This document shows, piece by piece, positions 1-64,000 of a stretch of DNA of 64,000 bases. The DNA is from Desulfuromonas acetoxidans DSM 684 (GTDB lineage: Bacteria; Desulfobacterota; Desulfuromonadia; Desulfuromonadales; Desulfuromonadaceae): positions 124,001 through 188,000 of the forward strand of contig NZ_AAEW02000003.1 in NCBI RefSeq assembly GCF_000167355.1, read 5' to 3'. Numbering within the stretch: position 1 is the first letter of the stretch; every line of letters begins with the position of its first letter. A model generated the notes under the pieces. The model saw only the letters and a program-made list of their open reading frames with translations, ran no database searches and was not told the origin of the DNA. The translations under genes and the position numbers were made by a program.

Positions 1-448
1 CAAAACCCAGGGTGCACGCACCAAGGCGTTGGCTGATTTCAAAGCAGGCCGAGCACGGGTCCTGGTTGCCACGGATATTGCCGCACGTGGTCTGGATATT
101 GATCAGCTACCCAATGTCGTTAACTACGAGCTTCCCGATGTGCCGGAGGATTATGTCCATCGCATTGGCCGCACTGGTCGTGCCGGACGTGACGGCAAAG
201 CGGTATCTCTGGTGTGCAGTGAGGAAAAAAAGCAGCTGCGCGACATTGAGCGGTTACTAAAACGGCCCATCGCCAAAGAGGTGATCGCCGGTTATGAGGT
301 GAGTACGACCAACAAACCTACGGCCCGGCCTGCGTCTCAGCCGAGAAAGAGTGCTCAGCGCAACCAACGCCCCAACCGTAACGCCGACGCTGGCCAAAAA
401 AACGCGTGGTCAGGACGACGTAAGCCCTCATCGAGAGCCGCTGTTTAA
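1..448 (+). CDS. DEAD-box ATP-dependent RNA helicase, RhlE-like (C-terminal part, cut by window start)
   Basis: Only the last ~148 residues are present; the frame is open to the window edge. The visible part is the end of helicase domain 2, with [13 protein letters not shown] (motif V) and [13 protein letters not shown] (motif VI), whose arginines contact ATP. A short basic, Gln/Asn/Arg-rich tail follows, as in RhlE-type helicases, where it binds RNA. The family unwinds RNA duplexes in ribosome assembly or mRNA decay. The tail composition favours RhlE over RhlB or CsdA, but the missing N-terminus prevents a firm symbol. A strong terminator follows directly. Confidence 0.9.
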
Positions 449-476
449 CAGCCAGCTCCCTGACCAATACACCTTA

Positions 477-516
477 AAAAGACCTTCCGAAAAAGCGTTC
501 GGAAGGTCTTTTTTTA
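477..516 (+). terminator. Rho-independent terminator after the helicase gene
   Basis: GACCTTCCGA and TCGGAAGGTC form a near-perfect stem around a short A-rich loop, followed by a run of T. It starts about 30 bases after the helicase stop codon. Confidence 0.9.
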
Positions 517-658
517 TTGCAATAGTCCTCACTCAAGTGCAAACGAGAGGACTTCTATCTTGCCCAGAACCCCGGTTGCCACTATTCTGAAAAGAGAACA
601 GCTCCTCATCCAGTCCATAAATCAGGATAATTCGAAAGACTTTTGCGGAGACAAAGAC

Positions 659-1483
659 ATGGCACAAAAGAGCTTACAGAAAGCGGTCGACTATCTGCAG
701 CAGGCGGAAGCGTTAGTAATCAGCACAGGTGCCGGCATGGGCGTGGATTCAGGCCTGCCTGATTTTCGTGGCGACGAAGGGTTCTGGAATGCCTATCCCA
801 TGTATAAAAACCTCGGCATCAACTTTTACGACGCTGCCAACCCTATCCACTTTTCCCGCGATCCGGAATTCGGCTGGGGATTCTACGGCCACCGTACCAA
901 TCTGTATCGTGAAACCGTACCCCATAACGGGTTTTCCCTGCTCCAAAAATGGATAAACACATTGGGACTGGACAGTTTTGTGGTCACATCCAATGTCGAC
1001 GGTCAATTTCAAAAGGCGGGCTTTGACGTTGAACGGATTGTTGAGGTGCATGGTTCCATTCATCACCTGCAATGCCAGCGCCCCTGCCGTCGCGACATCT
1101 GGCGCAACAACGAGGAGATTCCCGTTGATTTTACCACCATGCGCGCCCAGCATCTGCCCCACTGTCCCCATTGCGGCGAGATTGCCCGACCCAATATTCT
1201 CATGTTCGGTGATTTTTCGTGGATAGGCGATCGTAGTGCCGCCCAGGAGAAACGCTTCAATGAGTTTCTCATCCGCCATAACGGCAAACGGCTGGTGATT
1301 ATTGAAATGGGTGCCGGAACGGCAGTTCCGACCATTCGCCACTTAACTCAAACGTTAGCCCAGAAACCCAATGCAATAGCGATCCGCATCAATCCACGCG
1401 AGCCACAGATTTCCGCGCCAAACATCGGTCTTTCACTCGGCGCTCTGGAAGGACTGATGGCCATTGATCAGGAATTATTCTGA
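659..1483 (+). CDS. SIR2-family NAD-dependent protein deacylase
   Basis: This is a sirtuin of about 274 residues, which removes acyl groups from lysine using NAD+. Near residue 25 is the NAD-binding GAGMGVDSGLPDFRG, where the usual Ser/Ile positions carry Gly and Leu. It is followed by TSNVDGQ, the catalytic histidine in VHGS, a four-cysteine zinc site (CQRPC and CPHC) and RPNILMFGD. The frame is open further upstream, but ATG 659 is preferred because GGAG lies 8-9 bases before it and the sirtuin fold begins there. The 3' end overlaps the convergent YihY-like gene by 16 bases. Substrates cannot be told from sequence. Confidence 0.92.
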   Translation: MAQKSLQKAVDYLQQAEALVISTGAGMGVDSGLPDFRGDEGFWNAYPMYKNLGINFYDAANPIHFSRDPEFGWGFYGHRTNLYRETVPHNGFSLLQKWINTLGLDSFVVTSNVDGQFQKAGFDVERIVEVHGSIHHLQCQRPCRRDIWRNNEEIPVDFTTMRAQHLPHCPHCGEIARPNILMFGDFSWIGDRSAAQEKRFNEFLIRHNGKRLVIIEMGAGTAVPTIRHLTQTLAQKPNAIAIRINPREPQISAPNIGLSLGALEGLMAIDQELF

Positions 1484-2781
1484 GGCGAATCGTTGACTGA
1501 TGTCTTGTCGATCAATTCCGGGAGGTTAAAACCACTCAGATAATCATGATAGAAGCGGTTAAGGGGGCCGACAACCGCACTCACCTCCCGATCAAGCGTC
1601 TGAGAAATCCCAGGTTCAAGGATCAGCTCCAGGTCGATAATTTCTGCAGATTTCTGTGGAACCACCACCAGAGCATCTTGTGTTTCATCATCCGCCACCA
1701 CCACAATGTCGCAGGCTTTGAGGCGTTCCAGCGCCAGAAGCGCCTGGGCTTTCGGCATGGAAGCCGCTTCCAGCAGCTCCTCCATCGGCCAGGGTGTCCG
1801 CCCCTGTTCGAAGCGATTATAAATCAACAGCAACAGCTCCAGCACATGCATCGGTTCCCACTCGTCATCGCGACTCCCCTTGCCCAGCAGACGACTGATA
1901 TGACCACGAAACTGAAACGCCCAGCACAGTTCTACACCCAGCAAGGTGATCATCCACGACACATACAGCCAGATCATGAAAATCGGCAGCGCCGCCATAG
2001 TGCCGTAAATAGCATTGTATTTGCCGACGCCATACTGGAAGTTGATATAAGCCCACTGTGTCAACAACCACAGACTACCGGCACTGATGCCACCGACCAG
2101 AGCGGACACCAACTTGACCTTGGTATTGGGCACAAACATGTAGAGAAAAATAAACGCCGCCCAAATCGCAAAAAAAGGCAACACCTCAAACAGCAACAGC
2201 AGCGCATCACCAAACACCGGCTTGCTCAACAGCCATTGCACCACATGCTGGCTGCGAATCGAGGTATTCATGGACACGGCGGCGAGAACAAACAATGGGC
2301 CGAGGGTGACGACCGAGAAATAATCGGCGAAACGGCGGAACAGGGATCGGGTTTCCTGCACCTGCCACAAATCATTGAATGATTTTTCGATGTTGGACAA
2401 AAGTGCGAGAACGGTAAACACCAACATCACCAGACCAACGGATCCAAGGCGGCCGACATTGGTGTTGTTAATGTAGGTGATGATATTGGCAACAACTTCT
2501 TCAGAGCCGACAGAGAGTTGCTTGAGAAGCATCGGTTCAATGGTGTTATGAACACCGAGCCCTTTAAGCAGGGCAAACATGATGGCCAGCAGGGGAATCA
2601 GCGCCAGTAACGTATTGAAGGTCAATGCCGCCGCATGTTGAATGCAATTGTGGCGGCGAAAACCGATCAGTGCTGCTGCCAGCACTCGGGCAATGTCATA
2701 GCCACCCCGTTTGCCATCATCTGCCCACAAATCTCTGGCCAGCCACTTCTGCCATTTTTCCACGGATGCTTTCAATACCAC
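1468..2781 (-). CDS. YihY/virulence factor BrkB family (UPF0761) membrane protein
   Basis: The 437-residue protein begins with the family segment FRRHNCIQHAAALTFNTLLALIPLLA (quoted in part: HAAALTFNTLLALIPLLA), followed by about six membrane helices up to residue ~290. A soluble C-terminal part of about 130 residues resembles a winged-helix domain, as in longer family members. The family was once called ribonuclease BN, a name now known to be wrong; its real function is unknown. The start is GTG with GGGAGG about 8 bases upstream. It runs toward the sirtuin gene and overlaps its end. Confidence 0.88.
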   Translation of the reverse strand: MVLKASVEKWQKWLARDLWADDGKRGGYDIARVLAAALIGFRRHNCIQHAAALTFNTLLALIPLLAIMFALLKGLGVHNTIEPMLLKQLSVGSEEVVANIITYINNTNVGRLGSVGLVMLVFTVLALLSNIEKSFNDLWQVQETRSLFRRFADYFSVVTLGPLFVLAAVSMNTSIRSQHVVQWLLSKPVFGDALLLLFEVLPFFAIWAAFIFLYMFVPNTKVKLVSALVGGISAGSLWLLTQWAYINFQYGVGKYNAIYGTMAALPIFMIWLYVSWMITLLGVELCWAFQFRGHISRLLGKGSRDDEWEPMHVLELLLLIYNRFEQGRTPWPMEELLEAASMPKAQALLALERLKACDIVVVADDETQDALVVVPQKSAEIIDLELILEPGISQTLDREVSAVVGPLNRFYHDYLSGFNLPELIDKTSVNDSPQNNS

Positions 2782-2906
2782 GCGTTGTCCTCCCGACTCC
2801 GTCCGTTTTACACTTTAGTTTAAAACAAGCAGGCCAAAAAACAAATACCAGGCTTACCTAAGGACTCTTTTTTACATGATAACAACACAACAACACCCTG
2901 AACGAA

Positions 2907-3839
2907 CTAAAGGTTGAGATAGTTGATAAACTGTTCTTTCTGACGCAGAACGCAGGCTTCCCCTTCATGGATCGCTTCTTCGGCACGATAAAATTCCAGC
3001 AAACCGATTTTGGACAATTTAGGGGTCAAAAGGAAATCGGGCGGATCACCGGCCATGCGACTGCGGGTAATGCGATCTTGGGTGATATTGATGGAACCGG
3101 CCAGGGCTTCGAAAATCCCCGGTGGTCTGGGAGTATCCTCTTTATCTTTTGTCGGAAACAACGCCGAAGAATAATCACGCAATGTCTTGCTGATATTGGC
3201 TTTGAGGCTATTCTCCTCCACGGCAGTTTCAATCTGTTTATCCGGATCAATTCGGGTGAAATGCTTGCCGACAATATCACCATTGAGGTTAACGGCGATC
3301 ACCACTTCAGCGCCCAGCGCCCGGCAGATGGACACCGGAACCGGATTGACCAGACCACCATCCACCAGCCAACGATTCTGATGCCGTACCGGAGGAAAGA
3401 TTCCCGGCAAGGCAATTGAGGCCCAGATCGCCTCTTTTATCGAACCTTCGGTAAACCAGATTTCCCGGCCGTTTTCCAGGTCAGTTGCCACAGCGGCAAA
3501 GGTTTTATCCAGCGATTCAATCTGCGATTGACCATCCATCACATAATCATCAAAAAAGCCCTGCAATCGCTCAATATCGATAAAACCACTCAGAGAAAAA
3601 TCAAGCTCGAAAAAACGCGCCACATCCATGCGGGTCAACGAGCGCACCCACTCTTCAAATTGCTCAAGACGACCACTGACATAGGCGGCTCCGACCACAC
3701 TGCCAATGGAACAACCGCTGATAATATCCGGCTCAATGCCGATCTCGGCCAAGGCCTTGATCACCCCGATATGGCTCCATCCACGGGCCGAACCACTGCC
3801 AAGAGCGAGTCCGATTTTGGGCATCTCTTGTTTGGTCAT
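2907..3839 (-). CDS. Patatin-like phospholipase / RssA-type serine hydrolase
   Basis: Near residue 12 is the oxyanion glycine-rich motif GSGSARGWSHIGVI. The nucleophile elbow is GCSIGS near residue 43, and the dyad aspartate lies in VDGGLVNPVP near residue 160. These are the catalytic parts of the patatin family, which hydrolyses acyl esters of lipids. At about 310 residues it matches the bacterial RssA/YlbK subgroup. There is no signal peptide, so it probably acts at the inner face of the membrane. AAGGAAG lies upstream of the ATG. The physiological lipid is unknown. Confidence 0.9.
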   Translation of the reverse strand: MTKQEMPKIGLALGSGSARGWSHIGVIKALAEIGIEPDIISGCSIGSVVGAAYVSGRLEQFEEWVRSLTRMDVARFFELDFSLSGFIDIERLQGFFDDYVMDGQSQIESLDKTFAAVATDLENGREIWFTEGSIKEAIWASIALPGIFPPVRHQNRWLVDGGLVNPVPVSICRALGAEVVIAVNLNGDIVGKHFTRIDPDKQIETAVEENSLKANISKTLRDYSSALFPTKDKEDTPRPPGIFEALAGSINITQDRITRSRMAGDPPDFLLTPKLSKIGLLEFYRAEEAIHEGEACVLRQKEQFINYLNL

Positions 3840-3904
3840 GAGTTATCTTCCTTAAAAGCTTGGAGAATCCAATTAGCCACAGACTAAATCAGACCTGACA
3901 GGAC

Positions 3905-3937
3905 AAAAACCAAAGAAGTTCTTTTGTCTTGGTTTTT
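3905..3937 (-). terminator. Possible Rho-independent terminator downstream of slyX
   Basis: Read on the minus strand, AAAAACCAAGA pairs with TCTTTGGTTTTT around a short loop and ends in T. It lies between slyX and the lipase gene, both on the minus strand. The stem is AT-rich, so confidence is moderate. Confidence 0.5.
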
Positions 3938-4014
3938 ATCTGTGACCAAACAACTGATGTGACCTTTCCTCCGTGGTAACGACAACAGTTATTTAGTACG
4001 ACATCGCCAGCAGA

Positions 4015-4224
4015 TCAATAATGAGGCGGACGCTCTTCGTCATTGCTGTTTCCAGCCCCTGTCGACGCTGTAGACATCTGACTGATGCGTCGTGCCATCA
4101 CCTTCATGGCCTCTTCCATATCGTAGAGTTGCTTCTGATGTGTCGCGATAAGATCCTGCAATTCCTGAATGGTGTGTTCCTGAAAAGCGATACGGCTTTC
4201 CAGATCATTGATACGATCGTCCAT
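4015..4224 (-). CDS. slyX: SlyX family protein
   Basis: This 69-residue protein is one long coiled coil starting MDDRINDLESRIAFQEHTIQ and ending in the characteristic PPHY. Both features mark the SlyX family, whose molecular function is unknown. The frame is open upstream, but ATG 4224 is chosen because GAGAGGAT lies about 8 bases before it and the family begins there. It is divergent from the EVE-domain gene. Confidence 0.85.
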   Translation of the reverse strand: MDDRINDLESRIAFQEHTIQELQDLIATHQKQLYDMEEAMKVMARRISQMSTASTGAGNSNDEERPPHY

Positions 4225-4361
4225 GGGGATATCCTCTCTGCAAAAACACGGCAGGCATTCGATGAGTTGGTGATAAAAACAATTACTGTTATGATAGCGG
4301 AAATACATGGGCAATGACAGTCATGAACAATCTTTTGCAGGAAAACAAACCAGGAGACAGT

Positions 4362-4826
4362 ATGAACTACTGGCTGATGAAATCGGAACCGGAAGCGTTC
4401 GGCATTGACGATCTGCAACAGATGCCGGAGCAGACCGAACATTGGGACGGCGTGCGCAATTATCAGGCGCGCAACATGATGCGCGATGACATGAAGATCG
4501 GTGATCTGGCGTTTTTTTATCACTCCAACTGTGCCGAACCCGGTATCGTCGGCATTATGGAAGTGGTCAAAGAGGGCTATCCCGACTTTACGGCGTTTGA
4601 CCCCAACAGCAAATACTTTGACGCTAAAAGTGTTGGTGATAAACCGCGTTGGTTCATGGTCGATATCCGCTATGTTCGTCACCTCAAAAGGCCGATTGCG
4701 CTCAAGGAGCTCAAAGAGTATCCACAGCTTGACGGCATGCAGATCCTGCGCAAGGGGAATCGACTGTCCATCACCCCCGTCAGCAAGGAGCATTGGGACT
4801 TTATTGTTGGTCTGGAAAACGCTTGA
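4362..4826 (+). CDS. EVE-domain protein (UPF0310 / thymocyte nuclear protein 1-like)
   Basis: The 154-residue protein begins MNYWLMKSEP, the hallmark of the EVE family. It continues with WDGVRNYQARN and GDLAFFYHSN, which line the aromatic cage that recognises modified bases in DNA or RNA. EVE is related to PUA and YTH folds. ATG 4362 is chosen because AGGAGA sits 5 bases upstream. Bacterial stand-alone EVE proteins of this type are thought to bind modified cytosine or related bases, but the ligand cannot be read from sequence. Confidence 0.92.
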   Translation: MNYWLMKSEPEAFGIDDLQQMPEQTEHWDGVRNYQARNMMRDDMKIGDLAFFYHSNCAEPGIVGIMEVVKEGYPDFTAFDPNSKYFDAKSVGDKPRWFMVDIRYVRHLKRPIALKELKEYPQLDGMQILRKGNRLSITPVSKEHWDFIVGLENA

Positions 4827-4881
4827 GCTTCTAGGACGCGCATTGTGAACGCCCCTGGCAAAACACGGAGATTAAACCTGC

Positions 4882-5346
4882 ATGGAAATCACCCTGACCA
4901 CACCAGCCCTGCTGTTTCCGGCTATCTCACTGCTGTTGCTAGCCTATACCAACCGTTTTCTGACCTTGGCCGCCCTGATCCGCAGTCTCTATGCCGAGTG
5001 GCGCGATAACCACGACCATGTTTTGTTCGGCCAATTGAAAAACCTGCGTAAACGCGTGTTGCTCATCCGCACCATGCAGACCATGGGCATTGCCAGTCTA
5101 TTTCTGTGTGTGCTGGCCATGCTGCTGTTTTATTTCGAACTCATCCTGGTTGGAGAGATCATCTTTGCCCTGAGCCTGGTCTTGTTAATGATCTCTCTCG
5201 GTCTGTCGGTGTATGAAATCCAAATATCGGTGCACGCACTTGATCTACAACTCAAGGATCTGGAGTCACCCCGGCCAGCCAACCCCAACGGCACCTGTCA
5301 TCCGCAACCGGAACAACGTCCCCCCTCATCACTGGGAAATTCATAA
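4882..5346 (+). CDS. DUF2721 family membrane protein
   Basis: This 154-residue protein has three hydrophobic segments: about residues 1-23, and a pair at about 66-115. Between them is a basic loop typical of DUF2721, with 'LTNRFL..AALIRSL' and an arginine-rich stretch. The function of the family is unknown. Its TAA overlaps the ATG of the methyltransferase (TAATG), so the two are co-translated. GGAG lies about 11 bases before the start. Confidence 0.82.
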   Translation: MEITLTTPALLFPAISLLLLAYTNRFLTLAALIRSLYAEWRDNHDHVLFGQLKNLRKRVLLIRTMQTMGIASLFLCVLAMLLFYFELILVGEIIFALSLVLLMISLGLSVYEIQISVHALDLQLKDLESPRPANPNGTCHPQPEQRPPSSLGNS

Positions 5347-5897
5347 TGACCTCGGCCAATTGGAATCAACGCTGGAAAGAGCGCCAGGAGCGCCCCTTGC
5401 AGGCCGACAACTGGCTGCTTAAAATGCTGCCATTGCTGCCTGAAACAGGTACAGTGCTGGATATCGCCTGCGGCAGAGGGCGTAATGCCGTGTATCTGCA
5501 ACAACACGGCTGGCAGGTCACAGCAGTGGACGGATCAGACGAGGCTCTGCATCAGCTTCAATCCGTTTGTCCGCAGATCATCACACGCCATCATGACCTC
5601 GATCAGCCTCTTGAACTGAGTCAGCGCTTTGATCTGGTGCTGCAGTTTTTCTTCCTTAATCGCCGACAATTGCCTCATTTTATGCAGCAGGTGCGTCCCG
5701 GTGGCGCGATGATTGTGCGCACATTCAGCGATGCCGGAGAATTTGGCAGCAAGGGTGGTAACCCTGAGCACCGTCTGCAGCCGGGGGAATTGCTGGAGAT
5801 CTTTTCACCATGGGAGATTCTTTGTCACGAAGAAGGGCTGGATCCGTCACACAAAGGTGGCAGTCTGGCCGGAATTGTTGCGCGGCGGCCGCTTTAA
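5346..5897 (+). CDS. Class I SAM-dependent methyltransferase (TehB/tellurite-resistance-like)
   Basis: The 183-residue protein has the SAM-binding motif I VLDIACGRGRNAVYL near residue 37, the acidic motif II VTAVDGS, and a post-II strand LVLQFFFL. The short form without an extra domain resembles TehB-like and thiopurine-type methyltransferases. The start overlaps the stop of the DUF2721 gene. The substrate is unknown. A GCCTGAAG/CTTCAGGC inverted repeat lies just downstream (about 5916-5950), between this gene and the convergent small gene. Confidence 0.85.
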   Translation: MTSANWNQRWKERQERPLQADNWLLKMLPLLPETGTVLDIACGRGRNAVYLQQHGWQVTAVDGSDEALHQLQSVCPQIITRHHDLDQPLELSQRFDLVLQFFFLNRRQLPHFMQQVRPGGAMIVRTFSDAGEFGSKGGNPEHRLQPGELLEIFSPWEILCHEEGLDPSHKGGSLAGIVARRPL

Positions 5898-5933
5898 GAA
5901 GAAAGGTTTGGCTGAGCCTGAAGGAGTCCGTGA

Positions 5934-6137
5934 CTAAACAGGCTTCAGGCAGTGAAAACTTTCCACCGTCCAGCGCCGGTAACGGCAATTGAAGCACGAT
6001 ATCTCTTCGTCTGCGACCCACTCATCTTCATCATCGGCGTGAAATTTTCCGCACTTTTGGGCGGCTTGGGCTGCTGCTTCGTCGTTCTGACGTCCTGGGA
6101 CGAATTGACGGGTGCCGTTTTCCAGGTCTAACCACAT
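5934..6137 (-). CDS. Small Cys-containing protein of unknown function (67 aa)
   Basis: I do not recognise a family. The protein is acidic with an EDEW segment. A lone CFNC pair near residue 49 and another Cys near the end could form half of a zinc ribbon or bind iron. AGGAGA lies 7 bases before the ATG, and the gene is placed convergently after the methyltransferase. Both suggest a real gene rather than noise. The upstream flank is repeat DNA. Confidence 0.6.
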   Translation of the reverse strand: MWLDLENGTRQFVPGRQNDEAAAQAAQKCGKFHADDEDEWVADEEISCFNCRYRRWTVESFHCLKPV

Positions 6138-6169
6138 TTACGATTCTCCTGTTTCTTTGGATAAGATCA

Positions 6170-6450
6170 AAGTCAAGGTCAAGGTCGCCGGGTTTCGCCC
6201 CGGCAGGCGACATCCTTTTGGCTTGCCGCCCAAAAGGATGCAAAAACCGGCTTAACTTCTCCTGAACCTGGCTACACCGACACTGAGGCTGTTTCCGTGA
6301 AGCTTCACGGATTCGGCTCGCCGCCCTTTAGGTCGGCGAATCGTGCGTATCATCAGCTTTGGTGTAAAACTGTGATAACACAATGATGTCTCGTTCTATT
6401 TTTCCCGTGGCACCGATCTAACGGGTGGGACGGTGCCCACCCTACCATAG
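6170..6450. repeat. Dispersed repeat family A, copy 1 (long form)
   Basis: It shares long near-identical blocks with 17686-17870. These are AAGGTCGCCGGG-TTCGCCCCGGC-GGCGACAT, CGCCGCCCTTTAGGTCG-CGAATC, TCATCA-C--TGG-GTAAAAC, and the end block CGTGGCACC...CGGGTGGG-CGGTGCCCACCCTA (dashes mark differences). This copy carries about 90 extra bases between two short 'GCCGCCC' repeats. Confidence 0.85.
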
Positions 6451-6630
6451 AGTGTTATTTAGCACCTGAACTCTCTCGTTCAGCAGCGCCGAACGTAAGG
6501 AACGTCGCTGTGATGGTTGTCGGCAAACTGTTTGAGGACTGTTGCAAACAGGCCGAGTTTTTGCCGACATCACGGCGTAAGCGACTGAAGAGAGGGAACC
6601 CGCCAGGGTGCAATGACGGAAGTCGATTTT

Positions 6631-6660
6631 GCGCCACTTTTGTCGACGCAAAAGTGGCGC
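6631..6660. repeat. Perfect 12-bp inverted repeat
   Basis: GCGCCACTTTTG and CAAAAGTGGCGC flank a 6-base centre TCGACG. The arms could fold as a stable hairpin. There is no T run after it, so it is not a standard terminator; it is probably part of another repeat element. Confidence 0.75.
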
Positions 6661-6760
6661 GACGTGTGGGCGCGGAAGCCCACGTCACGTGCGTACCAGG
6701 TATCGTGAACGGATGATTTCCATATGAAATGCCCCCCACAACACAACCGACTAAAGCAGC

Positions 6761-7504
6761 CTAATACTTCTTCAACTTCTGGCGCGTCAATGTCTGCCAC
6801 TGGCCCTGCTCATTCTGCTCCACCAACAACACCGCCTGATGTCGCAAGCGCACCACCTTCACCTTATCCATCAACATCACTTGTGCAGAGTCGGAAACGG
6901 CAACGCCCTCCTCGGTTTCAACTGCATCAATCCACGGATGATCCTTGAGCTCTTCAGCCATAAAGGTCACCCTGTCACCACTGAAAGCTACTTTCCCTTT
7001 AAGCCGTCCGTCCATGCCACCAAGACGCAAACCGATGCCTGCCAAAGCGCCAATCACCCCTTGACCGGTGCCACCGTGCTCAGACAAATGCAATCCATTT
7101 TCCACCGCCATCTGATAGGCCAGAGTTTTATTCAACACCTCCAGCTTGGCGCGTTGGCCATAGGCAATTAACGCTTCAACATCGGCCAGGGCATCAACGA
7201 CCGCGACACATAAACCGGGATCAGAACCTTCAGCACTGTTATTGGCCAAAAACTGACTGCTCCAGTCGATGATCGCCCCTAACTTGTCCGCATCAATGGT
7301 CGCCTCGAAACACATGGCGCTGTTGTGGGACGTGTACGGCACATCCGGATGAACCAGCAACTGGTGACGGGTGATGTAACTGCACGTTCCCCAGCCCTGC
7401 TCTGCAATGGTCTGGGAGATTTGTGTGGCCAGCTCGCCCGTGCCACAGCTTTCCAGATTGTCGGTATCGTCAATCGAAATAAGAATCTTCATCAGTGCAT
7501 CCAT
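6761..7504 (-). CDS. TiaS-like IDDTD-domain protein
   Basis: About 247 residues. It begins MDALMKILISIDDTDNLESCGT, of which ISIDDTDN matches the N-terminal domain of archaeal TiaS, the tRNA(Ile2) agmatinylcytidine synthetase. There is also a glycine-rich HGGTGQGVIGALAG near residue 140. The C-terminal RNA-binding and zinc parts of TiaS are absent. The ATG overlaps the stop of the upstream S-like gene (TAATG); ATG 7492, giving MKILIS, is an alternative start. As the last gene of an apparent ECF-type operon, it may use or sense the imported compound. True tRNA modification is unlikely without the RNA-binding half. Function is inferred only from motif and context. Confidence 0.7.
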   Translation of the reverse strand: MDALMKILISIDDTDNLESCGTGELATQISQTIAEQGWGTCSYITRHQLLVHPDVPYTSHNSAMCFEATIDADKLGAIIDWSSQFLANNSAEGSDPGLCVAVVDALADVEALIAYGQRAKLEVLNKTLAYQMAVENGLHLSEHGGTGQGVIGALAGIGLRLGGMDGRLKGKVAFSGDRVTFMAEELKDHPWIDAVETEEGVAVSDSAQVMLMDKVKVVRLRHQAVLLVEQNEQGQWQTLTRQKLKKY

Positions 7505-8055
7505 TATCGTGTTGAATCCTGAATCACGCCACGTGCTTTAAGTTGCCGCAACAACGGCGGCACACACAACGCGGCCAGGAATGAAAAGATCAGACTGCCG
7601 ACACCATCAATGGCTGCGCGCTGCAACACCACCGTGCTGTCCATCCCCAGAAATGTTCCCTGAGTCCAGCTGAGAAAGAACTTAGTGCTCCCGGCAAGCA
7701 GTGCCACAACCACACATGTTGCGACACTCCACAACGCCAATGGAAACAACAGCAAGGCTCCATCGATGACCAGGGCAGGAACAACAAACTTGGTCAGGAT
7801 CAGCGGCCCGCCCTTGCCGAGGCCAAGCGACATGGCCATCAGCCCGGCCAGCAGTCCGGTCATGGTTGCGCTCCAGCGGTAGCTGACACAACTGCGCGCC
7901 ACCATCAGGCCAATGAGGGTGAAAAACATTGAATGGCCGGAGATCCCCAGATGCCAGCGAAACAGAATTTTGCACAGGATAATGGCTCCGGCACAAAAGC
8001 CGAAAAACAGGGCATCGCGCAACGGCAACCGATCCAGAAAACGTGGTGATGTCAT
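7504..8055 (-). CDS. Putative ECF-type substrate-specific (S) membrane component
   Basis: The 183-residue protein has about five or six hydrophobic helices and little else, the size and shape of ECF S components. Their six-helix fold binds vitamins or metals. ATG 8055 overlaps the EcfT stop (ATGA), so the pair is co-translated. The longer possible start at 8073 would overlap EcfT further and is less likely. No known S-family signature was recognised (I looked for the BioY, ThiT, RibU, CbiM and QueT types), so the ligand is open. Confidence 0.6.
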   Translation of the reverse strand: MTSPRFLDRLPLRDALFFGFCAGAIILCKILFRWHLGISGHSMFFTLIGLMVARSCVSYRWSATMTGLLAGLMAMSLGLGKGGPLILTKFVVPALVIDGALLLFPLALWSVATCVVVALLAGSTKFFLSWTQGTFLGMDSTVVLQRAAIDGVGSLIFSFLAALCVPPLLRQLKARGVIQDSTR

Positions 8056-8699
8056 TGTTCCTCCATCCAGCAACTGCGGGGTCCATTTGTGAAGTTTCGG
8101 GCTCTGGCGGCCAACGCGATCTCATGGGCCAGACTCATGGCAATCACCACGGCGGGTACCACCAAACAGCGCATCACCAGTGACCATTTCCACGGTTGCA
8201 ACAACTGCTTCCACGCCAGAGGCACGCCACGCAACTGCTGCGCTTGATAAAGAATGCGCCATTCGCCAAGCACCAGCGGGAAAAAGTGCAGGCTGGCAGC
8301 AAGAACAAACGCGGCCTGATCCGGCATCCAGCGCGAAAAGGTCCGCGCCATGTGAGACGGCGGCACACACCAGCTCAGCACGATGGGCGGCATCAGGGTC
8401 AGCATCAATTGCAACGACACCTGAGCTGCCGGCACCACACCCTGCTGGCCCTGTTTAAAACCGTAAAGCAGCAGCAACAGCAGCGTCTGCATAACAAAAG
8501 GGCGCACCAGACGTTTTAATTGCCGCCACGGGACCCCGCACACCATCATCCACAACAGATTCACGACAATCATGGTCGAAATCCATCGCCCATCACGCAC
8601 CAGGAATGCACAGCTCGACAACGCAATCGTCATCAGCAAATGGACGCCAACCGGCACGTTCAGCCGCGACTCGGGTTTATTGAGGACCGGTGCAGCCAT
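8052..8699 (-). CDS. ECF transporter transmembrane T component (EcfT/CbiQ-like)
   Basis: About 215 residues with a hydrophobic N-terminal half. The C-terminal coupling region contains AAARARNF near the end, like the Ala-Arg-Gly coupling motifs that dock EcfT on the ATPases. A long amphipathic segment (FSRWMPDQAA...QLRGVPLAWKQLL, quoted in part) fits the coupling helices. Start 8699 follows the ATPase stop by about 10 bases. A start at 8789 would overlap the ATPase gene by 80 bases and is less likely. It works with the adjacent double ATPase and the S-like protein. Confidence 0.75.
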   Translation of the reverse strand: MAAPVLNKPESRLNVPVGVHLLMTIALSSCAFLVRDGRWISTMIVVNLLWMMVCGVPWRQLKRLVRPFVMQTLLLLLLYGFKQGQQGVVPAAQVSLQLMLTLMPPIVLSWCVPPSHMARTFSRWMPDQAAFVLAASLHFFPLVLGEWRILYQAQQLRGVPLAWKQLLQPWKWSLVMRCLVVPAVVIAMSLAHEIALAARARNFTNGPRSCWMEEQ

Positions 8700-8709
8700 A
8701 AACAGCGCA

Positions 8710-10122
8710 TCAACGCTTTTGCGTTTCAAAACGGCCTCCGTGAATGGCAAACACCTGGTCAAAATCGCACCATTGATCGCCGGACTCATGACTGGCGCAA
8801 ATCACCGTCATCCCCTCATGACAATAACGCTCAATTAACTGGCTTACCCGGCGTTGACTGGTCGCATCCAGCCCGGCAAACGGGTCATCCATCAGCAACA
8901 CTTTAGGCCGCGCCACAAGTACGGAGGCCAGTGCCACCAGATGACGCTGACCATAGCTGAGTTGATGCGGCGAGGCGTGTTTGAGATGAGTAATCCCGCA
9001 CTGTGCCAACACCTCATCGCACGCTTGATGACAGTCACAGCGGGAATGTCCGGCCAGGCGATGACTTAAACTGACCTCATCCCAGACACTGGTCTCGGTC
9101 AACTGTTTATGCGGGTTCTGCATCATCAGTAACGCCGAGCCCTGCAACAGTTGAGGTGAGGGACAATGGCCCAGCACACGTAACTCACCATCGCGGGGGG
9201 AGAGAAAACCGCACAACGTTTGCATCAGAGTGCTTTTGCCACAGCCATTGTCGCCACACACCAGCATTTTTTCACCGGCAGTGAGGGTAAAGCTAGCGCC
9301 TTCCCACAGTGTTTTGCCTTCGTAGCCGACACTGAGATTTTCAGCCTCAACCACGGTCTCTTTACCAGTGCTGGCGGAAAAGGACGGAAGCCTTGTCGGT
9401 GCATCACTAAGCTCCGCAGGCACACGGCCAGCCAGCAATCGGCCGCCCTGCGCCAACGTCCAATACTGATCAATCAGATCGGCAAAGGGCTGGGGAGAAT
9501 GCTCACACAACACCACGGCAATCCCCTGATTAAGCAACCGACGCACCACGCGCACCAACTGCTGTTGCCCCTCTTCATCCAATTGTGCAACCGGTTCATC
9601 AAGGATCAGCACGCGCGGCTGCAACACCAGAACCGCAGCCATCAGCAGGCGATATTTCTGGCCCATGGACAAATGTGCAGTCGGCGTACACAATGAGACA
9701 GTAAGATTAACCAGCGCCAGCGCCTCCGCAACCCGTGCCCGCATCTGGGCAGGCGGCACGGCTTCGTTCTCCAGACCAAAAGCCACTTCGGCACCAACAG
9801 TGTGAGCAAACAACTGGGTTTCCGGATTCTGCAAAACAAGCCCGACAGCCGCAAAGGGAAGATCCCCTTCGTGCCGTCGGGCTGAACTGGACACGCAGCT
9901 GTCCTGTTGTCCCCCCTCAAGCAGCCCTTTCATCGCCAAAGCCAGGGTCGATTTACCCTGGCCGGTGGCACCACACAAACAATGGCACTCACCGGCACGA
10001 ATGGTCAGATTGATCCGGGAGAGGATCGGTTGCTGCACTTGGTAGCTGAAGCTGAAATTTTCCAGCTTCAGCACCTCGGCGTTTTCAATGTTAGAAGTGG
10101 TATTCCACTCCGCCATAGACAT
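8710..10122 (-). CDS. Energy-coupling ABC ATPase with two fused nucleotide-binding domains (EcfA1-EcfA2 type)
   Basis: About 470 residues with two complete ABC domains in tandem. The first has Walker A GATGQGKST, signature LSMGQKYR and Walker B VLILDEP. The second has Walker A GDNGCGKST, signature LSYGQRHL and Walker B VLLMDDP. Both halves look catalytically intact. ECF importers often use such a fused A-A' subunit. The start overlaps the end of the TonB-dependent receptor gene by about 30 bases. Two starts 6 bases apart (10122 and 10116) are possible. Confidence 0.88.
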   Translation of the reverse strand: MSMAEWNTTSNIENAEVLKLENFSFSYQVQQPILSRINLTIRAGECHCLCGATGQGKSTLALAMKGLLEGGQQDSCVSSSARRHEGDLPFAAVGLVLQNPETQLFAHTVGAEVAFGLENEAVPPAQMRARVAEALALVNLTVSLCTPTAHLSMGQKYRLLMAAVLVLQPRVLILDEPVAQLDEEGQQQLVRVVRRLLNQGIAVVLCEHSPQPFADLIDQYWTLAQGGRLLAGRVPAELSDAPTRLPSFSASTGKETVVEAENLSVGYEGKTLWEGASFTLTAGEKMLVCGDNGCGKSTLMQTLCGFLSPRDGELRVLGHCPSPQLLQGSALLMMQNPHKQLTETSVWDEVSLSHRLAGHSRCDCHQACDEVLAQCGITHLKHASPHQLSYGQRHLVALASVLVARPKVLLMDDPFAGLDATSQRRVSQLIERYCHEGMTVICASHESGDQWCDFDQVFAIHGGRFETQKR

Positions 10123-12070
10123 ACCGTCCCGGTTGCGGGAAACCATAACTCTGCTCGTAGTCTTCGTCGAACAGGTTATTGACCCCGACATAGAGTTCGA
10201 GAGCTTCTTCAAGCAGTTTCTGGGTCAGTTTGACATCCACCAGCGTAAATGCCGGAGTACGTCGTTGATTGGCGTCATCATCGTAAGAGTACTGATTGGC
10301 GACATACTGCACAGAGGCCTGAGCCGTCATATTCCACGGCGTGTCATAGACGGATTCAAAGGTGACCCGGTCACGGGGGCGGTTCTGCAACTGGTGAATG
10401 TCACTGTCACTGGAACGATCTTCCGATTCAAGGTAGGAGTAGCTCAAACGCAGCAGCAGATCATCAATGGCTTCATTTTCCAGTGCCACTTCAAAACCGT
10501 GGAACATGTACTCATCAGCATTTTTATTGATCTCGGTGACCTCATCCTTTTCGATGAAGTCTTTAGCGTCGTTGATAAAGCCGGTGAGGCTGAACAGCGT
10601 CTTGCCGGGAAGAGCCTGCTCAACACCCAACTCGTAGTGCATGGTATGTTCGGCATCAAGATCTTCGTTACCGCTGTCGATATCATACAACTGCTTGATG
10701 GACGGGAAACGCACCTTGCGAGCATGGTTGATCTTGAGACGGGTGCCGACCACCGGATCAAAGTGGAAGCCGATCAGGTAAGAATAGGCATCTTCATCGC
10801 CACCACTGCTGCGATCTTGAACATGATAGCCCATACCGGCAACCATACCGGCTTTACCACCCAGTGCCACTTCGTATTCCAGAGCGACATTATACTGGTC
10901 AACATCTTCATTGTTTTTATAGTTAACGGCAACATTGTTTTTATCGACCTCAAAGCCTTTATCTTCCCAGTCATCGTTTTGAGTCGAGACCGCCAGGCTT
11001 AAACCACCGGCATCCTGAAGATCGGCATTAAGCTGAATGGCACCGCCTGTCGTGCGTGTGGTACTGTTGGACTCATAGGCCCCTTTTTTGGCTTGTGATG
11101 AATAGGTGTTGTCGTCGTAACGGTTTTCTTCCAATTCCAGTTCGTTGTAAAAACCCCAACCCCGAACAGTGAAACGATCCGTTGCCTTGTGACTGAACGC
11201 CAACTGAGACGACATGCCTTCGCTGTCATCCACACGCAGAAACTTTTCTTTTTTGGTAAAAGGATCGTTTTTATCGTAATTGGTTACGGCGGGTTTACCG
11301 TACTCCCCTTCCTGGTAATTGAATGTCAAGCCCACCAGGGTCTTGTCCGTCACCTGAACATCGAGGTTGGTGAACACATTGGTCTGCTCAAAATCGCTGT
11401 TGTCACGCTCATCGCCATCCTCGGCCTTCGTGGGTGAAAAATGGTTGGACAATGGTGTGCCGTCACGGTCGATGCGACCGACACTGGCAAACGCATGCAC
11501 TTTTTCCGTGCCGCCAACCAGGCTCAGCCGACCGAGAGCACTGTCTTCTTGACCAATCTCAGCAACGATCGAGCCGTGCAGACCCGGCTGGCCCTGCTTG
11601 GTGATGATGTTGATGATGCCGCCGTTACCGCCGGAACCATACAACACCGATCCGCCGCCGGTCGTGACTTTGATCTGCTCGATGATCTCAACGGGAACCG
11701 TGCGCGGATCAAACTGGCCATCGTAGGTGGAATTGAGCGGAATGCCGTTGAGCAAAAACAGCACGTGGCGCGTCCGAAAACCACGGATATCAATGCGGGG
11801 AACCCCATCAGCACCGTAACGCACATAGACACCGGGCACCAGCACCAGGGCATCTTCGAGGGTACGAACGCCGCGATCCTTAAGGTTTTTTGCGTCAAGA
11901 GTGTACAGGGTTGCGACCTTTTCGGTTTCATTGCTCTCTGCAGAAACAACGATTTCTCCCAGTTCATAGCTGGGAACAGTAGCTTGTGCCGCCCATGACG
12001 TTGATGTCATGGCAACCAGGACCCCAAGGGTCAGATATAACATCAAGGCCTGATGCAGTTTCTTGCTCAT
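10091..12070 (-). CDS. TonB-dependent outer-membrane receptor heading an ECF-type operon
   Basis: About 659 residues with a signal peptide ending near SWAAQA. The TonB box region is around ELGEIVVSAE. The plug domain holds LEDALVLVPGVYVRYG, DIRGFRTRHVLFLLNGIPL and GSVLYGSGGNGGIINIITK. A beta-barrel follows and ends in the aromatic residue F (GGVEYHF). GGAG lies upstream of ATG 12070. It is the first gene of the operon with the ATPase, EcfT, S-like and TiaS-like genes, so it probably carries the same compound across the outer membrane. Its energy must come from a TonB-ExbBD encoded elsewhere, for example the set at 30.4-32.1 kb. Confidence 0.92.
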   Translation of the reverse strand: MSKKLHQALMLYLTLGVLVAMTSTSWAAQATVPSYELGEIVVSAESNETEKVATLYTLDAKNLKDRGVRTLEDALVLVPGVYVRYGADGVPRIDIRGFRTRHVLFLLNGIPLNSTYDGQFDPRTVPVEIIEQIKVTTGGGSVLYGSGGNGGIINIITKQGQPGLHGSIVAEIGQEDSALGRLSLVGGTEKVHAFASVGRIDRDGTPLSNHFSPTKAEDGDERDNSDFEQTNVFTNLDVQVTDKTLVGLTFNYQEGEYGKPAVTNYDKNDPFTKKEKFLRVDDSEGMSSQLAFSHKATDRFTVRGWGFYNELELEENRYDDNTYSSQAKKGAYESNSTTRTTGGAIQLNADLQDAGGLSLAVSTQNDDWEDKGFEVDKNNVAVNYKNNEDVDQYNVALEYEVALGGKAGMVAGMGYHVQDRSSGGDEDAYSYLIGFHFDPVVGTRLKINHARKVRFPSIKQLYDIDSGNEDLDAEHTMHYELGVEQALPGKTLFSLTGFINDAKDFIEKDEVTEINKNADEYMFHGFEVALENEAIDDLLLRLSYSYLESEDRSSDSDIHQLQNRPRDRVTFESVYDTPWNMTAQASVQYVANQYSYDDDANQRRTPAFTLVDVKLTQKLLEEALELYVGVNNLFDEDYEQSYGFPQPGRYVYGGVEYHF

Positions 12071-12546
12071 CTGGATTCTCCATTCCTTCTGATAAATTTT
12101 TCTCGGTTGAAGCTGCGTTCCGTGCTTTACGCTATATGCCACGCTATACAACGCAAACGAAACAGCTCCTGTGACAGGTTGGTGAGATGGAAGAGCAACA
12201 TCCGTTCCAAGCGATTAATCGGCTGCAAATGCCCCAAATGCGTTATATACGCAAATAATCACGAAATAGTTTCAAGGTGTTACATCCTGTCACAATGGCT
12301 CAAACTGAGCCACCATGTTCCACAATAGATCACTTTGGCAAAAAGTCGACTGCAGTCAAGTTTTTATTGACACACCTGTAACACTCTCCTAAGGTCAGAC
12401 GATTAAAAGACACGCAACTGAACAGACTCCTCGCAAGAAATTCTTAGCGGGGTGTTGAAAACATCCCATCCGGGGGCTTTTCAACGGCGCAAGCCGAAGA
12501 TGCAATTTCCGTCTTACTGACATTAGGGAGCGACACAGGAACATTC
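12071..12546. promoter_or_regulatory. Divergent intergenic region between the TonB receptor and TetR genes
   Basis: Both flanking genes are transcribed outward from this 476-base region, so promoters for both operons should lie here. It contains a weak match to a ModE-type site at 12241-12263 (CGTTATATA, six bases, TAATCACG), a short GGCTCAAACTGAGCC hairpin near 12297, and a left-half fragment of repeat family B at 12445-12523. I see no riboswitch that I can name. Confidence 0.4.
12445..12523. repeat. Repeat family B, left-half fragment
   Basis: The sequence GTGTTGAAAACATCCCATCC, then a TTTTCAACG block and CGCAAGCCGAAGATGCAATTTCCGTCTT, matches the left halves of the copies at 42735 and 54002. 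The right half and the right terminal repeat are missing. It lies 20-100 bases upstream of the TetR gene. Confidence 0.8.
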
Positions 12547-13218
12547 ATGAGCGGTAAACGTGAAGAAAATAAACGCCTTACCCGATTGTCGATCCTCGAT
12601 GCGGCGCGCATGCTGTTTATCCGCAAAGGGTTTGAACTGACGCGTATTGAAGATCTGGCCCGTCAGGCTGAGATTGGCAAGGGAACGGTGTACAGCTATT
12701 TTTCGAGCAAGGAGCAGATCCTTATCGAGCTGATCGGCGAAGAGCGTCAGAAACTGGTCGGCCGATTTGAACAGCGCAACGATGATAACGCGCCCGTGAG
12801 CGAGCAGATTCTTACCCTGTTCCTGTGCCAGTTTAACTATGCCCAAGAGCATCGTGAGATCTCTCGCATTATGTTTCGCGAATCGTTGTTTCCGGTCAAG
12901 CCATCGATTCATCAGCGCCATCAGGTCGACAACACCTATCTTAATGCGGTTGTCGCATTGGTTCGCCTTGGTCAGCAACGCGGTGAAATCAATGTCCATT
13001 GTGATCCACTCAGTACTGCAATCATTTTTTACAACCATTACACCATGGCCATCTCGGCCTGGTACATGGGGTATATCGAAACCGAACACATGGTCACCAA
13101 TCTCAGGCACCTGATTGAAACGGCCATTCACGGGCTGCAGACATCGAACAACGAACCAACAACCGTACAGCCACTGAAATTAGCGCGTTTAAGCGCAGCC
13201 CCTTTGGAGAGTTCATGA
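12547..13218 (+). CDS. TetR/AcrR family transcriptional regulator of the RND efflux operon
   Basis: The 223-residue protein has an N-terminal TetR helix-turn-helix: ILDAARMLFIRKGF, then IEDLARQAEIGKGTVYSYFSSKEQIL (quoted in part), at residues 15-60. A helical ligand-binding domain follows. Its stop overlaps the ATG of the adaptor gene, so it lies in the same operon as the pump. This suggests local control: repression released when the pump substrate binds. The ligand is unknown. Confidence 0.92.
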   Translation: MSGKREENKRLTRLSILDAARMLFIRKGFELTRIEDLARQAEIGKGTVYSYFSSKEQILIELIGEERQKLVGRFEQRNDDNAPVSEQILTLFLCQFNYAQEHREISRIMFRESLFPVKPSIHQRHQVDNTYLNAVVALVRLGQQRGEINVHCDPLSTAIIFYNHYTMAISAWYMGYIETEHMVTNLRHLIETAIHGLQTSNNEPTTVQPLKLARLSAAPLESS

Positions 13219-14246
13219 AAAAAGCACTTTTTATCCTTATTGCATCCTGCTTGATTTCCGGGGGGATGGCCGGACAAACCCTGGCAGAATCACTGCGTGT
13301 TGAGCCAGGTTTTCGTGATGTCATCTTGCGTGGCTACAGCCGCCCCTTGGTCTCATCGACGGTAGCAGCCGAAGTCTCCGGAGTGATCACCACACGGTAT
13401 TACGATGTCGGCGACACCATCACTAATCAGCCATTGGTGCAGATCGACCCCACCTGGATCAATCTGGAATTGCAGGAAAACGCCAGCGCCATAGAACGGA
13501 CCCGCATTGCCGTTGATCAGGCCCGCTTACGCGCATCCTGGCTGGAAAAAGACTTTAAACGCCTGCAGACCCTGGTCAACGAAGGTGGCGTATCACGCAG
13601 TACCTTTGACGAAATCGAACAACAACGTGATCAGGCCCGTCTGGAGATCCGCCTTCAAGAGCAACAGTTCGAACAACTGCAGATACAGCGCAAAACCCTT
13701 GTTGAGCAACAAAAGCGCCACCGCCCCACCGCACCCACTGGCTGGCAGGTCGCGCAGCGCTATGTGGATGAGGGGGAACTGGTCGCTGCCGGCAGCCCAT
13801 TGATGGATGTCGGCGATTATCGCCATCTGCTCATCCCGTTGTCGGTTACCGCCGCGGAGCTGTCCGCTATCCGTGAACAAACGCAGGCACGACTCAACGG
13901 TCAGGACGTAACTTACCACCTGCACACCGTCAGCCCGGCATTTGATGAAAAAACCCGCAAAATCACCATTGAACTGATGATTGATCATTTTACCGGAGAA
14001 CAGCGCGGCGGTCTGCCTTTTGAGGTGGCAGTGCGCATGCCTGATGAGGGGCTGATGATTCCAGTCGCCGCAATCAGCAACCGCTACAACCATCCAAAGG
14101 TGAAGCGACGCGACCAATCACAGGCCATTGAGATCTCTATCCTCAATCACCAGGGAGACTGGGTGCGTATTGCGCCGACAACAGCTCTACAGCCGGGAGT
14201 GGAACTGCTCGATCAGACACCGGATGGCGGGAGTGGTAAACCGTGA
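13215..14246 (+). CDS. RND efflux periplasmic adaptor subunit (membrane fusion protein)
   Basis: The 343-residue protein has an N-terminal signal peptide ending near GQTLAES. A lipoyl-like segment VAAEVSGVI is followed by a long coiled-coil hairpin (residues ~90-165, rich in Gln/Glu/Leu/Arg) and beta-barrel segments. This is the standard HlyD/AcrA layout. It overlaps the TetR gene at ATGA and the pump gene at GTGA, so three genes form one transcript. It links the RND pump to an outer-membrane channel that is not encoded here. Confidence 0.9.
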   Translation: MKKALFILIASCLISGGMAGQTLAESLRVEPGFRDVILRGYSRPLVSSTVAAEVSGVITTRYYDVGDTITNQPLVQIDPTWINLELQENASAIERTRIAVDQARLRASWLEKDFKRLQTLVNEGGVSRSTFDEIEQQRDQARLEIRLQEQQFEQLQIQRKTLVEQQKRHRPTAPTGWQVAQRYVDEGELVAAGSPLMDVGDYRHLLIPLSVTAAELSAIREQTQARLNGQDVTYHLHTVSPAFDEKTRKITIELMIDHFTGEQRGGLPFEVAVRMPDEGLMIPVAAISNRYNHPKVKRRDQSQAIEISILNHQGDWVRIAPTTALQPGVELLDQTPDGGSGKP

Positions 14247-17200
14247 AAAACTTTGTCACCCTGAATCTTAAACAAAAGGTGTTCATCAACGTCGTGTTCG
14301 TCATTCTCATGGTGAGCGGCGTGTACAGCCTGTTTAACACCCCGGTGGAAAACCTGCCGCCGGTAGCCATCGGCAAGGTAGTGATCACCACCATCCATTA
14401 CGGCGCTTCGGCACGTGATGTGGAGCAACTGGTCACCCGCGAGATTGAAGAAGCCATCGACGGACTGGAGAATGTCGAATACGTCCAGTCCACTTCGATG
14501 CGTAACGTGTCGTCGATCCTGATTAAATTCATTGACGACACCGACTATCGCCATCTGTATGACGAGCTGCGTCTGCGCGTACTCAATGTGCGCGAGCAGT
14601 TGCCGGATGCCGTGGATGATCCGATCTTCACCTATCTCGACAGCCAGGACTGGAAACCGGTGATCATCGCCAACTTGATCGGTGATCTGTCCAACACCAG
14701 CCTGACCCTGCTGGCCGAGGAGTTGAAAAGCGATCTGCGCAAGCTCGATGGCGTGCAGGAAGTGGCGCTCGAAGGGGATTATCATCAGGAGTTTCAGGTT
14801 CATATCGACCCGCAACGGCTGCGCGACACCGGCATCAGCTTTGCCGAAGTGGCCAAGGCGATTGCCGATGCCAACGTCAAGATCCCCAGCGGCCGCTACC
14901 GTCAGCAAGGCCACAACACCCTGCTCGACACGGGTCAGGTGTTTGACCGCCAACAACAGGTGCTCGATGTGGCCGTACGCCGTGATGGCGACGGCAACTT
15001 CATCCGCGTGCGCGATCTGGCGACCCTGGCCAGTCTGTCTCACCGTGAACCCGACCTGATCTCCACGGTCAATGGTCAGAGCACGGTCAAACTGAAAGTC
15101 AAAAAACAGGATGCGGCCAACGCCATCACCATCGCTGAGCGGGTCAAGCAGGAGGTGGAACGCTTCAACCAGCTTCATCAGCGCGACGGTGTCACCACGG
15201 TACTGACCAACGACTCCACCATCGAGATCGACGACTCGATCCGCACCCTCGGCGGCAACATGGTGCTCGGCATGATTCTGGTTACCTTGGTGCTGTGGAT
15301 CACCCTCGGCTTTCGTAATGCCATGCTCACGGCCATCGGCATCCCGTTTTCGTTTTTGGTCACCATCATCATCGTCAAGCTGACCGGTGAATCGATCAAC
15401 ACGATCAGTCTATTTTCGTTTGTGCTGGTGTCAGGGATTATTGTCGACGATGCGGTCATCATCATCGAAAACGTCTACCGCCACCTCTACATGGGCAAGA
15501 CGCGTCGCACCGCCATTGTCGATGGCGTCAGCGAGGTGTTCCTGCCGGTGATCAGCTCGGCCATGACCACCATCTGCGCGTTTGCTCCCATGCTGATCAT
15601 GACCGGCAGTACCGGCGACTTTTTCAGTGTCATTCCCAAAGCAGTCAGTTTTGCCTTGTTCGCCTCGCTGGTGGAATCGTTGTTTATCCTGCCGGTGCAT
15701 ATCCTTGATTACGGTCCACGCCAGATGAGTGCCAACCTGCATCCCGAAGGGGATTATCACCATCTGCAGGAAGGACCGTTTGCCCCATTGTGGAAGATCT
15801 ATCGCGGTTTGCTCAACACCCTGCTCAACCACAAATGGCTGACCATGGCCGGAATCACCACGGCATTTATGGTCACGATGGTGATGATGATCGTCTCCGT
15901 AACCGGCATCATGCCCCTTATCAAGGTGAAGTTTTATCAGGACAGCTACCTGCGCTACCATGTCACCGTGGATATGCCTACCGGCACCTCCGTGGAAGGC
16001 ACCGACGCGGTCATTCGTGATCTGTCGCGCTACCTGGTCAGCCTCGGCCCCGGCCAGACGTTGTCGACCAGCGGCAGCGCCGGGCTTAAAGAAGATCAGG
16101 ATTATCAAATTCACCGCGCCCAGCATTACGGTCAGGTGGTGGTAGAATTACCGCCACAAAGCGAGATGGACCTGCCGACGGGTAATGATCAGATCTCCAC
16201 CTATATCGACCAGATGTACGATCAGGTGGAAGCGTATGTCGACCAACATGCCGATCAATGGCCGGGACGACCGACCATTCAGGTATTTGGCGAAAGTACC
16301 GGCCCCCCGTCCGGCAAGGCAGTTAATATTCGCCTGTCGGCCATGGACATTGATCAGGCCCGCGCCGCTTCGGACGATGTTCTCGCCTATCTGCATAACG
16401 ACCCGGCCTTTGCCGATCTGATCAATCTGGAGGACAACCGCGCTTCGATCCAATCGGTGCTCAATTTCGAAGTACGGCGGGATCGCGCGTTGGAATACGG
16501 GCTGTCGAGCAGTGACGCCACCCGTCTGATTGCCGGCTCACTCAACGGCATGCAGGCCGGCAACTACCGCACCACCCGCGAAGAGATCGACCTAATGGTC
16601 AAACTGGCCCGTCAGGAAGATTCGGGCCGTGGTCTGCTCAACCCCGAGCAAGTGGCCACCATTCCCATTGTCGAGCACAGTGAGCAGCCGATTCTCATCG
16701 GTGACCTTGCCAACCTCGATTACCGTCAGGAGCCGGACGCCCGCACCCGCTACAACGGCAAACCAACCCTGACCATCACCGCCGACATCCGCACCGGCTC
16801 ACAACTATCGGCGAGTCGGGTCCAGGTGCTGGCCCAGCGTTATTTTGATTCTATCAATGATCGCTACCCCGGCGTCAGCATTGCTTTCGGTGGTGAATTT
16901 GAGAGCACTGCCCGTGCCTACACCTCATTGGCGGCAGCGTTTGTCATTGCCGTGCTGGCCATCTATCTGATTCTTGCCTCGCAGTTCAACGACTATATCC
17001 AGCCGATTATTATCCTGTCGGCCATCGCCTTTGCCTTCATCGGCGTGGTACTGGGGATGTTTTTTACCCGCTCAGTGTTCACCATCGGCAGCTTTATGGC
17101 AGTGATCGGTCTGGCCGGAGTGGCGGTCAACGACTCGTTGATTCTGATCGACTTCATGAACAAAGAGCGTGAACGGGGGCTGGGTCTGCGTGAAGCGGTG

Positions 17201-17479
17201 ATCAACGGTTGCAGTGCGCGGATGCGCCCTGTGCTGATCACCACCCTGACCACCATGCTCGGTATGCTGCCCATGGCCATCGGCATTCCGCACAAGTCCA
17301 TCACCTGGGCACCCATGGCCACAGCCTTTGCCACAGGTCTGGCCAGCGCCACCACATTGGCGTTATTGTTGATTCCAGTGGAATATGAATTGACGGAGAA
17401 TGCCAAGGAACGGGTACGCAATTTTATGCGTCGTCGCCAGCGGCAGAATTTGAAGCAACAAAGAGAGAAGAATAAATAG
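14243..17479 (+). CDS. RND family efflux transporter permease (HAE1/AcrB-like)
   Basis: The 1078-residue protein has the RND topology: one membrane helix near residue 12, a large periplasmic loop, five helices (~335-520), a second periplasmic loop and six more helices at the end. The proton-relay pair Asp-Asp is present in GIIVDDAVIIIENV near residue 400. VAVNDSLILIDF marks the matching second-half helix. GTG start, overlapping the adaptor stop. It probably expels hydrophobic compounds. Whether the substrate is a drug, a lipid or a metabolite cannot be told. Confidence 0.93.
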   Translation: MKNFVTLNLKQKVFINVVFVILMVSGVYSLFNTPVENLPPVAIGKVVITTIHYGASARDVEQLVTREIEEAIDGLENVEYVQSTSMRNVSSILIKFIDDTDYRHLYDELRLRVLNVREQLPDAVDDPIFTYLDSQDWKPVIIANLIGDLSNTSLTLLAEELKSDLRKLDGVQEVALEGDYHQEFQVHIDPQRLRDTGISFAEVAKAIADANVKIPSGRYRQQGHNTLLDTGQVFDRQQQVLDVAVRRDGDGNFIRVRDLATLASLSHREPDLISTVNGQSTVKLKVKKQDAANAITIAERVKQEVERFNQLHQRDGVTTVLTNDSTIEIDDSIRTLGGNMVLGMILVTLVLWITLGFRNAMLTAIGIPFSFLVTIIIVKLTGESINTISLFSFVLVSGIIVDDAVIIIENVYRHLYMGKTRRTAIVDGVSEVFLPVISSAMTTICAFAPMLIMTGSTGDFFSVIPKAVSFALFASLVESLFILPVHILDYGPRQMSANLHPEGDYHHLQEGPFAPLWKIYRGLLNTLLNHKWLTMAGITTAFMVTMVMMIVSVTGIMPLIKVKFYQDSYLRYHVTVDMPTGTSVEGTDAVIRDLSRYLVSLGPGQTLSTSGSAGLKEDQDYQIHRAQHYGQVVVELPPQSEMDLPTGNDQISTYIDQMYDQVEAYVDQHADQWPGRPTIQVFGESTGPPSGKAVNIRLSAMDIDQARAASDDVLAYLHNDPAFADLINLEDNRASIQSVLNFEVRRDRALEYGLSSSDATRLIAGSLNGMQAGNYRTTREEIDLMVKLARQEDSGRGLLNPEQVATIPIVEHSEQPILIGDLANLDYRQEPDARTRYNGKPTLTITADIRTGSQLSASRVQVLAQRYFDSINDRYPGVSIAFGGEFESTARAYTSLAAAFVIAVLAIYLILASQFNDYIQPIIILSAIAFAFIGVVLGMFFTRSVFTIGSFMAVIGLAGVAVNDSLILIDFMNKERERGLGLREAVINGCSARMRPVLITTLTTMLGMLPMAIGIPHKSITWAPMATAFATGLASATTLALLLIPVEYELTENAKERVRNFMRRRQRQNLKQQREKNK

Positions 17480-17541
17480 GAAAATCTGATTGACAAAATC
17501 GGCAAGTCTAATCATAATCACCAGCCTGAACCCGTCATAAC

Positions 17542-17570
17542 AGGCATCTGATCTTGTCAGATGCCTTCTT
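17542..17570 (+). terminator. Probable terminator of the RND efflux operon
   Basis: AGGCATCTGA and TCAGATGCCT form a 10-bp perfect stem around TCTTG, followed by TCTT. It lies between the pump gene and tRNA-Gln. The T tract is weak. Confidence 0.7.
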
Positions 17571-17572
17571 GC

Positions 17573-17647
17573 TGGGGTGTCGCCAAGCGGTAAGGCAACG
17601 GACTCTGACTCCGTCATGCGTAGGTTCGAATCCTACCACCCCAGCCA
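17573..17647 (+). tRNA. tRNA-Gln (anticodon CUG)
   Basis: The acceptor arm TGGGGTG pairs with CACCCCA, followed by G and an encoded CCA. The anticodon arm ACGGA-CTCTGAC-TCCGT gives anticodon CTG, which reads CAG. The T arm contains GGTTCGAATCC and the D arm GCCAAGCGGTAAGGC. All four arms fold. Confidence 0.97.
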
Positions 17648-17685
17648 TTTCTTTTTTGTTTGAATCCTAAGTCAAAACCCTAAAT

Positions 17686-17870
17686 TCAAGATCAAGGTCG
17701 CCGGGATTCGCCCCGGCTGGCGACATTCTTTTGGCTGGCCGCCCTTTAGGTCGACGAATCTTGCAACTCATCAACACTGGCGTAAAACATTAATAACTTA
17801 TTACGCTGCTCTCTATTTCTTTCGTGGCACCTGTAGGCGGGTGGGCGGTGCCCACCCTATTTTCTGAGTT
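17686..17870. repeat. Dispersed repeat family A, copy 2 (short form)
   Basis: It aligns to 6170-6450 from AAGATCAAGGTCGCCGGG through GCCGCCCTTTAGGTCG to CGGTGCCCACCCTA, but lacks about 90 bases in the middle. The junction lies at a GCCGCCC that occurs twice in copy 1, so the short form looks like a deletion between short direct repeats. It lies between tRNA-Gln and an acetyltransferase gene. Confidence 0.85.
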
Positions 17871-17944
17871 TTCTCTACAACGTCACAAGATAGGTGCATA
17901 AAAATGATAAGACCAGCCATTCGGCTTAAGGCTGCAGCGGTTTG

Positions 17945-18433
17945 CTAGGAGACTAACTTGCCATATAAAAGCGCATTGTAAAATGAGCCGTTCTTATAGA
18001 GTGCTTTTTCGAGGTTGGCCTCTAATTTGAAACCGCATTTTTCGAGGACTTTGCAGGAGGGTGTGTTTCGATCAAAAACAGTTGCTTGTAACCTGACAAA
18101 GGTTTCCGGTGGAATAAGCGCAAGAAGTTGTTTTAGCGCTTCTGTGGCATGACCTTGATGCCAATATTCCTTGGCAAGCCAGTAACCGACTTCACCGGTA
18201 AAAGCATATTCATGTTGACCGGGTTCAACACCGATACATCCGGCCAATTCACCGTCAATTTCGATGGCTCTGATAAGACCTTGTTTACAGCCCGTTTCCA
18301 GCCACCAATCTGCATCAGCCACGGTGTAGGGCAAAGGGATGCGACTGGACAGCAGTTCAGTGACTTCCGGGCAATTGAGGATCGCCACAATTCGATTGCG
18401 GTCTGATTGTTCAAATTCTCGAAGAATTAACAT
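17945..18433 (-). CDS. GNAT family N-acetyltransferase (RimJ/RimL-like)
   Basis: The 162-residue protein begins MLILREFEQSD, typical of the RimJ/RimL subgroup. It contains the acetyl-CoA region GEVGYWLAKEYWHQGHATEA near residue 80, and VFDRNTPSCKVLEKCGF near residue 120. It transfers an acetyl group from acetyl-CoA to an amine; the target is unknown. It is the first of several genes in a short accessory stretch after tRNA-Gln. Confidence 0.88.
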   Translation of the reverse strand: MLILREFEQSDRNRIVAILNCPEVTELLSSRIPLPYTVADADWWLETGCKQGLIRAIEIDGELAGCIGVEPGQHEYAFTGEVGYWLAKEYWHQGHATEALKQLLALIPPETFVRLQATVFDRNTPSCKVLEKCGFKLEANLEKALYKNGSFYNALLYGKLVS

Positions 18434-18546
18434 ATCCCTGCCTCATAACGCCCTGCTTCACCGGACGCAAAATGTAGAGCAAAGAACGCGCGCAGTTTTT
18501 TACGATCTTCAATCAAGCAGTTGTTCGCAGTGGATTTACAAGAATC

Positions 18547-19354
18547 TTAAGACATAACAGCGACAACAGCCAGAAATTGATCGGTAATCTCTTTATCACC
18601 GCGACACTCAAACTTGATGTCACTCTTGGGCTTGCTGTTTGTGACTAATTTCCAGAATTCTTCCTGACTGATTGAAACCTTGTTTTTTGACTCAAGATCA
18701 TCAATAAACGCTGTCGACCTGTCAATTTTCTCAAGGGTGTATGTGCCACCACAGCAACCTGTGATCTCAACGTTTATCGTAAAATTTGTTTTGTCGAGTT
18801 TGTCGTAAGCAAACGGAATAGCCTTTATAAAGGTATCGATCACGGGTTGAAAAAAGTCTTATCATATAACTGACCCTCAATACCTACGGCCTGCCGAAGT
18901 TGCATTTGATGATGCCACTTTTCTGTGTATTCCCTTGCAATATCAAACCAATTTTCCGATTCATTTTCACCCGCCCAGTCAACTGGAAAAAAAGCCTTAT
19001 CATGTGGGTTTAATAAGGTTTTCAAAAACGCAACCAACTCATTTTCCGAAGCCTTAAGCAGTGAGATAATGACTCTGGGCTCAATCTCCTGGTTGCACCA
19101 ATCCAATCCCTGTTAAGCCGTTGAATAAAATCGACCAAATCGTCATAGGAATGGATTTCGGGATTCTCAGAAAAATAATTATCTCTCTGCAGTGATAACC
19201 GTCTAAGTGACGTGTCAAGGATGTGGCTGGCAAGGTCTTTTACATTTCTATTTTTTAAACAGGTGTCTTTTTCCCAATCCTCTTTGGAGAGATTTTCCAA
19301 AAGAAGAATCAGCTCTTTATTTAACTCGGCAAAAGCATCTAAAACATCAATCAT
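18547..19354 (-). pseudogene. Maleylpyruvate isomerase N-terminal / DinB-like family protein, broken by two frameshifts
   Basis: Three consecutive reading frames (19354-19022, 19106-18840, 18843-18547) together read like one ~270-residue protein. Part 1 starts MIDVLDAFAELNKEL and reaches NRDWIGATRRLSP. Part 2 resumes RVIISLLKASENELV and holds WFDIAREYTEKWHHQMQLR, the family signature. Part 3 is IDTFIKAIPFAYDKL to the end. The first shift lies at a CCC run (about 19070) and the second at a T run (about 18850). Each is explained by one missing base. Either the gene is dead or the assembly has two homopolymer errors. Homologues act as thiol-dependent enzymes or are uncharacterised. Confidence 0.8.
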
Positions 19355-19424
19355 GACCTGCCTCTAAATTTATTAAATTCGGCGACGAAATATCCCATTG
19401 CATGGAATAAACGACTAACAGCTC

Positions 19425-20021
19425 TTAATCCAAAATTATATCTAGCCCAGAAAGTAACGAAATAGCTTCTGGACTAGAAAACCTGGTTTTCTTCAATAAA
19501 TTACATTCCGGATTAATAGTGTAATTGATTGAGCTTCGAAAATCAGATTGAGTTAAATTTGTTTTGGAGAAGCGACTATTTAAGAAATTCGTTGCGGCAA
19601 AAGTTCCTCTCGTCAAATTTGCTTCAGTAAAATCGACGTCTTTTGCACTACAATCAGTTATTGATATTTGTGTAAGGTTTAAGCCAAAAAATGATGATGA
19701 ATTGATCGTACTAGAGTAAAAATTGATGTTAATTGGAGTTGCCGCTTCTGCCCAATTGATACCAACTGCTTTACAATTCACAAAATCAACATCAATAAAC
19801 GAACAAAATTTAGGGATCGCTAAGCTAAGATTGCATTCTATAAAGGTGCAATCCTCAAACCTGCATTTCTTAAAAATTGTTCCAGTAAAATTGCATTTAA
19901 TAAATCTGCAACCACAAAATTCAAAATCAATTAACTCCCGGTTTGCTAACTGTTTATTGTTAAACTCCAAACCGTCACTGTGATTGTCAAAATAATCCAA
20001 TTGACTACCTTCTAGTACCAT
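19425..20021 (-). CDS. Pentapeptide-repeat protein
   Basis: The 198-residue protein is built from repeats of the A(D/N)LXX type: CRFIKCNFTGTIFKKCRFEDC (quoted in part), ANLTRGTFAATNF, SKTNLTQSDF. These form a right-handed square beta-helix. Some such proteins (Qnr, McbG) mimic DNA and protect gyrase, but most have no known role. The DNA is AT-richer than the neighbours, which fits horizontal gain. No signal peptide. Confidence 0.85.
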   Translation of the reverse strand: MVLEGSQLDYFDNHSDGLEFNNKQLANRELIDFEFCGCRFIKCNFTGTIFKKCRFEDCTFIECNLSLAIPKFCSFIDVDFVNCKAVGINWAEAATPININFYSSTINSSSFFGLNLTQISITDCSAKDVDFTEANLTRGTFAATNFLNSRFSKTNLTQSDFRSSINYTINPECNLLKKTRFSSPEAISLLSGLDIILD

Positions 20022-20078
20022 TTATTCACATAAGCCGTAAAACGCTTCCAGCAGGGCAATGTTCCTTCCCCCTAAGTT

Positions 20079-21341
20079 TTATTCAGCGGGGCATGAACCG
20101 GTCTCAAGATATGTCATAGCGACACTGAGCATACCTTCCTCTCTATCTCCCAACGGGTGTGTCACATCGTCAGTGGCGGAACATGTAACAGGAAAGCCGT
20201 CATAGTAGTCGCCTTCCATGTTTGCGTTCACCAATTTAAATGCAATAGGTTTTATATAATTACCACAATATTCGATAGCAAAGCTGCCCACTGGTTTGCC
20301 GGCTGTGGTTGAGCCTATCAGGGTGATATCCATATAGGGTTTGAGCATGTTGATCATAAGCTCGCTTGCTGACATTGTGCTCTCTGTGACAATGAACACA
20401 ACTTTTTCGATATTCAGCGTGTTCTCCGATGCAAAAGAATACTGTGTACTCCATGATGAATAGTGGTCGTTGTAGAGTTCTGAATATGCGGGACGACCGG
20501 CAACAGTTGTACCGCCGATGATACCGCCCAATATCTGGGCTACATAGACTCTTCCGCCTCCATTGTATCTTAGGTCAACGACTATCTCTCTGATATCGTT
20601 CACAGCAAATGCTGTGTATGCTTCCGCTAAGTCTGTTGAATAATTGTCGTTAAATGTCAGATAGTTCAGGTAGCCTACTTTGTTACCGTTTGTGGAATTG
20701 GTAAGTATGCTGTATGCCGCGACAGAGCTTTCTGTAAAGGTTGTTTTTGTAATTGAAACGGATCCTGCGTTACTGTCGTTGTCAATATAGTCAAGATCCA
20801 AAACATCTGGTCCTAATGCTTCATCCCACAGGTCGTTATTTATGATGTCTGCTACAGGGTAGCCGTTTATGCTGGTCAGTGCGTATCCGCGCTGGAGACC
20901 AGCATCTTCAGCCGGAGAATCAGGATAAACATGTGTCAGATAGATCATGTCATCTTGGTCGGTAAAATTTATGCCAATAGCGACGGCTTCTCCAACCATA
21001 TATGAATCATATTCTTCAAGAGTCGTGATACCGCTCCATTGTTCATCGTTATAAACGAGAGCATCCAGCAGTTCTCTTTGCGATGCGTATGAGTCGACAT
21101 CCACATCGGGTGTGTATTCACTCCACAAGTAAACATCGTGCATCACTTTGTTGATGAAGTCCCGCTGGTCTGATTCTGAGCAGGATGCCGGTTCATACGA
21201 GAGTGTCTGGATGTCGCCCACCTCTATCTCTGAGGTGCCCTCATCTGAGTAGCTGTTATTATTTTCTGAAGTGCCGCAGGCTGATATCAGGACTGTTATT
21301 GCTATAAGCACTAGATAGTCAATAAATTGTTTTTTAATCAT
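20079..21341 (-). CDS. S41-family (C-terminal processing-like) peptidase lipoprotein
   Basis: About 420 residues. The start at 21341 gives MIKKQFIDYLVLI and a lipobox ISAC, so it is probably lipid-anchored. A PDZ-like segment, VYPDSPAEDAGLQRGYAL, lies near residue 145. The protease core has DLRYNGGG, the probable nucleophile serine in ESTMSASELM, and a lysine in STTAGKPVG, which together fit the Ser-Lys dyad of the tail-specific protease family. It is transcribed in the accessory stretch with pentapeptide and GNAT genes. Substrates are unknown. Confidence 0.88.
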   Translation of the reverse strand: MIKKQFIDYLVLIAITVLISACGTSENNNSYSDEGTSEIEVGDIQTLSYEPASCSESDQRDFINKVMHDVYLWSEYTPDVDVDSYASQRELLDALVYNDEQWSGITTLEEYDSYMVGEAVAIGINFTDQDDMIYLTHVYPDSPAEDAGLQRGYALTSINGYPVADIINNDLWDEALGPDVLDLDYIDNDSNAGSVSITKTTFTESSVAAYSILTNSTNGNKVGYLNYLTFNDNYSTDLAEAYTAFAVNDIREIVVDLRYNGGGRVYVAQILGGIIGGTTVAGRPAYSELYNDHYSSWSTQYSFASENTLNIEKVVFIVTESTMSASELMINMLKPYMDITLIGSTTAGKPVGSFAIEYCGNYIKPIAFKLVNANMEGDYYDGFPVTCSATDDVTHPLGDREEGMLSVAMTYLETGSCPAE

Positions 21342-21457
21342 GGCTGAATTATTTCCAAAAACGTATTTTGCGATCATGAAATTAAAAATACTGTGGGTAT
21401 GCTTAATTTTCAAACGTACTATTTTCCTGACTCATCAATTCACGAAACACTGTCGCC

Positions 21458-21682
21458 TTAATTTGGCCCCAAGAGCTCTCCATCATCATCTGTTTGAGCC
21501 TGTAGCACCCAGTTCTGCTCGAGATTAACCGGTTTGCAACAGGATGCACAAGAAAACACCTTCATATAAAAGCCATAGTACTTACCGGGCTTAAAAGGCT
21601 CGATACTCACGGACCAATCTTTGCTCCCACAATATTGGCAAATAAACAAGGTAGAGTTATCAGGTTCATTCTTTAGGGTCAT
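21458..21682 (-). CDS. Small putative zinc-ribbon protein (74 aa)
   Basis: Two cysteine pairs, CQYC near residue 15 and CASC near residue 45, are spaced like a zinc ribbon. A TAGGAA sequence directly precedes the ATG, which is closer than ideal. I recognise no family. It lies just upstream of the S41 protease gene on the same strand. Confidence 0.5.
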   Translation of the reverse strand: MTLKNEPDNSTLFICQYCGSKDWSVSIEPFKPGKYYGFYMKVFSCASCCKPVNLEQNWVLQAQTDDDGELLGPN

Positions 21683-21791
21683 TTCCTATTTCTCAATCAG
21701 ACGGTTACTAATCACGAATGAGTTCCATAGGATCGTAAAAAGGAATACCGTTTTCTTACTGAGCTCACGGAGTTGAAAGCCTACATCGTTT

Positions 21792-21832
21792 GACGGTCAC
21801 CCGTCTGTGAGTTCCACAGACTGGTGACCGTC
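21792..21832. repeat. 18-bp near-perfect inverted repeat
   Basis: GACGGTCACCCGTCTGTG pairs with CACAGACTGGTGACCGTC (one mismatch) around AGTTC. There is no T run. The wording 'CCGTC.G.G..TCCACAG.CTG' resembles the right half of repeat family B, so it may be a worn relative. Confidence 0.6.
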
Positions 21833-21850
21833 CCTTCTCGAAGCTTCAAC

Positions 21851-21884
21851 AAAAAATCCCCACCAAATCAGGCAGGGATTTCTT
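21851..21884 (-). terminator. Terminator downstream of the bactofilin gene
   Basis: On the minus strand, AAATCCCTGCC and GGTGGGGATTT form a stem and are followed by TTTT. It lies about 25 bases after the bactofilin stop. Confidence 0.75.
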
Positions 21885-21909
21885 CAATCAATTTAGGGTA
21901 AAAGGGCGT

Positions 21910-22320
21910 TTACTTCGCCACAGTCCCTTTATCTTTGGCTGTCTTGGACTTATCATCCACCACATGCAGCTCTTTCTTTTTCAACTTCACTTCCCCATCA
22001 AGGAAAGCTCCCGATTCGACGGACAGATCTTTTGTGGTGATGGTGCCGTCGACATTGCCACCCTTCTTGACCTGTAATTCATCGACAGACAGATTGCCGG
22101 TCACTTGGCCGTGGCAGATACAGCTCTTGGCACTAACATCACCAACAACCTTGCCGCTGGCACTGATGATCAAATGATCGCCGGTGAGATTACCATCAAA
22201 CTGGCCGTCAATACGCATGCTGCCTTTAAACACCAGATCACCGGTGACTTCAGTACCTTCACCAAGAATGGTGGTAATGGCTTCGGGCGTTTCTTTTTTG
22301 TTCGATGAGGACGAAAACAT
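21910..22320 (-). CDS. Bactofilin (polymer-forming cytoskeletal protein)
   Basis: About 136 residues. The central DUF583 beta-helix has ILGEGTEVTGDLVFKGSMRIDG, then repeated 'G.V.GDV' turns (residues ~20-115). Short Lys-rich ends flank it, as usual. Bactofilins polymerise without nucleotide under the inner membrane and position cell-wall or other proteins. ATG 22320 is preferred because GGAGG precedes it by 6 bases. The M23 peptidase gene lies immediately upstream in the same operon, the usual pairing in Proteobacteria. Confidence 0.93.
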   Translation of the reverse strand: MFSSSSNKKETPEAITTILGEGTEVTGDLVFKGSMRIDGQFDGNLTGDHLIISASGKVVGDVSAKSCICHGQVTGNLSVDELQVKKGGNVDGTITTKDLSVESGAFLDGEVKLKKKELHVVDDKSKTAKDKGTVAK

Positions 22321-22348
22321 GGTTGCCTCCACGGTTGGGAATCAACTG

Positions 22349-23215
22349 CTACCGATTCAGGAATGTCAGACTATAAGGATTGATGGTACGGCCGTTGTCG
22401 TGAATTTCGTAATGAAGATGAGGGCCGGTGGAACGACCGGTGTTACCCATCGCGCCAATGGCATCACCACGCGCTACCTTCGTGCCGGGCTTGAGATAGA
22501 TTTTCTGCAGGTGGCCATAAACCGTACTGTAGCGATCACCATGCTTGATCTTGACCATTTTTCCATAACCGGAAACCACCCCACAACTGACCACAGTGCC
22601 GCTGGCTGTGGCATACACCTTGGTGCCGACATAATGGGCAATATCGATACCGCTGTGAAACGCCATGTGGCCATTGAAAGGATCACGGCGACGACCATAA
22701 CTGGAGGAGAGATAGCCTTCAGTGGGACGCCCTAAAGGCACCTGATCGGCAAGCTCTAGCAGTTGACCAGAATAAAACAGCGCGTCGTCAAAGGTTCCTG
22801 CACCGGCTTCGATGTAGGGACCACCGCTGCCTTCCTGTCCGGCACCACCATCTTCGGCAGCCACTTCAACACCCACCTTCTGCAGTAACGATTCGATTTG
22901 GGTGCTACGCTCGTTGAGATGGTTGACCGCATTGCTGATCAACTCTTTTTTCTCTGTACGTTGGCGATTGACCTGATTGCGCAGATGAGAGTTCTGATCG
23001 TTCAACCACAGAACCTGACTTTCCAGGTTGCTCATTCGCTGCTGGCGGCTGTGATCCTGAACCAGGGTGTAAATGGACACGACGGTAAAAATGGCAAACA
23101 GAACAGTTGCGCCTAGACCAGTACGGATCAGACGGCGCAACCGCTTTTCTGTCATCACCACGGAACGCGAATCGCGATTATCACCGGTGATAATTAGATG
23201 AACCTTTTCTTCCAT
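22349..23215 (-). CDS. M23 family metallopeptidase (LytM-type), membrane-anchored
   Basis: The 288-residue protein has one membrane helix (residues ~32-52), a coiled coil (55-120) and a LytM domain (165-285). Zinc ligands are visible in FHSGIDIA and in PHLHYEI, with VYGHL near the active site. Such enzymes cut peptidoglycan cross-links. It is co-transcribed with the bactofilin gene, suggesting that bactofilin locates this hydrolase for cell shape. Confidence 0.93.
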   Translation of the reverse strand: MEEKVHLIITGDNRDSRSVVMTEKRLRRLIRTGLGATVLFAIFTVVSIYTLVQDHSRQQRMSNLESQVLWLNDQNSHLRNQVNRQRTEKKELISNAVNHLNERSTQIESLLQKVGVEVAAEDGGAGQEGSGGPYIEAGAGTFDDALFYSGQLLELADQVPLGRPTEGYLSSSYGRRRDPFNGHMAFHSGIDIAHYVGTKVYATASGTVVSCGVVSGYGKMVKIKHGDRYSTVYGHLQKIYLKPGTKVARGDAIGAMGNTGRSTGPHLHYEIHDNGRTINPYSLTFLNR

Positions 23216-23393
23216 GTGTCAGCAACTCCAACTAGAAATTCCGATCTTTGAAGGCTAAAAAACAGTGGCAGACCTTCATAATTTAGACACGGGCTGACAA
23301 TATATCAGAAGAAAGGGGCAAAACGCACGCAAAACCGCTCATTATAAGAAAAAACACATTGGCCTACAGTGGGAATAAGGTGAAAAAGCACGA

Positions 23394-24023
23394 TTATTGG
23401 GGCTTTTGCACCACCATCCAGAGGCCGATGGCATCGCTGTGGCGCACCGAGTAGTCGCTGATCCCGGCCTTTTCCAGGGCGTTAGTCAAGCGTTTTCGAC
23501 TGGTATCACCCAAGTTGCGCCGAATGCGGTCGCGAAAAGTGTCCTCTTCACCACGTGCTTTAAATGCGCAAATGACCTGTTCAAGAAGCTGCTGATCGCC
23601 GAAACCACCGCCAATGTACATCCAGCCACCGGGTTTCAAAACCTGATAAAGATGCGAAAAACTTTGGTGAAGATCCTCCCAGAAGAACACGGAACCACGG
23701 CTGACAATCAGATCAACACTGTTGGGGGGCACCTCTATCCGTGCGACATCGCTGCATAGCGCGTGGCAGCGGTGTTGAAGCTGACGTGAGTCAATTGTGG
23801 TGGTAACCCGTTTCACCATATCCACAGAAGCATCTACAAAGCCTACGGCAAGATCCGTCTGCTGCAAAAGGGAAAAACCAAGATCACCGGGACCACAACC
23901 GACGTCAAGGCAGCACCCCTCTCGCACATTGGTCGTCTCAATAATTTGAGTCGCAATAACTGGATACACTGGGGCAAAAACGGTTTTGGCTAAATGATCA
24001 AATTTCTTGGCATCAATGGTCAT
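23394..24023 (-). CDS. Class I SAM-dependent methyltransferase at the end of the TonB/FecCD operon
   Basis: About 209 residues with motif I CCLDVGCGPGDLGFSL near residue 35, the acidic residue of VGFVDAS, and VDLIVSRGSVFFWED near residue 105. This resembles the UbiE/methyltransferase-11 type. ATG 24023 has GGAG six bases upstream and is preferred over 24035. It follows the regulator gene by about 150 bases on the same strand. It may modify the compound handled by the upstream transporter, or may be independent. No promoter or terminator was seen in the gap. Confidence 0.82.
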   Translation of the reverse strand: MTIDAKKFDHLAKTVFAPVYPVIATQIIETTNVREGCCLDVGCGPGDLGFSLLQQTDLAVGFVDASVDMVKRVTTTIDSRQLQHRCHALCSDVARIEVPPNSVDLIVSRGSVFFWEDLHQSFSHLYQVLKPGGWMYIGGGFGDQQLLEQVICAFKARGEEDTFRDRIRRNLGDTSRKRLTNALEKAGISDYSVRHSDAIGLWMVVQKPQ

Positions 24024-24174
24024 GGCATTCTCCATAGCTCCACAAAGGGGGCTGAAAAAAGGAACACAAATAAGGTGATAGGCATTTACAATTTACCTGC
24101 TTATGAGAACGCCAGTGACCACTGCAGGTGACAACAATGCCACCCTCCAACTGCTGCACCATTTCTCTGGTGAA

Positions 24175-25293
24175 TCAGACTTCGGCAATCACCTTGCCGG
24201 TGGCAGACGCCTCATAACCGGGCAACGCATCAATCTCTTTACGCAGTGCTGACGAATGCATGACATCAAGCACCACTTTGACCGTGGGGTGGTCAATCAA
24301 ATCTTCGGGAAACAGCAGATCACAACGCACCGCTGTTAAAGGCACAAAACCGAGGTCAAAAGCTTCAGCTATGGCACGTAAGCCCAAAGCGGCATCTGCC
24401 ACATTGCAGGCAATGCGGAAGGCCCCCTCGCGATGGGAATCGACCTCAGTAAGATAGCCGTTGATCATCGGACCGGCGATACCGGCTTTTTGCAGATGAT
24501 CATCCAGCAATACACGCAGGGCAGCCCCGCAATCACGATTGACAAAACGCACCATGGGCTGAACCAGATCAGCGACGCCGCGAATCCCTAACGGATTGCC
24601 CTTAGCTACCATCAACCCCTCTTCGAGCAGGGAAAAACCGATCACTTTAGTACGACGCTGTTGCAGATCTCGGCTGGCGGCAATCACGTTGGATTCCTTT
24701 TGATCCTGATTGTGAAAATGACTGCCGGCAATATGGGCAACCCCTTCCCCCAACCCGCGTAGCGAACGTCGGCTGGAAGCAAACCGGCAATAGACCTGTG
24801 CATCGCGCACCAATCGATTGACATGGTGACTGAGAATTTCAAAGGCCGGATCACAACCCATGAGAATAATATTGTGGTCAAGGGTCTGCGATGGGGAAAA
24901 AATCCGCGCATGCTTACCGTCTTCCGACAAGAGTCCATCGGCGGAACGCAAGCCGAACGGCATGGCGTCATGGCCACTGAGCGGCAAGCCCACCAGGCGG
25001 TCACGCACCCGGCTCAAGGCCAAGCGAGTCGAGGGCAGGCACGTCCCATTGACCAGATCGACCCCCTGCTGTTGTTCCGGGGTGTCATCGACAAACAGAT
25101 CCTCCACCCGGCAGCCGAACAACCGCGCCAGCCGGAGCGATATGCCGGTATTGGGCAGATAGCGGCCAGTTTCAATATCGTAAATGGCCTGGCGTTTGAT
25201 GCCGATGCGCTCAGCGAGTTCTTTTTGCGACCAGCCTTGTTTCTGGCGATAGTCACGCACCATGCATTTAATCGAATCATCTTGTCGGGTCAT
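24175..25293 (-). CDS. One-component regulator: XRE-type HTH fused to a periplasmic-binding-like (COG1910, molybdate-binding type) domain
   Basis: About 372 residues. Residues ~10-65 form an XRE helix-turn-helix: VRDYRQKQGWSQKELAERIG, then KRQAIYDIETGRYLPN. From ~95 the protein reads as a substrate-binding-like domain, with LMGCDPAFEIL, RFVNRDCGAALRVLLDD and IACNVADAALGLRAIAEAF. This matches COG1910, annotated as molybdate-binding-like. It is cytosolic, so it could sense an imported oxyanion or another small ligand. ATG 25293 has AAGGA upstream. It lies within the transport operon, which suggests feedback control of that operon. Confidence 0.85.
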   Translation of the reverse strand: MTRQDDSIKCMVRDYRQKQGWSQKELAERIGIKRQAIYDIETGRYLPNTGISLRLARLFGCRVEDLFVDDTPEQQQGVDLVNGTCLPSTRLALSRVRDRLVGLPLSGHDAMPFGLRSADGLLSEDGKHARIFSPSQTLDHNIILMGCDPAFEILSHHVNRLVRDAQVYCRFASSRRSLRGLGEGVAHIAGSHFHNQDQKESNVIAASRDLQQRRTKVIGFSLLEEGLMVAKGNPLGIRGVADLVQPMVRFVNRDCGAALRVLLDDHLQKAGIAGPMINGYLTEVDSHREGAFRIACNVADAALGLRAIAEAFDLGFVPLTAVRCDLLFPEDLIDHPTVKVVLDVMHSSALRKEIDALPGYEASATGKVIAEV

Positions 25294-25420
25294 AACGTTT
25301 TCCTTGTCGCAGATCACAGTAAATTGTGTTTACGCCAGACACATGTCTGGTACACACGTAACAACCCTCTATTTAGCACAGCGCATTCCCGCCCGTCAAA
25401 CAGACCGAGGTCGATAAACA

Positions 25421-27241
25421 TCACGCTAACAAATTCCCGGCTTCCTTTTGCTCATGCCAATACCAATCCGAGGAGGGTTTAGCAAATGAGCGATTGACTC
25501 TGTCGGCAATGAAATCGACACCATAGAAGCGGCGATAAAACTGCTGTGCTTCATCGAGCACATCAATCCGACAACGTTCCGGATGAAAAATACTCGCAAG
25601 ATGGAGCAAGCCGAGAATCCAGCGCGGACTGCCGAAATCCCAGCCCGCAGCAGGGTGCACAATGATACGTTGGTTGCGCACCGCTTCGACATCAATACCC
25701 AGCGCCGCGCACTCTGTCAGCACATCTTCTTTAGAACTCGACATAAACGCCGACATGACGATCACCTGCGGGTTCAACTCATTCAGTTTATCAACCGTGA
25801 GTCGCCGACCGGGGCGACCACCAACGGAAAGTTGCCGGTTCAGACTTTCGCCCCCTGCCAATTCAACCAGACGGTTTTCCAGACGTCCCGGCCCTATGGC
25901 AAACAGTGTCTTACCCATGGCATAGTAAACACGCGGTCGATCTGTGACACCCGTCATCGCCAGATCCAGATTGTCCAACCAACGTTCAAGGTAGTCAGCC
26001 AACTGCGTTGCGGCAACGGGACGCCCAGCCTGGCGGCCAAAAGAATGTAGCGCATTGAGATAACGACGCGGATCCTGAATATGTTGATGCAGCACCTGCA
26101 AACCATCGCCCTGCAGCAGACTTTCCCATGATCGTGCCACATCCTGCTGGCGTACCACTCCCATGGCGATCAACATGGCTTCAACCATTTCCAGAGCGCG
26201 GGTTAACGGGTAGCCGCCTTGAAAATCCCCCTCTTCAAAGATCGTTGCAGCCACCGTCCCTTTAACAGGCAACTCCACATCACACTGCGGGCACCGCCCC
26301 CCGGCCAAAAGAGCCGGACTTTGATCAAGGAGCAATTTTGCACCCATGGGTCCATAGAAATCCCGCCGAATCACTTCCCCACCACAATCACGACAATAGC
26401 TATTAAGATAAGTGCTGCCGGGAGAATTAAACAGGTAAACATGGTGAAGCCCTTGCTGTAATTCAAGGCAGAGCGCTTCGGCTTCGATAATCGACGGTTC
26501 TTCATCAATCGTCGCCCCTTCAAAGGGCAGAAATCGCATCACCTGTAAAGGAATCTGTCTATCAAGGCGGCTCAACCACTGGCCCAGGGCCATCACTTCA
26601 TTACGATTGGATCGCTGATAAACGCAAGACACTTCAATATGGATACCCGCATCATGCACCCGTTCAATGTTGCGGAGCACCGGAGCCAATCGCGCCCCTC
26701 CACAGGCCTGATACGAGGAGTCACTGAAGCCCTTCATGCCGAAATTGATAAAATCAAGATAAGGCACCAGCTTATCCAGCGCTGCGGCGCTGAAATAGCC
26801 GTTGGTCGAACAACCGACGCTCAGCCCGCACTGAGAAGCCAACTTGGCCACGGCGAGAAAACGCGGAAACGCCGCAAGTGGGTCATTCATCAAAAAAGCG
26901 ATCCCCTCGCAGTCGCTATCCAGCGCCCGATCAATCACCATCTGCGGAGTTAACACTTCAAGGGCACAACTGTCCCGGTTCATCTCTTTAACCAGCACCG
27001 TGGAGATACACCCGGGACAATCAAAATTACAACCGGTGGTGGTCAGTTGCAGAAACTTGCCACCGGGCTGAAAATGCAGCATAGGCATGGTTTCAATGGA
27101 GATGGGACAAGCAACCAGATACCGGTCGGGCTGTCGCTCAACCAGTTGACCATTGCTGAGTTCATAGAGCCCACAGCGGCCAGCCGTTCCATCCTGAAGA
27201 CGGCACTGATGTTCACAAATTGGACAAGTCATTTCAGTCAT
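25421..27241 (-). CDS. Radical SAM protein fused to a C-terminal half of a class III periplasmic-binding protein
   Basis: The 606-residue protein has four parts. An N-terminal Cys cluster (C6, C9, C13, C23) resembles a zinc finger. The radical SAM domain has the [4Fe-4S] motif CNFDCPGC (C71, C75, C78) and is closest to the PflA/AmmeMemoRadiSam group. A zinc ribbon (CRDCGG then CPQC) lies at ~285-330. From ~430 it carries the C-lobe of an iron-complex/BtuF-type binding protein: VYYAMGKTLF, ELAGGESL, LNPQVIVMSA and FYRRFYGVDF. No signal peptide, so it is cytosolic. It follows the second binding protein in the operon. Confidence 0.85.
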   Translation of the reverse strand: MTEMTCPICEHQCRLQDGTAGRCGLYELSNGQLVERQPDRYLVACPISIETMPMLHFQPGGKFLQLTTTGCNFDCPGCISTVLVKEMNRDSCALEVLTPQMVIDRALDSDCEGIAFLMNDPLAAFPRFLAVAKLASQCGLSVGCSTNGYFSAAALDKLVPYLDFINFGMKGFSDSSYQACGGARLAPVLRNIERVHDAGIHIEVSCVYQRSNRNEVMALGQWLSRLDRQIPLQVMRFLPFEGATIDEEPSIIEAEALCLELQQGLHHVYLFNSPGSTYLNSYCRDCGGEVIRRDFYGPMGAKLLLDQSPALLAGGRCPQCDVELPVKGTVAATIFEEGDFQGGYPLTRALEMVEAMLIAMGVVRQQDVARSWESLLQGDGLQVLHQHIQDPRRYLNALHSFGRQAGRPVAATQLADYLERWLDNLDLAMTGVTDRPRVYYAMGKTLFAIGPGRLENRLVELAGGESLNRQLSVGGRPGRRLTVDKLNELNPQVIVMSAFMSSSKEDVLTECAALGIDVEAVRNQRIIVHPAAGWDFGSPRWILGLLHLASIFHPERCRIDVLDEAQQFYRRFYGVDFIADRVNRSFAKPSSDWYWHEQKEAGNLLA

Positions 27242-27333
27242 ATACGTAATCCACAGAGAAAGAGAGGTGATGCGAAAGACAACGGTGATTCACGAAGGAG
27301 GCACTTGACGAACCCATCACCGCCGCTTTCGCA

Positions 27334-28395
27334 TCAAGCCGTTTTTTTATGCTTCACCACCAAAGGATTGGCAAGAAGAGAGTCAATCTCTTCGCTGGTG
27401 AGTTCCATACGGTAAAACAGACGGTAAAAGCAACGCACCTCGTCGGCCATATCCCAGTTAAATTGCTGCGGATACAGCACCCCGCTCAACCAGATCACCC
27501 CGATCAGGCGGTTAATCGACGGGGGACGATCAAACCAGCTATACAACAGCCCCGGCGGTTCGTAACAGGTTCCCCTCTTCACAGCTTCAAGACACGACCA
27601 AAACGGATCGTCGGTCATGCGGGTCAACAGCCGATCTTCGGAATTTCCCTCATCGGACATCACCAGAATCACTTCTGGGTTCCACCGCAGCAGATCATCG
27701 GCACTAATCGGCGTCTGGCCGCAACCACGCAACTCATAGGTTTCAGCACAATTGATCCCGCCGGCCAGATCGATCACTTCGCCATGACGCGCTCCGCGAG
27801 GTTCGGTGTGCAAACCAGACGGCGTTTGCGCGTAATACACGGTATGGCGCGAAGACTTGGGGATGGTGGCTACTGTTCTTTGGATAATGTCGAGTTTTTT
27901 ATCAAAATAATCGGCCAGCATCTCAGCGCGATCTTCGACACCAATCACCAGGCCGACACGGCGAATCACTTCGGCACTACGCTCCAGAGCACCATCAAAA
28001 ATCAGCACCGGGATATCCAGTTCCTTTTGCAGGTTCTCAGCCATTTGAACCTCAGGTTCGTCAATCTTCGACAGCGTCATCGACAGGATCACATCCGGCT
28101 GTGCCTGGCGAATGGCTTCGGTATTAAGGGTTTGTTTACCGCCACCGAACAGGGCACCAAGTACGCCGAGAACCGGCAGGTCAAGATACGATTGCGGCGC
28201 GACCTGCAACTCCAAAGGCGATGGCGGAAAGTTGTGTCCGGCAATCTTTTCCGGCGCCAGGGCATACATCAACGCAGTGATCATCGGGTTGTAACCAAAA
28301 ACTTTTTCTACGCGCTCCTTAACAATGACTTTGCGTCCGGCCATATCAGTGACCAGCCGGGTTCCAACTGGTGGCGTTTTTTCAATATCACTCAT
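27334..28395 (-). CDS. Class III substrate-binding protein without signal peptide (apparently cytosolic)
   Basis: About 353 residues with a full two-lobe fold. The N-lobe has VFGYNPMITALMYALAPEKI and PDVILSMT. The C-lobe has VYYAQTPSGLHTEP, DLAGGINCAE, NPEVILVMSD and SWFDRPPSINRLIG. The family is normally periplasmic, but the start MSDIEKTPP (ATG 28395, GGAG 7 bases upstream) has no hydrophobic leader or lipobox. The alternative GTG/ATG starts upstream do not create one either. It may receive the ligand in the cytosol, for example from the transporter, and hand it to the radical SAM fusion. This is inference. Confidence 0.82.
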   Translation of the reverse strand: MSDIEKTPPVGTRLVTDMAGRKVIVKERVEKVFGYNPMITALMYALAPEKIAGHNFPPSPLELQVAPQSYLDLPVLGVLGALFGGGKQTLNTEAIRQAQPDVILSMTLSKIDEPEVQMAENLQKELDIPVLIFDGALERSAEVIRRVGLVIGVEDRAEMLADYFDKKLDIIQRTVATIPKSSRHTVYYAQTPSGLHTEPRGARHGEVIDLAGGINCAETYELRGCGQTPISADDLLRWNPEVILVMSDEGNSEDRLLTRMTDDPFWSCLEAVKRGTCYEPPGLLYSWFDRPPSINRLIGVIWLSGVLYPQQFNWDMADEVRCFYRLFYRMELTSEEIDSLLANPLVVKHKKTA

Positions 28396-28503
28396 GGATT
28401 CACTCCTTGTTAAAGTCAGCATCTGTTATGCGGACGGCAATATTTTCTTGGCTCCCTTCTCCCGCCGGAAGAAGAATGCTCTGTTAACCAGGTACCGCGA
28501 CCA

Positions 28504-29268
28504 TTAAATTTGCGGCATACAACAGCGATAGCCGTGACGGCTCTCGGCAATTTCTACCGCCACACCGTACAAACGCTGCACGTTATCAGGCGTCAGCACG
28601 CGATCTACCTGATCAAAAGCAAGCATTTCTCCATGGTCGAGCATGGCCACCCGATCCGAACAGGCCAACGCATGATCCGGGTAATGGGTGGTTTTTAAAA
28701 ACGTGGTGCCCTGTTTGGCAAAGTCACGCAAAAAGCGCAGCAACTTGATTTGATTGCCGTAGTCGAGTCCATTGACCGGCTCATCGAGAAACAGGATCTC
28801 CGCCTGCTGACACAACGCCCGAGCGATCAGAGCCAACTGCTGCTGGCCGCCACTGATCCGTGAAAAAGGCATGGCCGACAACGCATCTGCACCAACCTGC
28901 TCCAACGCTTCGTGAGCCAGTCGGTAATCATGCTTGCTGTAGTTTGAAAACAGACCACCATGGGCGAGACGGCCCATCAACACCACATCCAATACCGTGT
29001 AGGAAAACGGCATGTGGTGGATCTGCGGCACATAAGCGATCTTGCGGGCCAGTTCCTGACGGCGGTAATCGCCAATCGGCTTGCCGAACAACCTCACTTC
29101 CCCCTGACCGCGCAGCAGACCGAGCAGGATTTTCAGCAAGGTGCTTTTGCCGCTGCCATTGGGCCCCAATAAAGAGACCACTTCGCCACCGGCAAGATCG
29201 AAATCAACCCCCTGCAATACCGGCTTGCGACCGTAGGAAAATCGGATATTACGCGCCTCAATCACCAT
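28504..29268 (-). CDS. ABC transporter ATP-binding protein (FecE/BtuD/FepC type)
   Basis: The 254-residue protein has Walker A GPNGSGKST, Q-loop YVPQIHH, signature ISGGQQQLALIARAL and Walker B ILFLDEP. This is the iron-complex/vitamin B12 importer ATPase class. Its start overlaps the permease stop (ATTAATG region), so the pair is co-translated. It powers import by the FecCD-type permease encoded upstream. Confidence 0.93.
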   Translation of the reverse strand: MVIEARNIRFSYGRKPVLQGVDFDLAGGEVVSLLGPNGSGKSTLLKILLGLLRGQGEVRLFGKPIGDYRRQELARKIAYVPQIHHMPFSYTVLDVVLMGRLAHGGLFSNYSKHDYRLAHEALEQVGADALSAMPFSRISGGQQQLALIARALCQQAEILFLDEPVNGLDYGNQIKLLRFLRDFAKQGTTFLKTTHYPDHALACSDRVAMLDHGEMLAFDQVDRVLTPDNVQRLYGVAVEIAESRHGYRCCMPQI

Positions 29269-30362
29269 TAATGAAATCCCTCCCGTGCATGTTTCAACAC
29301 GATAATAAAGATGGGAATGCCAACCAGTGACGTCAGGATGCCGATAGGGATCTCATGGGCAAACAAGGTGCGCGACAAATTATCCGTCACCAGCAGGAAC
29401 AGCGCGCCGATCAGCGCGCTGGCCGGCAGCACTTTGCGGTTATCGGCACCGAGCAGCAGCCGCGCCATGTGCGGAATAATCAGACCAATCCAGCCTATGA
29501 CACCAGCCATCACCACGCACAGGGCACTGACCAGGGTGGCCAAAGTGATGGCAATCACCTTGATGCGCCGCACGTTGAGACCAAGAGACTGCGCCTCTTC
29601 ATCGCCAAGGCTCAGGGCGTTGAGATATTTAGCCATCAGCGTCAGAACCAGGACGGAAAACAGCATCGGCCCGGCCACCAGCACAATGGTGTCCTTATCG
29701 CTGAACGACAGACTGCCCATCAACCAGTAGACAATAGCCGGCAGAGTATCGTAGGGATCGGCACTGTACTTAAGCACCGACAACAGTGCGGTAAACAATG
29801 AACTGCTGATCACCCCGCCGAGGATAAGGATGATGACACTGCGACTATTGCGGTAGATCAAAGAGATCATCACCGCTGTGGCCACAGCCGCCGCACCAAA
29901 CACAAATGCCGCCACCTGCACGCCCAGCCACGGCAATTGCAGCACCATGCCTAAAGCAGCACCAAACGATGAACCGGCCAGCACACCGAGAATGCCCGGC
30001 GACACCAGTGGATTAACAAACATGGCCTGAAAGGTACTTCCGGCCACGGACAGTGAAGCACCAATCACCACAGCGGCAATAATGCGCGGCAGGCGGATCT
30101 CAAATATCACACTGTACAAGGTGGCGAACTGCTGGCGCGCCACATCAGACTGGCCGGTGATCACCAGACGAGCAAACTCAGTATAATCATCGTATGATAC
30201 CGGGTATTTGCCCAACAGCAGTGAGGCTTGCATGGCCACCAGCAACACCAGAACCAAGCCGACAAACACCAACTGTTGTCGATTGAACGACCAGCTCAGT
30301 CGCCGACAGGTACTGTTCCGCTTCCACAGCGGACGCCATTTCTCTGAACAGGAAGTGTCCAT
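29268..30362 (-). CDS. FecCD-family ABC transporter permease
   Basis: The 364-residue protein has about ten membrane helices. The family motif RLPRIIAAVVIGASLSVAGS lies near residue 98, GILGVLAGSSFGAALG follows, and GWIGLIIPHMARLLLG lies near 280. These are the hallmarks of FecCD/BtuC permeases, which import siderophores, cobalamin, haem or, in MolB, molybdate. ATG overlaps the TonB stop. One gene presumably forms a homodimeric channel. Confidence 0.93.
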   Translation of the reverse strand: MDTSCSEKWRPLWKRNSTCRRLSWSFNRQQLVFVGLVLVLLVAMQASLLLGKYPVSYDDYTEFARLVITGQSDVARQQFATLYSVIFEIRLPRIIAAVVIGASLSVAGSTFQAMFVNPLVSPGILGVLAGSSFGAALGMVLQLPWLGVQVAAFVFGAAAVATAVMISLIYRNSRSVIILILGGVISSSLFTALLSVLKYSADPYDTLPAIVYWLMGSLSFSDKDTIVLVAGPMLFSVLVLTLMAKYLNALSLGDEEAQSLGLNVRRIKVIAITLATLVSALCVVMAGVIGWIGLIIPHMARLLLGADNRKVLPASALIGALFLLVTDNLSRTLFAHEIPIGILTSLVGIPIFIIVLKHAREGFH

Positions 30363-31258
30363 CAGCGCAACTCAAAAATAATCGGCGCGGTCACCGTCAG
30401 CGCACCTTGGGGCGGCGCAGCAAACGGCGCGGCATGACGAATGGTATGGATCGCAGCCCGATCGAGCATGCGCCTGCCGCAACTGGTCAACACCGTCACG
30501 TTGTTGTCGGTAAGAGAGCCATCCGCCGCAATCTCGAATTGAAATTTGCCCTTCCCTTCGATATGCCATTTACGCGCTTTAAGCGGGTAATGGAGATGTG
30601 CCTGAACCTGCTGTTGGACCAACATGACGTAGCGCTCCAGCTCCGTTGCCATTCGCTCGCCCTGCATGGCCATGCCCGGCACGGGATCAACCACCTGTTC
30701 GGCGGAGGCTGAAACCATTGACGGCCCCTGAACCTGTTCCGCGACATTGGCGACCGCGGCGGCAGCGGCGACCGGCGGCTCAGGCAGGACTTCAGGCTTC
30801 ACAGCCACCTCTTCCTTACGTGGTGCAGGCGGCGGTTCTGGTTCACGCTGCTTTTCAATCGTCGTTTTGATCACTGGAACCGTCGGTTCCACCACTTTCG
30901 GTCTCTCGACAGGTTTGGGCGGGGCAACCACCGGAGGTGGCGTGACAGGCTCGGTGACGCGCACAACAGGTTGTGCGGCAACCGGAGCAGCCGCCACCGC
31001 AGACGGAGCAAAACTGACCAGTGTAATAGGCTGCGCCTCCACCGACTGCGGTGTCTGCGCCGGCACGGCCAGCAAGCTATACAGGCCAACATGCACCACC
31101 GCCGACAGGGTCAAAAATGTGCTCAACCCGGTGCTTTTTACCACTCCCAGCCCAACGGAACCACTGGAGCACAATGGCACCATGGCAACCAAAATGGCCT
31201 TCACGGCCAGCAACCAGGAATACGGCATCACCGCAGAAGATTTAAAGGTTCGGTTCAT
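30362..31258 (-). CDS. tonB: TonB energy transducer
   Basis: About 298 residues. Hydrophobic segments lie at residues ~12-30 and 40-63. A long Pro/Val/Glu-rich spacer (EPVTPPPVVAPPKPVERPK) spans ~75-190. The C-terminal TonB domain contains HYPLKARKWHIEGKGKFQF (quoted in part). The start at 31258 overlaps the ExbD stop by 17 bases; a start at 31294 would overlap further. TonB links the proton-driven ExbBD motor to the outer-membrane receptors, here the product of 33129-35219 and probably also that of 10091-12070. Confidence 0.9.
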   Translation of the reverse strand: MNRTFKSSAVMPYSWLLAVKAILVAMVPLCSSGSVGLGVVKSTGLSTFLTLSAVVHVGLYSLLAVPAQTPQSVEAQPITLVSFAPSAVAAAPVAAQPVVRVTEPVTPPPVVAPPKPVERPKVVEPTVPVIKTTIEKQREPEPPPAPRKEEVAVKPEVLPEPPVAAAAAVANVAEQVQGPSMVSASAEQVVDPVPGMAMQGERMATELERYVMLVQQQVQAHLHYPLKARKWHIEGKGKFQFEIAADGSLTDNNVTVLTSCGRRMLDRAAIHTIRHAAPFAAPPQGALTVTAPIIFELR

Positions 31259-31652
31259 CGTCCTGACTCTCCAGAGCAAAGGTAAAAAAACCATGGCGTT
31301 TGCACAGATCGATCACTTCAACCACCAGACCGTAGCGGGCTCCGGCATCGCTGCGCACCAGCACCGGCCATTCACTATTCGCTTGCTCAAGGTGCGCCAC
31401 CAGTTCGCGACGCTTCACCTGTTTATCGTCCACATACAGCAGTCCTCGCCGGTCGATGCTGATGGTAACGTGGGGATCAGTCTCAGACAGGGAGGCGGCA
31501 GTCTGCGCCTTGGGCAAATTCAGTTCCAGCGCCTGCTGCGTAATAAAACTAGCCGTAGCCATAAACACGATCAGCAGCACCAGCACGATGTCAACGAACG
31601 GTGTCATGTTGATCTGCGAGATCTCCTGGTCCGTCGTGAAATCGTTATTCAT
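31242..31652 (-). CDS. exbD: ExbD/TolR family biopolymer transport protein
   Basis: The 136-residue protein has one N-terminal helix with the conserved aspartate in MTPFVDIVLVLLIVFM. A short periplasmic domain follows, with 'VTISIDRRGLLYVDDKQV'. It forms the proton channel with ExbB. It overlaps exbB by 8 bases and tonB by 17. Confidence 0.92.
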   Translation of the reverse strand: MNNDFTTDQEISQINMTPFVDIVLVLLIVFMATASFITQQALELNLPKAQTAASLSETDPHVTISIDRRGLLYVDDKQVKRRELVAHLEQANSEWPVLVRSDAGARYGLVVEVIDLCKRHGFFTFALESQDDEPNL

Positions 31653-32085
31653 TGTTCTGCCTCAACAACAGCCAGGTTTGCAGGGTCTTTGAAAAGGCGT
31701 TGTAAGCGATCACCGCCGGGATGGCCACCAACAACCCCATGGCCGTGGCCACCAGAGCTTCGGAGATCCCACCCATGACCACCTTGATCCCAGAGCCTTG
31801 CTGCAGATGCAGGTCGTGGAATGCCTTGATCACGCCGAGTACCGTACCAAACAGCCCGATAAACGGCGCGTTGTTGCCGAGGGTAGCAAGTATCGTCAAC
31901 CGCTTCTGACCGAACAGCAGCAGATCACGCTTGCTCAATTGACCATAACAACGCCGCAAGTGAACAAACGCATACAGCCGTTCGAGAATGACGCCCAATG
32001 TCACCACACTAAGTGCCAGCAAAATATACAGAACAAAATCACCGCCACCGAGAAACATCCGCAACAGGGAATCACTGACCTTCAT
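31645..32085 (-). CDS. exbB: ExbB/TolQ/MotA-family proton channel protein
   Basis: The 146-residue protein has three helices and the family core LTILATLGNNAPFIGLFGTVLGVIKAF (quoted in part: NNAPFIGLFGTVLGVIKAF). It is shorter than E. coli ExbB, as in many Deltaproteobacteria. ATG 32085 overlaps the stop of the binding-protein gene; GGAGG lies about 6 bases before it. A GTG codon three bases upstream is an alternative. Confidence 0.92.
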   Translation of the reverse strand: MKVSDSLLRMFLGGGDFVLYILLALSVVTLGVILERLYAFVHLRRCYGQLSKRDLLLFGQKRLTILATLGNNAPFIGLFGTVLGVIKAFHDLHLQQGSGIKVVMGGISEALVATAMGLLVAIPAVIAYNAFSKTLQTWLLLRQNNE

Positions 32086-33125
32086 CACGCCCCTCCTTTT
32101 CCTATCGCACGGGTCGCCGCCGGAAACATCATGCGTGATAAGTCGTCTTCGTCCACCCGCACTCCGAAAAACAGCTCAAAAAACGCCCGCGCCTTCGCTT
32201 TGACATCGTAGGGATAGCGCTGTGGATAAAACTGGGCCGCCAACCAATGCCCACCGATCAGCCGCATGAATGACGGTGGACGGTCGAGCCAGTTGAACGG
32301 GGTTTTTGGCACCAGAGCCACGCGGCCCTGCCGCACCGCTGTCAATTGTTGCCACAGAGGATCGTCAAACAGCTCGCGATAGCACAGCGGATTTTGCACA
32401 ACAATCACTTCGGGATCATAGGCCAAAAGCTGCTCCATATTAATGCTCTGCAACCCCGTCACCGTGGTCTGACGCCCCTGGTGGACATTAATACCTCCGG
32501 CATAACGCAGCGGCTCCGCGTGAAAAGAACCGGCACATTCCGTTTGCAAGCCGTCACGCCCTTCGGCGTAATACACCCGCACCCGTTCGTCGGGGGGGAT
32601 GGTGGCGACAAAGCGTTGCAAATCATCAATCTGCTGTTCGGCCCAAACAGCCAGCGCCTCGCCACGTTTGGCACGACCAATAACTGCAGAGAGTTGACGA
32701 AATACCTGCGGGTAGTTGGCCGTGTCATCAATATTCACCGCCAGCGCCTTGTATCCGATTCGTCCCAGATCGCCATCCACTTTGTCCTGCAACAACGGCG
32801 TATCCCAACTGACAATCAGATCCGGCTTTTGCCGGAGAATCTCTTCGAGATTGGGGTGACGATTGCCGTGCCAACCACCGAGAACCGGCAAGTGGCGGAA
32901 CCATTCACGCAAAAACCGATCATCCGCGTTGTTGGATGGATTGCGCAGCGGAGCATTAACAGCAATCAGCCCGTCTGCACCAAGCACATAGAGGAGATGG
33001 GTAATGGGCGGCGCCGTACCGTAAATGCGCTGTGGCTGGGCATCCCTGTGCCCCCCCTGGGAAGCGGGGGCCACATTGGGAAACATCACAAACACACAAC
33101 AGATGAGCAGGAGCAGGCCACGCAT
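32085..33125 (-). CDS. Class III periplasmic substrate-binding protein
   Basis: The 346-residue protein has a signal peptide, LLLLICCVFVMFPNVAPA. The binding-protein lobes follow, with RIYGTAPPITHLLYVLG, KPDLIVSWDTPLL, VYYAEGRDGLQTECAG, RYAGGINV, DPEVIVVQNPL, FNWLDRPPSFMRLIG and a tail FFELFFGVRV. It belongs to the family that feeds FecCD permeases; members bind Fe, Ni, Co or oxyanion complexes. It lies 3 bases from the receptor stop and overlaps exbB. It shares clear C-lobe motifs with two other proteins of this operon. Confidence 0.9.
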   Translation of the reverse strand: MRGLLLLICCVFVMFPNVAPASQGGHRDAQPQRIYGTAPPITHLLYVLGADGLIAVNAPLRNPSNNADDRFLREWFRHLPVLGGWHGNRHPNLEEILRQKPDLIVSWDTPLLQDKVDGDLGRIGYKALAVNIDDTANYPQVFRQLSAVIGRAKRGEALAVWAEQQIDDLQRFVATIPPDERVRVYYAEGRDGLQTECAGSFHAEPLRYAGGINVHQGRQTTVTGLQSINMEQLLAYDPEVIVVQNPLCYRELFDDPLWQQLTAVRQGRVALVPKTPFNWLDRPPSFMRLIGGHWLAAQFYPQRYPYDVKAKARAFFELFFGVRVDEDDLSRMMFPAATRAIGKGGA

Positions 33126-33128
33126 GGC

Positions 33129-35219
33129 TTAAAATCCGACCTGTACCGACAGCACACCGTTAATACCGGCTTCATCGGGCAGATACCACGAAGTCGCCGA
33201 CACTTTATCGAGATGCTGACGATAATCGCGGTCAAGAACGTTGTTCAGTTCAAACGCCACCACCGGCGCAGTCATCCAGCCGATATCGGCAAAGGCATAG
33301 CTGACAGCCAGATTGGTAATGGCATAGCCCGGTGTTTCCACCTCGCCATTGACTGTGGAGATGCGGTCCTGCTCATCAACCATCACCTCTTCGATGAACC
33401 AGCTCAGACCGGTTTTACGCTGCTGACCGATGGTCAGGGTCAGCTTTTGCGGAGCAATGTAGGCCAAAGGCTGGTCATCCATTTCATTTTTGCCATAGGT
33501 ATAGAGATAGGCGGCTTCAACAAACAGATCAGCGCCGAAATCGTAACCAAGCAACGCCTCTGCACCGTAGACTGTGGCGTCATCGAGATTGACATAGCGC
33601 TTGATGGGCAGACCGGCAGTGGTCTGGTAACCGGTTTGAACCAGTTCGATATAGTCGGTGTAGTCTTGGTAGTACAAGGCACTGGTGTAGTAAAGGCCAC
33701 CGATGCGACCGTCAAAACCGACATCAACACCCCAGACACTTTCGTTGTCCAGATCCTGATTAGGGACCATGGAGCCATTGTTGGGGTTGTTGCCGTAGGA
33801 CTCATTAAAGTACGGCGTGCGACTGGCATTGGAGAGTTTCACATAAGGGACAAAGGCGGAACAGAACTCATAGCCGGCCGTGGCACTGACCGACAGCAGA
33901 TGATCACGTTCATCCGTATCCTTCTGTTGCACCTGATCAAGCAGTTCCGACGGCACCAGGCCGGACAGGGCTGTTGAATTGACGTTGGAATGGACTTTGC
34001 GACGGACAAATTCATACCCGGCCGCAACATTGAAAAACGCCTTGCCGTAGACCATATCGTCGGCAACGTTAACCATGGTGGAACTGATTTCGCCATCGGT
34101 AATGCCGAAAGCACTCACCCAGTCGCTCCAACTCTGCGTGGCACCGTTAAACATACGCACGCCGTTGGTCACTTCCATCTTGGTATATTTGCCGGAAAAC
34201 GACAGCAGGTGGTTGCCGAGCTCTTTTTGCGCCGAGAGCTTGCCACCACGGGTTTCGCTATCGCGGAACAGCTCACGCACTTCGGGAATAGCCGCTTCCT
34301 TTTTCATGTCCATATCATAGTGGAGATCGCTGCCAAACAGTTGCAGATGAACGTTTTGCAGGCCTCCGAGTTCCGCGTCTTTGTAGCCGATGAACAGGGT
34401 CTCGCCGTCATCGTTGGGGCGGTCGGTATAAAACCAGACGCCGTTATTCTGGTAACGGGAAAAAGGATCCTCCGAATCAGCTTTATCCTTCATGTAACGG
34501 ACATAGACGTGACTGTCGTCAGTGATCTTCACGGCCATACTGACATTGTAGTTAGAGGTCTCGTATTGGGAGTGTTCAACGTCATCGCCCTCACCGTCTT
34601 CATAGTCATCGTAATCGGACAAGCCGCCACTCACCGCGATATTGAAGCGATCATTGTAAGCGCGTCCTCCCAAAGCGGCTGAATACCCAGAGGTGGAAAA
34701 CATCGATGTTTTGGCTTTAAAAAAACCACTGGTGACAAACGCCGCACTGTCGGCGAATTCGGGATCACTGAATTTGACCACAACCGCGCCGCTCATAGCG
34801 CCCATACCCAATGTTGCTCCACTGGGGCCGCGATAAACTTCCACGGTTTCCACGTCAATCAGGTTGAACAGATTAGTCGAGTCACTATGACCACTGTTAA
34901 GGCGCATCCCTTCCAGATAAACCGGCACACCCTTGGTGCCGCGCCCGCGAATGTAGGGTTCGGAGCTATACTCGCCGGATTTCTGGAATTCAACAAAGAA
35001 TTCCTTGTCGAGCGCTTCGGTAAGAGACACCGGCTGCACCGGTTGTTCCGTGACGACAACAACCTTCTTGGGCTCTGCCAGCGTCTCGGTCACAGGAACC
35101 GACTCGGTGATCTTGACGGGGTCAAGAACAACGCTGTCATCGGCCAAGGCGCTGCCGACAGTACTCAGGACCATCATTGCTATGGTCAGGGAAATAAAGA
35201 ACGTGGATAAACGTTTCAT
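33129..35219 (-). CDS. TonB-dependent outer-membrane receptor (metal or metal-complex uptake)
   Basis: The 696-residue protein has a signal peptide ending at SALADD. A Pro/Val-rich stretch precedes the plug, which has YIRGRGTKGVPVYLEG, VETVEVYRGPSGATLGMGAMSGAV and VVKFSDP. The barrel ends in VLSVQVGF, with the C-terminal Phe needed for assembly. AGGAGG lies 8 bases before the ATG. It heads the operon with its own ExbBD-TonB and FecCD transporter. The ligand is not evident. Confidence 0.93.
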   Translation of the reverse strand: MKRLSTFFISLTIAMMVLSTVGSALADDSVVLDPVKITESVPVTETLAEPKKVVVVTEQPVQPVSLTEALDKEFFVEFQKSGEYSSEPYIRGRGTKGVPVYLEGMRLNSGHSDSTNLFNLIDVETVEVYRGPSGATLGMGAMSGAVVVKFSDPEFADSAAFVTSGFFKAKTSMFSTSGYSAALGGRAYNDRFNIAVSGGLSDYDDYEDGEGDDVEHSQYETSNYNVSMAVKITDDSHVYVRYMKDKADSEDPFSRYQNNGVWFYTDRPNDDGETLFIGYKDAELGGLQNVHLQLFGSDLHYDMDMKKEAAIPEVRELFRDSETRGGKLSAQKELGNHLLSFSGKYTKMEVTNGVRMFNGATQSWSDWVSAFGITDGEISSTMVNVADDMVYGKAFFNVAAGYEFVRRKVHSNVNSTALSGLVPSELLDQVQQKDTDERDHLLSVSATAGYEFCSAFVPYVKLSNASRTPYFNESYGNNPNNGSMVPNQDLDNESVWGVDVGFDGRIGGLYYTSALYYQDYTDYIELVQTGYQTTAGLPIKRYVNLDDATVYGAEALLGYDFGADLFVEAAYLYTYGKNEMDDQPLAYIAPQKLTLTIGQQRKTGLSWFIEEVMVDEQDRISTVNGEVETPGYAITNLAVSYAFADIGWMTAPVVAFELNNVLDRDYRQHLDKVSATSWYLPDEAGINGVLSVQVGF

Positions 35220-35859
35220 GGATGGGCCTCCTGCTGAAAAACATGACTACATCGAATGTACACACACGCGTCACTGGCGCAGCACCGGCAAAACAGCCAT
35301 CAGCAAAAAAGACACTCTGTGACCATTTCAGTGGCACCGTAACGCGTAAACCCGTTCGCGAACGTGCTTCACGACCCTATCTGCCCACAGCGGTGTGGGG
35401 TCGGGTCCCGTTGATTGGCTGGAATCTCCAGGCAGAGAATCTGCCAAATATCGCCGCGAATTTAATCATCACTACGATGGACGGCAAAAGATACTGAAAG
35501 GAAAGATCGAAACGTCACATGACGTTTAAAAAGTACAAGACAGGAAAAGATGTAGCACAGCAAATTTAAACAAGTCAAACGAATCTTCCTAAATAAATCC
35601 TTATAAAAGAGCAATTTAGACACCAATAAACCATCTACTACAAGAGCAAGTGATGATTTTTAAAAAGGCGTTATGTCGTCTTAAGACGACTATTTGGTAT
35701 GTAAATCGTAGACAAAGGAATACAAATTTTCCATGCAGGGGAAAAAATCAAACGTCTTTGCGCAAGGTGATAAAAAAACCGTTGAGGAGATTAAGGCAGG
35801 AAAAAAAGGGGTAGTGTGACCACACCATCAGTCTTTATGTGGTCACACCAGATAAGGGG
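35220..35859 (-). promoter_or_regulatory. Leader and promoter region of the TonB/FecCD operon
   Basis: These 640 bases have no gene I can support. On the transcribed (minus) side, the first ~230 bases upstream of the receptor ATG contain several hairpins. CGACCC/GGGTCG (35372-35403) encloses CCCACA/TGTGGG and shares bases with it. Two small hairpins, CTGG/CCAG and GCAGA/TCTGC, lie at 35419-35446. A perfect 16-bp palindrome lies at 35675-35690. I could not match any known riboswitch. Confidence 0.45.
35675..35690. promoter_or_regulatory. Perfect 16-bp palindrome, possible operator
   Basis: GTCGTCTTAAGACGAC reads the same on both strands. It lies in the 640-base gap upstream of the TonB/FecCD operon and the DUF4242 gene. 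A dimeric regulator could bind it. No second copy was noticed by eye. Confidence 0.4.
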
Positions 35860-36132
35860 TTATTCGGCGGTGGTCGGATCAATCATAGTTTCGATCTGAC
35901 AAATCCGGTTGGCGGGAAAACCACCTTGAGCGGCATGATCAAGGATCTGCTGCTCATTTTCGGCAATATAAACGCAGTAAATCTTATCTCCGGTCACATA
36001 GCTTTCCACCCACTGAATCGACGTTCCCATTGCGTTAAGAACCTCACGTGACTTACGCGCAATGGCTTGCAGTTCTTCAGCCGATACCTGACCAATGGAA
36101 GGAATCTCTCGTTCTACAACAAATTTTGGCAT
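35860..36132 (-). CDS. DUF4242 (SCO4226-like) protein
   Basis: The 90-residue protein begins MPKFVVEREIPSIGQ. It contains WVESYVTGDKIYCVYIAENEQQI (quoted in part: WVESYVTGDKIYCVYIAEN) and ends with ..RICQIETMIDP. These mark the DUF4242 family, a ferredoxin-like fold; a Streptomyces member binds nickel. ATG 36132 has AAGGAG upstream; a longer frame lacks one. It lies next to, but separated from, the TonB/FecCD operon. Confidence 0.85.
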   Translation of the reverse strand: MPKFVVEREIPSIGQVSAEELQAIARKSREVLNAMGTSIQWVESYVTGDKIYCVYIAENEQQILDHAAQGGFPANRICQIETMIDPTTAE

Positions 36133-36497
36133 AACATACTCCTTATCAAGATATAAATGGATGCGGGAAAACAGAGCAGAGACCGTGCCAAGCCAAGTGC
36201 CCTGGCAACACATAATCTTCAAATCCGGCTTCGCCTCACACCATTCCCCCTGCGTTGAAAAACCTTGAAGTGGAGTAACCACTTCGGCGATTTAGCGCCT
36301 GTGTGAACGGAACGATGCTGTGCCATAGACTCGAATCGTTAGCATTGACAGAGCACTAGAAGGTTTGTTCTCTGGGTGTTTTTTTTTGCTTTTAAAAAAA
36401 GCTGTAGACATGGGAAGTGAGGCAAAGCGTCCCACAGTGGCTCACTGTGTCACCATCCATTTAGCAACGCGCGACCACAAGAACACAGGAGAACCCT
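36133..36497. other. Intergenic region with a small hairpin
   Basis: 365 bases between divergent genes, so both promoters should be here. The only clear structure is GAAGTGG-AGTAA-CCACTTC at 36267-36285. No gene seen. Confidence 0.5.
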
Positions 36498-36956
36498 ATG
36501 CAACAACTTATTGATCGATTGAGCTTGGCCCCCCATCCTGAAGGGGGCTTTTACCGGGAAGTGTATCGCTCCGAGCAAGCCGTTTCATCATCCGTTACCG
36601 ATGCACCACGCCAGGCCCTGACCCATATCTATTTTCTATTGCTCAAAGGTCAGGTCAGCCGCTTTCATCGTGTACTCCATGATGAAGTGTGGAACTACTA
36701 CGAAGGAGCGCCACTGCGTCTGTTACGCTGGCATGACACCACCATCGAAGAACAGCTTATCGGCCCGGGCGAAGCGGAGTATTGCACCACCATTGTCGGA
36801 GGTGATTTTCAAGCGGCAGAGAGTTGTGGCGATTACACCCTGGTCGGGTGTACAGTGGCGCCTGGCTTTGATTTTGCTGATTTCTCTTTTGCCGACGATA
36901 GCCAGTGGCTGAGTGTTCCCGAACAAGTGCGCCAGACGTATCAACGGTTTCGCTAA
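36498..36956 (+). CDS. DUF985 cupin-like protein
   Basis: The 152-residue protein shows the DUF985 pattern LAPHPEGGFYREVYRS at the start, THIYFLLLKGQVSRFHRV, DEVWNYYEGAPL and VGCTVAPGFDFADF. It is a cupin barrel related to YML079w-type proteins. The metal or ligand is unknown. AGGAGA lies upstream of the ATG. A GTTCTCAA/TTGAGAAC hairpin follows at 36961-36981. Confidence 0.9.
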   Translation: MQQLIDRLSLAPHPEGGFYREVYRSEQAVSSSVTDAPRQALTHIYFLLLKGQVSRFHRVLHDEVWNYYEGAPLRLLRWHDTTIEEQLIGPGEAEYCTTIVGGDFQAAESCGDYTLVGCTVAPGFDFADFSFADDSQWLSVPEQVRQTYQRFR

Positions 36957-36960
36957 AAGG

Positions 36961-36981
36961 TTCTCAACGTTTTTGAGAACA
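36961..36981 (+). terminator. Hairpin after the DUF985 gene (weak terminator candidate)
   Basis: GTTCTCAA and TTGAGAAC form an 8-bp stem around CGTTT. The following bases are A-rich rather than T-rich, so termination is doubtful. Confidence 0.35.
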
Positions 36982-37077
36982 TAATAAAATTCTCATCTCC
37001 CTTTAACCCGGCAACGGTGAACTTGCTGCGTTTTGCAAGACAACGATTCACCACTGCCAACCACGGGAGAACACAGG

Positions 37078-38895
37078 ATGAAACATCTGAACATGCCCAA
37101 CCGCCCTCTGCTGAATTTTTTATTGATTGCTCTGACCCTGTTACTGGTCAGCGCCTGTGGCGACAGCAACAGCTCACCACATCGCACCTCAGTTAAGATT
37201 CTTCACGTCAACGATGTCCACTCGCATCTCGACAGCGACAACGTTGACCTAACACTGGACGGCACCACCACCGAAGCCGAAGTCGGCGGCATGGCACGGG
37301 TTGCCAGTTTGATCGACGCCTTGTCCGCTGAAAACGACAATCACCTGGTGCTGCATGCCGGTGATGCGGTTCAAGGCACCCTCTACTACACCCTGTTTCA
37401 AGGCGAGGCCGATGCCGAAGTGATGAACGCCATCGGCTTTGACGCCATGTGCATCGGCAACCACGAGTTTGACGATGGCGACACCTGGCTGGCCGGGTTC
37501 AGTGACCAGCTTGATGCCCCCCTGATCAGCTCTAATATTGAAGTGGCCCCAGGCAATGTGCTGGAAGGTAAATTTGCCCCTTACATTATTAAAGAGATGG
37601 GTGGCGAGCAGATCGGCATCATCGGTGTCACCATTGCCGGTAAAACCGAAGAGTCTTCTCAACCTAGCGATGAGATCACTTTCAAAGATGAAATTGAATC
37701 AGTTCAGACGGCTGTCGATGAGCTGAAGGCTGCCGGAGTCGGAAAAATCATCGTGCTCAGCCATTACGGCTACAACAACGTTCAAATACTCGCCACCCAG
37801 GTCAGCGACATTGATGTCATCGTTGACGGCGACTCTCACACCCTACTCGGCGACTTTTCGCCCTATGATCTGTCCAATTCCGGCGATTACCCGACCATGG
37901 CCACCAATGCCGATGGTGACGATGTGTGTATTGTTCAGGCGTGGGAATACAGCAAAGTGCTCGGTGAGCTGGACGTGACTTTTGTTGGCGACACTCTGGG
38001 CAGTTGCAGCGGCACGCCGCACCTGTTGCTCGGTGACACCTTTGTGCGTGAAGATGCCGATGAAAACGACTATACGGTAGACGGCGACGAACTGGCTGCC
38101 ATCCAAGACGCCATTGATACCGACGACAAGCTGACCATCACCGAAGAAGATCCTACGGTAGCGGCCATCATTGCCGACTATGCTCAAGACGTGGATGCGC
38201 TGGGTGAAACCGTGATCGGTGAAGCCGGAGAAGACCTGCTGCTGAGCCGTGTCCCCGGCCATGATTACTACGGTGTCAACCTGCCACTGGGCAGTGACAT
38301 TACCCCGGTCGTTGCCAAAGCGTTTTACGAGATGGACCCCAATGCCGACATCGCCATTCAAAACGGCGGCGGCGTGCGCACCAGCGTCAACAGCGGCGAC
38401 ATCACCTATGATACCGCCTACACCCTGCTGCCTTTCGCCAACACCCTGTATGAGATCGACATGTACGGCTCCGAGATCAAACAGGTGATGGAAGACGCCA
38501 TCGAAAACATCGCTCAGGGTGGTTCCACCGGCGGATTTCCCTATGCCTATGCCATCAAATACGATGTCGATGCCACCCAACCCTACGGCAGTCGCCTCAG
38601 CAACCTTGAGTTTAAAGCCCGCGGCAGCGACAGTTACGTTCCCCTGGAAGACGGCACCTTGTATGTGGTGGTCACCAACAGCTACACCGCAGCCGGACGC
38701 GACGGCTACGACACCTTTGCCACCGTTCAGCAAGAGCGCGGTCTGGGTACCGATACTTACCTCGATTACGCCCTGTCGTTTGTCAACTATGTGGAAAGCC
38801 TTACGGTCAACAGTGAACAACTGATGAAGCTTCCGGCCGAAGACCACTGCATCAAAAGCTACATCGCCACACCGGACGCCACCGACAATCTGTAA
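37078..38895 (+). CDS. 5'-nucleotidase / UshA-like metallophosphoesterase lipoprotein
   Basis: About 605 residues. The start at 37078 has GGAGAACACAGG before it and gives a lipobox LVSACGD. The N-terminal metallophosphoesterase has LHVNDVHSHLD, HAGDAVQGT, GNHEFDDG, LSHYGYN and VDGDSHT, which supply the two-metal ligands. The C-terminal nucleotidase domain has IQNGGGVRTSV and TAAGRDGYDTF for nucleotide binding. It probably releases phosphate from extracytoplasmic nucleotides. A strong terminator follows. Confidence 0.92.
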   Translation: MKHLNMPNRPLLNFLLIALTLLLVSACGDSNSSPHRTSVKILHVNDVHSHLDSDNVDLTLDGTTTEAEVGGMARVASLIDALSAENDNHLVLHAGDAVQGTLYYTLFQGEADAEVMNAIGFDAMCIGNHEFDDGDTWLAGFSDQLDAPLISSNIEVAPGNVLEGKFAPYIIKEMGGEQIGIIGVTIAGKTEESSQPSDEITFKDEIESVQTAVDELKAAGVGKIIVLSHYGYNNVQILATQVSDIDVIVDGDSHTLLGDFSPYDLSNSGDYPTMATNADGDDVCIVQAWEYSKVLGELDVTFVGDTLGSCSGTPHLLLGDTFVREDADENDYTVDGDELAAIQDAIDTDDKLTITEEDPTVAAIIADYAQDVDALGETVIGEAGEDLLLSRVPGHDYYGVNLPLGSDITPVVAKAFYEMDPNADIAIQNGGGVRTSVNSGDITYDTAYTLLPFANTLYEIDMYGSEIKQVMEDAIENIAQGGSTGGFPYAYAIKYDVDATQPYGSRLSNLEFKARGSDSYVPLEDGTLYVVVTNSYTAAGRDGYDTFATVQQERGLGTDTYLDYALSFVNYVESLTVNSEQLMKLPAEDHCIKSYIATPDATDNL

Positions 38896-38914
38896 ATCAT
38901 CCAGTACAAATAAC

Positions 38915-38952
38915 AACGGGGGAACGCTTCAATACGTTCCCCCGTTTCTTTT
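38915..38952 (+). terminator. Bidirectional terminator between the nucleotidase and diheme cytochrome genes
   Basis: AACGGGGGAACG and CGTTCCCCCGTT form a 12-bp stem around an 8-base loop, followed by TCTTTT on the plus strand. The minus-strand side is A/T-rich too, fitting the convergent genes. Confidence 0.9.
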
Positions 38953-38968
38953 CGAGACCAATCGGCGT

Positions 38969-39226
38969 TTAACTCGGCTGATGACAGACCATGCATTCCT
39001 CTTTATGGGGATGCGCCTCAGGCAGATCGGCCAGCGGATGACACTGGCGACAGCCCTGCTCCACCTCGACCCGGCGCTGTCCCTGCTCCAACTGACTGAA
39101 GAACGCCTGATGACCGGCATCTGTCGGCACATTCGGTCCGAGCTCTTTGCCGGTACCAAGCACCACCACAATCAGCACCGCAACAGCGCCACCAGCAAAG
39201 GCCAGATCTTTCCCTGATAATTTCAT
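38969..39226 (-). CDS. Small membrane-anchored diheme cytochrome c
   Basis: The 85-residue protein has a hydrophobic N-terminal segment (AFAGGAVAVLIVVVLG) as signal or anchor and two haem-binding motifs, CRQCH and CMVCH. An extra His (HQAFF, HPLAD, HPHKE) could provide distal ligands. It resembles short class III-like or NapB-like cytochromes. It likely carries electrons at the membrane or in the periplasm; the partner is not visible. Convergent with the nucleotidase gene. Confidence 0.85.
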   Translation of the reverse strand: MKLSGKDLAFAGGAVAVLIVVVLGTGKELGPNVPTDAGHQAFFSQLEQGQRRVEVEQGCRQCHPLADLPEAHPHKEECMVCHQPS

Positions 39227-39387
39227 GCGCTTCCCCTCCTTTGAACAGTTCGGCCTTCAACTATACGGAGTCCTGCCTCCGTTCGCAATTCTAACTGTGC
39301 CCGTCGTTGACAGATGTGCGTAATACATCATACTTGGCGAAACAATGATGACGTCTTCAACCTCCCACCGACTCAAAAGGAACGGCC

Positions 39388-39828
39388 ATGCCTCTTACCC
39401 GTGACCAGCACCTCTACAGTGACATCGCCGCCAATGCCGCAGACGCAATCATGTATGCCGATCGTGACGGCATCATCCGCCTCTGGAACCGTGGCGCGCA
39501 GCGCATATTTGGTTTCAGCACCGAAGAAGCTCTCGGACAATCGCTTGATATCATCATTCCCCCAAAACTGCGCGAACGACATTGGCAGGGCTATGCAACC
39601 TGTATAAAAACCGGCAACACCCGTTACGGCGATAAACTCTTGTCAGTACCTGCTCTGACCAAATCCTCAGAACAGTGCTCCAGTGAGTTTTCCATTGTGC
39701 TGTTGACCGATTCGCAGGGCAAGCCGAGCGGTGTTGCGGCCATCTTACGCGACGTGACCGAACGTTGGGAAAAAGATCAGCAGTTGCGCCGTCGCTTACG
39801 TGAACTGGAACAGGCTTTAAACAAATAA
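39388..39828 (+). CDS. Stand-alone PAS-domain protein
   Basis: The 146-residue protein is almost one PAS domain: AADAIMYADRDGIIRLWNRGAQRIFGFS (quoted in part: GIIRLWNRGAQRIFGFS), then ALGQSLDIIIPPKLRERHW and VAAILRDVTERWEKD. A short helix rich in Arg, Leu and Glu follows. No output domain is present, so it must act on a partner. It resembles the sensor PAS of haem or flavin proteins; the cofactor cannot be told. A strong terminator follows. Confidence 0.85.
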   Translation: MPLTRDQHLYSDIAANAADAIMYADRDGIIRLWNRGAQRIFGFSTEEALGQSLDIIIPPKLRERHWQGYATCIKTGNTRYGDKLLSVPALTKSSEQCSSEFSIVLLTDSQGKPSGVAAILRDVTERWEKDQQLRRRLRELEQALNK

Positions 39829-39856
39829 ATTGTTTTCAAAAAAACACTCCAAAATC

Positions 39857-39894
39857 AAAAGGGCTGTCACCAAATTCAGGTGACAGCCCTTTTA
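39857..39894 (+). terminator. Terminator between the PAS and haoA-like genes
   Basis: AAAAGGGCTGTCACC and GGTGACAGCCCTTTT form a perfect 15-bp stem around AAATTCA. T-rich sequence follows on both strands, so it can serve both convergent genes. Confidence 0.93.
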
Positions 39895-39925
39895 TTCTAT
39901 CTGTTCAAAAAAAACAGAGTTTACT

Positions 39926-41308
39926 TTACGGCTTGCCGAAAATCACCGGCGGACGTGTTGTATCGCCGTTGGCATTGGGAAAGTCTTTGAAGATATAGGC
40001 TTTCTCACCGGTCTCCAGCAGATGACGTGCTTCCTGCATAAACCCGTTGTAACGGTGCTTACACTCGTAGAAACCATGCCACCAGGCATAATCCGGTGCC
40101 ATCATCGCGGTACCCATGCGGGCCCGGCGCCCCTCGTGGTGCCACAGCTCATAAAATTCAACTTCAAGATGCTCATCAAAAAATCTACTGTTGTCGAGCA
40201 ACCCTTTGCTGTAGAGATCATCAAGCATGGCCTTGGCCGGCTTGAAATACACTTCGTTGTACTCTTTCACCACGGCGTCTGTCTTGGTGTAATGATCTTC
40301 CACCCAGTTTTTGCCATGACATTGCTTACAGATATCCTTCATCTTATTACGTTCCACCTGCCAATTGCTGTTGGACGGGAACGGCTTAAAATCCTCCGGA
40401 CGCACCGTCAACGGCACTTGCAACTCCCAACTCAACCGCTCGGTCACATCATGCGTGGTCAACTGCTTGCCGGCACCGCTCATATGGCAAGAGGCACAGG
40501 TCGGGCCACGATAATCAATGCCAGGCGTCCAGGTTCCGGCCGGAGCGTCCCAGTTATATTCATCACCAAAGGTGTCGTAGATATCACCGTGCTTGGATTC
40601 GGTGAAAATCTCAATCTGCGGATGATCCGGCCCCAGGTGACATTGACCACAGGCTTCAGGCTTGCGCGCTTCGGCAACGGAAAAACGATGGCGCGTATGG
40701 CAACTGGTACAACTGCCCTTACTGCCATCGAGATTGATACGACCCACACCCACATTGGGCCAGGTATCAGAAGACAACCGTCCCTCTTCATCCATCTCCA
40801 GCACCGTGCCGTGGCAATAATAGCACCCGGCCTGGCGTTCGGTTTCAGAGTTCATCCCTTTATTAAGCCACGGATCGATTTTCCACATGATTTCAATGGT
40901 ATTCGCATGCTTGCTGCGACTGTATTGTTTCACTTCATCCGGATGGCAACGGGAACAGTCTTTCGGAGTGACCACCTCGGCAATGGGCACGCGAAATTCG
41001 GCACGCCCCCAAGGCGTATCACTACGCTGATACTGCTTGAAGTGGGTTTTGCTGATATCCTGATCTGTTTCGTCCGCCAGATGGCAATCGAGACAGGTAA
41101 TATTCGCACTGGCATGGCGGCTTGCCGCCCAATCAGAGAAAATGCCCGGATGTTCCCGCTTGTGACATTCCAGACACGCCTGCGCCTGTTTGGACATGCT
41201 GCGCTCCAGCCTGAAATCTCTGAGCTTCACCTGGTTGGCCGCCAGGGCACTCCCAGCCAGAACAAAACAAACAATCCCGGCAATTGTCAGGGTAATCGTG
41301 GTTCTCAT
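39926..41308 (-). CDS. Octaheme cytochrome c, hydroxylamine oxidoreductase (HAO)-like
   Basis: The 460-residue protein has a signal peptide ending SALAAN and exactly eight CxxCH motifs: CLECH, CLDCH, CSRCH, CYYCH, CTSCH, CGQCH, CASCH and CKQCH. The C-terminal helical part contains LWHHEGRRARMG and APDYAWWHGFYE, as in HAO relatives. Paired with a NrfH/NapC-like tetraheme protein, the family in Epsilonproteobacteria and Deltaproteobacteria probably reduces nitrite or hydroxylamine to ammonia, unlike the oxidising nitrifier enzyme. Whether the crosslinking tyrosine is present cannot be settled without alignment. Confidence 0.92.
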   Translation of the reverse strand: MRTTITLTIAGIVCFVLAGSALAANQVKLRDFRLERSMSKQAQACLECHKREHPGIFSDWAASRHASANITCLDCHLADETDQDISKTHFKQYQRSDTPWGRAEFRVPIAEVVTPKDCSRCHPDEVKQYSRSKHANTIEIMWKIDPWLNKGMNSETERQAGCYYCHGTVLEMDEEGRLSSDTWPNVGVGRINLDGSKGSCTSCHTRHRFSVAEARKPEACGQCHLGPDHPQIEIFTESKHGDIYDTFGDEYNWDAPAGTWTPGIDYRGPTCASCHMSGAGKQLTTHDVTERLSWELQVPLTVRPEDFKPFPSNSNWQVERNKMKDICKQCHGKNWVEDHYTKTDAVVKEYNEVYFKPAKAMLDDLYSKGLLDNSRFFDEHLEVEFYELWHHEGRRARMGTAMMAPDYAWWHGFYECKHRYNGFMQEARHLLETGEKAYIFKDFPNANGDTTRPPVIFGKP

Positions 41309-41352
41309 AACCGCTCCTTTCCTCGTTTTCCAGACAAGATAATTTCAATTCG

Positions 41353-41880
41353 TTACAGATTTTCGCTGTAGGCATAACTGGATTTGGGTCGATGCACCAG
41401 GTAGCGATGGCAGTCGGTACACCGCTTTTCGTAGCCCTGCCGTGCATAAACAACCGTACGATGGGCCAACATGGCTCCGCGTTTATCCGGCAGATACAAC
41501 AGGTTACGATGACATTTCATGCACTGATCATTATGAATATCCGCCCAGGCATGACGACGGTTCTCGGCCCTGTCATACTCATCGAGCGTAAAGTGGGCAA
41601 TCACGTCCTTGAGACCGTGATACGCTTTGGCATAAAAGAAATCGAACGTGTCGTGAGGAGCAGGCAGGTGGCAATCCATACAATCCGCCACCACCCCCTG
41701 CGCATTGAAACCATGACTGGATGTTTTCCAGTCACGATAGGCAGGCTGGATCTCGTGACACATAGCACAGAACTGCGGCGTCGACGTTCGCACCATGGTG
41801 TAATAGCCCATACTCATCAACGGCACTCCGAGAACAACTCCCAGTAATACCAGCAATGAGGCCTTCATCCATGTTCTCAT
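41353..41880 (-). CDS. NapC/NrfH-family tetraheme cytochrome c (HaoC-like)
   Basis: The 175-residue protein has a single N-terminal membrane helix (LLVLLGVVLGVPLMSMGYY) and four CxxCH motifs: CAMCH, CMDCH, CMKCH and CTDCH. This is the NapC/NrfH quinol dehydrogenase layout: it takes electrons from menaquinol and hands them to a periplasmic partner. It is upstream of the octaheme gene with a ~44-base gap, as in haoCA pairs. Confidence 0.92.
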   Translation of the reverse strand: MRTWMKASLLVLLGVVLGVPLMSMGYYTMVRTSTPQFCAMCHEIQPAYRDWKTSSHGFNAQGVVADCMDCHLPAPHDTFDFFYAKAYHGLKDVIAHFTLDEYDRAENRRHAWADIHNDQCMKCHRNLLYLPDKRGAMLAHRTVVYARQGYEKRCTDCHRYLVHRPKSSYAYSENL

Positions 41881-42142
41881 CTAACCACCTCCTTCCAGAG
41901 ACACAGGTCTTGGGATGTCGTGGTACGTAACAAACATGACTATTCACACGGATTCAGTCATTGAAACCGTGTGAACAGTCCGTGTGTGAAAATGGATTCA
42001 GCTATCCTGCAATGATGAAACAGGAGCTGTCACAATAAGATATATTTGCAGCACCCCATTTAATTGATTTAATTTCCTGTTGGTGAAGTATAGATGATGG
42101 GCTTTGGCATTCAAGCTAACGGCTGGATTTTGTGGAGAATAA

Positions 42143-42682
42143 TCAGGAAGAAACATTCAAGCGATTCAGAAACGCATGAAGCGATTGCGCTAACTGGCTA
42201 TGATTACATAAGGTTCGCTCGATCACATATGCTTGATACTCCGAGGGGAGACCATGCTCTTTCATGCCGATTAACAGATGGCGGACATAATCAAGTTCGG
42301 TCTTCAAACCACAACGTGGATGCTTGGCGCGATAGGTCCAGACGCAAATCGGATCATCACTGCCTTTGACCCGTACGCCAACCTGTTGCCGGCGATAAGA
42401 CTCCCCTTCAAGCTCAATCCGGTCCAAGGTCATATGGTTGTGATAGCCAAAAACCAACGGGTCAGGAATCTCATAGACAACCCCATAAACACACCGCCCT
42501 GACGCATCTGCAACAATATCCGCCGCAGCACAATTGTTGTGGTGGCTCCACACCGTATAATCGAGATAAAAGCACTCAACGGTTCGTGCCACGCCGACAA
42601 CCTGCGCCTGACCATCCAGACGGTCCGGCCCGTTCAGGCGAGTTGTGGACAGATTGGAACCGTATTGAAACACCAACGCCAT
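42143..42682 (-). CDS. Gamma-glutamylcyclotransferase (AIG2-like) family protein
   Basis: The 179-residue protein begins MALVFQYGSNLS, the YGSN signature of the family. It continues with GVVYEIPDPLVFGYHNHM and 'VWTYRAK'. Members convert gamma-glutamyl peptides to 5-oxoproline, or are uncharacterised. The catalytic glutamate cannot be assigned with certainty by eye. Upstream lies a copy of repeat family B. Confidence 0.82.
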   Translation of the reverse strand: MALVFQYGSNLSTTRLNGPDRLDGQAQVVGVARTVECFYLDYTVWSHHNNCAAADIVADASGRCVYGVVYEIPDPLVFGYHNHMTLDRIELEGESYRRQQVGVRVKGSDDPICVWTYRAKHPRCGLKTELDYVRHLLIGMKEHGLPSEYQAYVIERTLCNHSQLAQSLHAFLNRLNVSS

Positions 42683-42734
42683 AGTTACTACCTCCCGCCC
42701 CGGTTTCGCAGCATGTCATTTGTGAGAAAATCGC

Positions 42735-42896
42735 GCTAACAGGATGTTGAGAAAGTCCCATCCGGGGCTTTTCCAATGACGCAAGCCGAAAATGCGATTT
42801 CCGTCTTGCTTACAAAATCAAGGTCTTGAAAACCTATCCTTGATTTCGGTCGCCCGTCCATGGGCTCCACAGGCTGTTTTTCAACAGCCTGCTAAA
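42735..42896. repeat. MITE-like repeat family B, complete copy
   Basis: About 160 bases with inverted ends, CTAACAGGATGTTGAGAAAG at the left and (reversed) TTAGCAGGCTGTTGAAAAAC at the right. Between them is a conserved core, CGCAAGCCGAAAATGCGATTTCCGTCTTG. A similar copy lies at 54002-54159, with fragments elsewhere. It contains no gene. Confidence 0.85.
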
Positions 42897-43157
42897 AAAG
42901 AGCACAACACAACAGGACGCTAGCGGAGAATGTTTCTGTTTGTGTTAGAATACCAACATTTGCTCAATAAGCACATTAATGCAGTATACGCTTTATTCAG
43001 CAAAAACAGGGGGTTGTCATCTTATTGAAATTTGACTACATTGGTCAGGTAAATTTCAACCATGCCCCTCTCAACGATGCAGAGGTTCATTCGCACGTGC
43101 AAGCAGGCCAACGCAGCAACCTGCTTCAATGCTTATCCACCGAAAGGACGATTCAAC
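42897..43157. promoter_or_regulatory. Upstream region of fprA
   Basis: About 260 bases between repeat family B and fprA. It should hold the fprA promoter. AT-rich sequence such as TGTGTTAGAATACCAACATT near 42940 is plausible, but no box can be fixed with confidence. Confidence 0.3.
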
Positions 43158-44372
43158 ATGAAAGCAGTTCAAATCAGTGACGGGATCTACTGCTTACCCG
43201 TTAACCTTGAAAGCTATCAATTGTTTGAAGGCATGTGGCCGATGCCCAACGGCATCTCCATCAACAGTTACGTGGTTCAGGGTGAAAAAACAGCTCTGAT
43301 CGACCTGATCGAAGATATCAACGACAAGCCGGCTGAGTTTCAATCCGAGCTGCAGTCCATCGATCTGACACCGAAGAGCTTCGACTACCTGATCATCAAC
43401 CACATGGAGCCGGACCACACCAGTTGGATTCCGACTCTGATCAAAGAAAATCCCGCTATCGAAATCTATTTGACCAAGAAAGCGGCAGCGGTGCTCAACT
43501 CATTCTTTTCTATCACTGAGCATACCCATATCATCAAGGATGGTGACACGCTCGATCTTGGCGGCGGCAAAGTGCTGCAGTTTTTCGAAACGCCCAATAT
43601 CCACTGGCCGGAAACCATGATGACCTTCGAGCAGAGCAGCGGCACGCTGTTCTCCTGCGATGCGTTCGGCGCTTACGGCACGGTCAACGATATCTACTTT
43701 GATGACCAGCTTTCCAAAGAGCAACACGACTTCTTCCACCAGGAAGCCCTACGCTACTACGCCAACATCGTGGCCAGCTTCTCGACCTTCGTCAACAAAG
43801 GCATTGCCCGCCTCGATGATCTCGACATCAAGGTGATCGCTCCGTCCCACGGCATCATCTGGCGGGAAAACCCCAAAGCGATCATTGACGATTACCACCG
43901 CTTTGCCAGCTACATGAACGGCCCGGCGGAAAAAGAGATCACCCTGATCTGGGCCAGTATGTACGGCAACACCGCCAAGCTGGTCGACAGCATCATCAAA
44001 GGCGTAGAGAGCGAAGACGTGCCCCTGCACGTACATCGCGTGCCCGATGAGCACGTCGGTATTATCCTCGCCTCCGCATGGAAATCATCCGGCCTGATCC
44101 TCGGCATGCCCACCTACGAATACGAGATGTTCCCGCCCATGTCGTGGGTATTGGATATGTTCCGCCGCAAAAAACTGTGGAACAAAAAAGTCCTGCGTTT
44201 CGGCTCAGCCGGTTGGTCCGGTGGCGCCCAACGTGAACTGGATCGCATCACCGAAAAGAACAAATGGGAGTTCATGGAGCCCATCGAATGGTTCGGCGCT
44301 GCCGGACAAGAGCAGCATGATCTGGCCGTGCAACGCGCCGCTGAATTAGCACGGACGATCAAAGAAGGTTAA
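43158..44372 (+). CDS. fprA: Flavodiiron protein (FprA, class A; NO/O2 reductase)
   Basis: About 404 residues. The metallo-beta-lactamase part supplies the diiron ligands: HMEPDH near residue 80, IHWPETMM near 146, SCDAFGAYG near 165 and SHGIIWR near 225. The C-terminal flavodoxin domain starts IWASMYGNTAKLVDS. There is no fused rubredoxin, so it is class A. Such enzymes reduce O2 to water or NO to N2O and protect anaerobes. ATG 43158 has AAAGGA upstream; a longer frame from 43062 lacks family similarity. A clear terminator follows. Confidence 0.95.
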   Translation: MKAVQISDGIYCLPVNLESYQLFEGMWPMPNGISINSYVVQGEKTALIDLIEDINDKPAEFQSELQSIDLTPKSFDYLIINHMEPDHTSWIPTLIKENPAIEIYLTKKAAAVLNSFFSITEHTHIIKDGDTLDLGGGKVLQFFETPNIHWPETMMTFEQSSGTLFSCDAFGAYGTVNDIYFDDQLSKEQHDFFHQEALRYYANIVASFSTFVNKGIARLDDLDIKVIAPSHGIIWRENPKAIIDDYHRFASYMNGPAEKEITLIWASMYGNTAKLVDSIIKGVESEDVPLHVHRVPDEHVGIILASAWKSSGLILGMPTYEYEMFPPMSWVLDMFRRKKLWNKKVLRFGSAGWSGGAQRELDRITEKNKWEFMEPIEWFGAAGQEQHDLAVQRAAELARTIKEG

Positions 44373-44396
44373 ACCCTTTATTTAGTTCAAAACACG

Positions 44397-44424
44397 AAAG
44401 CCCGGCCACTCAGGCCGGGCTTTC
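44397..44424 (+). terminator. Terminator of fprA
   Basis: AAAGCCCGGCC and GGCCGGGCTTT form a perfect 11-bp stem around ACTCA, followed by CTGT. Confidence 0.85.
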
Positions 44425-44441
44425 TGTATGCAGGAATAATT

Positions 44442-44789
44442 ATGGCAATCAGTGAATTTGAGATTAAACGTTACAAGAAAATTGTGAACCACTACATTGA
44501 AAGCCATCGCCCGGAACCACACATTCGCAACCAGGTGGATCTCTCGTTTCGAATCGAAAATCAAAGTGTGATCATTTTTGAAATCAGGGAAGTATGGAAC
44601 CAGCCTGGTAAAAAAATGGAGTCGCCTATTGCAAAAGCCACATACGTTAAAAAAACAAATTCGTGGAAACTTTACTGGCAACGTGCTGACCTGAAATGGC
44701 ACAGATACGAGCCAACCCCAGAAGTAAAAACAATAGAAGTTTTTTTAGCCGTCCTTGAAAAGGACGAGTATGGCTGTTTCTGGGGCTAA
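44442..44789 (+). CDS. DUF3024 domain protein
   Basis: The 115-residue protein starts MAISEFEIKRYKKIV and contains KATYVKKTNSWKLYWQRADL (quoted in part: SWKLYWQRADLKWHRYEP). It ends DEYGCFWG. This matches DUF3024 throughout. No catalytic role is known. It is often found next to stress and repair genes, but nothing here tells its job. Confidence 0.9.
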   Translation: MAISEFEIKRYKKIVNHYIESHRPEPHIRNQVDLSFRIENQSVIIFEIREVWNQPGKKMESPIAKATYVKKTNSWKLYWQRADLKWHRYEPTPEVKTIEVFLAVLEKDEYGCFWG

Positions 44790-44853
44790 AGCGTACAATC
44801 AACCAACGTGTTGCTACAAGGGCAATTCTCGAACCGGTCTCTCTTGAATTTAT

Positions 44854-45219
44854 ATGACGACACTCATAAATATCGTTAAAACATATTGGATCAGCTTAAC
44901 TCTGTTGGTTTTGACCGCAATTACCCTTCTTTCACTTTGGCCGTTAGACAGTTTACCAGCCGTACCCGGCACAGATAAAACGCATCACTTTATTGCTTAT
45001 GCTTGCCTCATGTTGCCCACAGCACTTCGCAAACCAACGTACTGGAGAGCCTACGGGGTCTTTTTCATTGCTTATAGCGGAGCAATTGAACTGATTCAGC
45101 CATATGTAAATCGCTATGGTGAATGGATGGACCTATTCGCCAATAGTACAGGTGTGCTATGTGGAGTTCTTATTGCGGAACTGATAACGTTCATAACATC
45201 TGCTCAATCGGCAGAGTAA
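44854..45219 (+). CDS. VanZ-like small membrane protein
   Basis: The 121-residue protein has four hydrophobic segments and the VanZ pattern: TDKTHHFIAYACLM, then IELIQPYVNRYGEWMDLFAN near residue 80. The polar residues face the membrane interior in the family model. Function is unclear; VanZ itself gives mild teicoplanin resistance. Confidence 0.82.
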   Translation: MTTLINIVKTYWISLTLLVLTAITLLSLWPLDSLPAVPGTDKTHHFIAYACLMLPTALRKPTYWRAYGVFFIAYSGAIELIQPYVNRYGEWMDLFANSTGVLCGVLIAELITFITSAQSAE

Positions 45220-45309
45220 TCAATGATAGATTGATCGCACAAATATTGAAAACATCCCGCCATAATTTTTCATAAAATATAAGAAATTATTTAAAATTAT
45301 AGGTGCGAG

Positions 45310-45528
45310 TCACTTTGATGCTTTTGTGCCCTGTTGGTCGCGTTCTTCAATAAGTTGCTGTTTGAGTAATTGACATATAAGAACTGGTTTTCCATCCAAC
45401 AATCGATACATCCGGTAACCACAATTACCGTAGCCACTGCAAGCGTGACATTTTATGTCCTTTATATCAAAGCCCTCAAGATCTTCTGGTTTGAGCTCGA
45501 AGTCTTTTCGAGTTTTGTGTGTGGCCAT
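45310..45528 (-). CDS. Small conserved-looking cysteine protein (72 aa), unknown function
   Basis: About 72 residues with KCHACSGYGNCGYRMYRLL (quoted as one short stretch) near residue 30 and a fourth Cys at LICQLL. The cysteine spacing suggests a metal or FeS site, perhaps zinc. AGGAGG lies 10 bases before ATG 45528. I do not recognise the family. Convergent with the VanZ-like gene. Confidence 0.6.
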   Translation of the reverse strand: MATHKTRKDFELKPEDLEGFDIKDIKCHACSGYGNCGYRMYRLLDGKPVLICQLLKQQLIEERDQQGTKASK

Positions 45529-45861
45529 GAGTTTAGTCCTCCTGATTTTTATATAGGACAGCAGAAATGACATCCCGACCTATCATCACGTTGTCAGATT
45601 GCCACGTGTTCGACCTCCGGGAGATCACCGCTTCTGTCAATTACCCGATACGTTTTTTTGCTCTTTCGTTGGTTCTCGGCAGAATTTAATGCCTTTGGGG
45701 ACCCGTTTTCCCGATAAAACGCAATGCCGCGGCCGTTGTGGCCTCCGCTGTTGCCCCACCCTAAATCGGGCCTCGCATGCGGACCAAATTGTTGGCCGCT
45801 GCTGCCAGGGTAAATGTTGCACTGCTCGCTGCTGCAGTCTGCCGCGAGCCTGTTCTCGCTC
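45529..45861. other. Gene-poor stretch with GC-rich, low-coding-quality sequence
   Basis: 333 bases between the small Cys protein gene and the DUF2064 gene. One minus-strand frame (45899-45594) is open, but it has no ribosome-binding site or known motif and overlaps the end of the next gene. The base composition is GC-rich and unlike the AT-rich DNA at 45220-45310. It could be a worn fragment of another gene. Confidence 0.5.
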
Positions 45862-46716
45862 TCAGTCGTCGATCCCTTCGCGCGAGTCCCGCAGCTCATT
45901 TGGCGGCACGATGACCTCGAGTCCGAGTTCCCGCACCGCAGCGAGCGTGCGCGAGGGAACTGTAATGCTCTCGAAGCGGGCGCAATACTCCATGGCTTCC
46001 ATCAGGGTCAAGGCGTGCAGCAGGTCGAGCATCGTGTCCACATCGGGCACGGCGGGCAGATAGAGCGCGGGGATCTCATTTGCTGCCGCCTTCTGAATGT
46101 AGGCGGGAAGCACAGTCAGGCCGTCCGGATTGTAGAAGACACCGCTGTGATCGATGCGGGTATCCTTGGTCCAGCCAACCAGTGAGACACCCATCTGCTG
46201 ATCTGGAGAGAGCACGATGCCGCCCCCCTCGAGGTCGCACAGCCGTTGCAGTTTCTCAAAGCCTTCGATGACGACGAATTTCTCCAGAGTGGGCATATCA
46301 GCGCCATACGACAGGATCGTGGTACATCCGCGCTCAAAGACTTGCTCAAAGGCGTGGTTGTAGTGTTCGTCAAAGCTCGCGCCACTATCGCTGATGACCG
46401 TAAATTCCCTCGGCCATGGTCCGGCATCCGCAAGAACCTGCTCCATAACAGCGATATTCTCTGCGGGGGTTGTCGAAATAAAGATATCGTAAATATCTTC
46501 CAGATCGCCGGGCCGTCTCTTAGCGGCTTGCTTCGCTTCGAGGTCGGCAAGCGCGTCGCAGGTGATCTCCAGCAGGTCAAGAAGCATGCACTTGTAGAGT
46601 GAGGCGGCGATCTCCGGGGTGTACCACCCGTCCTTGATGGTGCTTAACCGGGTTTTCACGAGGCCGGGCACGGGCGGTTTGCTGAACAAGAGAATGGCGT
46701 TGCGTCGTATGGTCAT
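45862..46716 (-). CDS. DUF2064 family (glycosyltransferase-like, TIGR04282 type) protein
   Basis: About 284 residues. The start at 46716 gives MTIRRNAILLFSKPPVPGLVKTRLS (quoted in part: ILLFSKPPVPGLVKTRLS), the DUF2064 nucleotidyl/glycosyl-transferase-like core. YGADMPTLEKF carries the acidic pair of the nucleotide-sugar region. GGAG lies about 9 bases upstream. The DNA and codon use look GC-richer than the neighbours, so transfer is possible. The product is unknown. Confidence 0.82.
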   Translation of the reverse strand: MTIRRNAILLFSKPPVPGLVKTRLSTIKDGWYTPEIAASLYKCMLLDLLEITCDALADLEAKQAAKRRPGDLEDIYDIFISTTPAENIAVMEQVLADAGPWPREFTVISDSGASFDEHYNHAFEQVFERGCTTILSYGADMPTLEKFVVIEGFEKLQRLCDLEGGGIVLSPDQQMGVSLVGWTKDTRIDHSGVFYNPDGLTVLPAYIQKAAANEIPALYLPAVPDVDTMLDLLHALTLMEAMEYCARFESITVPSRTLAAVRELGLEVIVPPNELRDSREGIDD

Positions 46717-46975
46717 GACTGGCGCTCCACAGCTTTCGGTTAGGGTTGGGGTTGCACATACTGAGTTCGCATACGCTGGCCCAGGAGCAACGCCGTCAGT
46801 GAAAAAAGGGGGCAAGTCTATGTTTAACTAAACCTCATTGTAAAGCTGGCTTTGAACATAGCAAGACAACCATGTTTCTGGAGTCCTGCGCCCTTCATTT
46901 ATGTCATTGTACATAGCACCTGACAGCGCACAAAGATTTCACCGCCGGTTGCGACCATGCAGTTCCCCTGCCCGA

Positions 46976-47623
46976 TCAGGCCTTGATAGCATCCCAGGCG
47001 TTGTTGATAAACTCTTCTGTGTACTCTTTGAGCGGTTTTGGCAGCACTGATTCCAGGTGGAGCATCACCGGGCGCAGAATCGCCCCAGTGTACGTTACCG
47101 AACACGCAAAATAATCCCCCGATTTGATATCGTTGGCAGCAATTCCTTCTTTAACAATATTTCGCACGATTTCAAACGGCTCACTCAACAGCGGAGACAT
47201 ATCGTCTACAAACTCGGAATGGCGCATGAACATCAGATACTCGATCATCGCAGGGTCGGATTCCGTCAAATCGAAAACCAACTCGGTAAACGCCCGCAAT
47301 TTTCCGTAGGTGGTGGTGTGCTGTGCAAGGCGTTTTTGAAAGCTGACCATGAAACGGATACTCAACTCTTCGTACAAAGTGCGAGCAATATTCTCCTTGC
47401 TGCCGAACTGATTGTAAATAGCACCGGTACTGACGCCGGAAGCTGCGACGATCATGGGGATAGTCACCCGGTAATAGCCCCTGCTGACAAAGAGTTTGTG
47501 GGCGGTTCGAAGGATTTTCTTTCGTTTGGCTTCCGGGTTGATAGTGCGGCTCTTGGCAACTGGTACAGGGCGCTGTTTTCTTACTGAAGTGTTTTCGTTT
47601 TGTCGTAATTTCAGATAATTCAT
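46976..47623 (-). CDS. TetR family transcriptional regulator
   Basis: About 215 residues. The helix-turn-helix lies at residues ~35-75: KILRTAHKLFVSRGYYRVT, then IVAASGVSTGAIYNQFGSKEN (quoted in part). The C-terminal domain is helical and unlike the one at 12547. The start at 47623 has GGGGAAAG upstream. It lies 260 bases upstream of the DUF2064 gene on the same strand and could control it; nothing shows this directly. Confidence 0.88.
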   Translation of the reverse strand: MNYLKLRQNENTSVRKQRPVPVAKSRTINPEAKRKKILRTAHKLFVSRGYYRVTIPMIVAASGVSTGAIYNQFGSKENIARTLYEELSIRFMVSFQKRLAQHTTTYGKLRAFTELVFDLTESDPAMIEYLMFMRHSEFVDDMSPLLSEPFEIVRNIVKEGIAANDIKSGDYFACSVTYTGAILRPVMLHLESVLPKPLKEYTEEFINNAWDAIKA

Positions 47624-48096
47624 TTCTTTCCCCAAAGCTCTTGTTGAGGCCACTTGGACCAACAGGACATTCACATCATTACGGCGACAGACATTACTAT
47701 GCTGTATTTACAGGTGTTTTGCCTGACAGCGACACCCGGAGCGGATATACAGTGCCTGTGCATGGCAGAACATTTATTCTTGAAAAAAGCAAAAAACATA
47801 CCTGTCGAGAGAAAGAATTTTAAAAATATATAACCTTATGAAAATACAGGATATTTATTTAGGATAACGGTTGCTGGATAAACAATGGACATGTTTAGTG
47901 GTTGGCTAATTCTCAAATTGACATCTCAAACAGAGAGCGCTAAGCCTGTTTCTCTTCAATGGTGCGATGCCTGGGAACAACACAGTGAAGCATGATCTGC
48001 TGGGAAGGGTCTGTCTGTTCTGCTTTTAGCGGGATATGGGGGGGGGAAATCAGTCCGGGGACGTTTAATCTTTCGTGTCAGCAAGTCAGGCGATAA
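47624..48096. other. Intergenic region between TetR and the diguanylate cyclase
   Basis: About 470 bases, without a gene I can support. A G-rich stretch, GGGATATGGGGGGGGGAAATC, lies near 48034. The TetR promoter should lie in the first 150 bases. Confidence 0.5.
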
Positions 48097-49623
48097 TCAT
48101 CTGACCATGGCCTCATAATAGACATTAATGCGATTTCGTCCATCGGCCTTGGCGTAGTACATGGCAATATCTGCCGTCTTGATCAGGTCGTGTTCATCAT
48201 CGGCGTGAGTTGGGTAAACAGACATGCCGATACTTGAAGAAACATCGAGGGTTTTGCCATCCACGACAAAGGGCTGATTCAACTCTTCTCTAATTTTTTC
48301 GCCGATTTTCACACCATCTTCGATGGTTGCCAGAGTTGGCAACAAGATGACAAATTCATCGCCACCAATTCGGGCAACGGAGTCGGTTTTTCGCCGCAAG
48401 CAGCCACAGATTCGCTCTGAAACGGCTTTGAGCAGCACATCACCAACATGGTGTCCATATTGGTCGTTGACGGGTTTGAATTTGTCGAGATCCAAAAAGA
48501 GCAGTCCAACAAGCCTTTTTTCCCGATCAGCTTTGATCAGCGCCTGCTTCAAACGGTCGAAAAACAGGCTACGGTTGGGCAGGCCGGTCAAAACATCATA
48601 GTAGGCCATCTTTTCGACCTCTTCTTCCATGATTTTCCGATCTGTAATATCGTAGAACCACCCGAGCACAGCAGATTTGTTTTCATATTCAACGGCGATA
48701 TAAGATGCGAGAACCCACTTAACCCAGCTGTTACCATCCGGCGAGCACAATTCAACCAGTTCATTGGTGACCTGCTTGCCATGACAAAGTTTGCGCATCA
48801 TGTCTGCATAAACATCGGTGTTTGGATAGTAGGCTGTTGTCACAATACTCAGAATCTGGTCGGGAGTTGTATCGATCAAGGTCATATAACTGCTGTTGGC
48901 AAAAAGAACCTGGTTGGTTTCAGCATCGGCAATGCGTGCAGCAATCGGACTGCTTTCGAGCATTTGCCGAAACCTCAATGCACTTTCAATCGCCTGATGC
49001 CTCAGGTTGCAATTCTCTTCAAACTGCAAACGTAGTTGTTTTGCACTGGGTAACAAAAACAGCAGAAACAGGGTCATCATCGTGGCCATACCAAGAGACA
49101 TCTTGTCGCCAACAGTGAGAAGAAAGACGATATGGGGAACTAACACAGAGAATAGATAGCTATTCACACACACACGATCAACAGCCATTGTGATCGCTGC
49201 CCCGGCACTCAAACCACCAACGGCAAACGAGATATAAATTTTGTGACTGAGGCTTTCCTGTGGTGTCAACACGACCCCGCCGACCCCCCAAAGAACACCG
49301 GTGATAATCGCACCAAGACGAAACCAAAACAGCCAGTCAAGTTGTTTGGCAGCGCCACTACGGTATTTTTTCCAGTAAAGGTGAAACAGGGCTCGCCCGA
49401 ACAACACGACTCCCAGTAACGCTGACCATCCATACAGGCGTTCGTGGGCAATAACAGAATTGAACACAAAAATGATCAGCACAAGAAGCAGTGCACTGAT
49501 CCCAACCGAGCTCGGCAGATTGGAATAAAGAAGTCTGACCCGCTCCTCCTTCAAAGTATCAGAGGTTCGTACATGCTCAGTGTGCTGAGAAAAGCCCGAA
49601 AATAGGCTGACGAAGGAAGGCAT
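48097..49623 (-). CDS. Membrane diguanylate cyclase with PAS domain
   Basis: The 508-residue protein has about six N-terminal membrane helices (~35-205), a PAS domain (215-325) with a 'VLGWFYDITDRK' end, and a GGDEF domain (330-505). The active-site motif RIGGDEF is intact and GLPNRSLFFDRL precedes it. RKTD lies five residues before GGDEF and is the RxxD inhibition site, so the enzyme is probably active and product-inhibited. It makes c-di-GMP in response to a membrane or PAS signal. Confidence 0.93.
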   Translation of the reverse strand: MPSFVSLFSGFSQHTEHVRTSDTLKEERVRLLYSNLPSSVGISALLLVLIIFVFNSVIAHERLYGWSALLGVVLFGRALFHLYWKKYRSGAAKQLDWLFWFRLGAIITGVLWGVGGVVLTPQESLSHKIYISFAVGGLSAGAAITMAVDRVCVNSYLFSVLVPHIVFLLTVGDKMSLGMATMMTLFLLFLLPSAKQLRLQFEENCNLRHQAIESALRFRQMLESSPIAARIADAETNQVLFANSSYMTLIDTTPDQILSIVTTAYYPNTDVYADMMRKLCHGKQVTNELVELCSPDGNSWVKWVLASYIAVEYENKSAVLGWFYDITDRKIMEEEVEKMAYYDVLTGLPNRSLFFDRLKQALIKADREKRLVGLLFLDLDKFKPVNDQYGHHVGDVLLKAVSERICGCLRRKTDSVARIGGDEFVILLPTLATIEDGVKIGEKIREELNQPFVVDGKTLDVSSSIGMSVYPTHADDEHDLIKTADIAMYYAKADGRNRINVYYEAMVR

Positions 49624-50428
49624 GAGACGTTGTCTTTCCAGAGTAGATAAATGATTCCGATCATTTATCTTTCAAACAAAGTTACAGATGGCTAAAAGAT
49701 TTTACGGAATAACGAACTTCCCATCAAAGGCTAACGGACACACGTGCATCAATTAAAATAGACAAATCTAATTTAGAGCCCTAAATTAGCACAAGTAGAT
49801 ATTTTTTCAATCTTTTTCCTTCCTTGGAGCTGCTGTCAAAACGAGGCAGAATCCTCTTCATTGTCACCGATCTCCCCCCTCTCTACCGATGAATTACCGC
49901 TCGATTCGCAACTCCCAACTTAAATCGCCTTTGCATGTTTAAGGAGCATCAATCACATTCTGCCGGTTGCCTTTCCAGAGCCAAACTCCGCAAACAGGAA
50001 GAACGCCTACCGGGAGGCTATGACGAGTCTCTTTGAAACGGCGTGAGAGAAGCCAAGTTATCGAATCTCTAGGATTTATCGGTACCGCATCGGCCATTAT
50101 CGTTCTGATCTCAATTCCTAAATTGACAATTCAAAAATAAACAGAAAAAACTCTTTAATTTCGAGTAATTACTCCACTCCGGCCTAATTTCCTGCTGTTT
50201 TTCAAACTCAAAAGAGGACAAACTTCACATTTTTCCACTCAAAGAAACACCTGCAATAACAACACCTTACGCTATTTTTCCATTTCAGAATTGTTGGCAT
50301 ACAAGTCGCAATTAAGCAACCGTACCGTGGTGCAGTCTGTGTCTTTTGCACAGAGAAGCACCGTTAACCGAAGTGATGGTCTTGCCAACCATCAGTTACT
50401 TATCACCAGAAGCTAGGAGGAAAAACGC
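49624..50428. other. 805-base region without a recognisable gene
   Basis: No frame longer than a few dozen codons is open with a ribosome-binding site. AT-rich sequence dominates (for example 50100-50280). A TGATGGT/ACCATCA hairpin lies near 50375-50395, just before the porin gene, which has AGGAGG before its ATG. The region should carry the promoters of both flanking divergent genes, but it is larger than needed. Confidence 0.6.
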
Positions 50429-51619
50429 ATGAGAAAAATGGTTGTTTGTCTATTGCTGCTCTGCCTGTCCACACCGGCCATGGCTGCAGACAATCTAAAG
50501 GAGATGTTTGCCAACGGTACATTTAAGGGAGAAATTCAACTGTTGCAATTTACCAGGCATTTCGATCGGACTACGACTGATCGTCAGGACCGCGCCCTAG
50601 GGGGATCTTTCTATTATAGAACAGATAGCTTCAAGGGAATCAACCTGGGAGTTGCTTTTGCCAGTACAAACAACCTTGATAGTGACGATGATAAGGGGAC
50701 CTATGGCTTGCTTGCTGCTGGACACGATAGTGTAACGCGCCTGCAAGAATACTATGTTCAGTTTCATTATTTCGATACAACCGTCAAGGTGGGTGCTCAG
50801 GAAGTATATACTCCGTTCCTGTTCCCTCATCCGTTCCGCATGATGCCCAGATCGTTCCGTGGGGTTTCAGCGGTTAACCAAAGTTTTGACAATCTGAAAC
50901 TGATGGCTTTCTACCTGAAATCAGCCGTTGATTGGGACGATGAAACCTTTGGTGATATTTCAAAAGCGATCAATCCGCAAATCGATTCTGAAGACGTGTA
51001 TATCATCGGCGCCAGCTACAACGTTCCGGTTGAGGGCATGAAGGTTAATGTTCAAGGCTGGGGATTCTCCATGACTGACGTCTTCAACCAGACCTATTTC
51101 TCCGCTGCCGCCAGTAAAAAGATGGATAACAACATGGTGCTGCACGGTGGAGCCAAATTCTTCACCCAGAACTCTCAAGGTGATGAACGCAATGGTGATC
51201 TCGATACCTACCAGTATGGTGTGAACGCTGGGCTTGCTGCATTCGGATTCGACCTGACTGCGTTCTATTCAAAAACAGGTGACGATGGAATCGTTGACCG
51301 TTGGGGTTACAACAAAGCGATCATTCAGCAGGTTTGGCACACAGGTATTCTGGCTGACGAAGACGCTTATGCCGCCAAGCTGTCCTACGACTTTGCTGAC
51401 GTCGGAGCTAAAGGCCTCAGCGCGTATGTGTTCCATACGGAATACGACACGCACGATTCAAACCTCAATGATAAGGCCGAGACCGATTTGAGCGTTCAGT
51501 ATGCCTTTTCCGGTGACTATAAAGGCCTTGGCCTGCGTGCACGCTACGCCATGATCAACACCAAAGGCGGTGGTGAAGATTTTACCGACACACGTTTTTA
51601 CATTACCTATAAATTCTAA
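50429..51619 (+). CDS. OprD-family outer-membrane porin
   Basis: The 396-residue protein has a signal peptide ending AMAAD. Many alternating beta-strand segments follow: TFKGEIQLLQFTRHFD, LGGSFYYRTDSFKGINLGVAF (quoted in part), VKVGAQEVYTPFLFPHPFRMM. It ends TDTRFYITYKF with the C-terminal Phe. The pattern matches the OprD-like channels of anaerobic Proteobacteria. The solute is unknown. AGGAGG lies before the ATG. A strong terminator follows. Confidence 0.88.
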   Translation: MRKMVVCLLLLCLSTPAMAADNLKEMFANGTFKGEIQLLQFTRHFDRTTTDRQDRALGGSFYYRTDSFKGINLGVAFASTNNLDSDDDKGTYGLLAAGHDSVTRLQEYYVQFHYFDTTVKVGAQEVYTPFLFPHPFRMMPRSFRGVSAVNQSFDNLKLMAFYLKSAVDWDDETFGDISKAINPQIDSEDVYIIGASYNVPVEGMKVNVQGWGFSMTDVFNQTYFSAAASKKMDNNMVLHGGAKFFTQNSQGDERNGDLDTYQYGVNAGLAAFGFDLTAFYSKTGDDGIVDRWGYNKAIIQQVWHTGILADEDAYAAKLSYDFADVGAKGLSAYVFHTEYDTHDSNLNDKAETDLSVQYAFSGDYKGLGLRARYAMINTKGGGEDFTDTRFYITYKF

Positions 51620-51668
51620 GTCCTCCTGATCCCTTCCAAACACAACTTACCAATGTGTTTGGCTTTAT

Positions 51669-51709
51669 ACCCCTCCTGAGAATACTCTCTTCCAGGAGGG
51701 GTTTTTTTG
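51669..51709 (+). terminator. Terminator of the porin gene
   Basis: ACCCCTCCTG and CAGGAGGGGT form a 10-bp stem around a 14-base loop, followed by seven T. Confidence 0.92.
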
Positions 51710-51860
51710 TGGATGTTCAGCAAAGAGATCAGAGTGCCCAAACAGATAGATCGCCCGGTATCGTACTGTTGACACCAGGTTTAAGAGCGGTTCAATCACT
51801 TAAGAGCACGGTATATGTTTCTTCTGTGTCATCAGCGTTCTATGGCGTTGCCATAGATTC

Positions 51861-52400
51861 CCCCGGCTAAAGCCGGGGTTCTAAGGCTTACGCCAACTAA
51901 TTGCTTCGCAATCAGTTAAATTCACAGCACCTCACGGTGCTGACCTGAATCCTGGCGTCCTTGGTACTCTACGTATCTTTTGATAGTTTCTTCATCAACT
52001 CCGACACTACTAACAAAGTAGCCCGGCGACCACGTGACGTTTTCCAACCAATAGACTTTTGATAACCATTTGAACTTCTTCCGCATTCTCGACGACGATT
52101 GGCCCTTCAATTTTCCCATGACATCTGAAATTGAATATTTCGGTGGGATAATCATGACCATGTGCAGGTGATCCTCATCAAAGCCAATCGTCTCTATTTC
52201 TACGCCGGGCATCTGACGTAACAAGCCCGTAAGCACCTTTTCAAGGTACTTACAGACACCAGGCTTCAGGATCCTCCGGCGGTATTTGCATACCCATACA
52301 ACATGGTATTGCAAACGATAGGCACAATGTGAAGCGATACGGACTTCCATTTCTCAACAATACCGCCTCCGGGCTCATTCATCCACGGCTAAAGCCGTGG
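51861..52400 (-). mobile_element. IS200-like insertion element with a single transposase
   Basis: A Y1 transposase gene is flanked by two imperfect-palindrome hairpins of the same shape: CCCCGGC-TAAA-GCCGGGG at 51861-51878 and CCACGGC-TAAA-GCCGTGG at 52383-52400. Such subterminal hairpins are what IS200/IS605 transposases recognise. No TnpB accessory gene is present. The exact cleavage sites are not visible. Confidence 0.8.
51922..52350 (-). CDS. tnpA: IS200/IS605-family transposase TnpA
   Basis: The 142-residue protein contains YRLQYHVVWVCKYRRRIL near residue 12, the HUH pair HLHMVM near residue 62 and the catalytic tyrosine in KRYVEYQGRQD near residue 128. It acts as a dimer that cuts and joins single-stranded DNA. 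The motifs are intact, so it may be active. TTCGCAAT-rich small hairpins lie between gene end and element end. Confidence 0.9.
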   Translation of the reverse strand: MEVRIASHCAYRLQYHVVWVCKYRRRILKPGVCKYLEKVLTGLLRQMPGVEIETIGFDEDHLHMVMIIPPKYSISDVMGKLKGQSSSRMRKKFKWLSKVYWLENVTWSPGYFVSSVGVDEETIKRYVEYQGRQDSGQHREVL

Positions 52401-52436
52401 TGTTCTGTCTTCGACCGCATAAACGGCCCTGATTGT

Positions 52437-52475
52437 GGTCGCCCATCCTTGAGCTTTCAACAACCTGCTAAACCT
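52437..52475. repeat. Repeat family B, right-end fragment 1
   Basis: Matches GGTCGCCCATCC and TCAACAACCTGCTAAA in the right end of the copy at 42735, lacking the middle. It lies directly after the IS200-like element. Confidence 0.65.
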
Positions 52476-52512
52476 GGCCTGGAAGGCAGAACATCAAGCA
52501 GTAATAAGAATC

Positions 52513-52573
52513 AGAACAGAACAAGAAAACGCCCGCACAGATCTCTATGCGGGCGTTTTCTTGTTCTGTCTTG
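52513..52573. terminator. Large terminator-like inverted repeat (25-bp arms)
   Basis: AGAACAGAACAAGAAAACGC plus CCGCA pairs with TGCGG plus GCGTTTTCTTGTTCTGTCT around a 10-base loop, with one mismatch. It probably ends the AlgE-like gene transcript on the minus strand, or isolates the repeat block. No distinct T run is separate from the stem. Confidence 0.65.
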
Positions 52574-52634
52574 CTTGCAAACTCACGTGAGCCCATCCAT
52601 GGGCATCACAAGCTGTTGTCCAACAGCCTGCTAG
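52568..52634. repeat. Repeat family B, right-half fragment 2
   Basis: GCCCATCCATGGGC-TCACAAGCTGTT...CAACAGCCTGCTAG matches the right ends of the copies at 42735 and 54002. The end base triplet overlaps the stop codon of the AlgE-like gene (52631-52633). Confidence 0.8.
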
Positions 52635-53986
52635 AATCGATAACTGTATTGAATCTGAGCGAACACCCAATCAGCGGCGACATTGTCAGCAACGTTTTTT
52701 GCAAACTCTCCCGGCCAGAAACGGCTGTAGCCGGCTCGAATAGAAATTTTCTCCCCTTTGACCGGGCGCAAAGCCGGCAGCTGCCATTGAACGATCAGAT
52801 CGAGCTCATCACCGACATGGGAGCCGCTCTTTCCAGTCTTGTCGCGGTAGGTTTTACTACTAAGGGACCAGCCGTCCTGCTTGGCCGCCAACCAGAAACG
52901 ATGCAGTTCCATGGTCAGCTTGAGATGTTTGCGTGGTTTGGCCATCACCGTGGCCTGGACTTCATGCAAGTTACTCCAAGAGAACAGGTTGATACGACCG
53001 TACATGCTGTCACGTGCCCCGAATACGCCGAGAAATGTCTGACGGGTGCCGTCATCAGGATCGCGATCCCCGGAGGCATAACAGTAATCAACTTTGATGG
53101 TAGGCTGCCAAGGTACGTGCTTGAAACAGTGTCCGAGACCGAAATGAGCACCCCAGGCGCGTAAATCGTCCTCACCGAAATGCCCCCACTGGCCAACCAG
53201 AGTTGCATCCAGAATCATAGGACCGATCAGACCGGTAACACGGCTGCCCAAGCTGTGACACACCAGATCATCCGTACCACTTTCAGCACTGAACGAACCA
53301 TGTTCATCGTATTTGATCACATAAAAGGGCTCAATCGCCCAATCGTCACTGATTTGAGCATGGCTGTAAAAACCACCACCGTAGTTTTCATGGCGATGAC
53401 GCAGAGAAAATTGTTCCGGCTCGTGGATAATGTGCGCGCCCCACAGCAGATCAATAAAATGATCCCCCGAATGCCACGACAGTTTAGCGGCATCCCAGTG
53501 GTAGCTACCGCTGTTACCCCAGTTACCGGGACCAAAGATGCGGTTGTCACCGTAGCAGATGGATTGACGGCCAATGCGTAACGTCAGATCGTGCTCTTGG
53601 AACGGCTTAAGCTCCAAATACGTCTGATAGAGTTCCCACTGGTCTTCATAGGGGTTTTTCTGGTGATCAAGGCGCTTGTTATAAAAATAGGAATCGGCAT
53701 CAAGATCACTGTCAAACACGCGTGAATCCTGCATGCCGACGGCAACGGTCAGCCAGTCGTTGGCACGCCAGCTACCGCCGATGCGCAGGCGCTGCAGCCA
53801 GAATCCATCACAGCTTTCCCCTTTGGCGGGCTGTTCCCCATACGCCTTAAGGTTGAAATGGTGCTGATATTCATAACGGTAGCGCAGATCGACATAACCG
53901 GAAAAGGTGGATGCTGCCAAGGCCGCCGAGCTAAAACACAGGGTGGCACATACGATCAGAGTAACAATAGAAGATCGGCGGATCAT
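52631..53986 (-). CDS. Outer-membrane beta-barrel protein, alginate-export (AlgE)-like
   Basis: About 451 residues with a signal peptide ending AALAAST. Beta-strand pairs are rich in aromatic and acidic residues: YVDLRYRYEYQHHF, LTLRIGRQSICYGDNRIFGPGNWGNSG (quoted in part: LRIGRQSICYGDNRIFGP) and WHSGDHFIDLLWGA. These are the hallmarks of the AlgE/PF13372 family. It ends with the C-terminal Phe (YSYRF). The substrate is unknown and no alginate genes are nearby. ATG 53986 is preferred, with AAAGGA six bases upstream. Confidence 0.85.
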   Translation of the reverse strand: MIRRSSIVTLIVCATLCFSSAALAASTFSGYVDLRYRYEYQHHFNLKAYGEQPAKGESCDGFWLQRLRIGGSWRANDWLTVAVGMQDSRVFDSDLDADSYFYNKRLDHQKNPYEDQWELYQTYLELKPFQEHDLTLRIGRQSICYGDNRIFGPGNWGNSGSYHWDAAKLSWHSGDHFIDLLWGAHIIHEPEQFSLRHRHENYGGGFYSHAQISDDWAIEPFYVIKYDEHGSFSAESGTDDLVCHSLGSRVTGLIGPMILDATLVGQWGHFGEDDLRAWGAHFGLGHCFKHVPWQPTIKVDYCYASGDRDPDDGTRQTFLGVFGARDSMYGRINLFSWSNLHEVQATVMAKPRKHLKLTMELHRFWLAAKQDGWSLSSKTYRDKTGKSGSHVGDELDLIVQWQLPALRPVKGEKISIRAGYSRFWPGEFAKNVADNVAADWVFAQIQYSYRF

Positions 53987-54001
53987 GATCATTCCTTTCT
54001 T

Positions 54002-54159
54002 TTAGCAGGATGTTGAAAATATCCCGCCTGGGAGCCTTTCAACGACGCAAGCCGAAAATGCGATTTGCGTCTTGGTGACAAAATCAAGAACGTGAAACTG
54101 TCCTTGGTTTTGGTCGTCCGTCCACGGCCTCCACAGGCTGTTATTCAACAGCCTGTGAA
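54002..54159. repeat. MITE-like repeat family B, second complete copy
   Basis: Left end TTAGCAGGATGTTGAAAATA, core ACGCAAGCCGAAAATGCGAT, right end (reversed) TTCACAGGCTGTTGAATAAC. It aligns along its length with 42735-42896. It sits between the AlgE-like gene and the chemoreceptor gene. Confidence 0.85.
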
Positions 54160-54192
54160 ATAAACTGGAAACGGCCCTTAGTTGTCTGTTTC

Positions 54193-56181
54193 TTATTGGA
54201 GAAGCAGCCTGTCTTCAGGGATCTGTAACGAACCATCTTCGCTTAGTTGAAATTTCTTGAGTGTGTCCTGAAGTTGAGCGGATTGTGATGACAATTCCTC
54301 TGCAGACGCGGCACTTTCTTCGGCCATCGCCATGTTCTGCTGAGTTGCCTGATCAATCTGGTTGAGGCCAACATTGATCTGTGCAATACCGTTGGCCTGT
54401 TCTTCTGACGCCATCGCGATCTCTGCAACCAGCCCGGAGACATTGCTGATCTCTGTGACGATGTTGATCAGTTCTTTCGACGTATGTTCCGCGGTCTCTG
54501 CGCCCGATGCGGTGAGTGAAACGGCCCCTTCGATCAGATCCGCCGTTTCCTGAGCCGCTTTGGCACTTCGCGCCGCCAGATTACGCACCTCTTCAGCAAC
54601 AACGGCAAACCCTTTGCCATGCTGGCCGGCACGAGCCGCCTCAACGGCTGCATTCAATGCCAGAAGATTGGTCTGAAAAGCGATCTCGTCGATGGCTTTG
54701 ATAATCTTCGAAATCCCCTGACTTGATGTCTGGATTTTATCCATGGCCTGGACCATCTCTTCCATCTGAGTGTGTCCCTGTTCAGCATAATTTTGAGCAG
54801 AGGACGTCAGGTCTTTGGCACGCATTGCTTTTTCAGCATTGGAGTTGCTTTGCGAGGACAGTTGGGTCACGGTTGCGGTGATCTCTTCAAGAGATGCTGC
54901 GGATTCTGTCCCGCCCTGGGACAGTGATTGCGCCGCACTTGAGATCTGATTGCTGCCTGCAGCAACCTGTTTACTGACAATCGTTGTTTCAATCAGGGCA
55001 TGGTCGAGGTTGGCAAGCATCTTTTCCATGGCCAGACCTAACGTATCCCGATCTGAAAGCAGAGGAACCCTGACGCGCAAATCACCGGCAGCAACCTTAC
55101 CGATAATCTCTGCACGCTGCCCCAAACTTTCCGCCATTTCGTTAAGAGCCTTACTGAGTTTGCCGAGTTCGTCGCTGCGTTGAACATCGATCCGCAAAGA
55201 GGTATCCCCCTGCTGCACCGCTTCAGCAAGAGTCACTCCTTTATTCAGTGCAGAAACGATGGGGGCAACCAGAAGGAAAAGGACGAGGGCAACCACAAGC
55301 GCAAGAACACAAGTGCTGGCAATGTTGATATTGCGAACCTGATAGGCCGAAGCATAGATATCTTCCGGTGAAGCCGTCACACCAACCGTCCATCCGGTTT
55401 TCGGGTCAATGTTAAAGGTAAGTATTTTCTCTTCGCCATTGAGCATATAGGAGACAATCTGATTCATATTCTCAGATTTCATCATCTCCTTACCGATCTG
55501 ATAATCGCGCGTGTTCACTTTTAAAATGCGCTTCTTATCCGGGTGGGCAATCAGTATGCCATCCGCATCGGTGACAAAGGCGTAGCCCTCTTCTCCAATT
55601 TTCAACGGATCGATAAAATACTTGGAGAAACCAGAAAGAGCCACAGCCGCAAACAAAACGCCTTCGGCCTGCTGATCATTTTTAATCGGCACGGCCACCA
55701 CAAAAATCGGTTCTCCGGTGTCACGACTGGCAACCGGTTTTGACAAAGAAGCGTGCCCTGCCATCGCTTCACGAAAGTAGGAGCGATCGGCAAGCTTCAA
55801 TTTGCCGACAACATTTGGGTTACTGCCGGCAACAACAAGCCCCTGGTTATTGAGAATGACGAGGTTCTCGTAAAACGGATAATCGGTTTTAATTTTTTCC
55901 AACAATGCGTTGGTCTTGTCGGGTTGAGCCTGGTTTTGAAGTACCAAGCTGATAAGTGAATTGCGAGTCAGACTGTTCAGGTCTGTTTCAATATCATTCA
56001 CCCAGGAGTCGATCTGCTTTTGGCAAGTTTGAATGGTATTGGTCATATTGTGACCAACAGCGTCCCGGATAGCGTTTTTTGAGTAATTATAAGAGATGGT
56101 TGCGGTTATCAGCATGCCGATAATCATGACTGACGTTATGGAGAACAAAAGACGATTTCGTAAACTATGAGACCAGCGCAT
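54193..56181 (-). CDS. Methyl-accepting chemotaxis protein with double-Cache-like sensor
   Basis: The 662-residue protein has a membrane helix at ~10-32, a periplasmic Cache-type sensor (~35-280, with [19 protein letters not shown] and [17 protein letters not shown]), a second helix (~285-308), HAMP (~310-365) and a signalling domain. The hairpin tip [20 protein letters not shown] is conserved. There is no C-terminal NWETF-type tether, so adaptation may be by other means. Cache sensors bind small ligands; the ligand is unknown. Repeat family B precedes its 3' end. Confidence 0.94.
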
Positions 56182-56534
56182 TATTTAATTTCCCTTCGTT
56201 AAATCCAGTTGTGTATACAAATTACTCCAGGAGAGGTGATAGAGCTTGCGGAAGGACGTCGTCTGTATGAAAGGGAGCACCGGTTCCGTGCAGGTAAAAC
56301 GATCAGAGCGAAAAGGTAAAAAACCTTGACGTGTGTCCGTACCCTCTGGCCACAAAAGCGCGAATACAACCCATCAGCTCCCGGTTAAACACGCCAGCGT
56401 CAACCATGCCCTGCTCTCGGTTCTGCCCCTGCAACAATAACCATTACATCGTCATTGCATTTCTCAGCAAAGCGTTGCCCACGTTGGTGGTGCAACAAAT
56501 TCCAGGGGGCGCCCTCACGCCCCCCTAAGCCAAG
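56182..56534. other. Gap between the chemoreceptor gene and a small unknown gene
   Basis: About 350 bases without a supported gene. It should hold the promoter of the minus-strand chemoreceptor gene. The bases near 56500 are G-rich (AGGGGGCGCC). Confidence 0.5.
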
Positions 56535-56909
56535 TTATGCCAATTCGCTCCGCATGATAGCCCGATAGCGTAATTCATTGATCTTATTTGCGACAGCAAT
56601 CGACCTGGTGTCAGGACTGGTGTGCAAACGATAGTTATTGGTCCCCATTGAGCTACTCGTGACGCCGTAAAAACCAAGCTCTGAATCTTTTAAGGGAGAC
56701 ACATCGTATTGTTCACACAGCCCTTCATATTCCTCTCTCGACAGCGGGTTGAGAGGAATGTTTCTGAAGCTGCGCATGTGGGCGATAAAATCTTCGGGAT
56801 CTTCAACATTGATACAGCGAAACCATTGTTCCGGTTCACTGGTATGAAACCCTGTCTCTTCAAATCGACCCTTTTCAGTCTTTTCCATTGTTGTCCAAAT
56901 GGTAGCCAT
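56535..56909 (-). CDS. Small protein of unknown function (124 aa)
   Basis: A soluble 124-residue protein with no signal peptide or membrane segment. It is rich in Glu, Arg and Met; a WFRCINVEDPEDFIAHMRSF segment is notable. AGGAGA lies 5 bases before the ATG. It follows the trigger-factor-like gene by 110 bases on the same strand, so they may share a transcript. I do not recognise a family. Confidence 0.65.
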   Translation of the reverse strand: MATIWTTMEKTEKGRFEETGFHTSEPEQWFRCINVEDPEDFIAHMRSFRNIPLNPLSREEYEGLCEQYDVSPLKDSELGFYGVTSSSMGTNNYRLHTSPDTRSIAVANKINELRYRAIMRSELA

Positions 56910-57019
56910 TGCTTCTCCTTTTTATGGAAATCCCAGAAACATCGGTGTTTTATGTTCCGATTTGGTCCAACAGCAACGATGTAAAATCCTTTGTCGCTGC
57001 CTGTTCATTGCATCACGGA

Positions 57020-58072
57020 CTACTGAGGGCCCTGCGTCTGTTCATCGAGAATACGCACAGGCTCCCCTTCGGTAAGGATCGCTTTGTCAACAATGTAATC
57101 CGTGGCTTTTTTCAGTCGAATGGAATGGATCAGTTGCTCTTTAGCGCCGGGTGTCTCTTCCATGCGCTTGAGACGCGTTTCAAAATCCAGAGCCATATCC
57201 ATGATCGAGTTTTCTTGCTGTAGAATCGTTTGCTTGATGTCCTCTTCCGTAACCTCCAGCGCCTGAGTTTGCGCAACGGCAGCCAGAAGAAGATTTCTTC
57301 GAACCGTGACCTCAGCCTCAGGGCGAACTTCTTTTTTAACGTCCTCAATGGTCCGATGGGTCGACTTAAGGTATTCTTCGAACCTTTTACTGCCAACTTT
57401 CTGGCGGAACTGGTGAATTTGCAGTGCAACTTGTTGGTCAACCGCCTCGTCCTTGAGCGGACAGGGGTTTGTTTCAATCAATTTGCTGACCACGGCTTCT
57501 TTGATGTTGAGTTCAGACTTTTCTTGGGCCAGAGACACCAGTGAAGTGTGGATTTCAGCAGCAAATTCCTCTATCGAATCGAACGGCAGGCTTGCAAGCA
57601 GTTTTTCATCGTCATCGGCGGCTCCGCGTTGTTGTCTCAGCCCCTGCATCTGCTGGTTGACATCGTCTTCAGTGACTACAACCGGAACATAGCTCACCTC
57701 TAAGCCTTCGTATTCTTCCAAGGTGATTTTAGGTTCCAGAGCAACCTGAATTTTGACAACACAGGGTTCTCCCAGTTTGGTTTCCTGCGGCATAATCTTC
57801 GGGTAAGACATCGGCGTGATATCGAGCTCTTTGAGAGCCCCCATATAGTAGGAAGGCAGGATATTGTTCAGAGCCTGGGCCGCGATTCTGTCCAGCTCTT
57901 TGTGATTAGCCATCATCGCCCGATTGCTTAAGGGCAATCCCTGAGGTTCTTTATTTTCACCCTCAGTCACCATCACAAACTCCTTTGTGATGGCGTTTTC
58001 GATGGTATCGGCGTCGATTTCGATTTTGAAAAGCGCTTCTTCTTCACTGGATTGCAGCATCGTCACTGTCAT
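57020..58072 (-). CDS. Trigger factor-like chaperone without the FKBP (PPIase) domain
   Basis: The 350-residue protein shows the end of a trigger-factor N-domain, PSYYMGALKELDITPMSYPK and QVALEPKITLEEYEGLEVSYV (quoted in part). From ~140 it runs directly to the C-terminal helical arms: SIEEFAAEIHTSL, VSKLIETNPCPLKDEAVDQQ (quoted in part) and KEQLIHSIRLKKATDYIVDKA. The FKBP domain that normally lies between, starting 'GD.V.IDF.G', is missing. The ribosome-docking motif GFRxGKxP is absent as well. It may be a substrate-binding chaperone that does not dock on ribosomes. Confidence 0.82.
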   Translation of the reverse strand: MTVTMLQSSEEEALFKIEIDADTIENAITKEFVMVTEGENKEPQGLPLSNRAMMANHKELDRIAAQALNNILPSYYMGALKELDITPMSYPKIMPQETKLGEPCVVKIQVALEPKITLEEYEGLEVSYVPVVVTEDDVNQQMQGLRQQRGAADDDEKLLASLPFDSIEEFAAEIHTSLVSLAQEKSELNIKEAVVSKLIETNPCPLKDEAVDQQVALQIHQFRQKVGSKRFEEYLKSTHRTIEDVKKEVRPEAEVTVRRNLLLAAVAQTQALEVTEEDIKQTILQQENSIMDMALDFETRLKRMEETPGAKEQLIHSIRLKKATDYIVDKAILTEGEPVRILDEQTQGPQ

Positions 58073-58786
58073 GACTTTTCTCCTGATTCTCTATGGAGGA
58101 TTACGTTGGTTACACCAAGACGATCATTTTGCTCTGCGGCCTCATTGCCGCATGACGAAGATCATTTGCCTTAGTATTCTTTACAAAAAACAAGCCAACC
58201 CTTCTTGAGCATGCCAAAGCCGGTCATATAAAGTCGTCACCGGGCAAGCCCCCAGCACAAAGAGATGTCTATAAGCCGCCAAATTATCGGGCTGTGCCGA
58301 ACAGAGCCTTTATAATGATCGCAATTTTCCACCTTAGAATTGGAGCCGGTATGCAGGAGGAACAGCTTGAATTCACCACCCCTATTTTGTCTTTTTTTAG
58401 GATTTCACGTCTCACATCAGGAATAAACATCACTAAGAACGCTCCCTCGTGAAAAAGGAACGCCGAGCTGACATCAGAACACCAGGGGTGTTTGAAAAGA
58501 CGTGAAAGAGAAATGGCCGGGGAGCCCGAAAGGAAAAGGACAAAACAGTTCAGGGCGCGATCTCATTCTTTCAAACAAGATCGCGCCCTGAAATTCATCC
58601 GCAGTCACGACACGCATCAGCCTGTCTGCACCCTGGGCTTAAAGAGATGTTTGTCGGTTTTTAGTCAAAACCATCATGGGTACAACCCTGATCGAGATGA
58701 TCCCCATACGGTTTCGAGGCAGAAGAGAGCACCCTATCCGTCACAGTGCACATCAATCAGACTAAGGTGCAGCCAACGGTTCCACC
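58073..58786. other. 714-base region without a supported gene
   Basis: Promoters for the minus-strand trigger-factor-like gene should lie at its start. The middle is featureless, apart from an inverted repeat at 58549-58592. A long plus-strand frame across 58492-59241 runs opposite the nitroreductase gene and has no family motif. Confidence 0.5.
58549..58592. repeat. Perfect 15-bp inverted repeat
   Basis: TTCAGGGCGCGATCT and AGATCGCGCCCTGAA flank a 14-base loop. There is no clear T run on either side. It could be a terminator of the minus-strand operon 58787-64000, which ends about 195 bases away, or a small RNA hairpin. Confidence 0.7.
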
Positions 58787-59620
58787 TCAGAGAAATACCG
58801 GGCAACGCACAATGTTGGAATTGTCGTTTTCGACCGTGCAATGATAGTGAACTGCCGGCTTGCCAAAGGCCATGGCAGCACCAATCAGATGGTCCTCGGG
58901 AATGCCGAGTTTTTTTCGCACACCCGACAACAATTCGTCAATGGCGCAACGAGCCAAACCATCCCAGACCGTCCCAACTCCCAGGGTCTGAGCAAACAGC
59001 TCAAAATAGGAGAGCGCAATCACACAATCGGCAACCGGCGAAGAAATATTTCGAGGGGCCGAAGCAACGAGAAGATGAGGGGCCCCACGAAACAGCACAT
59101 CGATATGTTTTTTTTGCCAGAGGAAAACAAAGTTGGCAAACACCTTGCGCTTGTCAGGAAGTTTCCCGTCATTGGCCAGTTTTTCGACAACATCATAGGT
59201 GTGCTGACGAAACTTATCCATCATGTGTTTATCGTCAATAACACTGAGTTGCACCTGTCGAACATTACCTCCCGTCGGAGCCTGACAGGCAACATCAAGC
59301 AGTCTCTGCATCAGTTCGGGGTCGAGGTTCTCATCGACATAGTGACGCACCGAGCGACGCCCCTTGATAAGAATTTCCATCTGGTCAGGGTCAGGGAATG
59401 CCCCTTGTATCAGCGTACTCTGGCTTGGACTCTTTCCGAGAATCGAGACTGCTCCGCTCGGACAGATCGCCAGGCAATGCTGACACTTGCGACATCCAAT
59501 TTCTTTCTCTTTTGGAATCCGAGGCCAACCGCTATCCATATCAATGATATGAGCCACGCAATCTTTTGCACAAAGACCGCATTGGGTACATTTTTCTTTG
59601 TCGACGCTAAATTCAGGCAT
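58787..59620 (-). CDS. Nitroreductase-family protein with an N-terminal 2x[4Fe-4S] ferredoxin domain
   Basis: About 277 residues. The ferredoxin part has CTQCGLCAKDC and CRKCQHCLAICPSG (residues ~10-60). The nitroreductase part has RRSVRHYVDENLDPELM and QAPTGGNVRQVQL near 120. FMN binding is likely. Such proteins reduce flavin-bound or nitro substrates with ferredoxin electrons; the true substrate is unknown. ATG 59620 is preferred, with GAGGG five bases upstream; 59623 is an alternative. It is the last gene of the Mo-linked operon. Confidence 0.85.
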   Translation of the reverse strand: MPEFSVDKEKCTQCGLCAKDCVAHIIDMDSGWPRIPKEKEIGCRKCQHCLAICPSGAVSILGKSPSQSTLIQGAFPDPDQMEILIKGRRSVRHYVDENLDPELMQRLLDVACQAPTGGNVRQVQLSVIDDKHMMDKFRQHTYDVVEKLANDGKLPDKRKVFANFVFLWQKKHIDVLFRGAPHLLVASAPRNISSPVADCVIALSYFELFAQTLGVGTVWDGLARCAIDELLSGVRKKLGIPEDHLIGAAMAFGKPAVHYHCTVENDNSNIVRCPVFL

Positions 59621-59726
59621 CATGTCCCTCATCCTTGCCCCGTTTCCGTTTGCAAACAGTACGCTTGTTGAATTGATGTAAAACTGACCGCTCTTGAAGA
59701 CGCGATGCGGACACATCCTGGACAAA

Positions 59727-60497
59727 TCAGCTCAAATCGCAGGAGCAACCCATCTCTACGGCCATCTCCTGCCAGTGGTCCATGCGTCGCTGTAACTCCG
59801 CTTTACTTTGTTCATCGGTGCGAAAAGCAATCGTTGTCCAGTCCATCTCGTCCAACGCGGTCACCACTTCATCGATTTTATTAAAGGGGATGGAGATCAT
59901 GCGCAGACCCGCCTTAAAAATATCACGTCGCTTGATTCCATGGTAAAAGCCGGTTGTAATGTGATTCACCTTGCCGGAGATCAGGGGATACGCGTACATC
60001 CAACTGCAACTGACCACCGGTGTCGATTTCGACTCCCAGAGATCACCGGAAAGATAGCTGGTCGCACGCATGACAATATCAGCTTGTGGAATGTCGGCAA
60101 AAAGCACGATAAGATCCGGGTCAAAGTCACAACTGGCAACCGGGGCAAAAACGACGTAATTGATCGCGCCAGGCACCAGAACCGGCAATTGTTGATACAA
60201 TTTACGACAACCGGAAAGGCTTTTATACACACCGAAATCCAACCCGGCCTGGCCGCAGGCCGTTACAGGTGGTTTGGGAACCATCCCCAAAGCGACTTTC
60301 CCGTAGCAGGCATCGTTCTCTTTCGAAATATAAAACGTTTTGCCGGTGTCCTGTGCTTCTTTGACATACTGACAAAAGGCCAACGTCTTGTCGCAGTGTT
60401 CAACCGCTTGTGGCTTGACCGGCAGATACTGCACAGCGACAGCGGGAATTTCCAGCTTGAGTCGCGCAAACATCTGTTTCGCTTTGTCACTTAACAT
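59727..60497 (-). CDS. DUF169 family protein
   Basis: About 256 residues. The start at 60497 has GGAGG six bases upstream. The sequence has VAVQYLPVKP, LAFCQYVKEAQ, CYGKVALGM, CGQAGLDFGVYKS and SVVSC-type cysteines (VVSCSWMYAYPL), then GIKRRDIFKAGLRM. This pattern is typical of DUF169, found near anaerobic metal and redox genes. Conserved Cys may bind a metal. Function is unknown. It lies between ModC and the nitroreductase gene. Confidence 0.85.
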   Translation of the reverse strand: MLSDKAKQMFARLKLEIPAVAVQYLPVKPQAVEHCDKTLAFCQYVKEAQDTGKTFYISKENDACYGKVALGMVPKPPVTACGQAGLDFGVYKSLSGCRKLYQQLPVLVPGAINYVVFAPVASCDFDPDLIVLFADIPQADIVMRATSYLSGDLWESKSTPVVSCSWMYAYPLISGKVNHITTGFYHGIKRRDIFKAGLRMISIPFNKIDEVVTALDEMDWTTIAFRTDEQSKAELQRRMDHWQEMAVEMGCSCDLS

Positions 60498-60625
60498 AGA
60501 ACCTCCACGTGGGACCCGACGTAAAAAAGAGTCCGTTACGATGTGAATATAACCTGGCTTCGTTGAGTCATGCTTAGGGCGGAAACTGGATAGATGAACG
60601 TGCCATCCTCTCAACCAATCGTCAA

Positions 60626-61291
60626 TCAGACAAAAGCTTTTATGTTGACGGTTTTTTCTATGGCTCCGCGGCGCAAAAAAGAAACCTTGTGGCCCAAAAC
60701 CGCCGCTTCGGTCATATTGTGGGTCACCAGCAACATGGTCACACCGGTTTTTCTCTGCAACTCCTTGAGCTCAAGTTGCAATTGTGAGCGGCTTTCCGGG
60801 TCCACATGGCTTAAAGGTTCGTCGAGCAGTAATGTTCCGGGTTCATTGGCCAGTGCCCGTGCCAGGGCAATACGCTGTTTCTGGCCGCCACTGAGCATCG
60901 CCGGGAATTTATGCTGTTCTTCCAGCAAGCCGACCAGCGCCAGGTAGTGCTGCGCTTTATTGAAGGCAGCCAGCCTGTTCACACCGCTGGCCTTGAGACC
61001 ATACTCAACATTCTCCAATGCGTTCAAGTGAGGAAACAGCGCATAATCCTGAAACACAAAGCCCACATCGCGCTTTTGCGGCTGTTTTTTTGTGACACAG
61101 ATATCGTTGAGATAAATTTCGCCGGAATCCGGTTTCTGCAGCCCGGCAATAATCGAAAGTAAGGTACTTTTCCCTTCACCGCTGGGTCCGACCAGCACAT
61201 GGAAGGTTCCGGCTTCAACATGTAACGACAGGTCACGAAACAGTTCCTGGGAACCGAATTTTTTACTGATCGCCTGAAGTTCAATAGCCAT
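60626..61291 (-). CDS. modC: Molybdate/tungstate ABC transporter ATP-binding protein (ModC-like)
   Basis: The 221-residue protein has Walker A GPSGEGKSTL, a Q-loop FVFQDYALFPHL, signature LSGGQKQRIALARAL and Walker B LLLDEPLSH. It lacks the long C-terminal MOP domain of E. coli ModC, as in many anaerobes, so oxyanion gating must be different. It overlaps modB by 11 bases. Confidence 0.87.
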   Translation of the reverse strand: MAIELQAISKKFGSQELFRDLSLHVEAGTFHVLVGPSGEGKSTLLSIIAGLQKPDSGEIYLNDICVTKKQPQKRDVGFVFQDYALFPHLNALENVEYGLKASGVNRLAAFNKAQHYLALVGLLEEQHKFPAMLSGGQKQRIALARALANEPGTLLLDEPLSHVDPESRSQLQLELKELQRKTGVTMLLVTHNMTEAAVLGHKVSFLRRGAIEKTVNIKAFV

Positions 61292-62135
61292 GCTGACGTC
61301 CAGCTTGAAGCTTTAAGACAAACAGCAGCGTAAAAGAGAAAAGAATCAGCAGCAGTGCTGTTGAGATCGACTGGCCTAGCTCACCACTCATAGCATCCAT
61401 GTAGATGGAGATGGTCATGGTTTCTGTTCTTCCCGGAATACTGCCGGCCACCATGGCCGTGGCGCCGAACTCGCCCAAAGCGCGTGCCCAGCTCATTGCC
61501 AACCCGGCACAGCCCCCTTTACGAATCAGCGGCAGAATCACGCGCCGAAAGGTATAGAAGTCCGAGGCGTTGAGCGTTGCCGAGGCTGCCAGCAGATTAC
61601 TGGGTATCGAGGCGATACTTTCCCGAGCCGTCTTGATAAAGAATGGCGCCGCCACAAAAAACTGCGCCAGAACGATGCCGGTTGGGGTAAACAACAGCTC
61701 AATGCCTGCGTTATGAAGAAGATGGCCAAACAGGTTGTTGCCATTGAACAGCAACAACAGGCACAGTCCGGTCACCAGCGGCGGCATAATAATCGGCAAA
61801 TCAAGAATCGCTTCGAGCAGCGCTTTGCCTTTAAAGTTTTTCAGGGCCAGAACATAGGCCACAGGCAAACCAAACACCAGGGTAAGAAGAACAACACCGC
61901 ACGACGTCTTCAGACTCAACACAATGGTGTTGAGTCCCTGCGCCGAACAAAGATACGTCCAAAGATCGCCCCACGACGCTGCGCCGAGAAGAGCCAGCAA
62001 CACCAGGCCGATCATGCTGAAAAATACAGCCGTCATCAAAGCCATCAACAGGTTAAAACGGAGCAATCGTGCTATCGGGTTAACGGTCGCCTGACTCGGT
62101 AGAGCAGCAACCTGTTCAGTGGAAATGTTGTACAT
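61281..62135 (-). CDS. modB: Molybdate/tungstate ABC transporter permease (ModB-like)
   Basis: The 284-residue protein has six helices. The binding-protein-dependent transport motif is visible at AMSWARALGEFGATAMVAG, near residue 215. Residues ILDLPIIMPPLVTGLCLLLL (quoted in part) fit ModB/CysT. It lies 22 bases from the DUF364 gene and overlaps modC. Confidence 0.88.
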   Translation of the reverse strand: MYNISTEQVAALPSQATVNPIARLLRFNLLMALMTAVFFSMIGLVLLALLGAASWGDLWTYLCSAQGLNTIVLSLKTSCGVVLLTLVFGLPVAYVLALKNFKGKALLEAILDLPIIMPPLVTGLCLLLLFNGNNLFGHLLHNAGIELLFTPTGIVLAQFFVAAPFFIKTARESIASIPSNLLAASATLNASDFYTFRRVILPLIRKGGCAGLAMSWARALGEFGATAMVAGSIPGRTETMTISIYMDAMSGELGQSISTALLLILFSFTLLFVLKLQAGRQHGY

Positions 62136-62156
62136 ACCGCGTACGCCCTTCTGCCG

Positions 62157-62903
62157 CTAAGCGGCCTCGAAGCAGTAACGTTTCAAATTCATCAGCTCGG
62201 CAGTTCCGGCAATACTGGTGCCGAAAAAACAGATGGGAACAGCGTTGTCATCCGCCAGTGCAAGCAATCCGGGCAAAGAGCCGTTGACCACGGTCGACCC
62301 CGTCGCCAACACCAGATCACTTTGCTCAAATAACGTTGCCGTCTCTTTTTCATCACCCCACTTGATCGGCACACCGAACTTACTACAGCCACGCTGTTGT
62401 TCATCACGGTCTACGCAAAAGACATTCTCTGCACCAAATGTTGTTGCAAGCTGTTCAAGAATCGCCGGCTGCAAGCCGACCAAACCCACCTTGGCAACGG
62501 GCTGTTGCTGCAACTGGCCGATTATTTCACCGGCACACTCTTCCGGCTCGTCGTTACGGCAGTGCACGGTCGCCAGTTCCGGCTTCAGGTAACGCATCAC
62601 AGCGTTGAGACTGGCGATAAAAAGAGCGCGTTGTTCGGTGTTCTCCAGCGGCAACGCGACAATATCGGCCAGAGTCGAAATTTTCTCGCAAGGGGCATCA
62701 GTAAAAGCTTGTCCACGGCACTCTCTGAAACAGGCTTCCATCAGGAATTCCTTGCCTTTAAGCAGTGGATAATCCTGACGGGTCGGGTTGCCGATGGCTT
62801 CTTCATTTTTCAAAATTCGGGCAGAAATGCTGATTTTTTCACCAAGGAGGAAATCTTCCCGAACCAAGGTGGTAAACTTCTCTTTGAGTTGTGCATAAAA
62901 CAT
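62157..62903 (-). CDS. DUF364 (Rossmann-like) family protein in the Mo operon
   Basis: About 248 residues. The start at 62903 has AAGGAG. The N-terminal ~100 residues contain GKEFLMEACFRECRGQAFTD and the C-terminal Rossmann-like half has VGLVGLQPAILEQL, FCVDRDEQ and LATGSTVVNGSLPGLLAL. This is the DUF4213/DUF364 architecture, suggested by structural work to be a heavy-metal chelatase or metal-binding protein. Its place between modA and modB suggests handling of Mo or W. Function is inferred from context. Confidence 0.83.
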   Translation of the reverse strand: MFYAQLKEKFTTLVREDFLLGEKISISARILKNEEAIGNPTRQDYPLLKGKEFLMEACFRECRGQAFTDAPCEKISTLADIVALPLENTEQRALFIASLNAVMRYLKPELATVHCRNDEPEECAGEIIGQLQQQPVAKVGLVGLQPAILEQLATTFGAENVFCVDRDEQQRGCSKFGVPIKWGDEKETATLFEQSDLVLATGSTVVNGSLPGLLALADDNAVPICFFGTSIAGTAELMNLKRYCFEAA

Positions 62904-62913
62904 GTTCGTCTCC

Positions 62914-63645
62914 TTAAGGTTTAATGGCTTTAAACCCGTGCCTGGAAAAGACTGCCGGTGCTTCAACGAGCATATACTGCCAGAACAGGTTCGCCTCCAC
63001 GGGATGTCCAGGACTCTTCAATCGGCAGAACGGGATGGTATCGATCTGGTTAACATCCGGAGGAATCGCGATCGTTTCAACCTGACCGGATTGGAAGGCA
63101 TCGGCGGCCCAAACAATAGACGCATCGACACTGCCGGTTTCGACCCAGCTCACCAACTGCTTGACGTTGATGCCACGAGCAACGATGTTCATCGCGGCCG
63201 GGTCAAGACCGACCTTTTCGAATAAGCGCTTATTGTTGCGACCGATTGCCGCTGCCTTAAGGTCGCCCAAAGCAAGCTTGACCGATGGCAGGGTCAGGTC
63301 ACTGAGGCTTTGAACCTTGTGGCTCCCTTTGGGTGTGATAATGACCGGGATGTGATAGGCAATGGCGACACATTCTTCAGCCAACCCCTCTTTTTTCAGC
63401 CTCTGTGCCCACTTGTTCGATCCGGGAATAAACAGATCAGGCTTAACCCCCAGCAACATTTTGCTGCCGAGCCGTCCTGAGCCGTCAAAATCGAACGCCA
63501 CATCAATACCGGTTTCGTCACTGAACTTCTTGCCCAGCTCCTGCATCGGCACACGCATTCCGGCACCGGAAAAAACCAACAACTCAGCGGCAAATCCGCT
63601 GTTCGCAACCAGAACAAAAATAAGGATCAGGTAAATTTTTTTCAT
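62914..63645 (-). CDS. modA: Molybdate/tungstate-binding periplasmic protein (ModA-like)
   Basis: About 243 residues. The start at 63645 gives MKKIYLILIFVLVANSGFAAE, a signal peptide (quoted in part). The oxyanion-binding lobes start LLVFSGAGMRVPMQEL, with FDFDGSGRLGSKMLLG and VSWVETGSVDASIVWAADA. The last segment is the conserved ModA region. It is next to MoeA and ModBC. The choice between molybdate and tungstate cannot be made by eye. Confidence 0.88.
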   Translation of the reverse strand: MKKIYLILIFVLVANSGFAAELLVFSGAGMRVPMQELGKKFSDETGIDVAFDFDGSGRLGSKMLLGVKPDLFIPGSNKWAQRLKKEGLAEECVAIAYHIPVIITPKGSHKVQSLSDLTLPSVKLALGDLKAAAIGRNNKRLFEKVGLDPAAMNIVARGINVKQLVSWVETGSVDASIVWAADAFQSGQVETIAIPPDVNQIDTIPFCRLKSPGHPVEANLFWQYMLVEAPAVFSRHGFKAIKP

Positions 63646-63656
63646 CGGCATCATCC

Positions 63657-64000
63657 TTAAAACTGCAATGCGAAATCGAGCAGATCAACCTCGGTTCCGG
63701 AATTGATTCCATCACATTCTCCGCCGAGCAACACCAGTCCATCGCACATCCCCATATTCATAAAGTGCGAGGTCAACTGGCTCGCTGCACGATACGCCAA
63801 CACGTCGCCCGGCTCACCCTTCACCTGCATCCGCAAGACATCCCAGCGGCCCTTGCGCCCCTTGAGATCATCGGCCAGTCGCACTTTGCGTGTTGGCGGC
63901 AGCACATCATTCAACCCCATCATTCGCTTGACTGCCGGCAGGAGAAAATAGAAGAAATTGACCAGACAAGCAGTCGGATATCCCGGCATACCGAAAAACA
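63657..64000 (-). CDS. moeA: Molybdopterin molybdenumtransferase MoeA (C-terminal part, cut by window end)
   Basis: Only the last ~114 residues are in the window; the gene continues past 64000. FFGMPGYPTACLVNFFYFLLP (quoted in part: MPGYPTACLVNFF) and 'LRMQVKGEPGDVLAYR' match the end of MoeA, which inserts Mo into molybdopterin. It is the first visible gene of the operon, 11 bases from modA. Its presence supports a molybdenum or tungsten role for the downstream transporter. Confidence 0.88.
   Translation of the reverse strand, partial: FFGMPGYPTACLVNFFYFLLPAVKRMMGLNDVLPPTRKVRLADDLKGRKGRWDVLRMQVKGEPGDVLAYRAASQLTSHFMNMGMCDGLVLLGGECDGINSGTEVDLLDFALQF

Follow-up and report, generated by a model that had tools for sequence, protein, structure and literature searches.

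A protein of 606 residues, encoded in the window (the whole 64,000-nucleotide stretch of Desulfuromonas acetoxidans DSM 684 DNA which was analysed), is a cytosolic radical SAM enzyme whose tail contains a class III binding-protein C-lobe, the N-lobe being absent. We consider it about an even bet (a probability of roughly 0.5) that the radical SAM part and its re-tooled C-lobe process an imported tungsten- or molybdenum-ligand complex within a TonB-dependent uptake system. The architecture of the fusion, its single origin, its conservation, its uptake-operon context and the Moco-type RNAs heading several of the orthologous operons were established computationally. The genes of the operon and the parts of the fusion, with the evidence for each, are as follows:

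33129–35219, minus strand: TonB-dependent outer-membrane receptor (Pfam, NCBIfam)
32085–33125, minus strand: periplasmic class III binding protein with signal peptide (Pfam, leader comparison)
31645–32088, minus strand: ExbB (Pfam, NCBIfam)
31242–31652, minus strand: ExbD (position, sequence, homologues at related loci)
30362–31294, minus strand: TonB (Pfam, NCBIfam)
29268–30362, minus strand: FecCD-type permease (Pfam, NCBIfam)
28504–29268, minus strand: ABC transporter ATPase of the FecE/BtuD type (Pfam, NCBIfam)
27334–28422, minus strand: complete class III binding protein without signal peptide, genus-specific (Pfam, sequence comparison)
25421–27241, minus strand (27241→25421): radical SAM/binding-protein C-lobe fusion, 606 aa (ORF, Pfam, NCBIfam, PDB search, profiles, models)
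residues 1–330 of the fusion: AmmeMemoRadiSam-like enzyme domain (NCBIfam, alignment)
26108–26251, minus strand, residues 331–378: helical segment where an N-lobe would be expected, with no detectable binding-protein similarity (hhalign, AlphaFold2)
25472–26107, minus strand, residues 379–590: interlobe helix and class III binding-protein C-lobe (hhalign, Foldseek, VIA-align)
within 25472–26107, minus strand: interlobe helix at residues 379–432 and C-lobe at residues 433–590 (hhalign)
24175–25317, minus strand: XRE helix-turn-helix regulator with PBP_like domain [PF12727] (Pfam, NCBIfam)
23394–24035, minus strand: class I SAM-dependent methyltransferase, at most loci its orthologues abut the fusion gene or overlap with it (neighbourhood comparison)

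The operon thus runs from the receptor through the periplasmic binding protein, ExbB, ExbD, TonB and the FecCD permease to the ATPase, and continues with the second binding protein, the fusion, the XRE/PBP_like regulator and the methyltransferase. From receptor to ATPase the genes overlap or lie a few bases apart; from the second binding protein onward they are spaced by 81–139 bases. The start of the second binding protein is probably at 28395, not 28422, because a ribosome-binding site is present at 28395. The receptor resembles haem receptors [TIGR01785], with a score below the cut-off; the window copy is intact, whereas that of a close relative (L039, 11950–14039, minus strand) consists of two overlapping ORFs, owing to a frameshift or a sequencing error. 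The PBP_like domain of the regulator is also found fused to MoeA, and this regulator is predicted to be a sensor of the molybdate/tungstate type.

That the N-terminal part is a radical SAM enzyme with a CX3CX2C cluster and a ribbon, as proposed in the preliminary description, is borne out. Pfam reports Radical_SAM at residues 67–207 (Peripla_BP_2 was not reported for the fusion), and the cluster cysteines C71, C75 and C78 are invariant across 16 aligned fusion proteins. Further cysteines lie near the N-terminus (C6, C9, C13 and C23); in the C-terminal ribbon of the enzyme domain C283 and C286 are invariant, and C317 and C320 are common, not universal, among fusions. An export signal is absent, the N-terminus reading MTEMTCPICE with no hydrophobic stretch ahead of the enzyme domain. 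Nearly the whole of TIGR04337 (the AmmeMemoRadiSam radical SAM model) aligns with residues 4–325, at a score of 132.2 bits which is below the curated cut-off of 220. Like AmrS [TIGR04337], the fusion possesses N-terminal cysteines, a CX3CX2C barrel and a C-terminal ribbon. Unlike AmrS, it belongs to a separate clade, bears an extra C-terminal part of 270 residues and occupies a different gene neighbourhood.

Searches of PDB sequences with this C-terminal part returned significant matches to class III binding proteins only: 4hn9 [residues 417–575, 5e-10], 4pag [381–579, 5e-7] and 4ovk. TIGR04281, likewise a class III binding-protein model, aligns with residues 399–557 [4e-6]. The preliminary description had placed a C-lobe from about residue 430 and had seen no N-lobe. 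When the profile of 16 fusion proteins was compared with that of 31 binding proteins from the same loci (hhalign), residues 432–590 matched the C-lobe with 99.8% probability (E about 1e-29), which confirms both the lobe and the binding-protein relation of the region ~430–606. Its boundary has to be moved, however, as homology starts near residue 379 and includes the interlobe helix (residues 378–432, 95–96%). For residues 330–378 the probability was 0.2%, equal to that of shuffled columns, in agreement with the claim that no N-lobe is present.

The predicted structures of the single chain tell the same story. Two AlphaFold2 models, of low to middling confidence (pLDDT 52 and 60) because their alignments comprised four rows, both form solely helices at 328–429, without the complete N-lobe that might have been sought in ~330–430, and an alpha/beta C-lobe starting at 437. 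An N-lobe concealed in 330–430 was rejected from the profile comparison together with these all-helical, low-pLDDT models. Searched with Foldseek, the model retrieved 4ovk, 4pag and 4hn9 as best matches, each with half of the target covered; the barrel found viperin, PFL-activase, NifB and MoaA next. With VIA-align the C-terminal model gave Z 17.2 (4ovk) and Z 16.0 (4pag), and Z 14.3 for the molybdate binder MolA [3psa], a likeness which is common to iron and haem binders. The same program lays helices 346–378 of the fusion onto N-lobe helices of binding proteins, in a region where pLDDT is only about 40. The N-lobe sheet is missing, and the helical piece of about 50 residues may perhaps partly stand in for the N-lobe.

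In possessing an interlobe helix and a C-lobe the fusion resembles class III binding proteins [PF01497; 4pag, 4ovk, 4hn9, 3psa]. Unlike them it lacks both N-lobe and signal peptide, sits behind an enzyme and has had its cleft residues replaced. Residues of the C-lobe fold are retained in the 16 fusions (V438, A462-G463-G464, P491, A520-V521, L543-G544 and F568-Y569). Related binding proteins carry a conserved His (24 of 36) and a conserved Arg (23 of 36) at two positions which, from the class III fold, should line the cleft; at these positions all 16 fusions have E455 and W541. N468, P477-G478 and C511 are both invariant and specific to the fusions. The C-lobe is under strong constraint, different from that of the binding proteins. 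With invariant Glu455 and Trp541 where binding proteins commonly have His and Arg, the half-lobe is a re-tooled one. Simple binding of an identical ligand in an unchanged manner is not to be expected, and, as the usual His and Arg are absent, the lobe may even have no affinity for the complex that is transported. The earlier suggestion, that the lobe offers the radical site a metal complex which it has bound, may still be correct. A recent duplication of the binding protein of the same operon is ruled out, the C-lobe forming in the tree a branch separate from all sampled binding proteins.

One could assume instead that the C-lobe is a docking or structural domain which binds no small ligand and sites the enzyme on the ABC transporter, the cytosolic binding protein or the methyltransferase. 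Replacement of the cleft residues with retention of the core fold residues would agree with this, as would the fact that a lone C-lobe is half of a binding site; a set of invariant residues, the polar E455, N468 and C511 together with P477-G478, nevertheless suggests a specific function, and the cytosolic binding protein is missing from most fusion loci. We regard a pure docking role as unlikely.

Full-length fusions were found by profile search in 11 of 194 class-level genomes; two more fusion-bearing genomes were found among 198 at the phylum level and one extra in a third class-level search, giving 17 fusion loci in 14 genomes of Desulfobacterota, some with two copies. The bacteria which have this enzyme are reducers of sulfur and metals. 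A match in Nitrospirae (L007) is not a member of the family. The viral-contig scan revealed no fusion, and on plasmids only the separate halves were found. A tree computed from the radical SAM part, with 16 fusions, 11 stand-alone relatives and 25 AmrS proteins, has the fusions in a single clade (100/99), the stand-alone relatives in a second and the AmrS proteins in a third; fusions and their stand-alone sister clade are set apart from the 25 AmrS rows with support of 100/99. The fusion is an ancient, conserved family of single origin. Its patchy distribution suggests horizontal transfer or loss. The same patchiness might be read as the mark of a fusion that arose by accident or has decayed and that serves no coherent purpose. 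This view can hardly be entertained: it is refuted by 17 loci in 14 genomes, a well-supported single origin, invariant residues in all domains and a conserved operon.

Beside the stand-alone radical SAM gene there is, in 14 of 14 loci (L062, L064, L067–L074, L084–L086 and L058), a conserved protein of about 380 residues with the motifs HWSxRxxGLHxPS and ECFARNxxNQG; the one member tested had no Pfam match. The idea that this always-adjacent protein is a split C-lobe was rejected, as it is unrelated to binding proteins (0.5–1%).

It had been suggested that the half-lobe might pair with the product of 27334–28395, apparently a cytosolic binding protein inside an uptake operon. As a rule this does not hold. 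The signal-peptide-less protein has both lobes, and was seen in the window and three fetched orthologues, all of the same genus. Beyond these four genus-level loci covering the 27334–28395 gene it is absent from the fusion loci, whose remaining binding proteins carry a hydrophobic leader; it therefore does not qualify as a partner of the half-lobe in general. The constant partner of the fusion is instead the methyltransferase, its gene being present in 13 of the 16 other fusion loci. In the eight loci measured the gap between the two genes was always −28 to +3 bases, and the two are often translationally coupled; an adjacent methyltransferase is missing from three of the four loci of subclade B. 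The second fusion copy of one genome (L038) has the methyltransferase alone alongside, with no transport genes within 18 kb.

The neighbourhoods, covering about 19 kb, of 16 fusion loci were compared with those of 20 amrS control loci from related genomes. Class III binding proteins (13/16), TonB receptors (11/16), FecCD (10/16), methyltransferases (13/16) and at least one molybdenum marker (ModA, ModB, ModD, MoeA or a PBP_like regulator; 9/16) all occur at fusion loci and at none of the 20 controls, although these counts are not independent events since loci within a genus are related. In one genome (L058) modA/modB-like genes adjoin the fusion cluster. Stand-alone relatives lie in similar clusters, one of them beside modD, modABC-like genes, nifH and nifD.

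As in the RF01055 and RF01713 regulons, several orthologous fusion operons are preceded by these RNAs. RF01055 (the Moco riboswitch), known to control cofactor-related genes (PMC2408646), heads the operon in L060, L061 and L063 with 63–74 bits against a gathering score of 36 (Rfam), a line of evidence independent of the gene counts. RF01713 (Moco-II) heads the L037 operon; another copy precedes L056 (G166) at a short distance, on the same contig. In all, 5 of 17 fusion loci have a Moco-type RNA at the operon head and a sixth match, just below the cut-off, is the Moco-II one of 34.5 bits (cut-off 35) at the same operon position in the L057 genome (G093). No such RNA was found in 14 windows around stand-alone radical SAM genes or in seven control windows. 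Nor was one found before the operon of the window, either at or below the gathering threshold, so that its own molybdenum link derives from the PBP_like regulator and the orthologues.

All three fusion-operon copies of RF01055 lack the P3 stem, and RNAs without P3 have been associated with the tungsten cofactor (Regulski et al. 2008, PMC2408646). The loss favours tungsten only mildly, as it is possibly the norm in these genomes, where all RF01055 copies measure 114–129 nt. In Pelobacter carbinolicus TonB-receptor genes which may transport metals have been noted near molybdopterin-responsive riboswitches (Aklujkar et al. 2012, PMC3543383). The operon concerns the uptake of a metal, probably tungsten or molybdenum. 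Class III binding proteins and FecCD permeases are common to many metals; uptake of iron, haem or B12 was rejected, the cofactor RNAs, the PBP_like regulators and the mod/moe neighbours indicating molybdenum or tungsten instead.

Several other genes of this kind were encountered. The window contains a second molybdenum/tungsten region (58787–63654, minus strand) with ABC genes, a ModA-like binding protein (62914–63654), a DUF364 "heavy-metal chelation" protein (62157–62966, minus strand) and, beyond the window, moeA. On contig C6 of the D. acetoxidans genome (L087, 9353–14619) a TonB receptor, a class III binding protein, an XRE/PBP_like regulator and a ModA-like gene are adjacent and constitute a second molybdenum/tungsten-linked outer-membrane uptake locus. 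DUF364/DUF4213 "heavy-metal chelation" and FmdE-domain proteins recur in L062, L067, L068, L070, L058 and L073. A MoeA-PBP_like fusion (L064, 12148–14106, minus strand) lies near a stand-alone radical SAM gene and beside a second moeA, and near the riboswitch-controlled fusion operon of L060 a second radical SAM protein with a BATS domain (15640–16695, minus strand) adjoins moeA.

The presence of MoeA, ModA and cofactor RNAs at fusion loci might indicate a maturase of tungsto- or molybdoenzymes, or a cofactor-modifying enzyme, in which the C-lobe binds and delivers tungstate or molybdate. The fusion does show weak similarity to TIGR04317, the radical SAM maturase of tungsten enzymes [4e-8], but its 32.6 bits do not approach the cut-off of 380, and it is transport genes that lie beside the fusion genes, with no tungstoenzyme identified there. 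Such a role seems to us quite improbable.

Metallophore loci commonly cluster receptor, importer and biosynthetic genes. One of the two chief rivals of the processing model, beside a purely structural C-lobe, is that the radical SAM enzyme and the methyltransferase make a secreted and re-imported small molecule, an anaerobic binder of tungsten or molybdenum, with the C-lobe recognising the product. Methyltransferases recur, a second one (MT2) heading the operon at some loci; genes for FmdE and for DUF364 "heavy-metal chelation" proteins do so too. Neither an exporter nor an NRPS or a precursor peptide could be recognised among the genes of the window's operon, most of which overlap or lie close together, and we find this route of biosynthesis rather unlikely.

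That orthologous operons are under tungsten/molybdenum-cofactor RNA switches suggests that the fusion acts on a complex of tungsten or molybdenum once this has been imported. On this processing model the receptor, the binding protein and the FecCD-type permease would import the complex, and the C-lobe would dock either that complex or just its ligand above the radical SAM barrel; barrel and helical segment together would make up the side of the pocket that belongs to the missing N-lobe. The enzyme and the coupled methyltransferase might then modify or break the ligand, and the metal would be released to cofactor synthesis. The substrate, the reaction and the step of modification or unloading we infer. 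More tentatively, the captured half binding protein could be the substrate clamp of a new class of radical SAM enzymes which, under control of a tungsten-cofactor riboswitch, unload or build a TonB-imported carrier of tungsten or molybdenum. Such a system, if real, would amount to a metallophore pathway for tungsten or molybdenum in anaerobes.

There is a precedent for a class III binding-protein domain that works intracellularly on a metal complex taken up from outside: Btr [NF049932], an AraC regulator controlling bacillibactin uptake. Btr combines a full binding-protein domain with a DNA-binding domain; the fusion combines a half domain with an enzyme. The kind of each part is already known, as are TonB systems near molybdenum riboswitches. 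In the literature searched, which covered few subscription papers, we found no description of a radical SAM/half-binding-protein fusion or its operon, nor of the replaced cleft residues, the tie to the methyltransferase or the control of the fusion by cofactor RNAs.

In this family a radical enzyme, half a binding protein and a methyltransferase are linked to TonB uptake operons that molybdenum/tungsten-cofactor RNAs control, and a lobe of a binding protein has found new use as a domain of an enzyme. It bears on the outer-membrane uptake of scarce tungsten and molybdenum by anaerobes, for which there may be dedicated organic carriers, and named genes are now available with which such an uptake pathway can be tested.

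Follow-up and report, generated by a model that had tools for sequence, protein, structure and literature searches.

Genes at the locus

The window analyzed here is a 64,000-nucleotide stretch of the genome of Desulfuromonas acetoxidans DSM 684. On its minus strand, a run of genes from 23394 to 35219 encodes an importer, a substrate-binding protein (SBP) without a leader, a radical-SAM fusion enzyme, a regulator, and a methyltransferase. Read along that strand, the run opens with a TonB-dependent outer-membrane receptor (33129–35219; PF00593 and PF07715) and an exported binding protein, with the leader MRGLLLLICCVFVMFP, from the family of the leaderless one (32085–33125; PF01497, 52.6 bits). 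These are followed by ExbB (31645–32088; PF01618), ExbD (31242–31652; PF02472), TonB (30362–31294; PF03544), a FecCD-type permease (29268–30362; PF01032, 265.8 bits), and the ABC ATPase of the importer (28504–29268; PF00005). The leaderless, predicted cytosolic binding protein of the Peripla_BP_2 family comes next (27334–28395; PF01497), and then a fusion of a radical-SAM enzyme with half a binding protein (25421–27241; PF04055), a regulator composed of HTH_3 and PBP_like domains (24175–25317; HTH_3, 58 bits; PF12727, 163.7 bits), and a SAM-dependent methyltransferase (23394–24035; PF13649).

Candidate promoter and terminator sites within the run are no more numerous than expected from shuffled sequences, so it is from gene order, strand, and spacing alone that we infer a single operon spanning 23394–35219. 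Relatives of the regulator adjoin the corresponding systems of Syntrophomonas and of f4, a set of genomes from the same order, and relatives of the methyltransferase adjoin radical-SAM/half-SBP fusions elsewhere. The genome of the window also holds a second cluster (G000:C6, L075 7853–13119) with an exported SBP of the family, a TonB receptor, a regulator of the HTH_PBP type, and a ModA-like SBP_bac_11 protein. In a congener (G008, L082 11950–14039), the TonB-receptor gene appears as two overlapping reading frames and may be broken there. Small P-loop proteins recur beside these systems, one assigned by its match to PF03266 (NTPase_1; L067 17542–18153) and two by eye (L123 6981–7685 and L111 10998–11603).

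Start, location, and descent of the leaderless protein

The leaderless protein begins at an ATG at position 28395 of the minus strand (N terminus MSDIEKTPPVGTRLVTD...), with a good ribosome-binding site, AAGGAG (28408–28403), 7 nt before it; the coordinates and N terminus assigned to it by an earlier sequence-only reading hold. The sole longer in-frame start, an ATG at 28422, would add MLTLTRSES, and above it the frame is closed by an in-frame TAA (28428–28426, 11 codons upstream) that excludes a longer N terminus. On a simple hydrophobicity score with a threshold of 1.9, which is not a trained signal-peptide predictor, the top 12-residue window of the N terminus reaches −0.02, or 0.24 when the longer start is included. 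No cysteine occurs in the first 20 residues, so no lipobox is seen, and a twin-arginine followed by a hydrophobic stretch (Tat motif) was not found in the protein or its orthologues; an RR pair is present in the optional upstream codons of the orthologues L007 and L008, where a hydrophobic core is absent.

The ATG of the leaderless protein follows the stop codon of the ATPase gene by only 41 and 35 nt in two orthologues, so any leader would overlap the ATPase gene, and the hydrophobicity of the upstream frame tops out at 1.29 and 1.56 against the threshold of 1.9. Together, the in-frame stop, the ribosome-binding site, and these short gaps rule out a missed upstream start or a frameshift that hides a leader. 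The sequence-only reading had stated that the protein has neither hydrophobic core nor lipobox and that the upstream in-frame codons supply no signal, both of which we confirm; it had named an overlooked start with a signal peptide as the finding that would overturn it, and we looked for such a start and found none. The cytosolic site that it proposed is strongly supported by the lack of a leader, the lack of room for one, and the same state in all four orthologues.

These four full-length orthologues (the window, G002, G007, and G008) all come from the same genus and are all leaderless. The other three are 85–90% identical to the protein of the window, and all four begin with MSD or MTD, continue to PPxGTRL, and show no strongly hydrophobic stretch. 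A fifth genome of the genus that has the system, G001, retains just the C-terminal 47 residues, where a contig ends. Among the four proteins, dN/dS is 0.05–0.08 for five of the six pairs and 0.17 for the closest one (dS 0.34–1.42), with 0.055–0.066 for the permease; the range of 0.05–0.17 rules out a pseudogene. No orthologue was found outside the genus, the next best matches being 38% identical among 98 relatives and 37% among 395 genomes of the phylum. A search of genome_contigs, covering the best 80 of 265 relatives and possibly omitting the genus of the window, returned no orthologue and a next best match of 42%.

Of 168 family members whose N terminus could be read, 160 have a hydrophobic leader, 86 of the 160 with a lipobox-like motif; the set was fetched as nearest relatives and thus does not represent the family at large. 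The 168 were kept from 199 frames after removal of 10 without the N-terminal domain (mostly radical-SAM fusions), 1 at a contig edge, and 20 duplicates. Eight members fall below the leader threshold: the four orthologues and L106, L174, L148, and L186, none of which we accept as a further leaderless member. In L106 (1–1200), near a contig start, the SBP is joined in frame to a broken ABC ATPase fragment, through either a natural fusion or an assembly fault; L174 (9704–10972, Desulfosporosinus) is a fusion of the same SBP family with an N-terminal PG_binding_1 domain, and its scored region shows no hydrophobic leader; L148 matches weakly (88 bits), and L186 has a leader-like stretch (H 2.36).

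The homologues are thus mostly exported, a result that the sequence-only reading had listed as a refutation. The cytosolic claim nevertheless stands, because all four full-length orthologues of the genus are leaderless and constrained. Since the relatives elsewhere are exported, the leaderless state is derived, and the predicted loss of export is a retained trait of one lineage rather than of the family as a whole.

A maximum-likelihood tree of 82 rows places the leaderless clade (support 100/100, stem 1.27) within a mostly Firmicutes clade. Its sister is an exported SBP from Treponema (99/91), although the long stems make the exact sister unsure. The exported SBP of the operon itself belongs to the other main clade, whose 22 rows all come from genomes of the phylum of the window; we therefore reject a recent tandem copy of this protein as the origin of the leaderless one, which the tree sets far apart. 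Most simply, the leader would have been lost on the one long branch (1.27), with strong conservation of the protein afterwards.

The leaderless protein matches PF01497 with 68.4 bits (gathering cut-off 27.5), and its AlphaFold2 model (pLDDT 87.8) is a complete two-lobe structure with the lobes joined by a long helix. The best Foldseek match in the PDB is 4pag (TM 0.80/0.90), which agrees with the full two-lobe fold claimed from sequence; molybdate-binding MolA (3psa) follows with TM 0.69/0.76. A phmmer search of PDB sequences also places 4pag (E 8e-40) and 4ovk nearest, with MolA further down, and iron-siderophore binders match the family in both the sequence and the fold searches. The genome of the window yields five matches to the protein, itself included. 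Because it has no export signal or lipobox, the protein belongs to Peripla_BP_2 (FecB/TroA type) through its descent, whereas its predicted location is not the periplasm.

Among 78 other relatives (L174, whose leader is not seen, included), 37 alignment columns are conserved at 95% or more; the four leaderless proteins all keep the residue in 33 of these columns, the exceptions being P35, G200, E242, and P293. At the level of at least 85%, ten columns differ, the six further changes being V87 (Gly in most relatives), E199Q, S211A, V225C, Q243D, and N295S. E199Q, G200T, and P293L fall near the YYAEG and PFNWFDRPP motifs. Given these ten changes, the leaderless proteins may have another ligand or another affinity.

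Residues Glu-102 and Asp-242 align with Glu-72 and Glu-202 of BtuF, which we take to be permease-docking residues. Glu-102 is kept, and at position 242, where 76 of the 78 relatives have Glu, the four leaderless proteins all carry Asp. Both positions are still acidic, so the protein may still be able to dock on the transporter, and we dropped lost docking acids as a proof of cytosolic work. Retained acids in an otherwise exported family could also speak for export after all, by an unrecognized route or from a misread start. We consider this very improbable in light of the in-frame stop, the ribosome-binding site at the short start, the gaps of 35–41 nt in two orthologues, and the missing leader in four of four.

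The radical-SAM fusion and the cargo of the system

In the fusion enzyme (25421–27241), a radical-SAM domain (residues ∼34–280) precedes half an SBP (residues ∼349–580) made of the spine helix and the C-lobe. Using VIA-align, the radical-SAM domain superimposes with the pyruvate formate-lyase-activating enzyme PFL-AE (3cb8; Z 19.9, 222 residues, rmsd 2.9) and with NifB (6y1x; Z 17.0, 207 residues, rmsd 2.8), and residues 349–580 superimpose with the SBP 4hn9 (Z 20.9, 220 of 316 residues, rmsd 2.6) and with MolA (3psa; Z 18.6, 216 residues, rmsd 2.6). Residues 343–430 of the model are helices only, followed by the strands of the C-lobe, indicating that most of the N-lobe sheet is missing. The fusion likewise lacks a leader, and in Pfam and NCBIfam no family other than Radical_SAM scores above its cut-off.

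Fusions that are 48–51% identical over ∼600 amino acids occur near an SBP gene in ten Clostridia-type loci (L123, L131, L142, L144, L145, L146, L152, L153, L158, and L160). The SBPs encoded near the fusion in Sporomusa, Pelotomaculum, Desulfotruncus, Syntrophomonas, and Dethiobacter loci are exported. The four f4 genomes carry a fusion of 51–53% identity; on plasmids, 20 records matched parts of the fusion and none covered 80% of it. Of 10 genomes of the genus, five carry the fusion, and the same five carry the leaderless protein (partial in G001). Since the Clostridial and f4 systems have the fusion but no leaderless protein, the latter is not essential to the work of the fusion.

This distribution bears on the idea that the leaderless protein is an accessory subunit that pairs with the fused half SBP, completes its pocket, and presents the ligand to the radical-SAM site. 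The adjacent genes, their joint presence in the five genomes, and a half SBP without most of an N-lobe would fit such a complex. However, Clostridia and f4 conserve the fusion but have no such partner, and the leaderless protein already has both lobes, which makes this arrangement quite unlikely in our judgment. In the literature that we searched, mostly open access and at the level of abstracts, we recognized neither a leaderless FecB-type SBP nor a radical-SAM/half-SBP fusion; of the two, the fusion may be the more novel object.

The cargo of the system is approached through its relatives. The Rfam scan covered 23 of 80 named loci, a nonrandom choice of fusion carriers and close SBP loci from the mostly Firmicutes clade. 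In 10 of these 23, the Moco riboswitch RF01055 reaches the gathering score (L145 and L147 look like one case), and it is absent from 13. All nine cases that we laid out (L115, L120, L136, L139, L147, L149, L157, L158, and L160) precede, on the same strand, FecCD/SBP operons of the family, separated from them by no more than short or unassigned ORFs or an FmdE gene; in L147, L158, and L160, the operon includes the fusion gene. RNAs of the RF01055 type precede genes for Moco and Tuco and for molybdate/tungstate transporters, as described in PMC2408646. Among the 101 neighboring proteins in 16 fusion loci, DUF364, DUF4213, and FmdE each account for five, and PMC2954201 ties DUF364 to the transport of Mo, W, V, and Fe.

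Moco-II (RF01713) occurs in 4 of the 8 Desulfuromonadia-type loci scanned and in 8 genomes among 98 relatives. When 30 Moco-II sites were taken as loci, 4 lay beside an HTH_3 + PBP_like regulator, 2 beside the SBP or TonB receptor of the system alone, and 24 had none of its genes within ∼1.5 kb; Moco-II thus marks more than this system. Several copies are imperfect palindromes of 44–46 nt (L065 5294–5413, L066 1138–1183, L068 2814–2857 and 5531–5576, and L070 4790–4833), and Moco-II copies might act as DNA operators instead of, or in addition to, RNA elements.

Rfam detects neither RF01055 nor RF01713 before the operon of the window, and no Moco-II was found in its genus; the three Moco riboswitches of the genome lie elsewhere. 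With Moco RNAs before the operons of relatives and none at this operon, molybdenum/tungsten is probably the cargo class of the system by kinship. The ligand may, however, have changed in the lineage of the window, as the TonB receptor matches only the copper receptor OprC among PDB sequences (over residues 35–256) and, below the cut-off, also resembles hemin receptors. The leaderless protein could thus be a cytosolic store or carrier for an iron, copper, heme, or corrinoid complex, for which the family's matches to iron-siderophore binders and the missing Moco-type RNA could also be cited. Against this stand the Moco riboswitches and Moco-II elements before relatives' operons, the PF12727 regulator in the run, and the lack of an Rfam match to a cobalamin or any other riboswitch at the operon or in the window; we regard a cargo other than Mo/W as rather unlikely.

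Proposed role and comparison with known systems

Binding of the ligand after import, as the sequence-only reading suggested, would be the most sensible consequence of a cytosolic location and fits the neighboring fusion. We tentatively favor, at a little short of even confidence, a cytosolic receptor that takes over an imported Mo/W species and serves the radical-SAM/half-receptor enzyme. A MolA/FecB-type binding protein would have lost its export signal and would work in the cytosol, while the exported binding protein of the operon would keep the periplasmic job for the importer of TonB receptor, FecCD permease, and ATPase. On the inner side, the leaderless protein would receive the imported metal, most likely as molybdate, tungstate, or a Mo/W complex, hold it bound, and pass it to the radical-SAM fusion, a hand-over that would be a step toward use in a Mo/W cofactor. 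Residence in the cytosol of the living cell, co-transcription, a Mo/W ligand in the genus, the binding of that ligand, and the hand-over are the parts of this scheme that we infer.

The main rival is a cytosolic sensor that, on binding imported substrate, would slow the FecCD/ATPase complex by trans-inhibition, as proposed for the NrtC/CmpC domain. CmpC provides a precedent, its cytosolic SBP-like domain being described in PMC11349869 as a putative solute-binding regulatory unit. The leaderless gene directly follows the ATPase gene, and the residues of the docking face are still acidic. The protein is, however, a separate polypeptide that is not fused to the ATPase, the run already includes a regulator with its own ligand domain (HTH_3 + PBP_like), and the tight co-occurrence is with the radical-SAM fusion; we consider a sensor unlikely.

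Beyond the favored hand-over to the radical-SAM enzyme, the system might represent an uncharacterized anaerobic line of Mo/W cofactor chemistry, in which an imported complex is held by cytosolic receptors of the SBP fold and its organic part is modified or stripped. The leaderless protein would be one holder and the half-receptor part of the radical-SAM fusion the other; the modifiers or strippers would be the radical-SAM domain, the methyltransferase, and, in relatives, FmdE and DUF364. Such a line, to which we assign a small chance, would follow the scaffold-plus-radical-SAM logic of NifB/NifEN, with transport proteins redirected to the inside of the cell as its components.

Binding proteins are generally regarded as periplasmic or extracellular, and to our knowledge the receipt of metal cargo after import is poorly described for molybdenum and tungsten. 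A conserved cytosolic SBP beside an exported relative would show how imported metal cargo may be received, and the neighboring genes give the reading of a ligand bound after import a concrete and testable setting. The gene set is defined (leaderless receptor, radical-SAM/half-receptor fusion, and methyltransferase, with FmdE and DUF364 in relatives) and is marked by Moco riboswitches in some Clostridia, making its function directly testable.

Among known systems, MolA (HI1472), the molybdate/tungstate SBP of MolBCA, and the Sulfurospirillum SBP 4pag share family and fold with the leaderless protein. Both are periplasmic, whereas the leaderless protein has no export signal, accompanies an exported paralogue, and has a Mo/W ligand predicted from kinship. 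MolA binds molybdate and tungstate and serves a Type II importer, as reported in PMC4031551. In NrtC/CmpC, an SBP-type domain of an importer has likewise moved into the cytosol, but according to PMC11349869 it forms part of the ATPase and is a homologue of NrtA/CmpA, whereas the leaderless protein belongs to the FecB/MolA family and is encoded by an ORF separate from that of the ATPase. The nearest named family for the radical-SAM part of the fusion is AmmeMemoRadiSam (TIGR04337; 132.2 bits, below the cut-off of 220), from which the enzyme of the window differs by its fusion to half a binding protein. NifB and NifEN are a cytosolic pair of a radical-SAM enzyme and a metal receptor with a helical backbone. 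The radical-SAM part of the fusion aligns with NifB, and the fusion combines such a domain with a metal-receptor-type fold, a likeness to NifB/NifEN in logic and not in membership.
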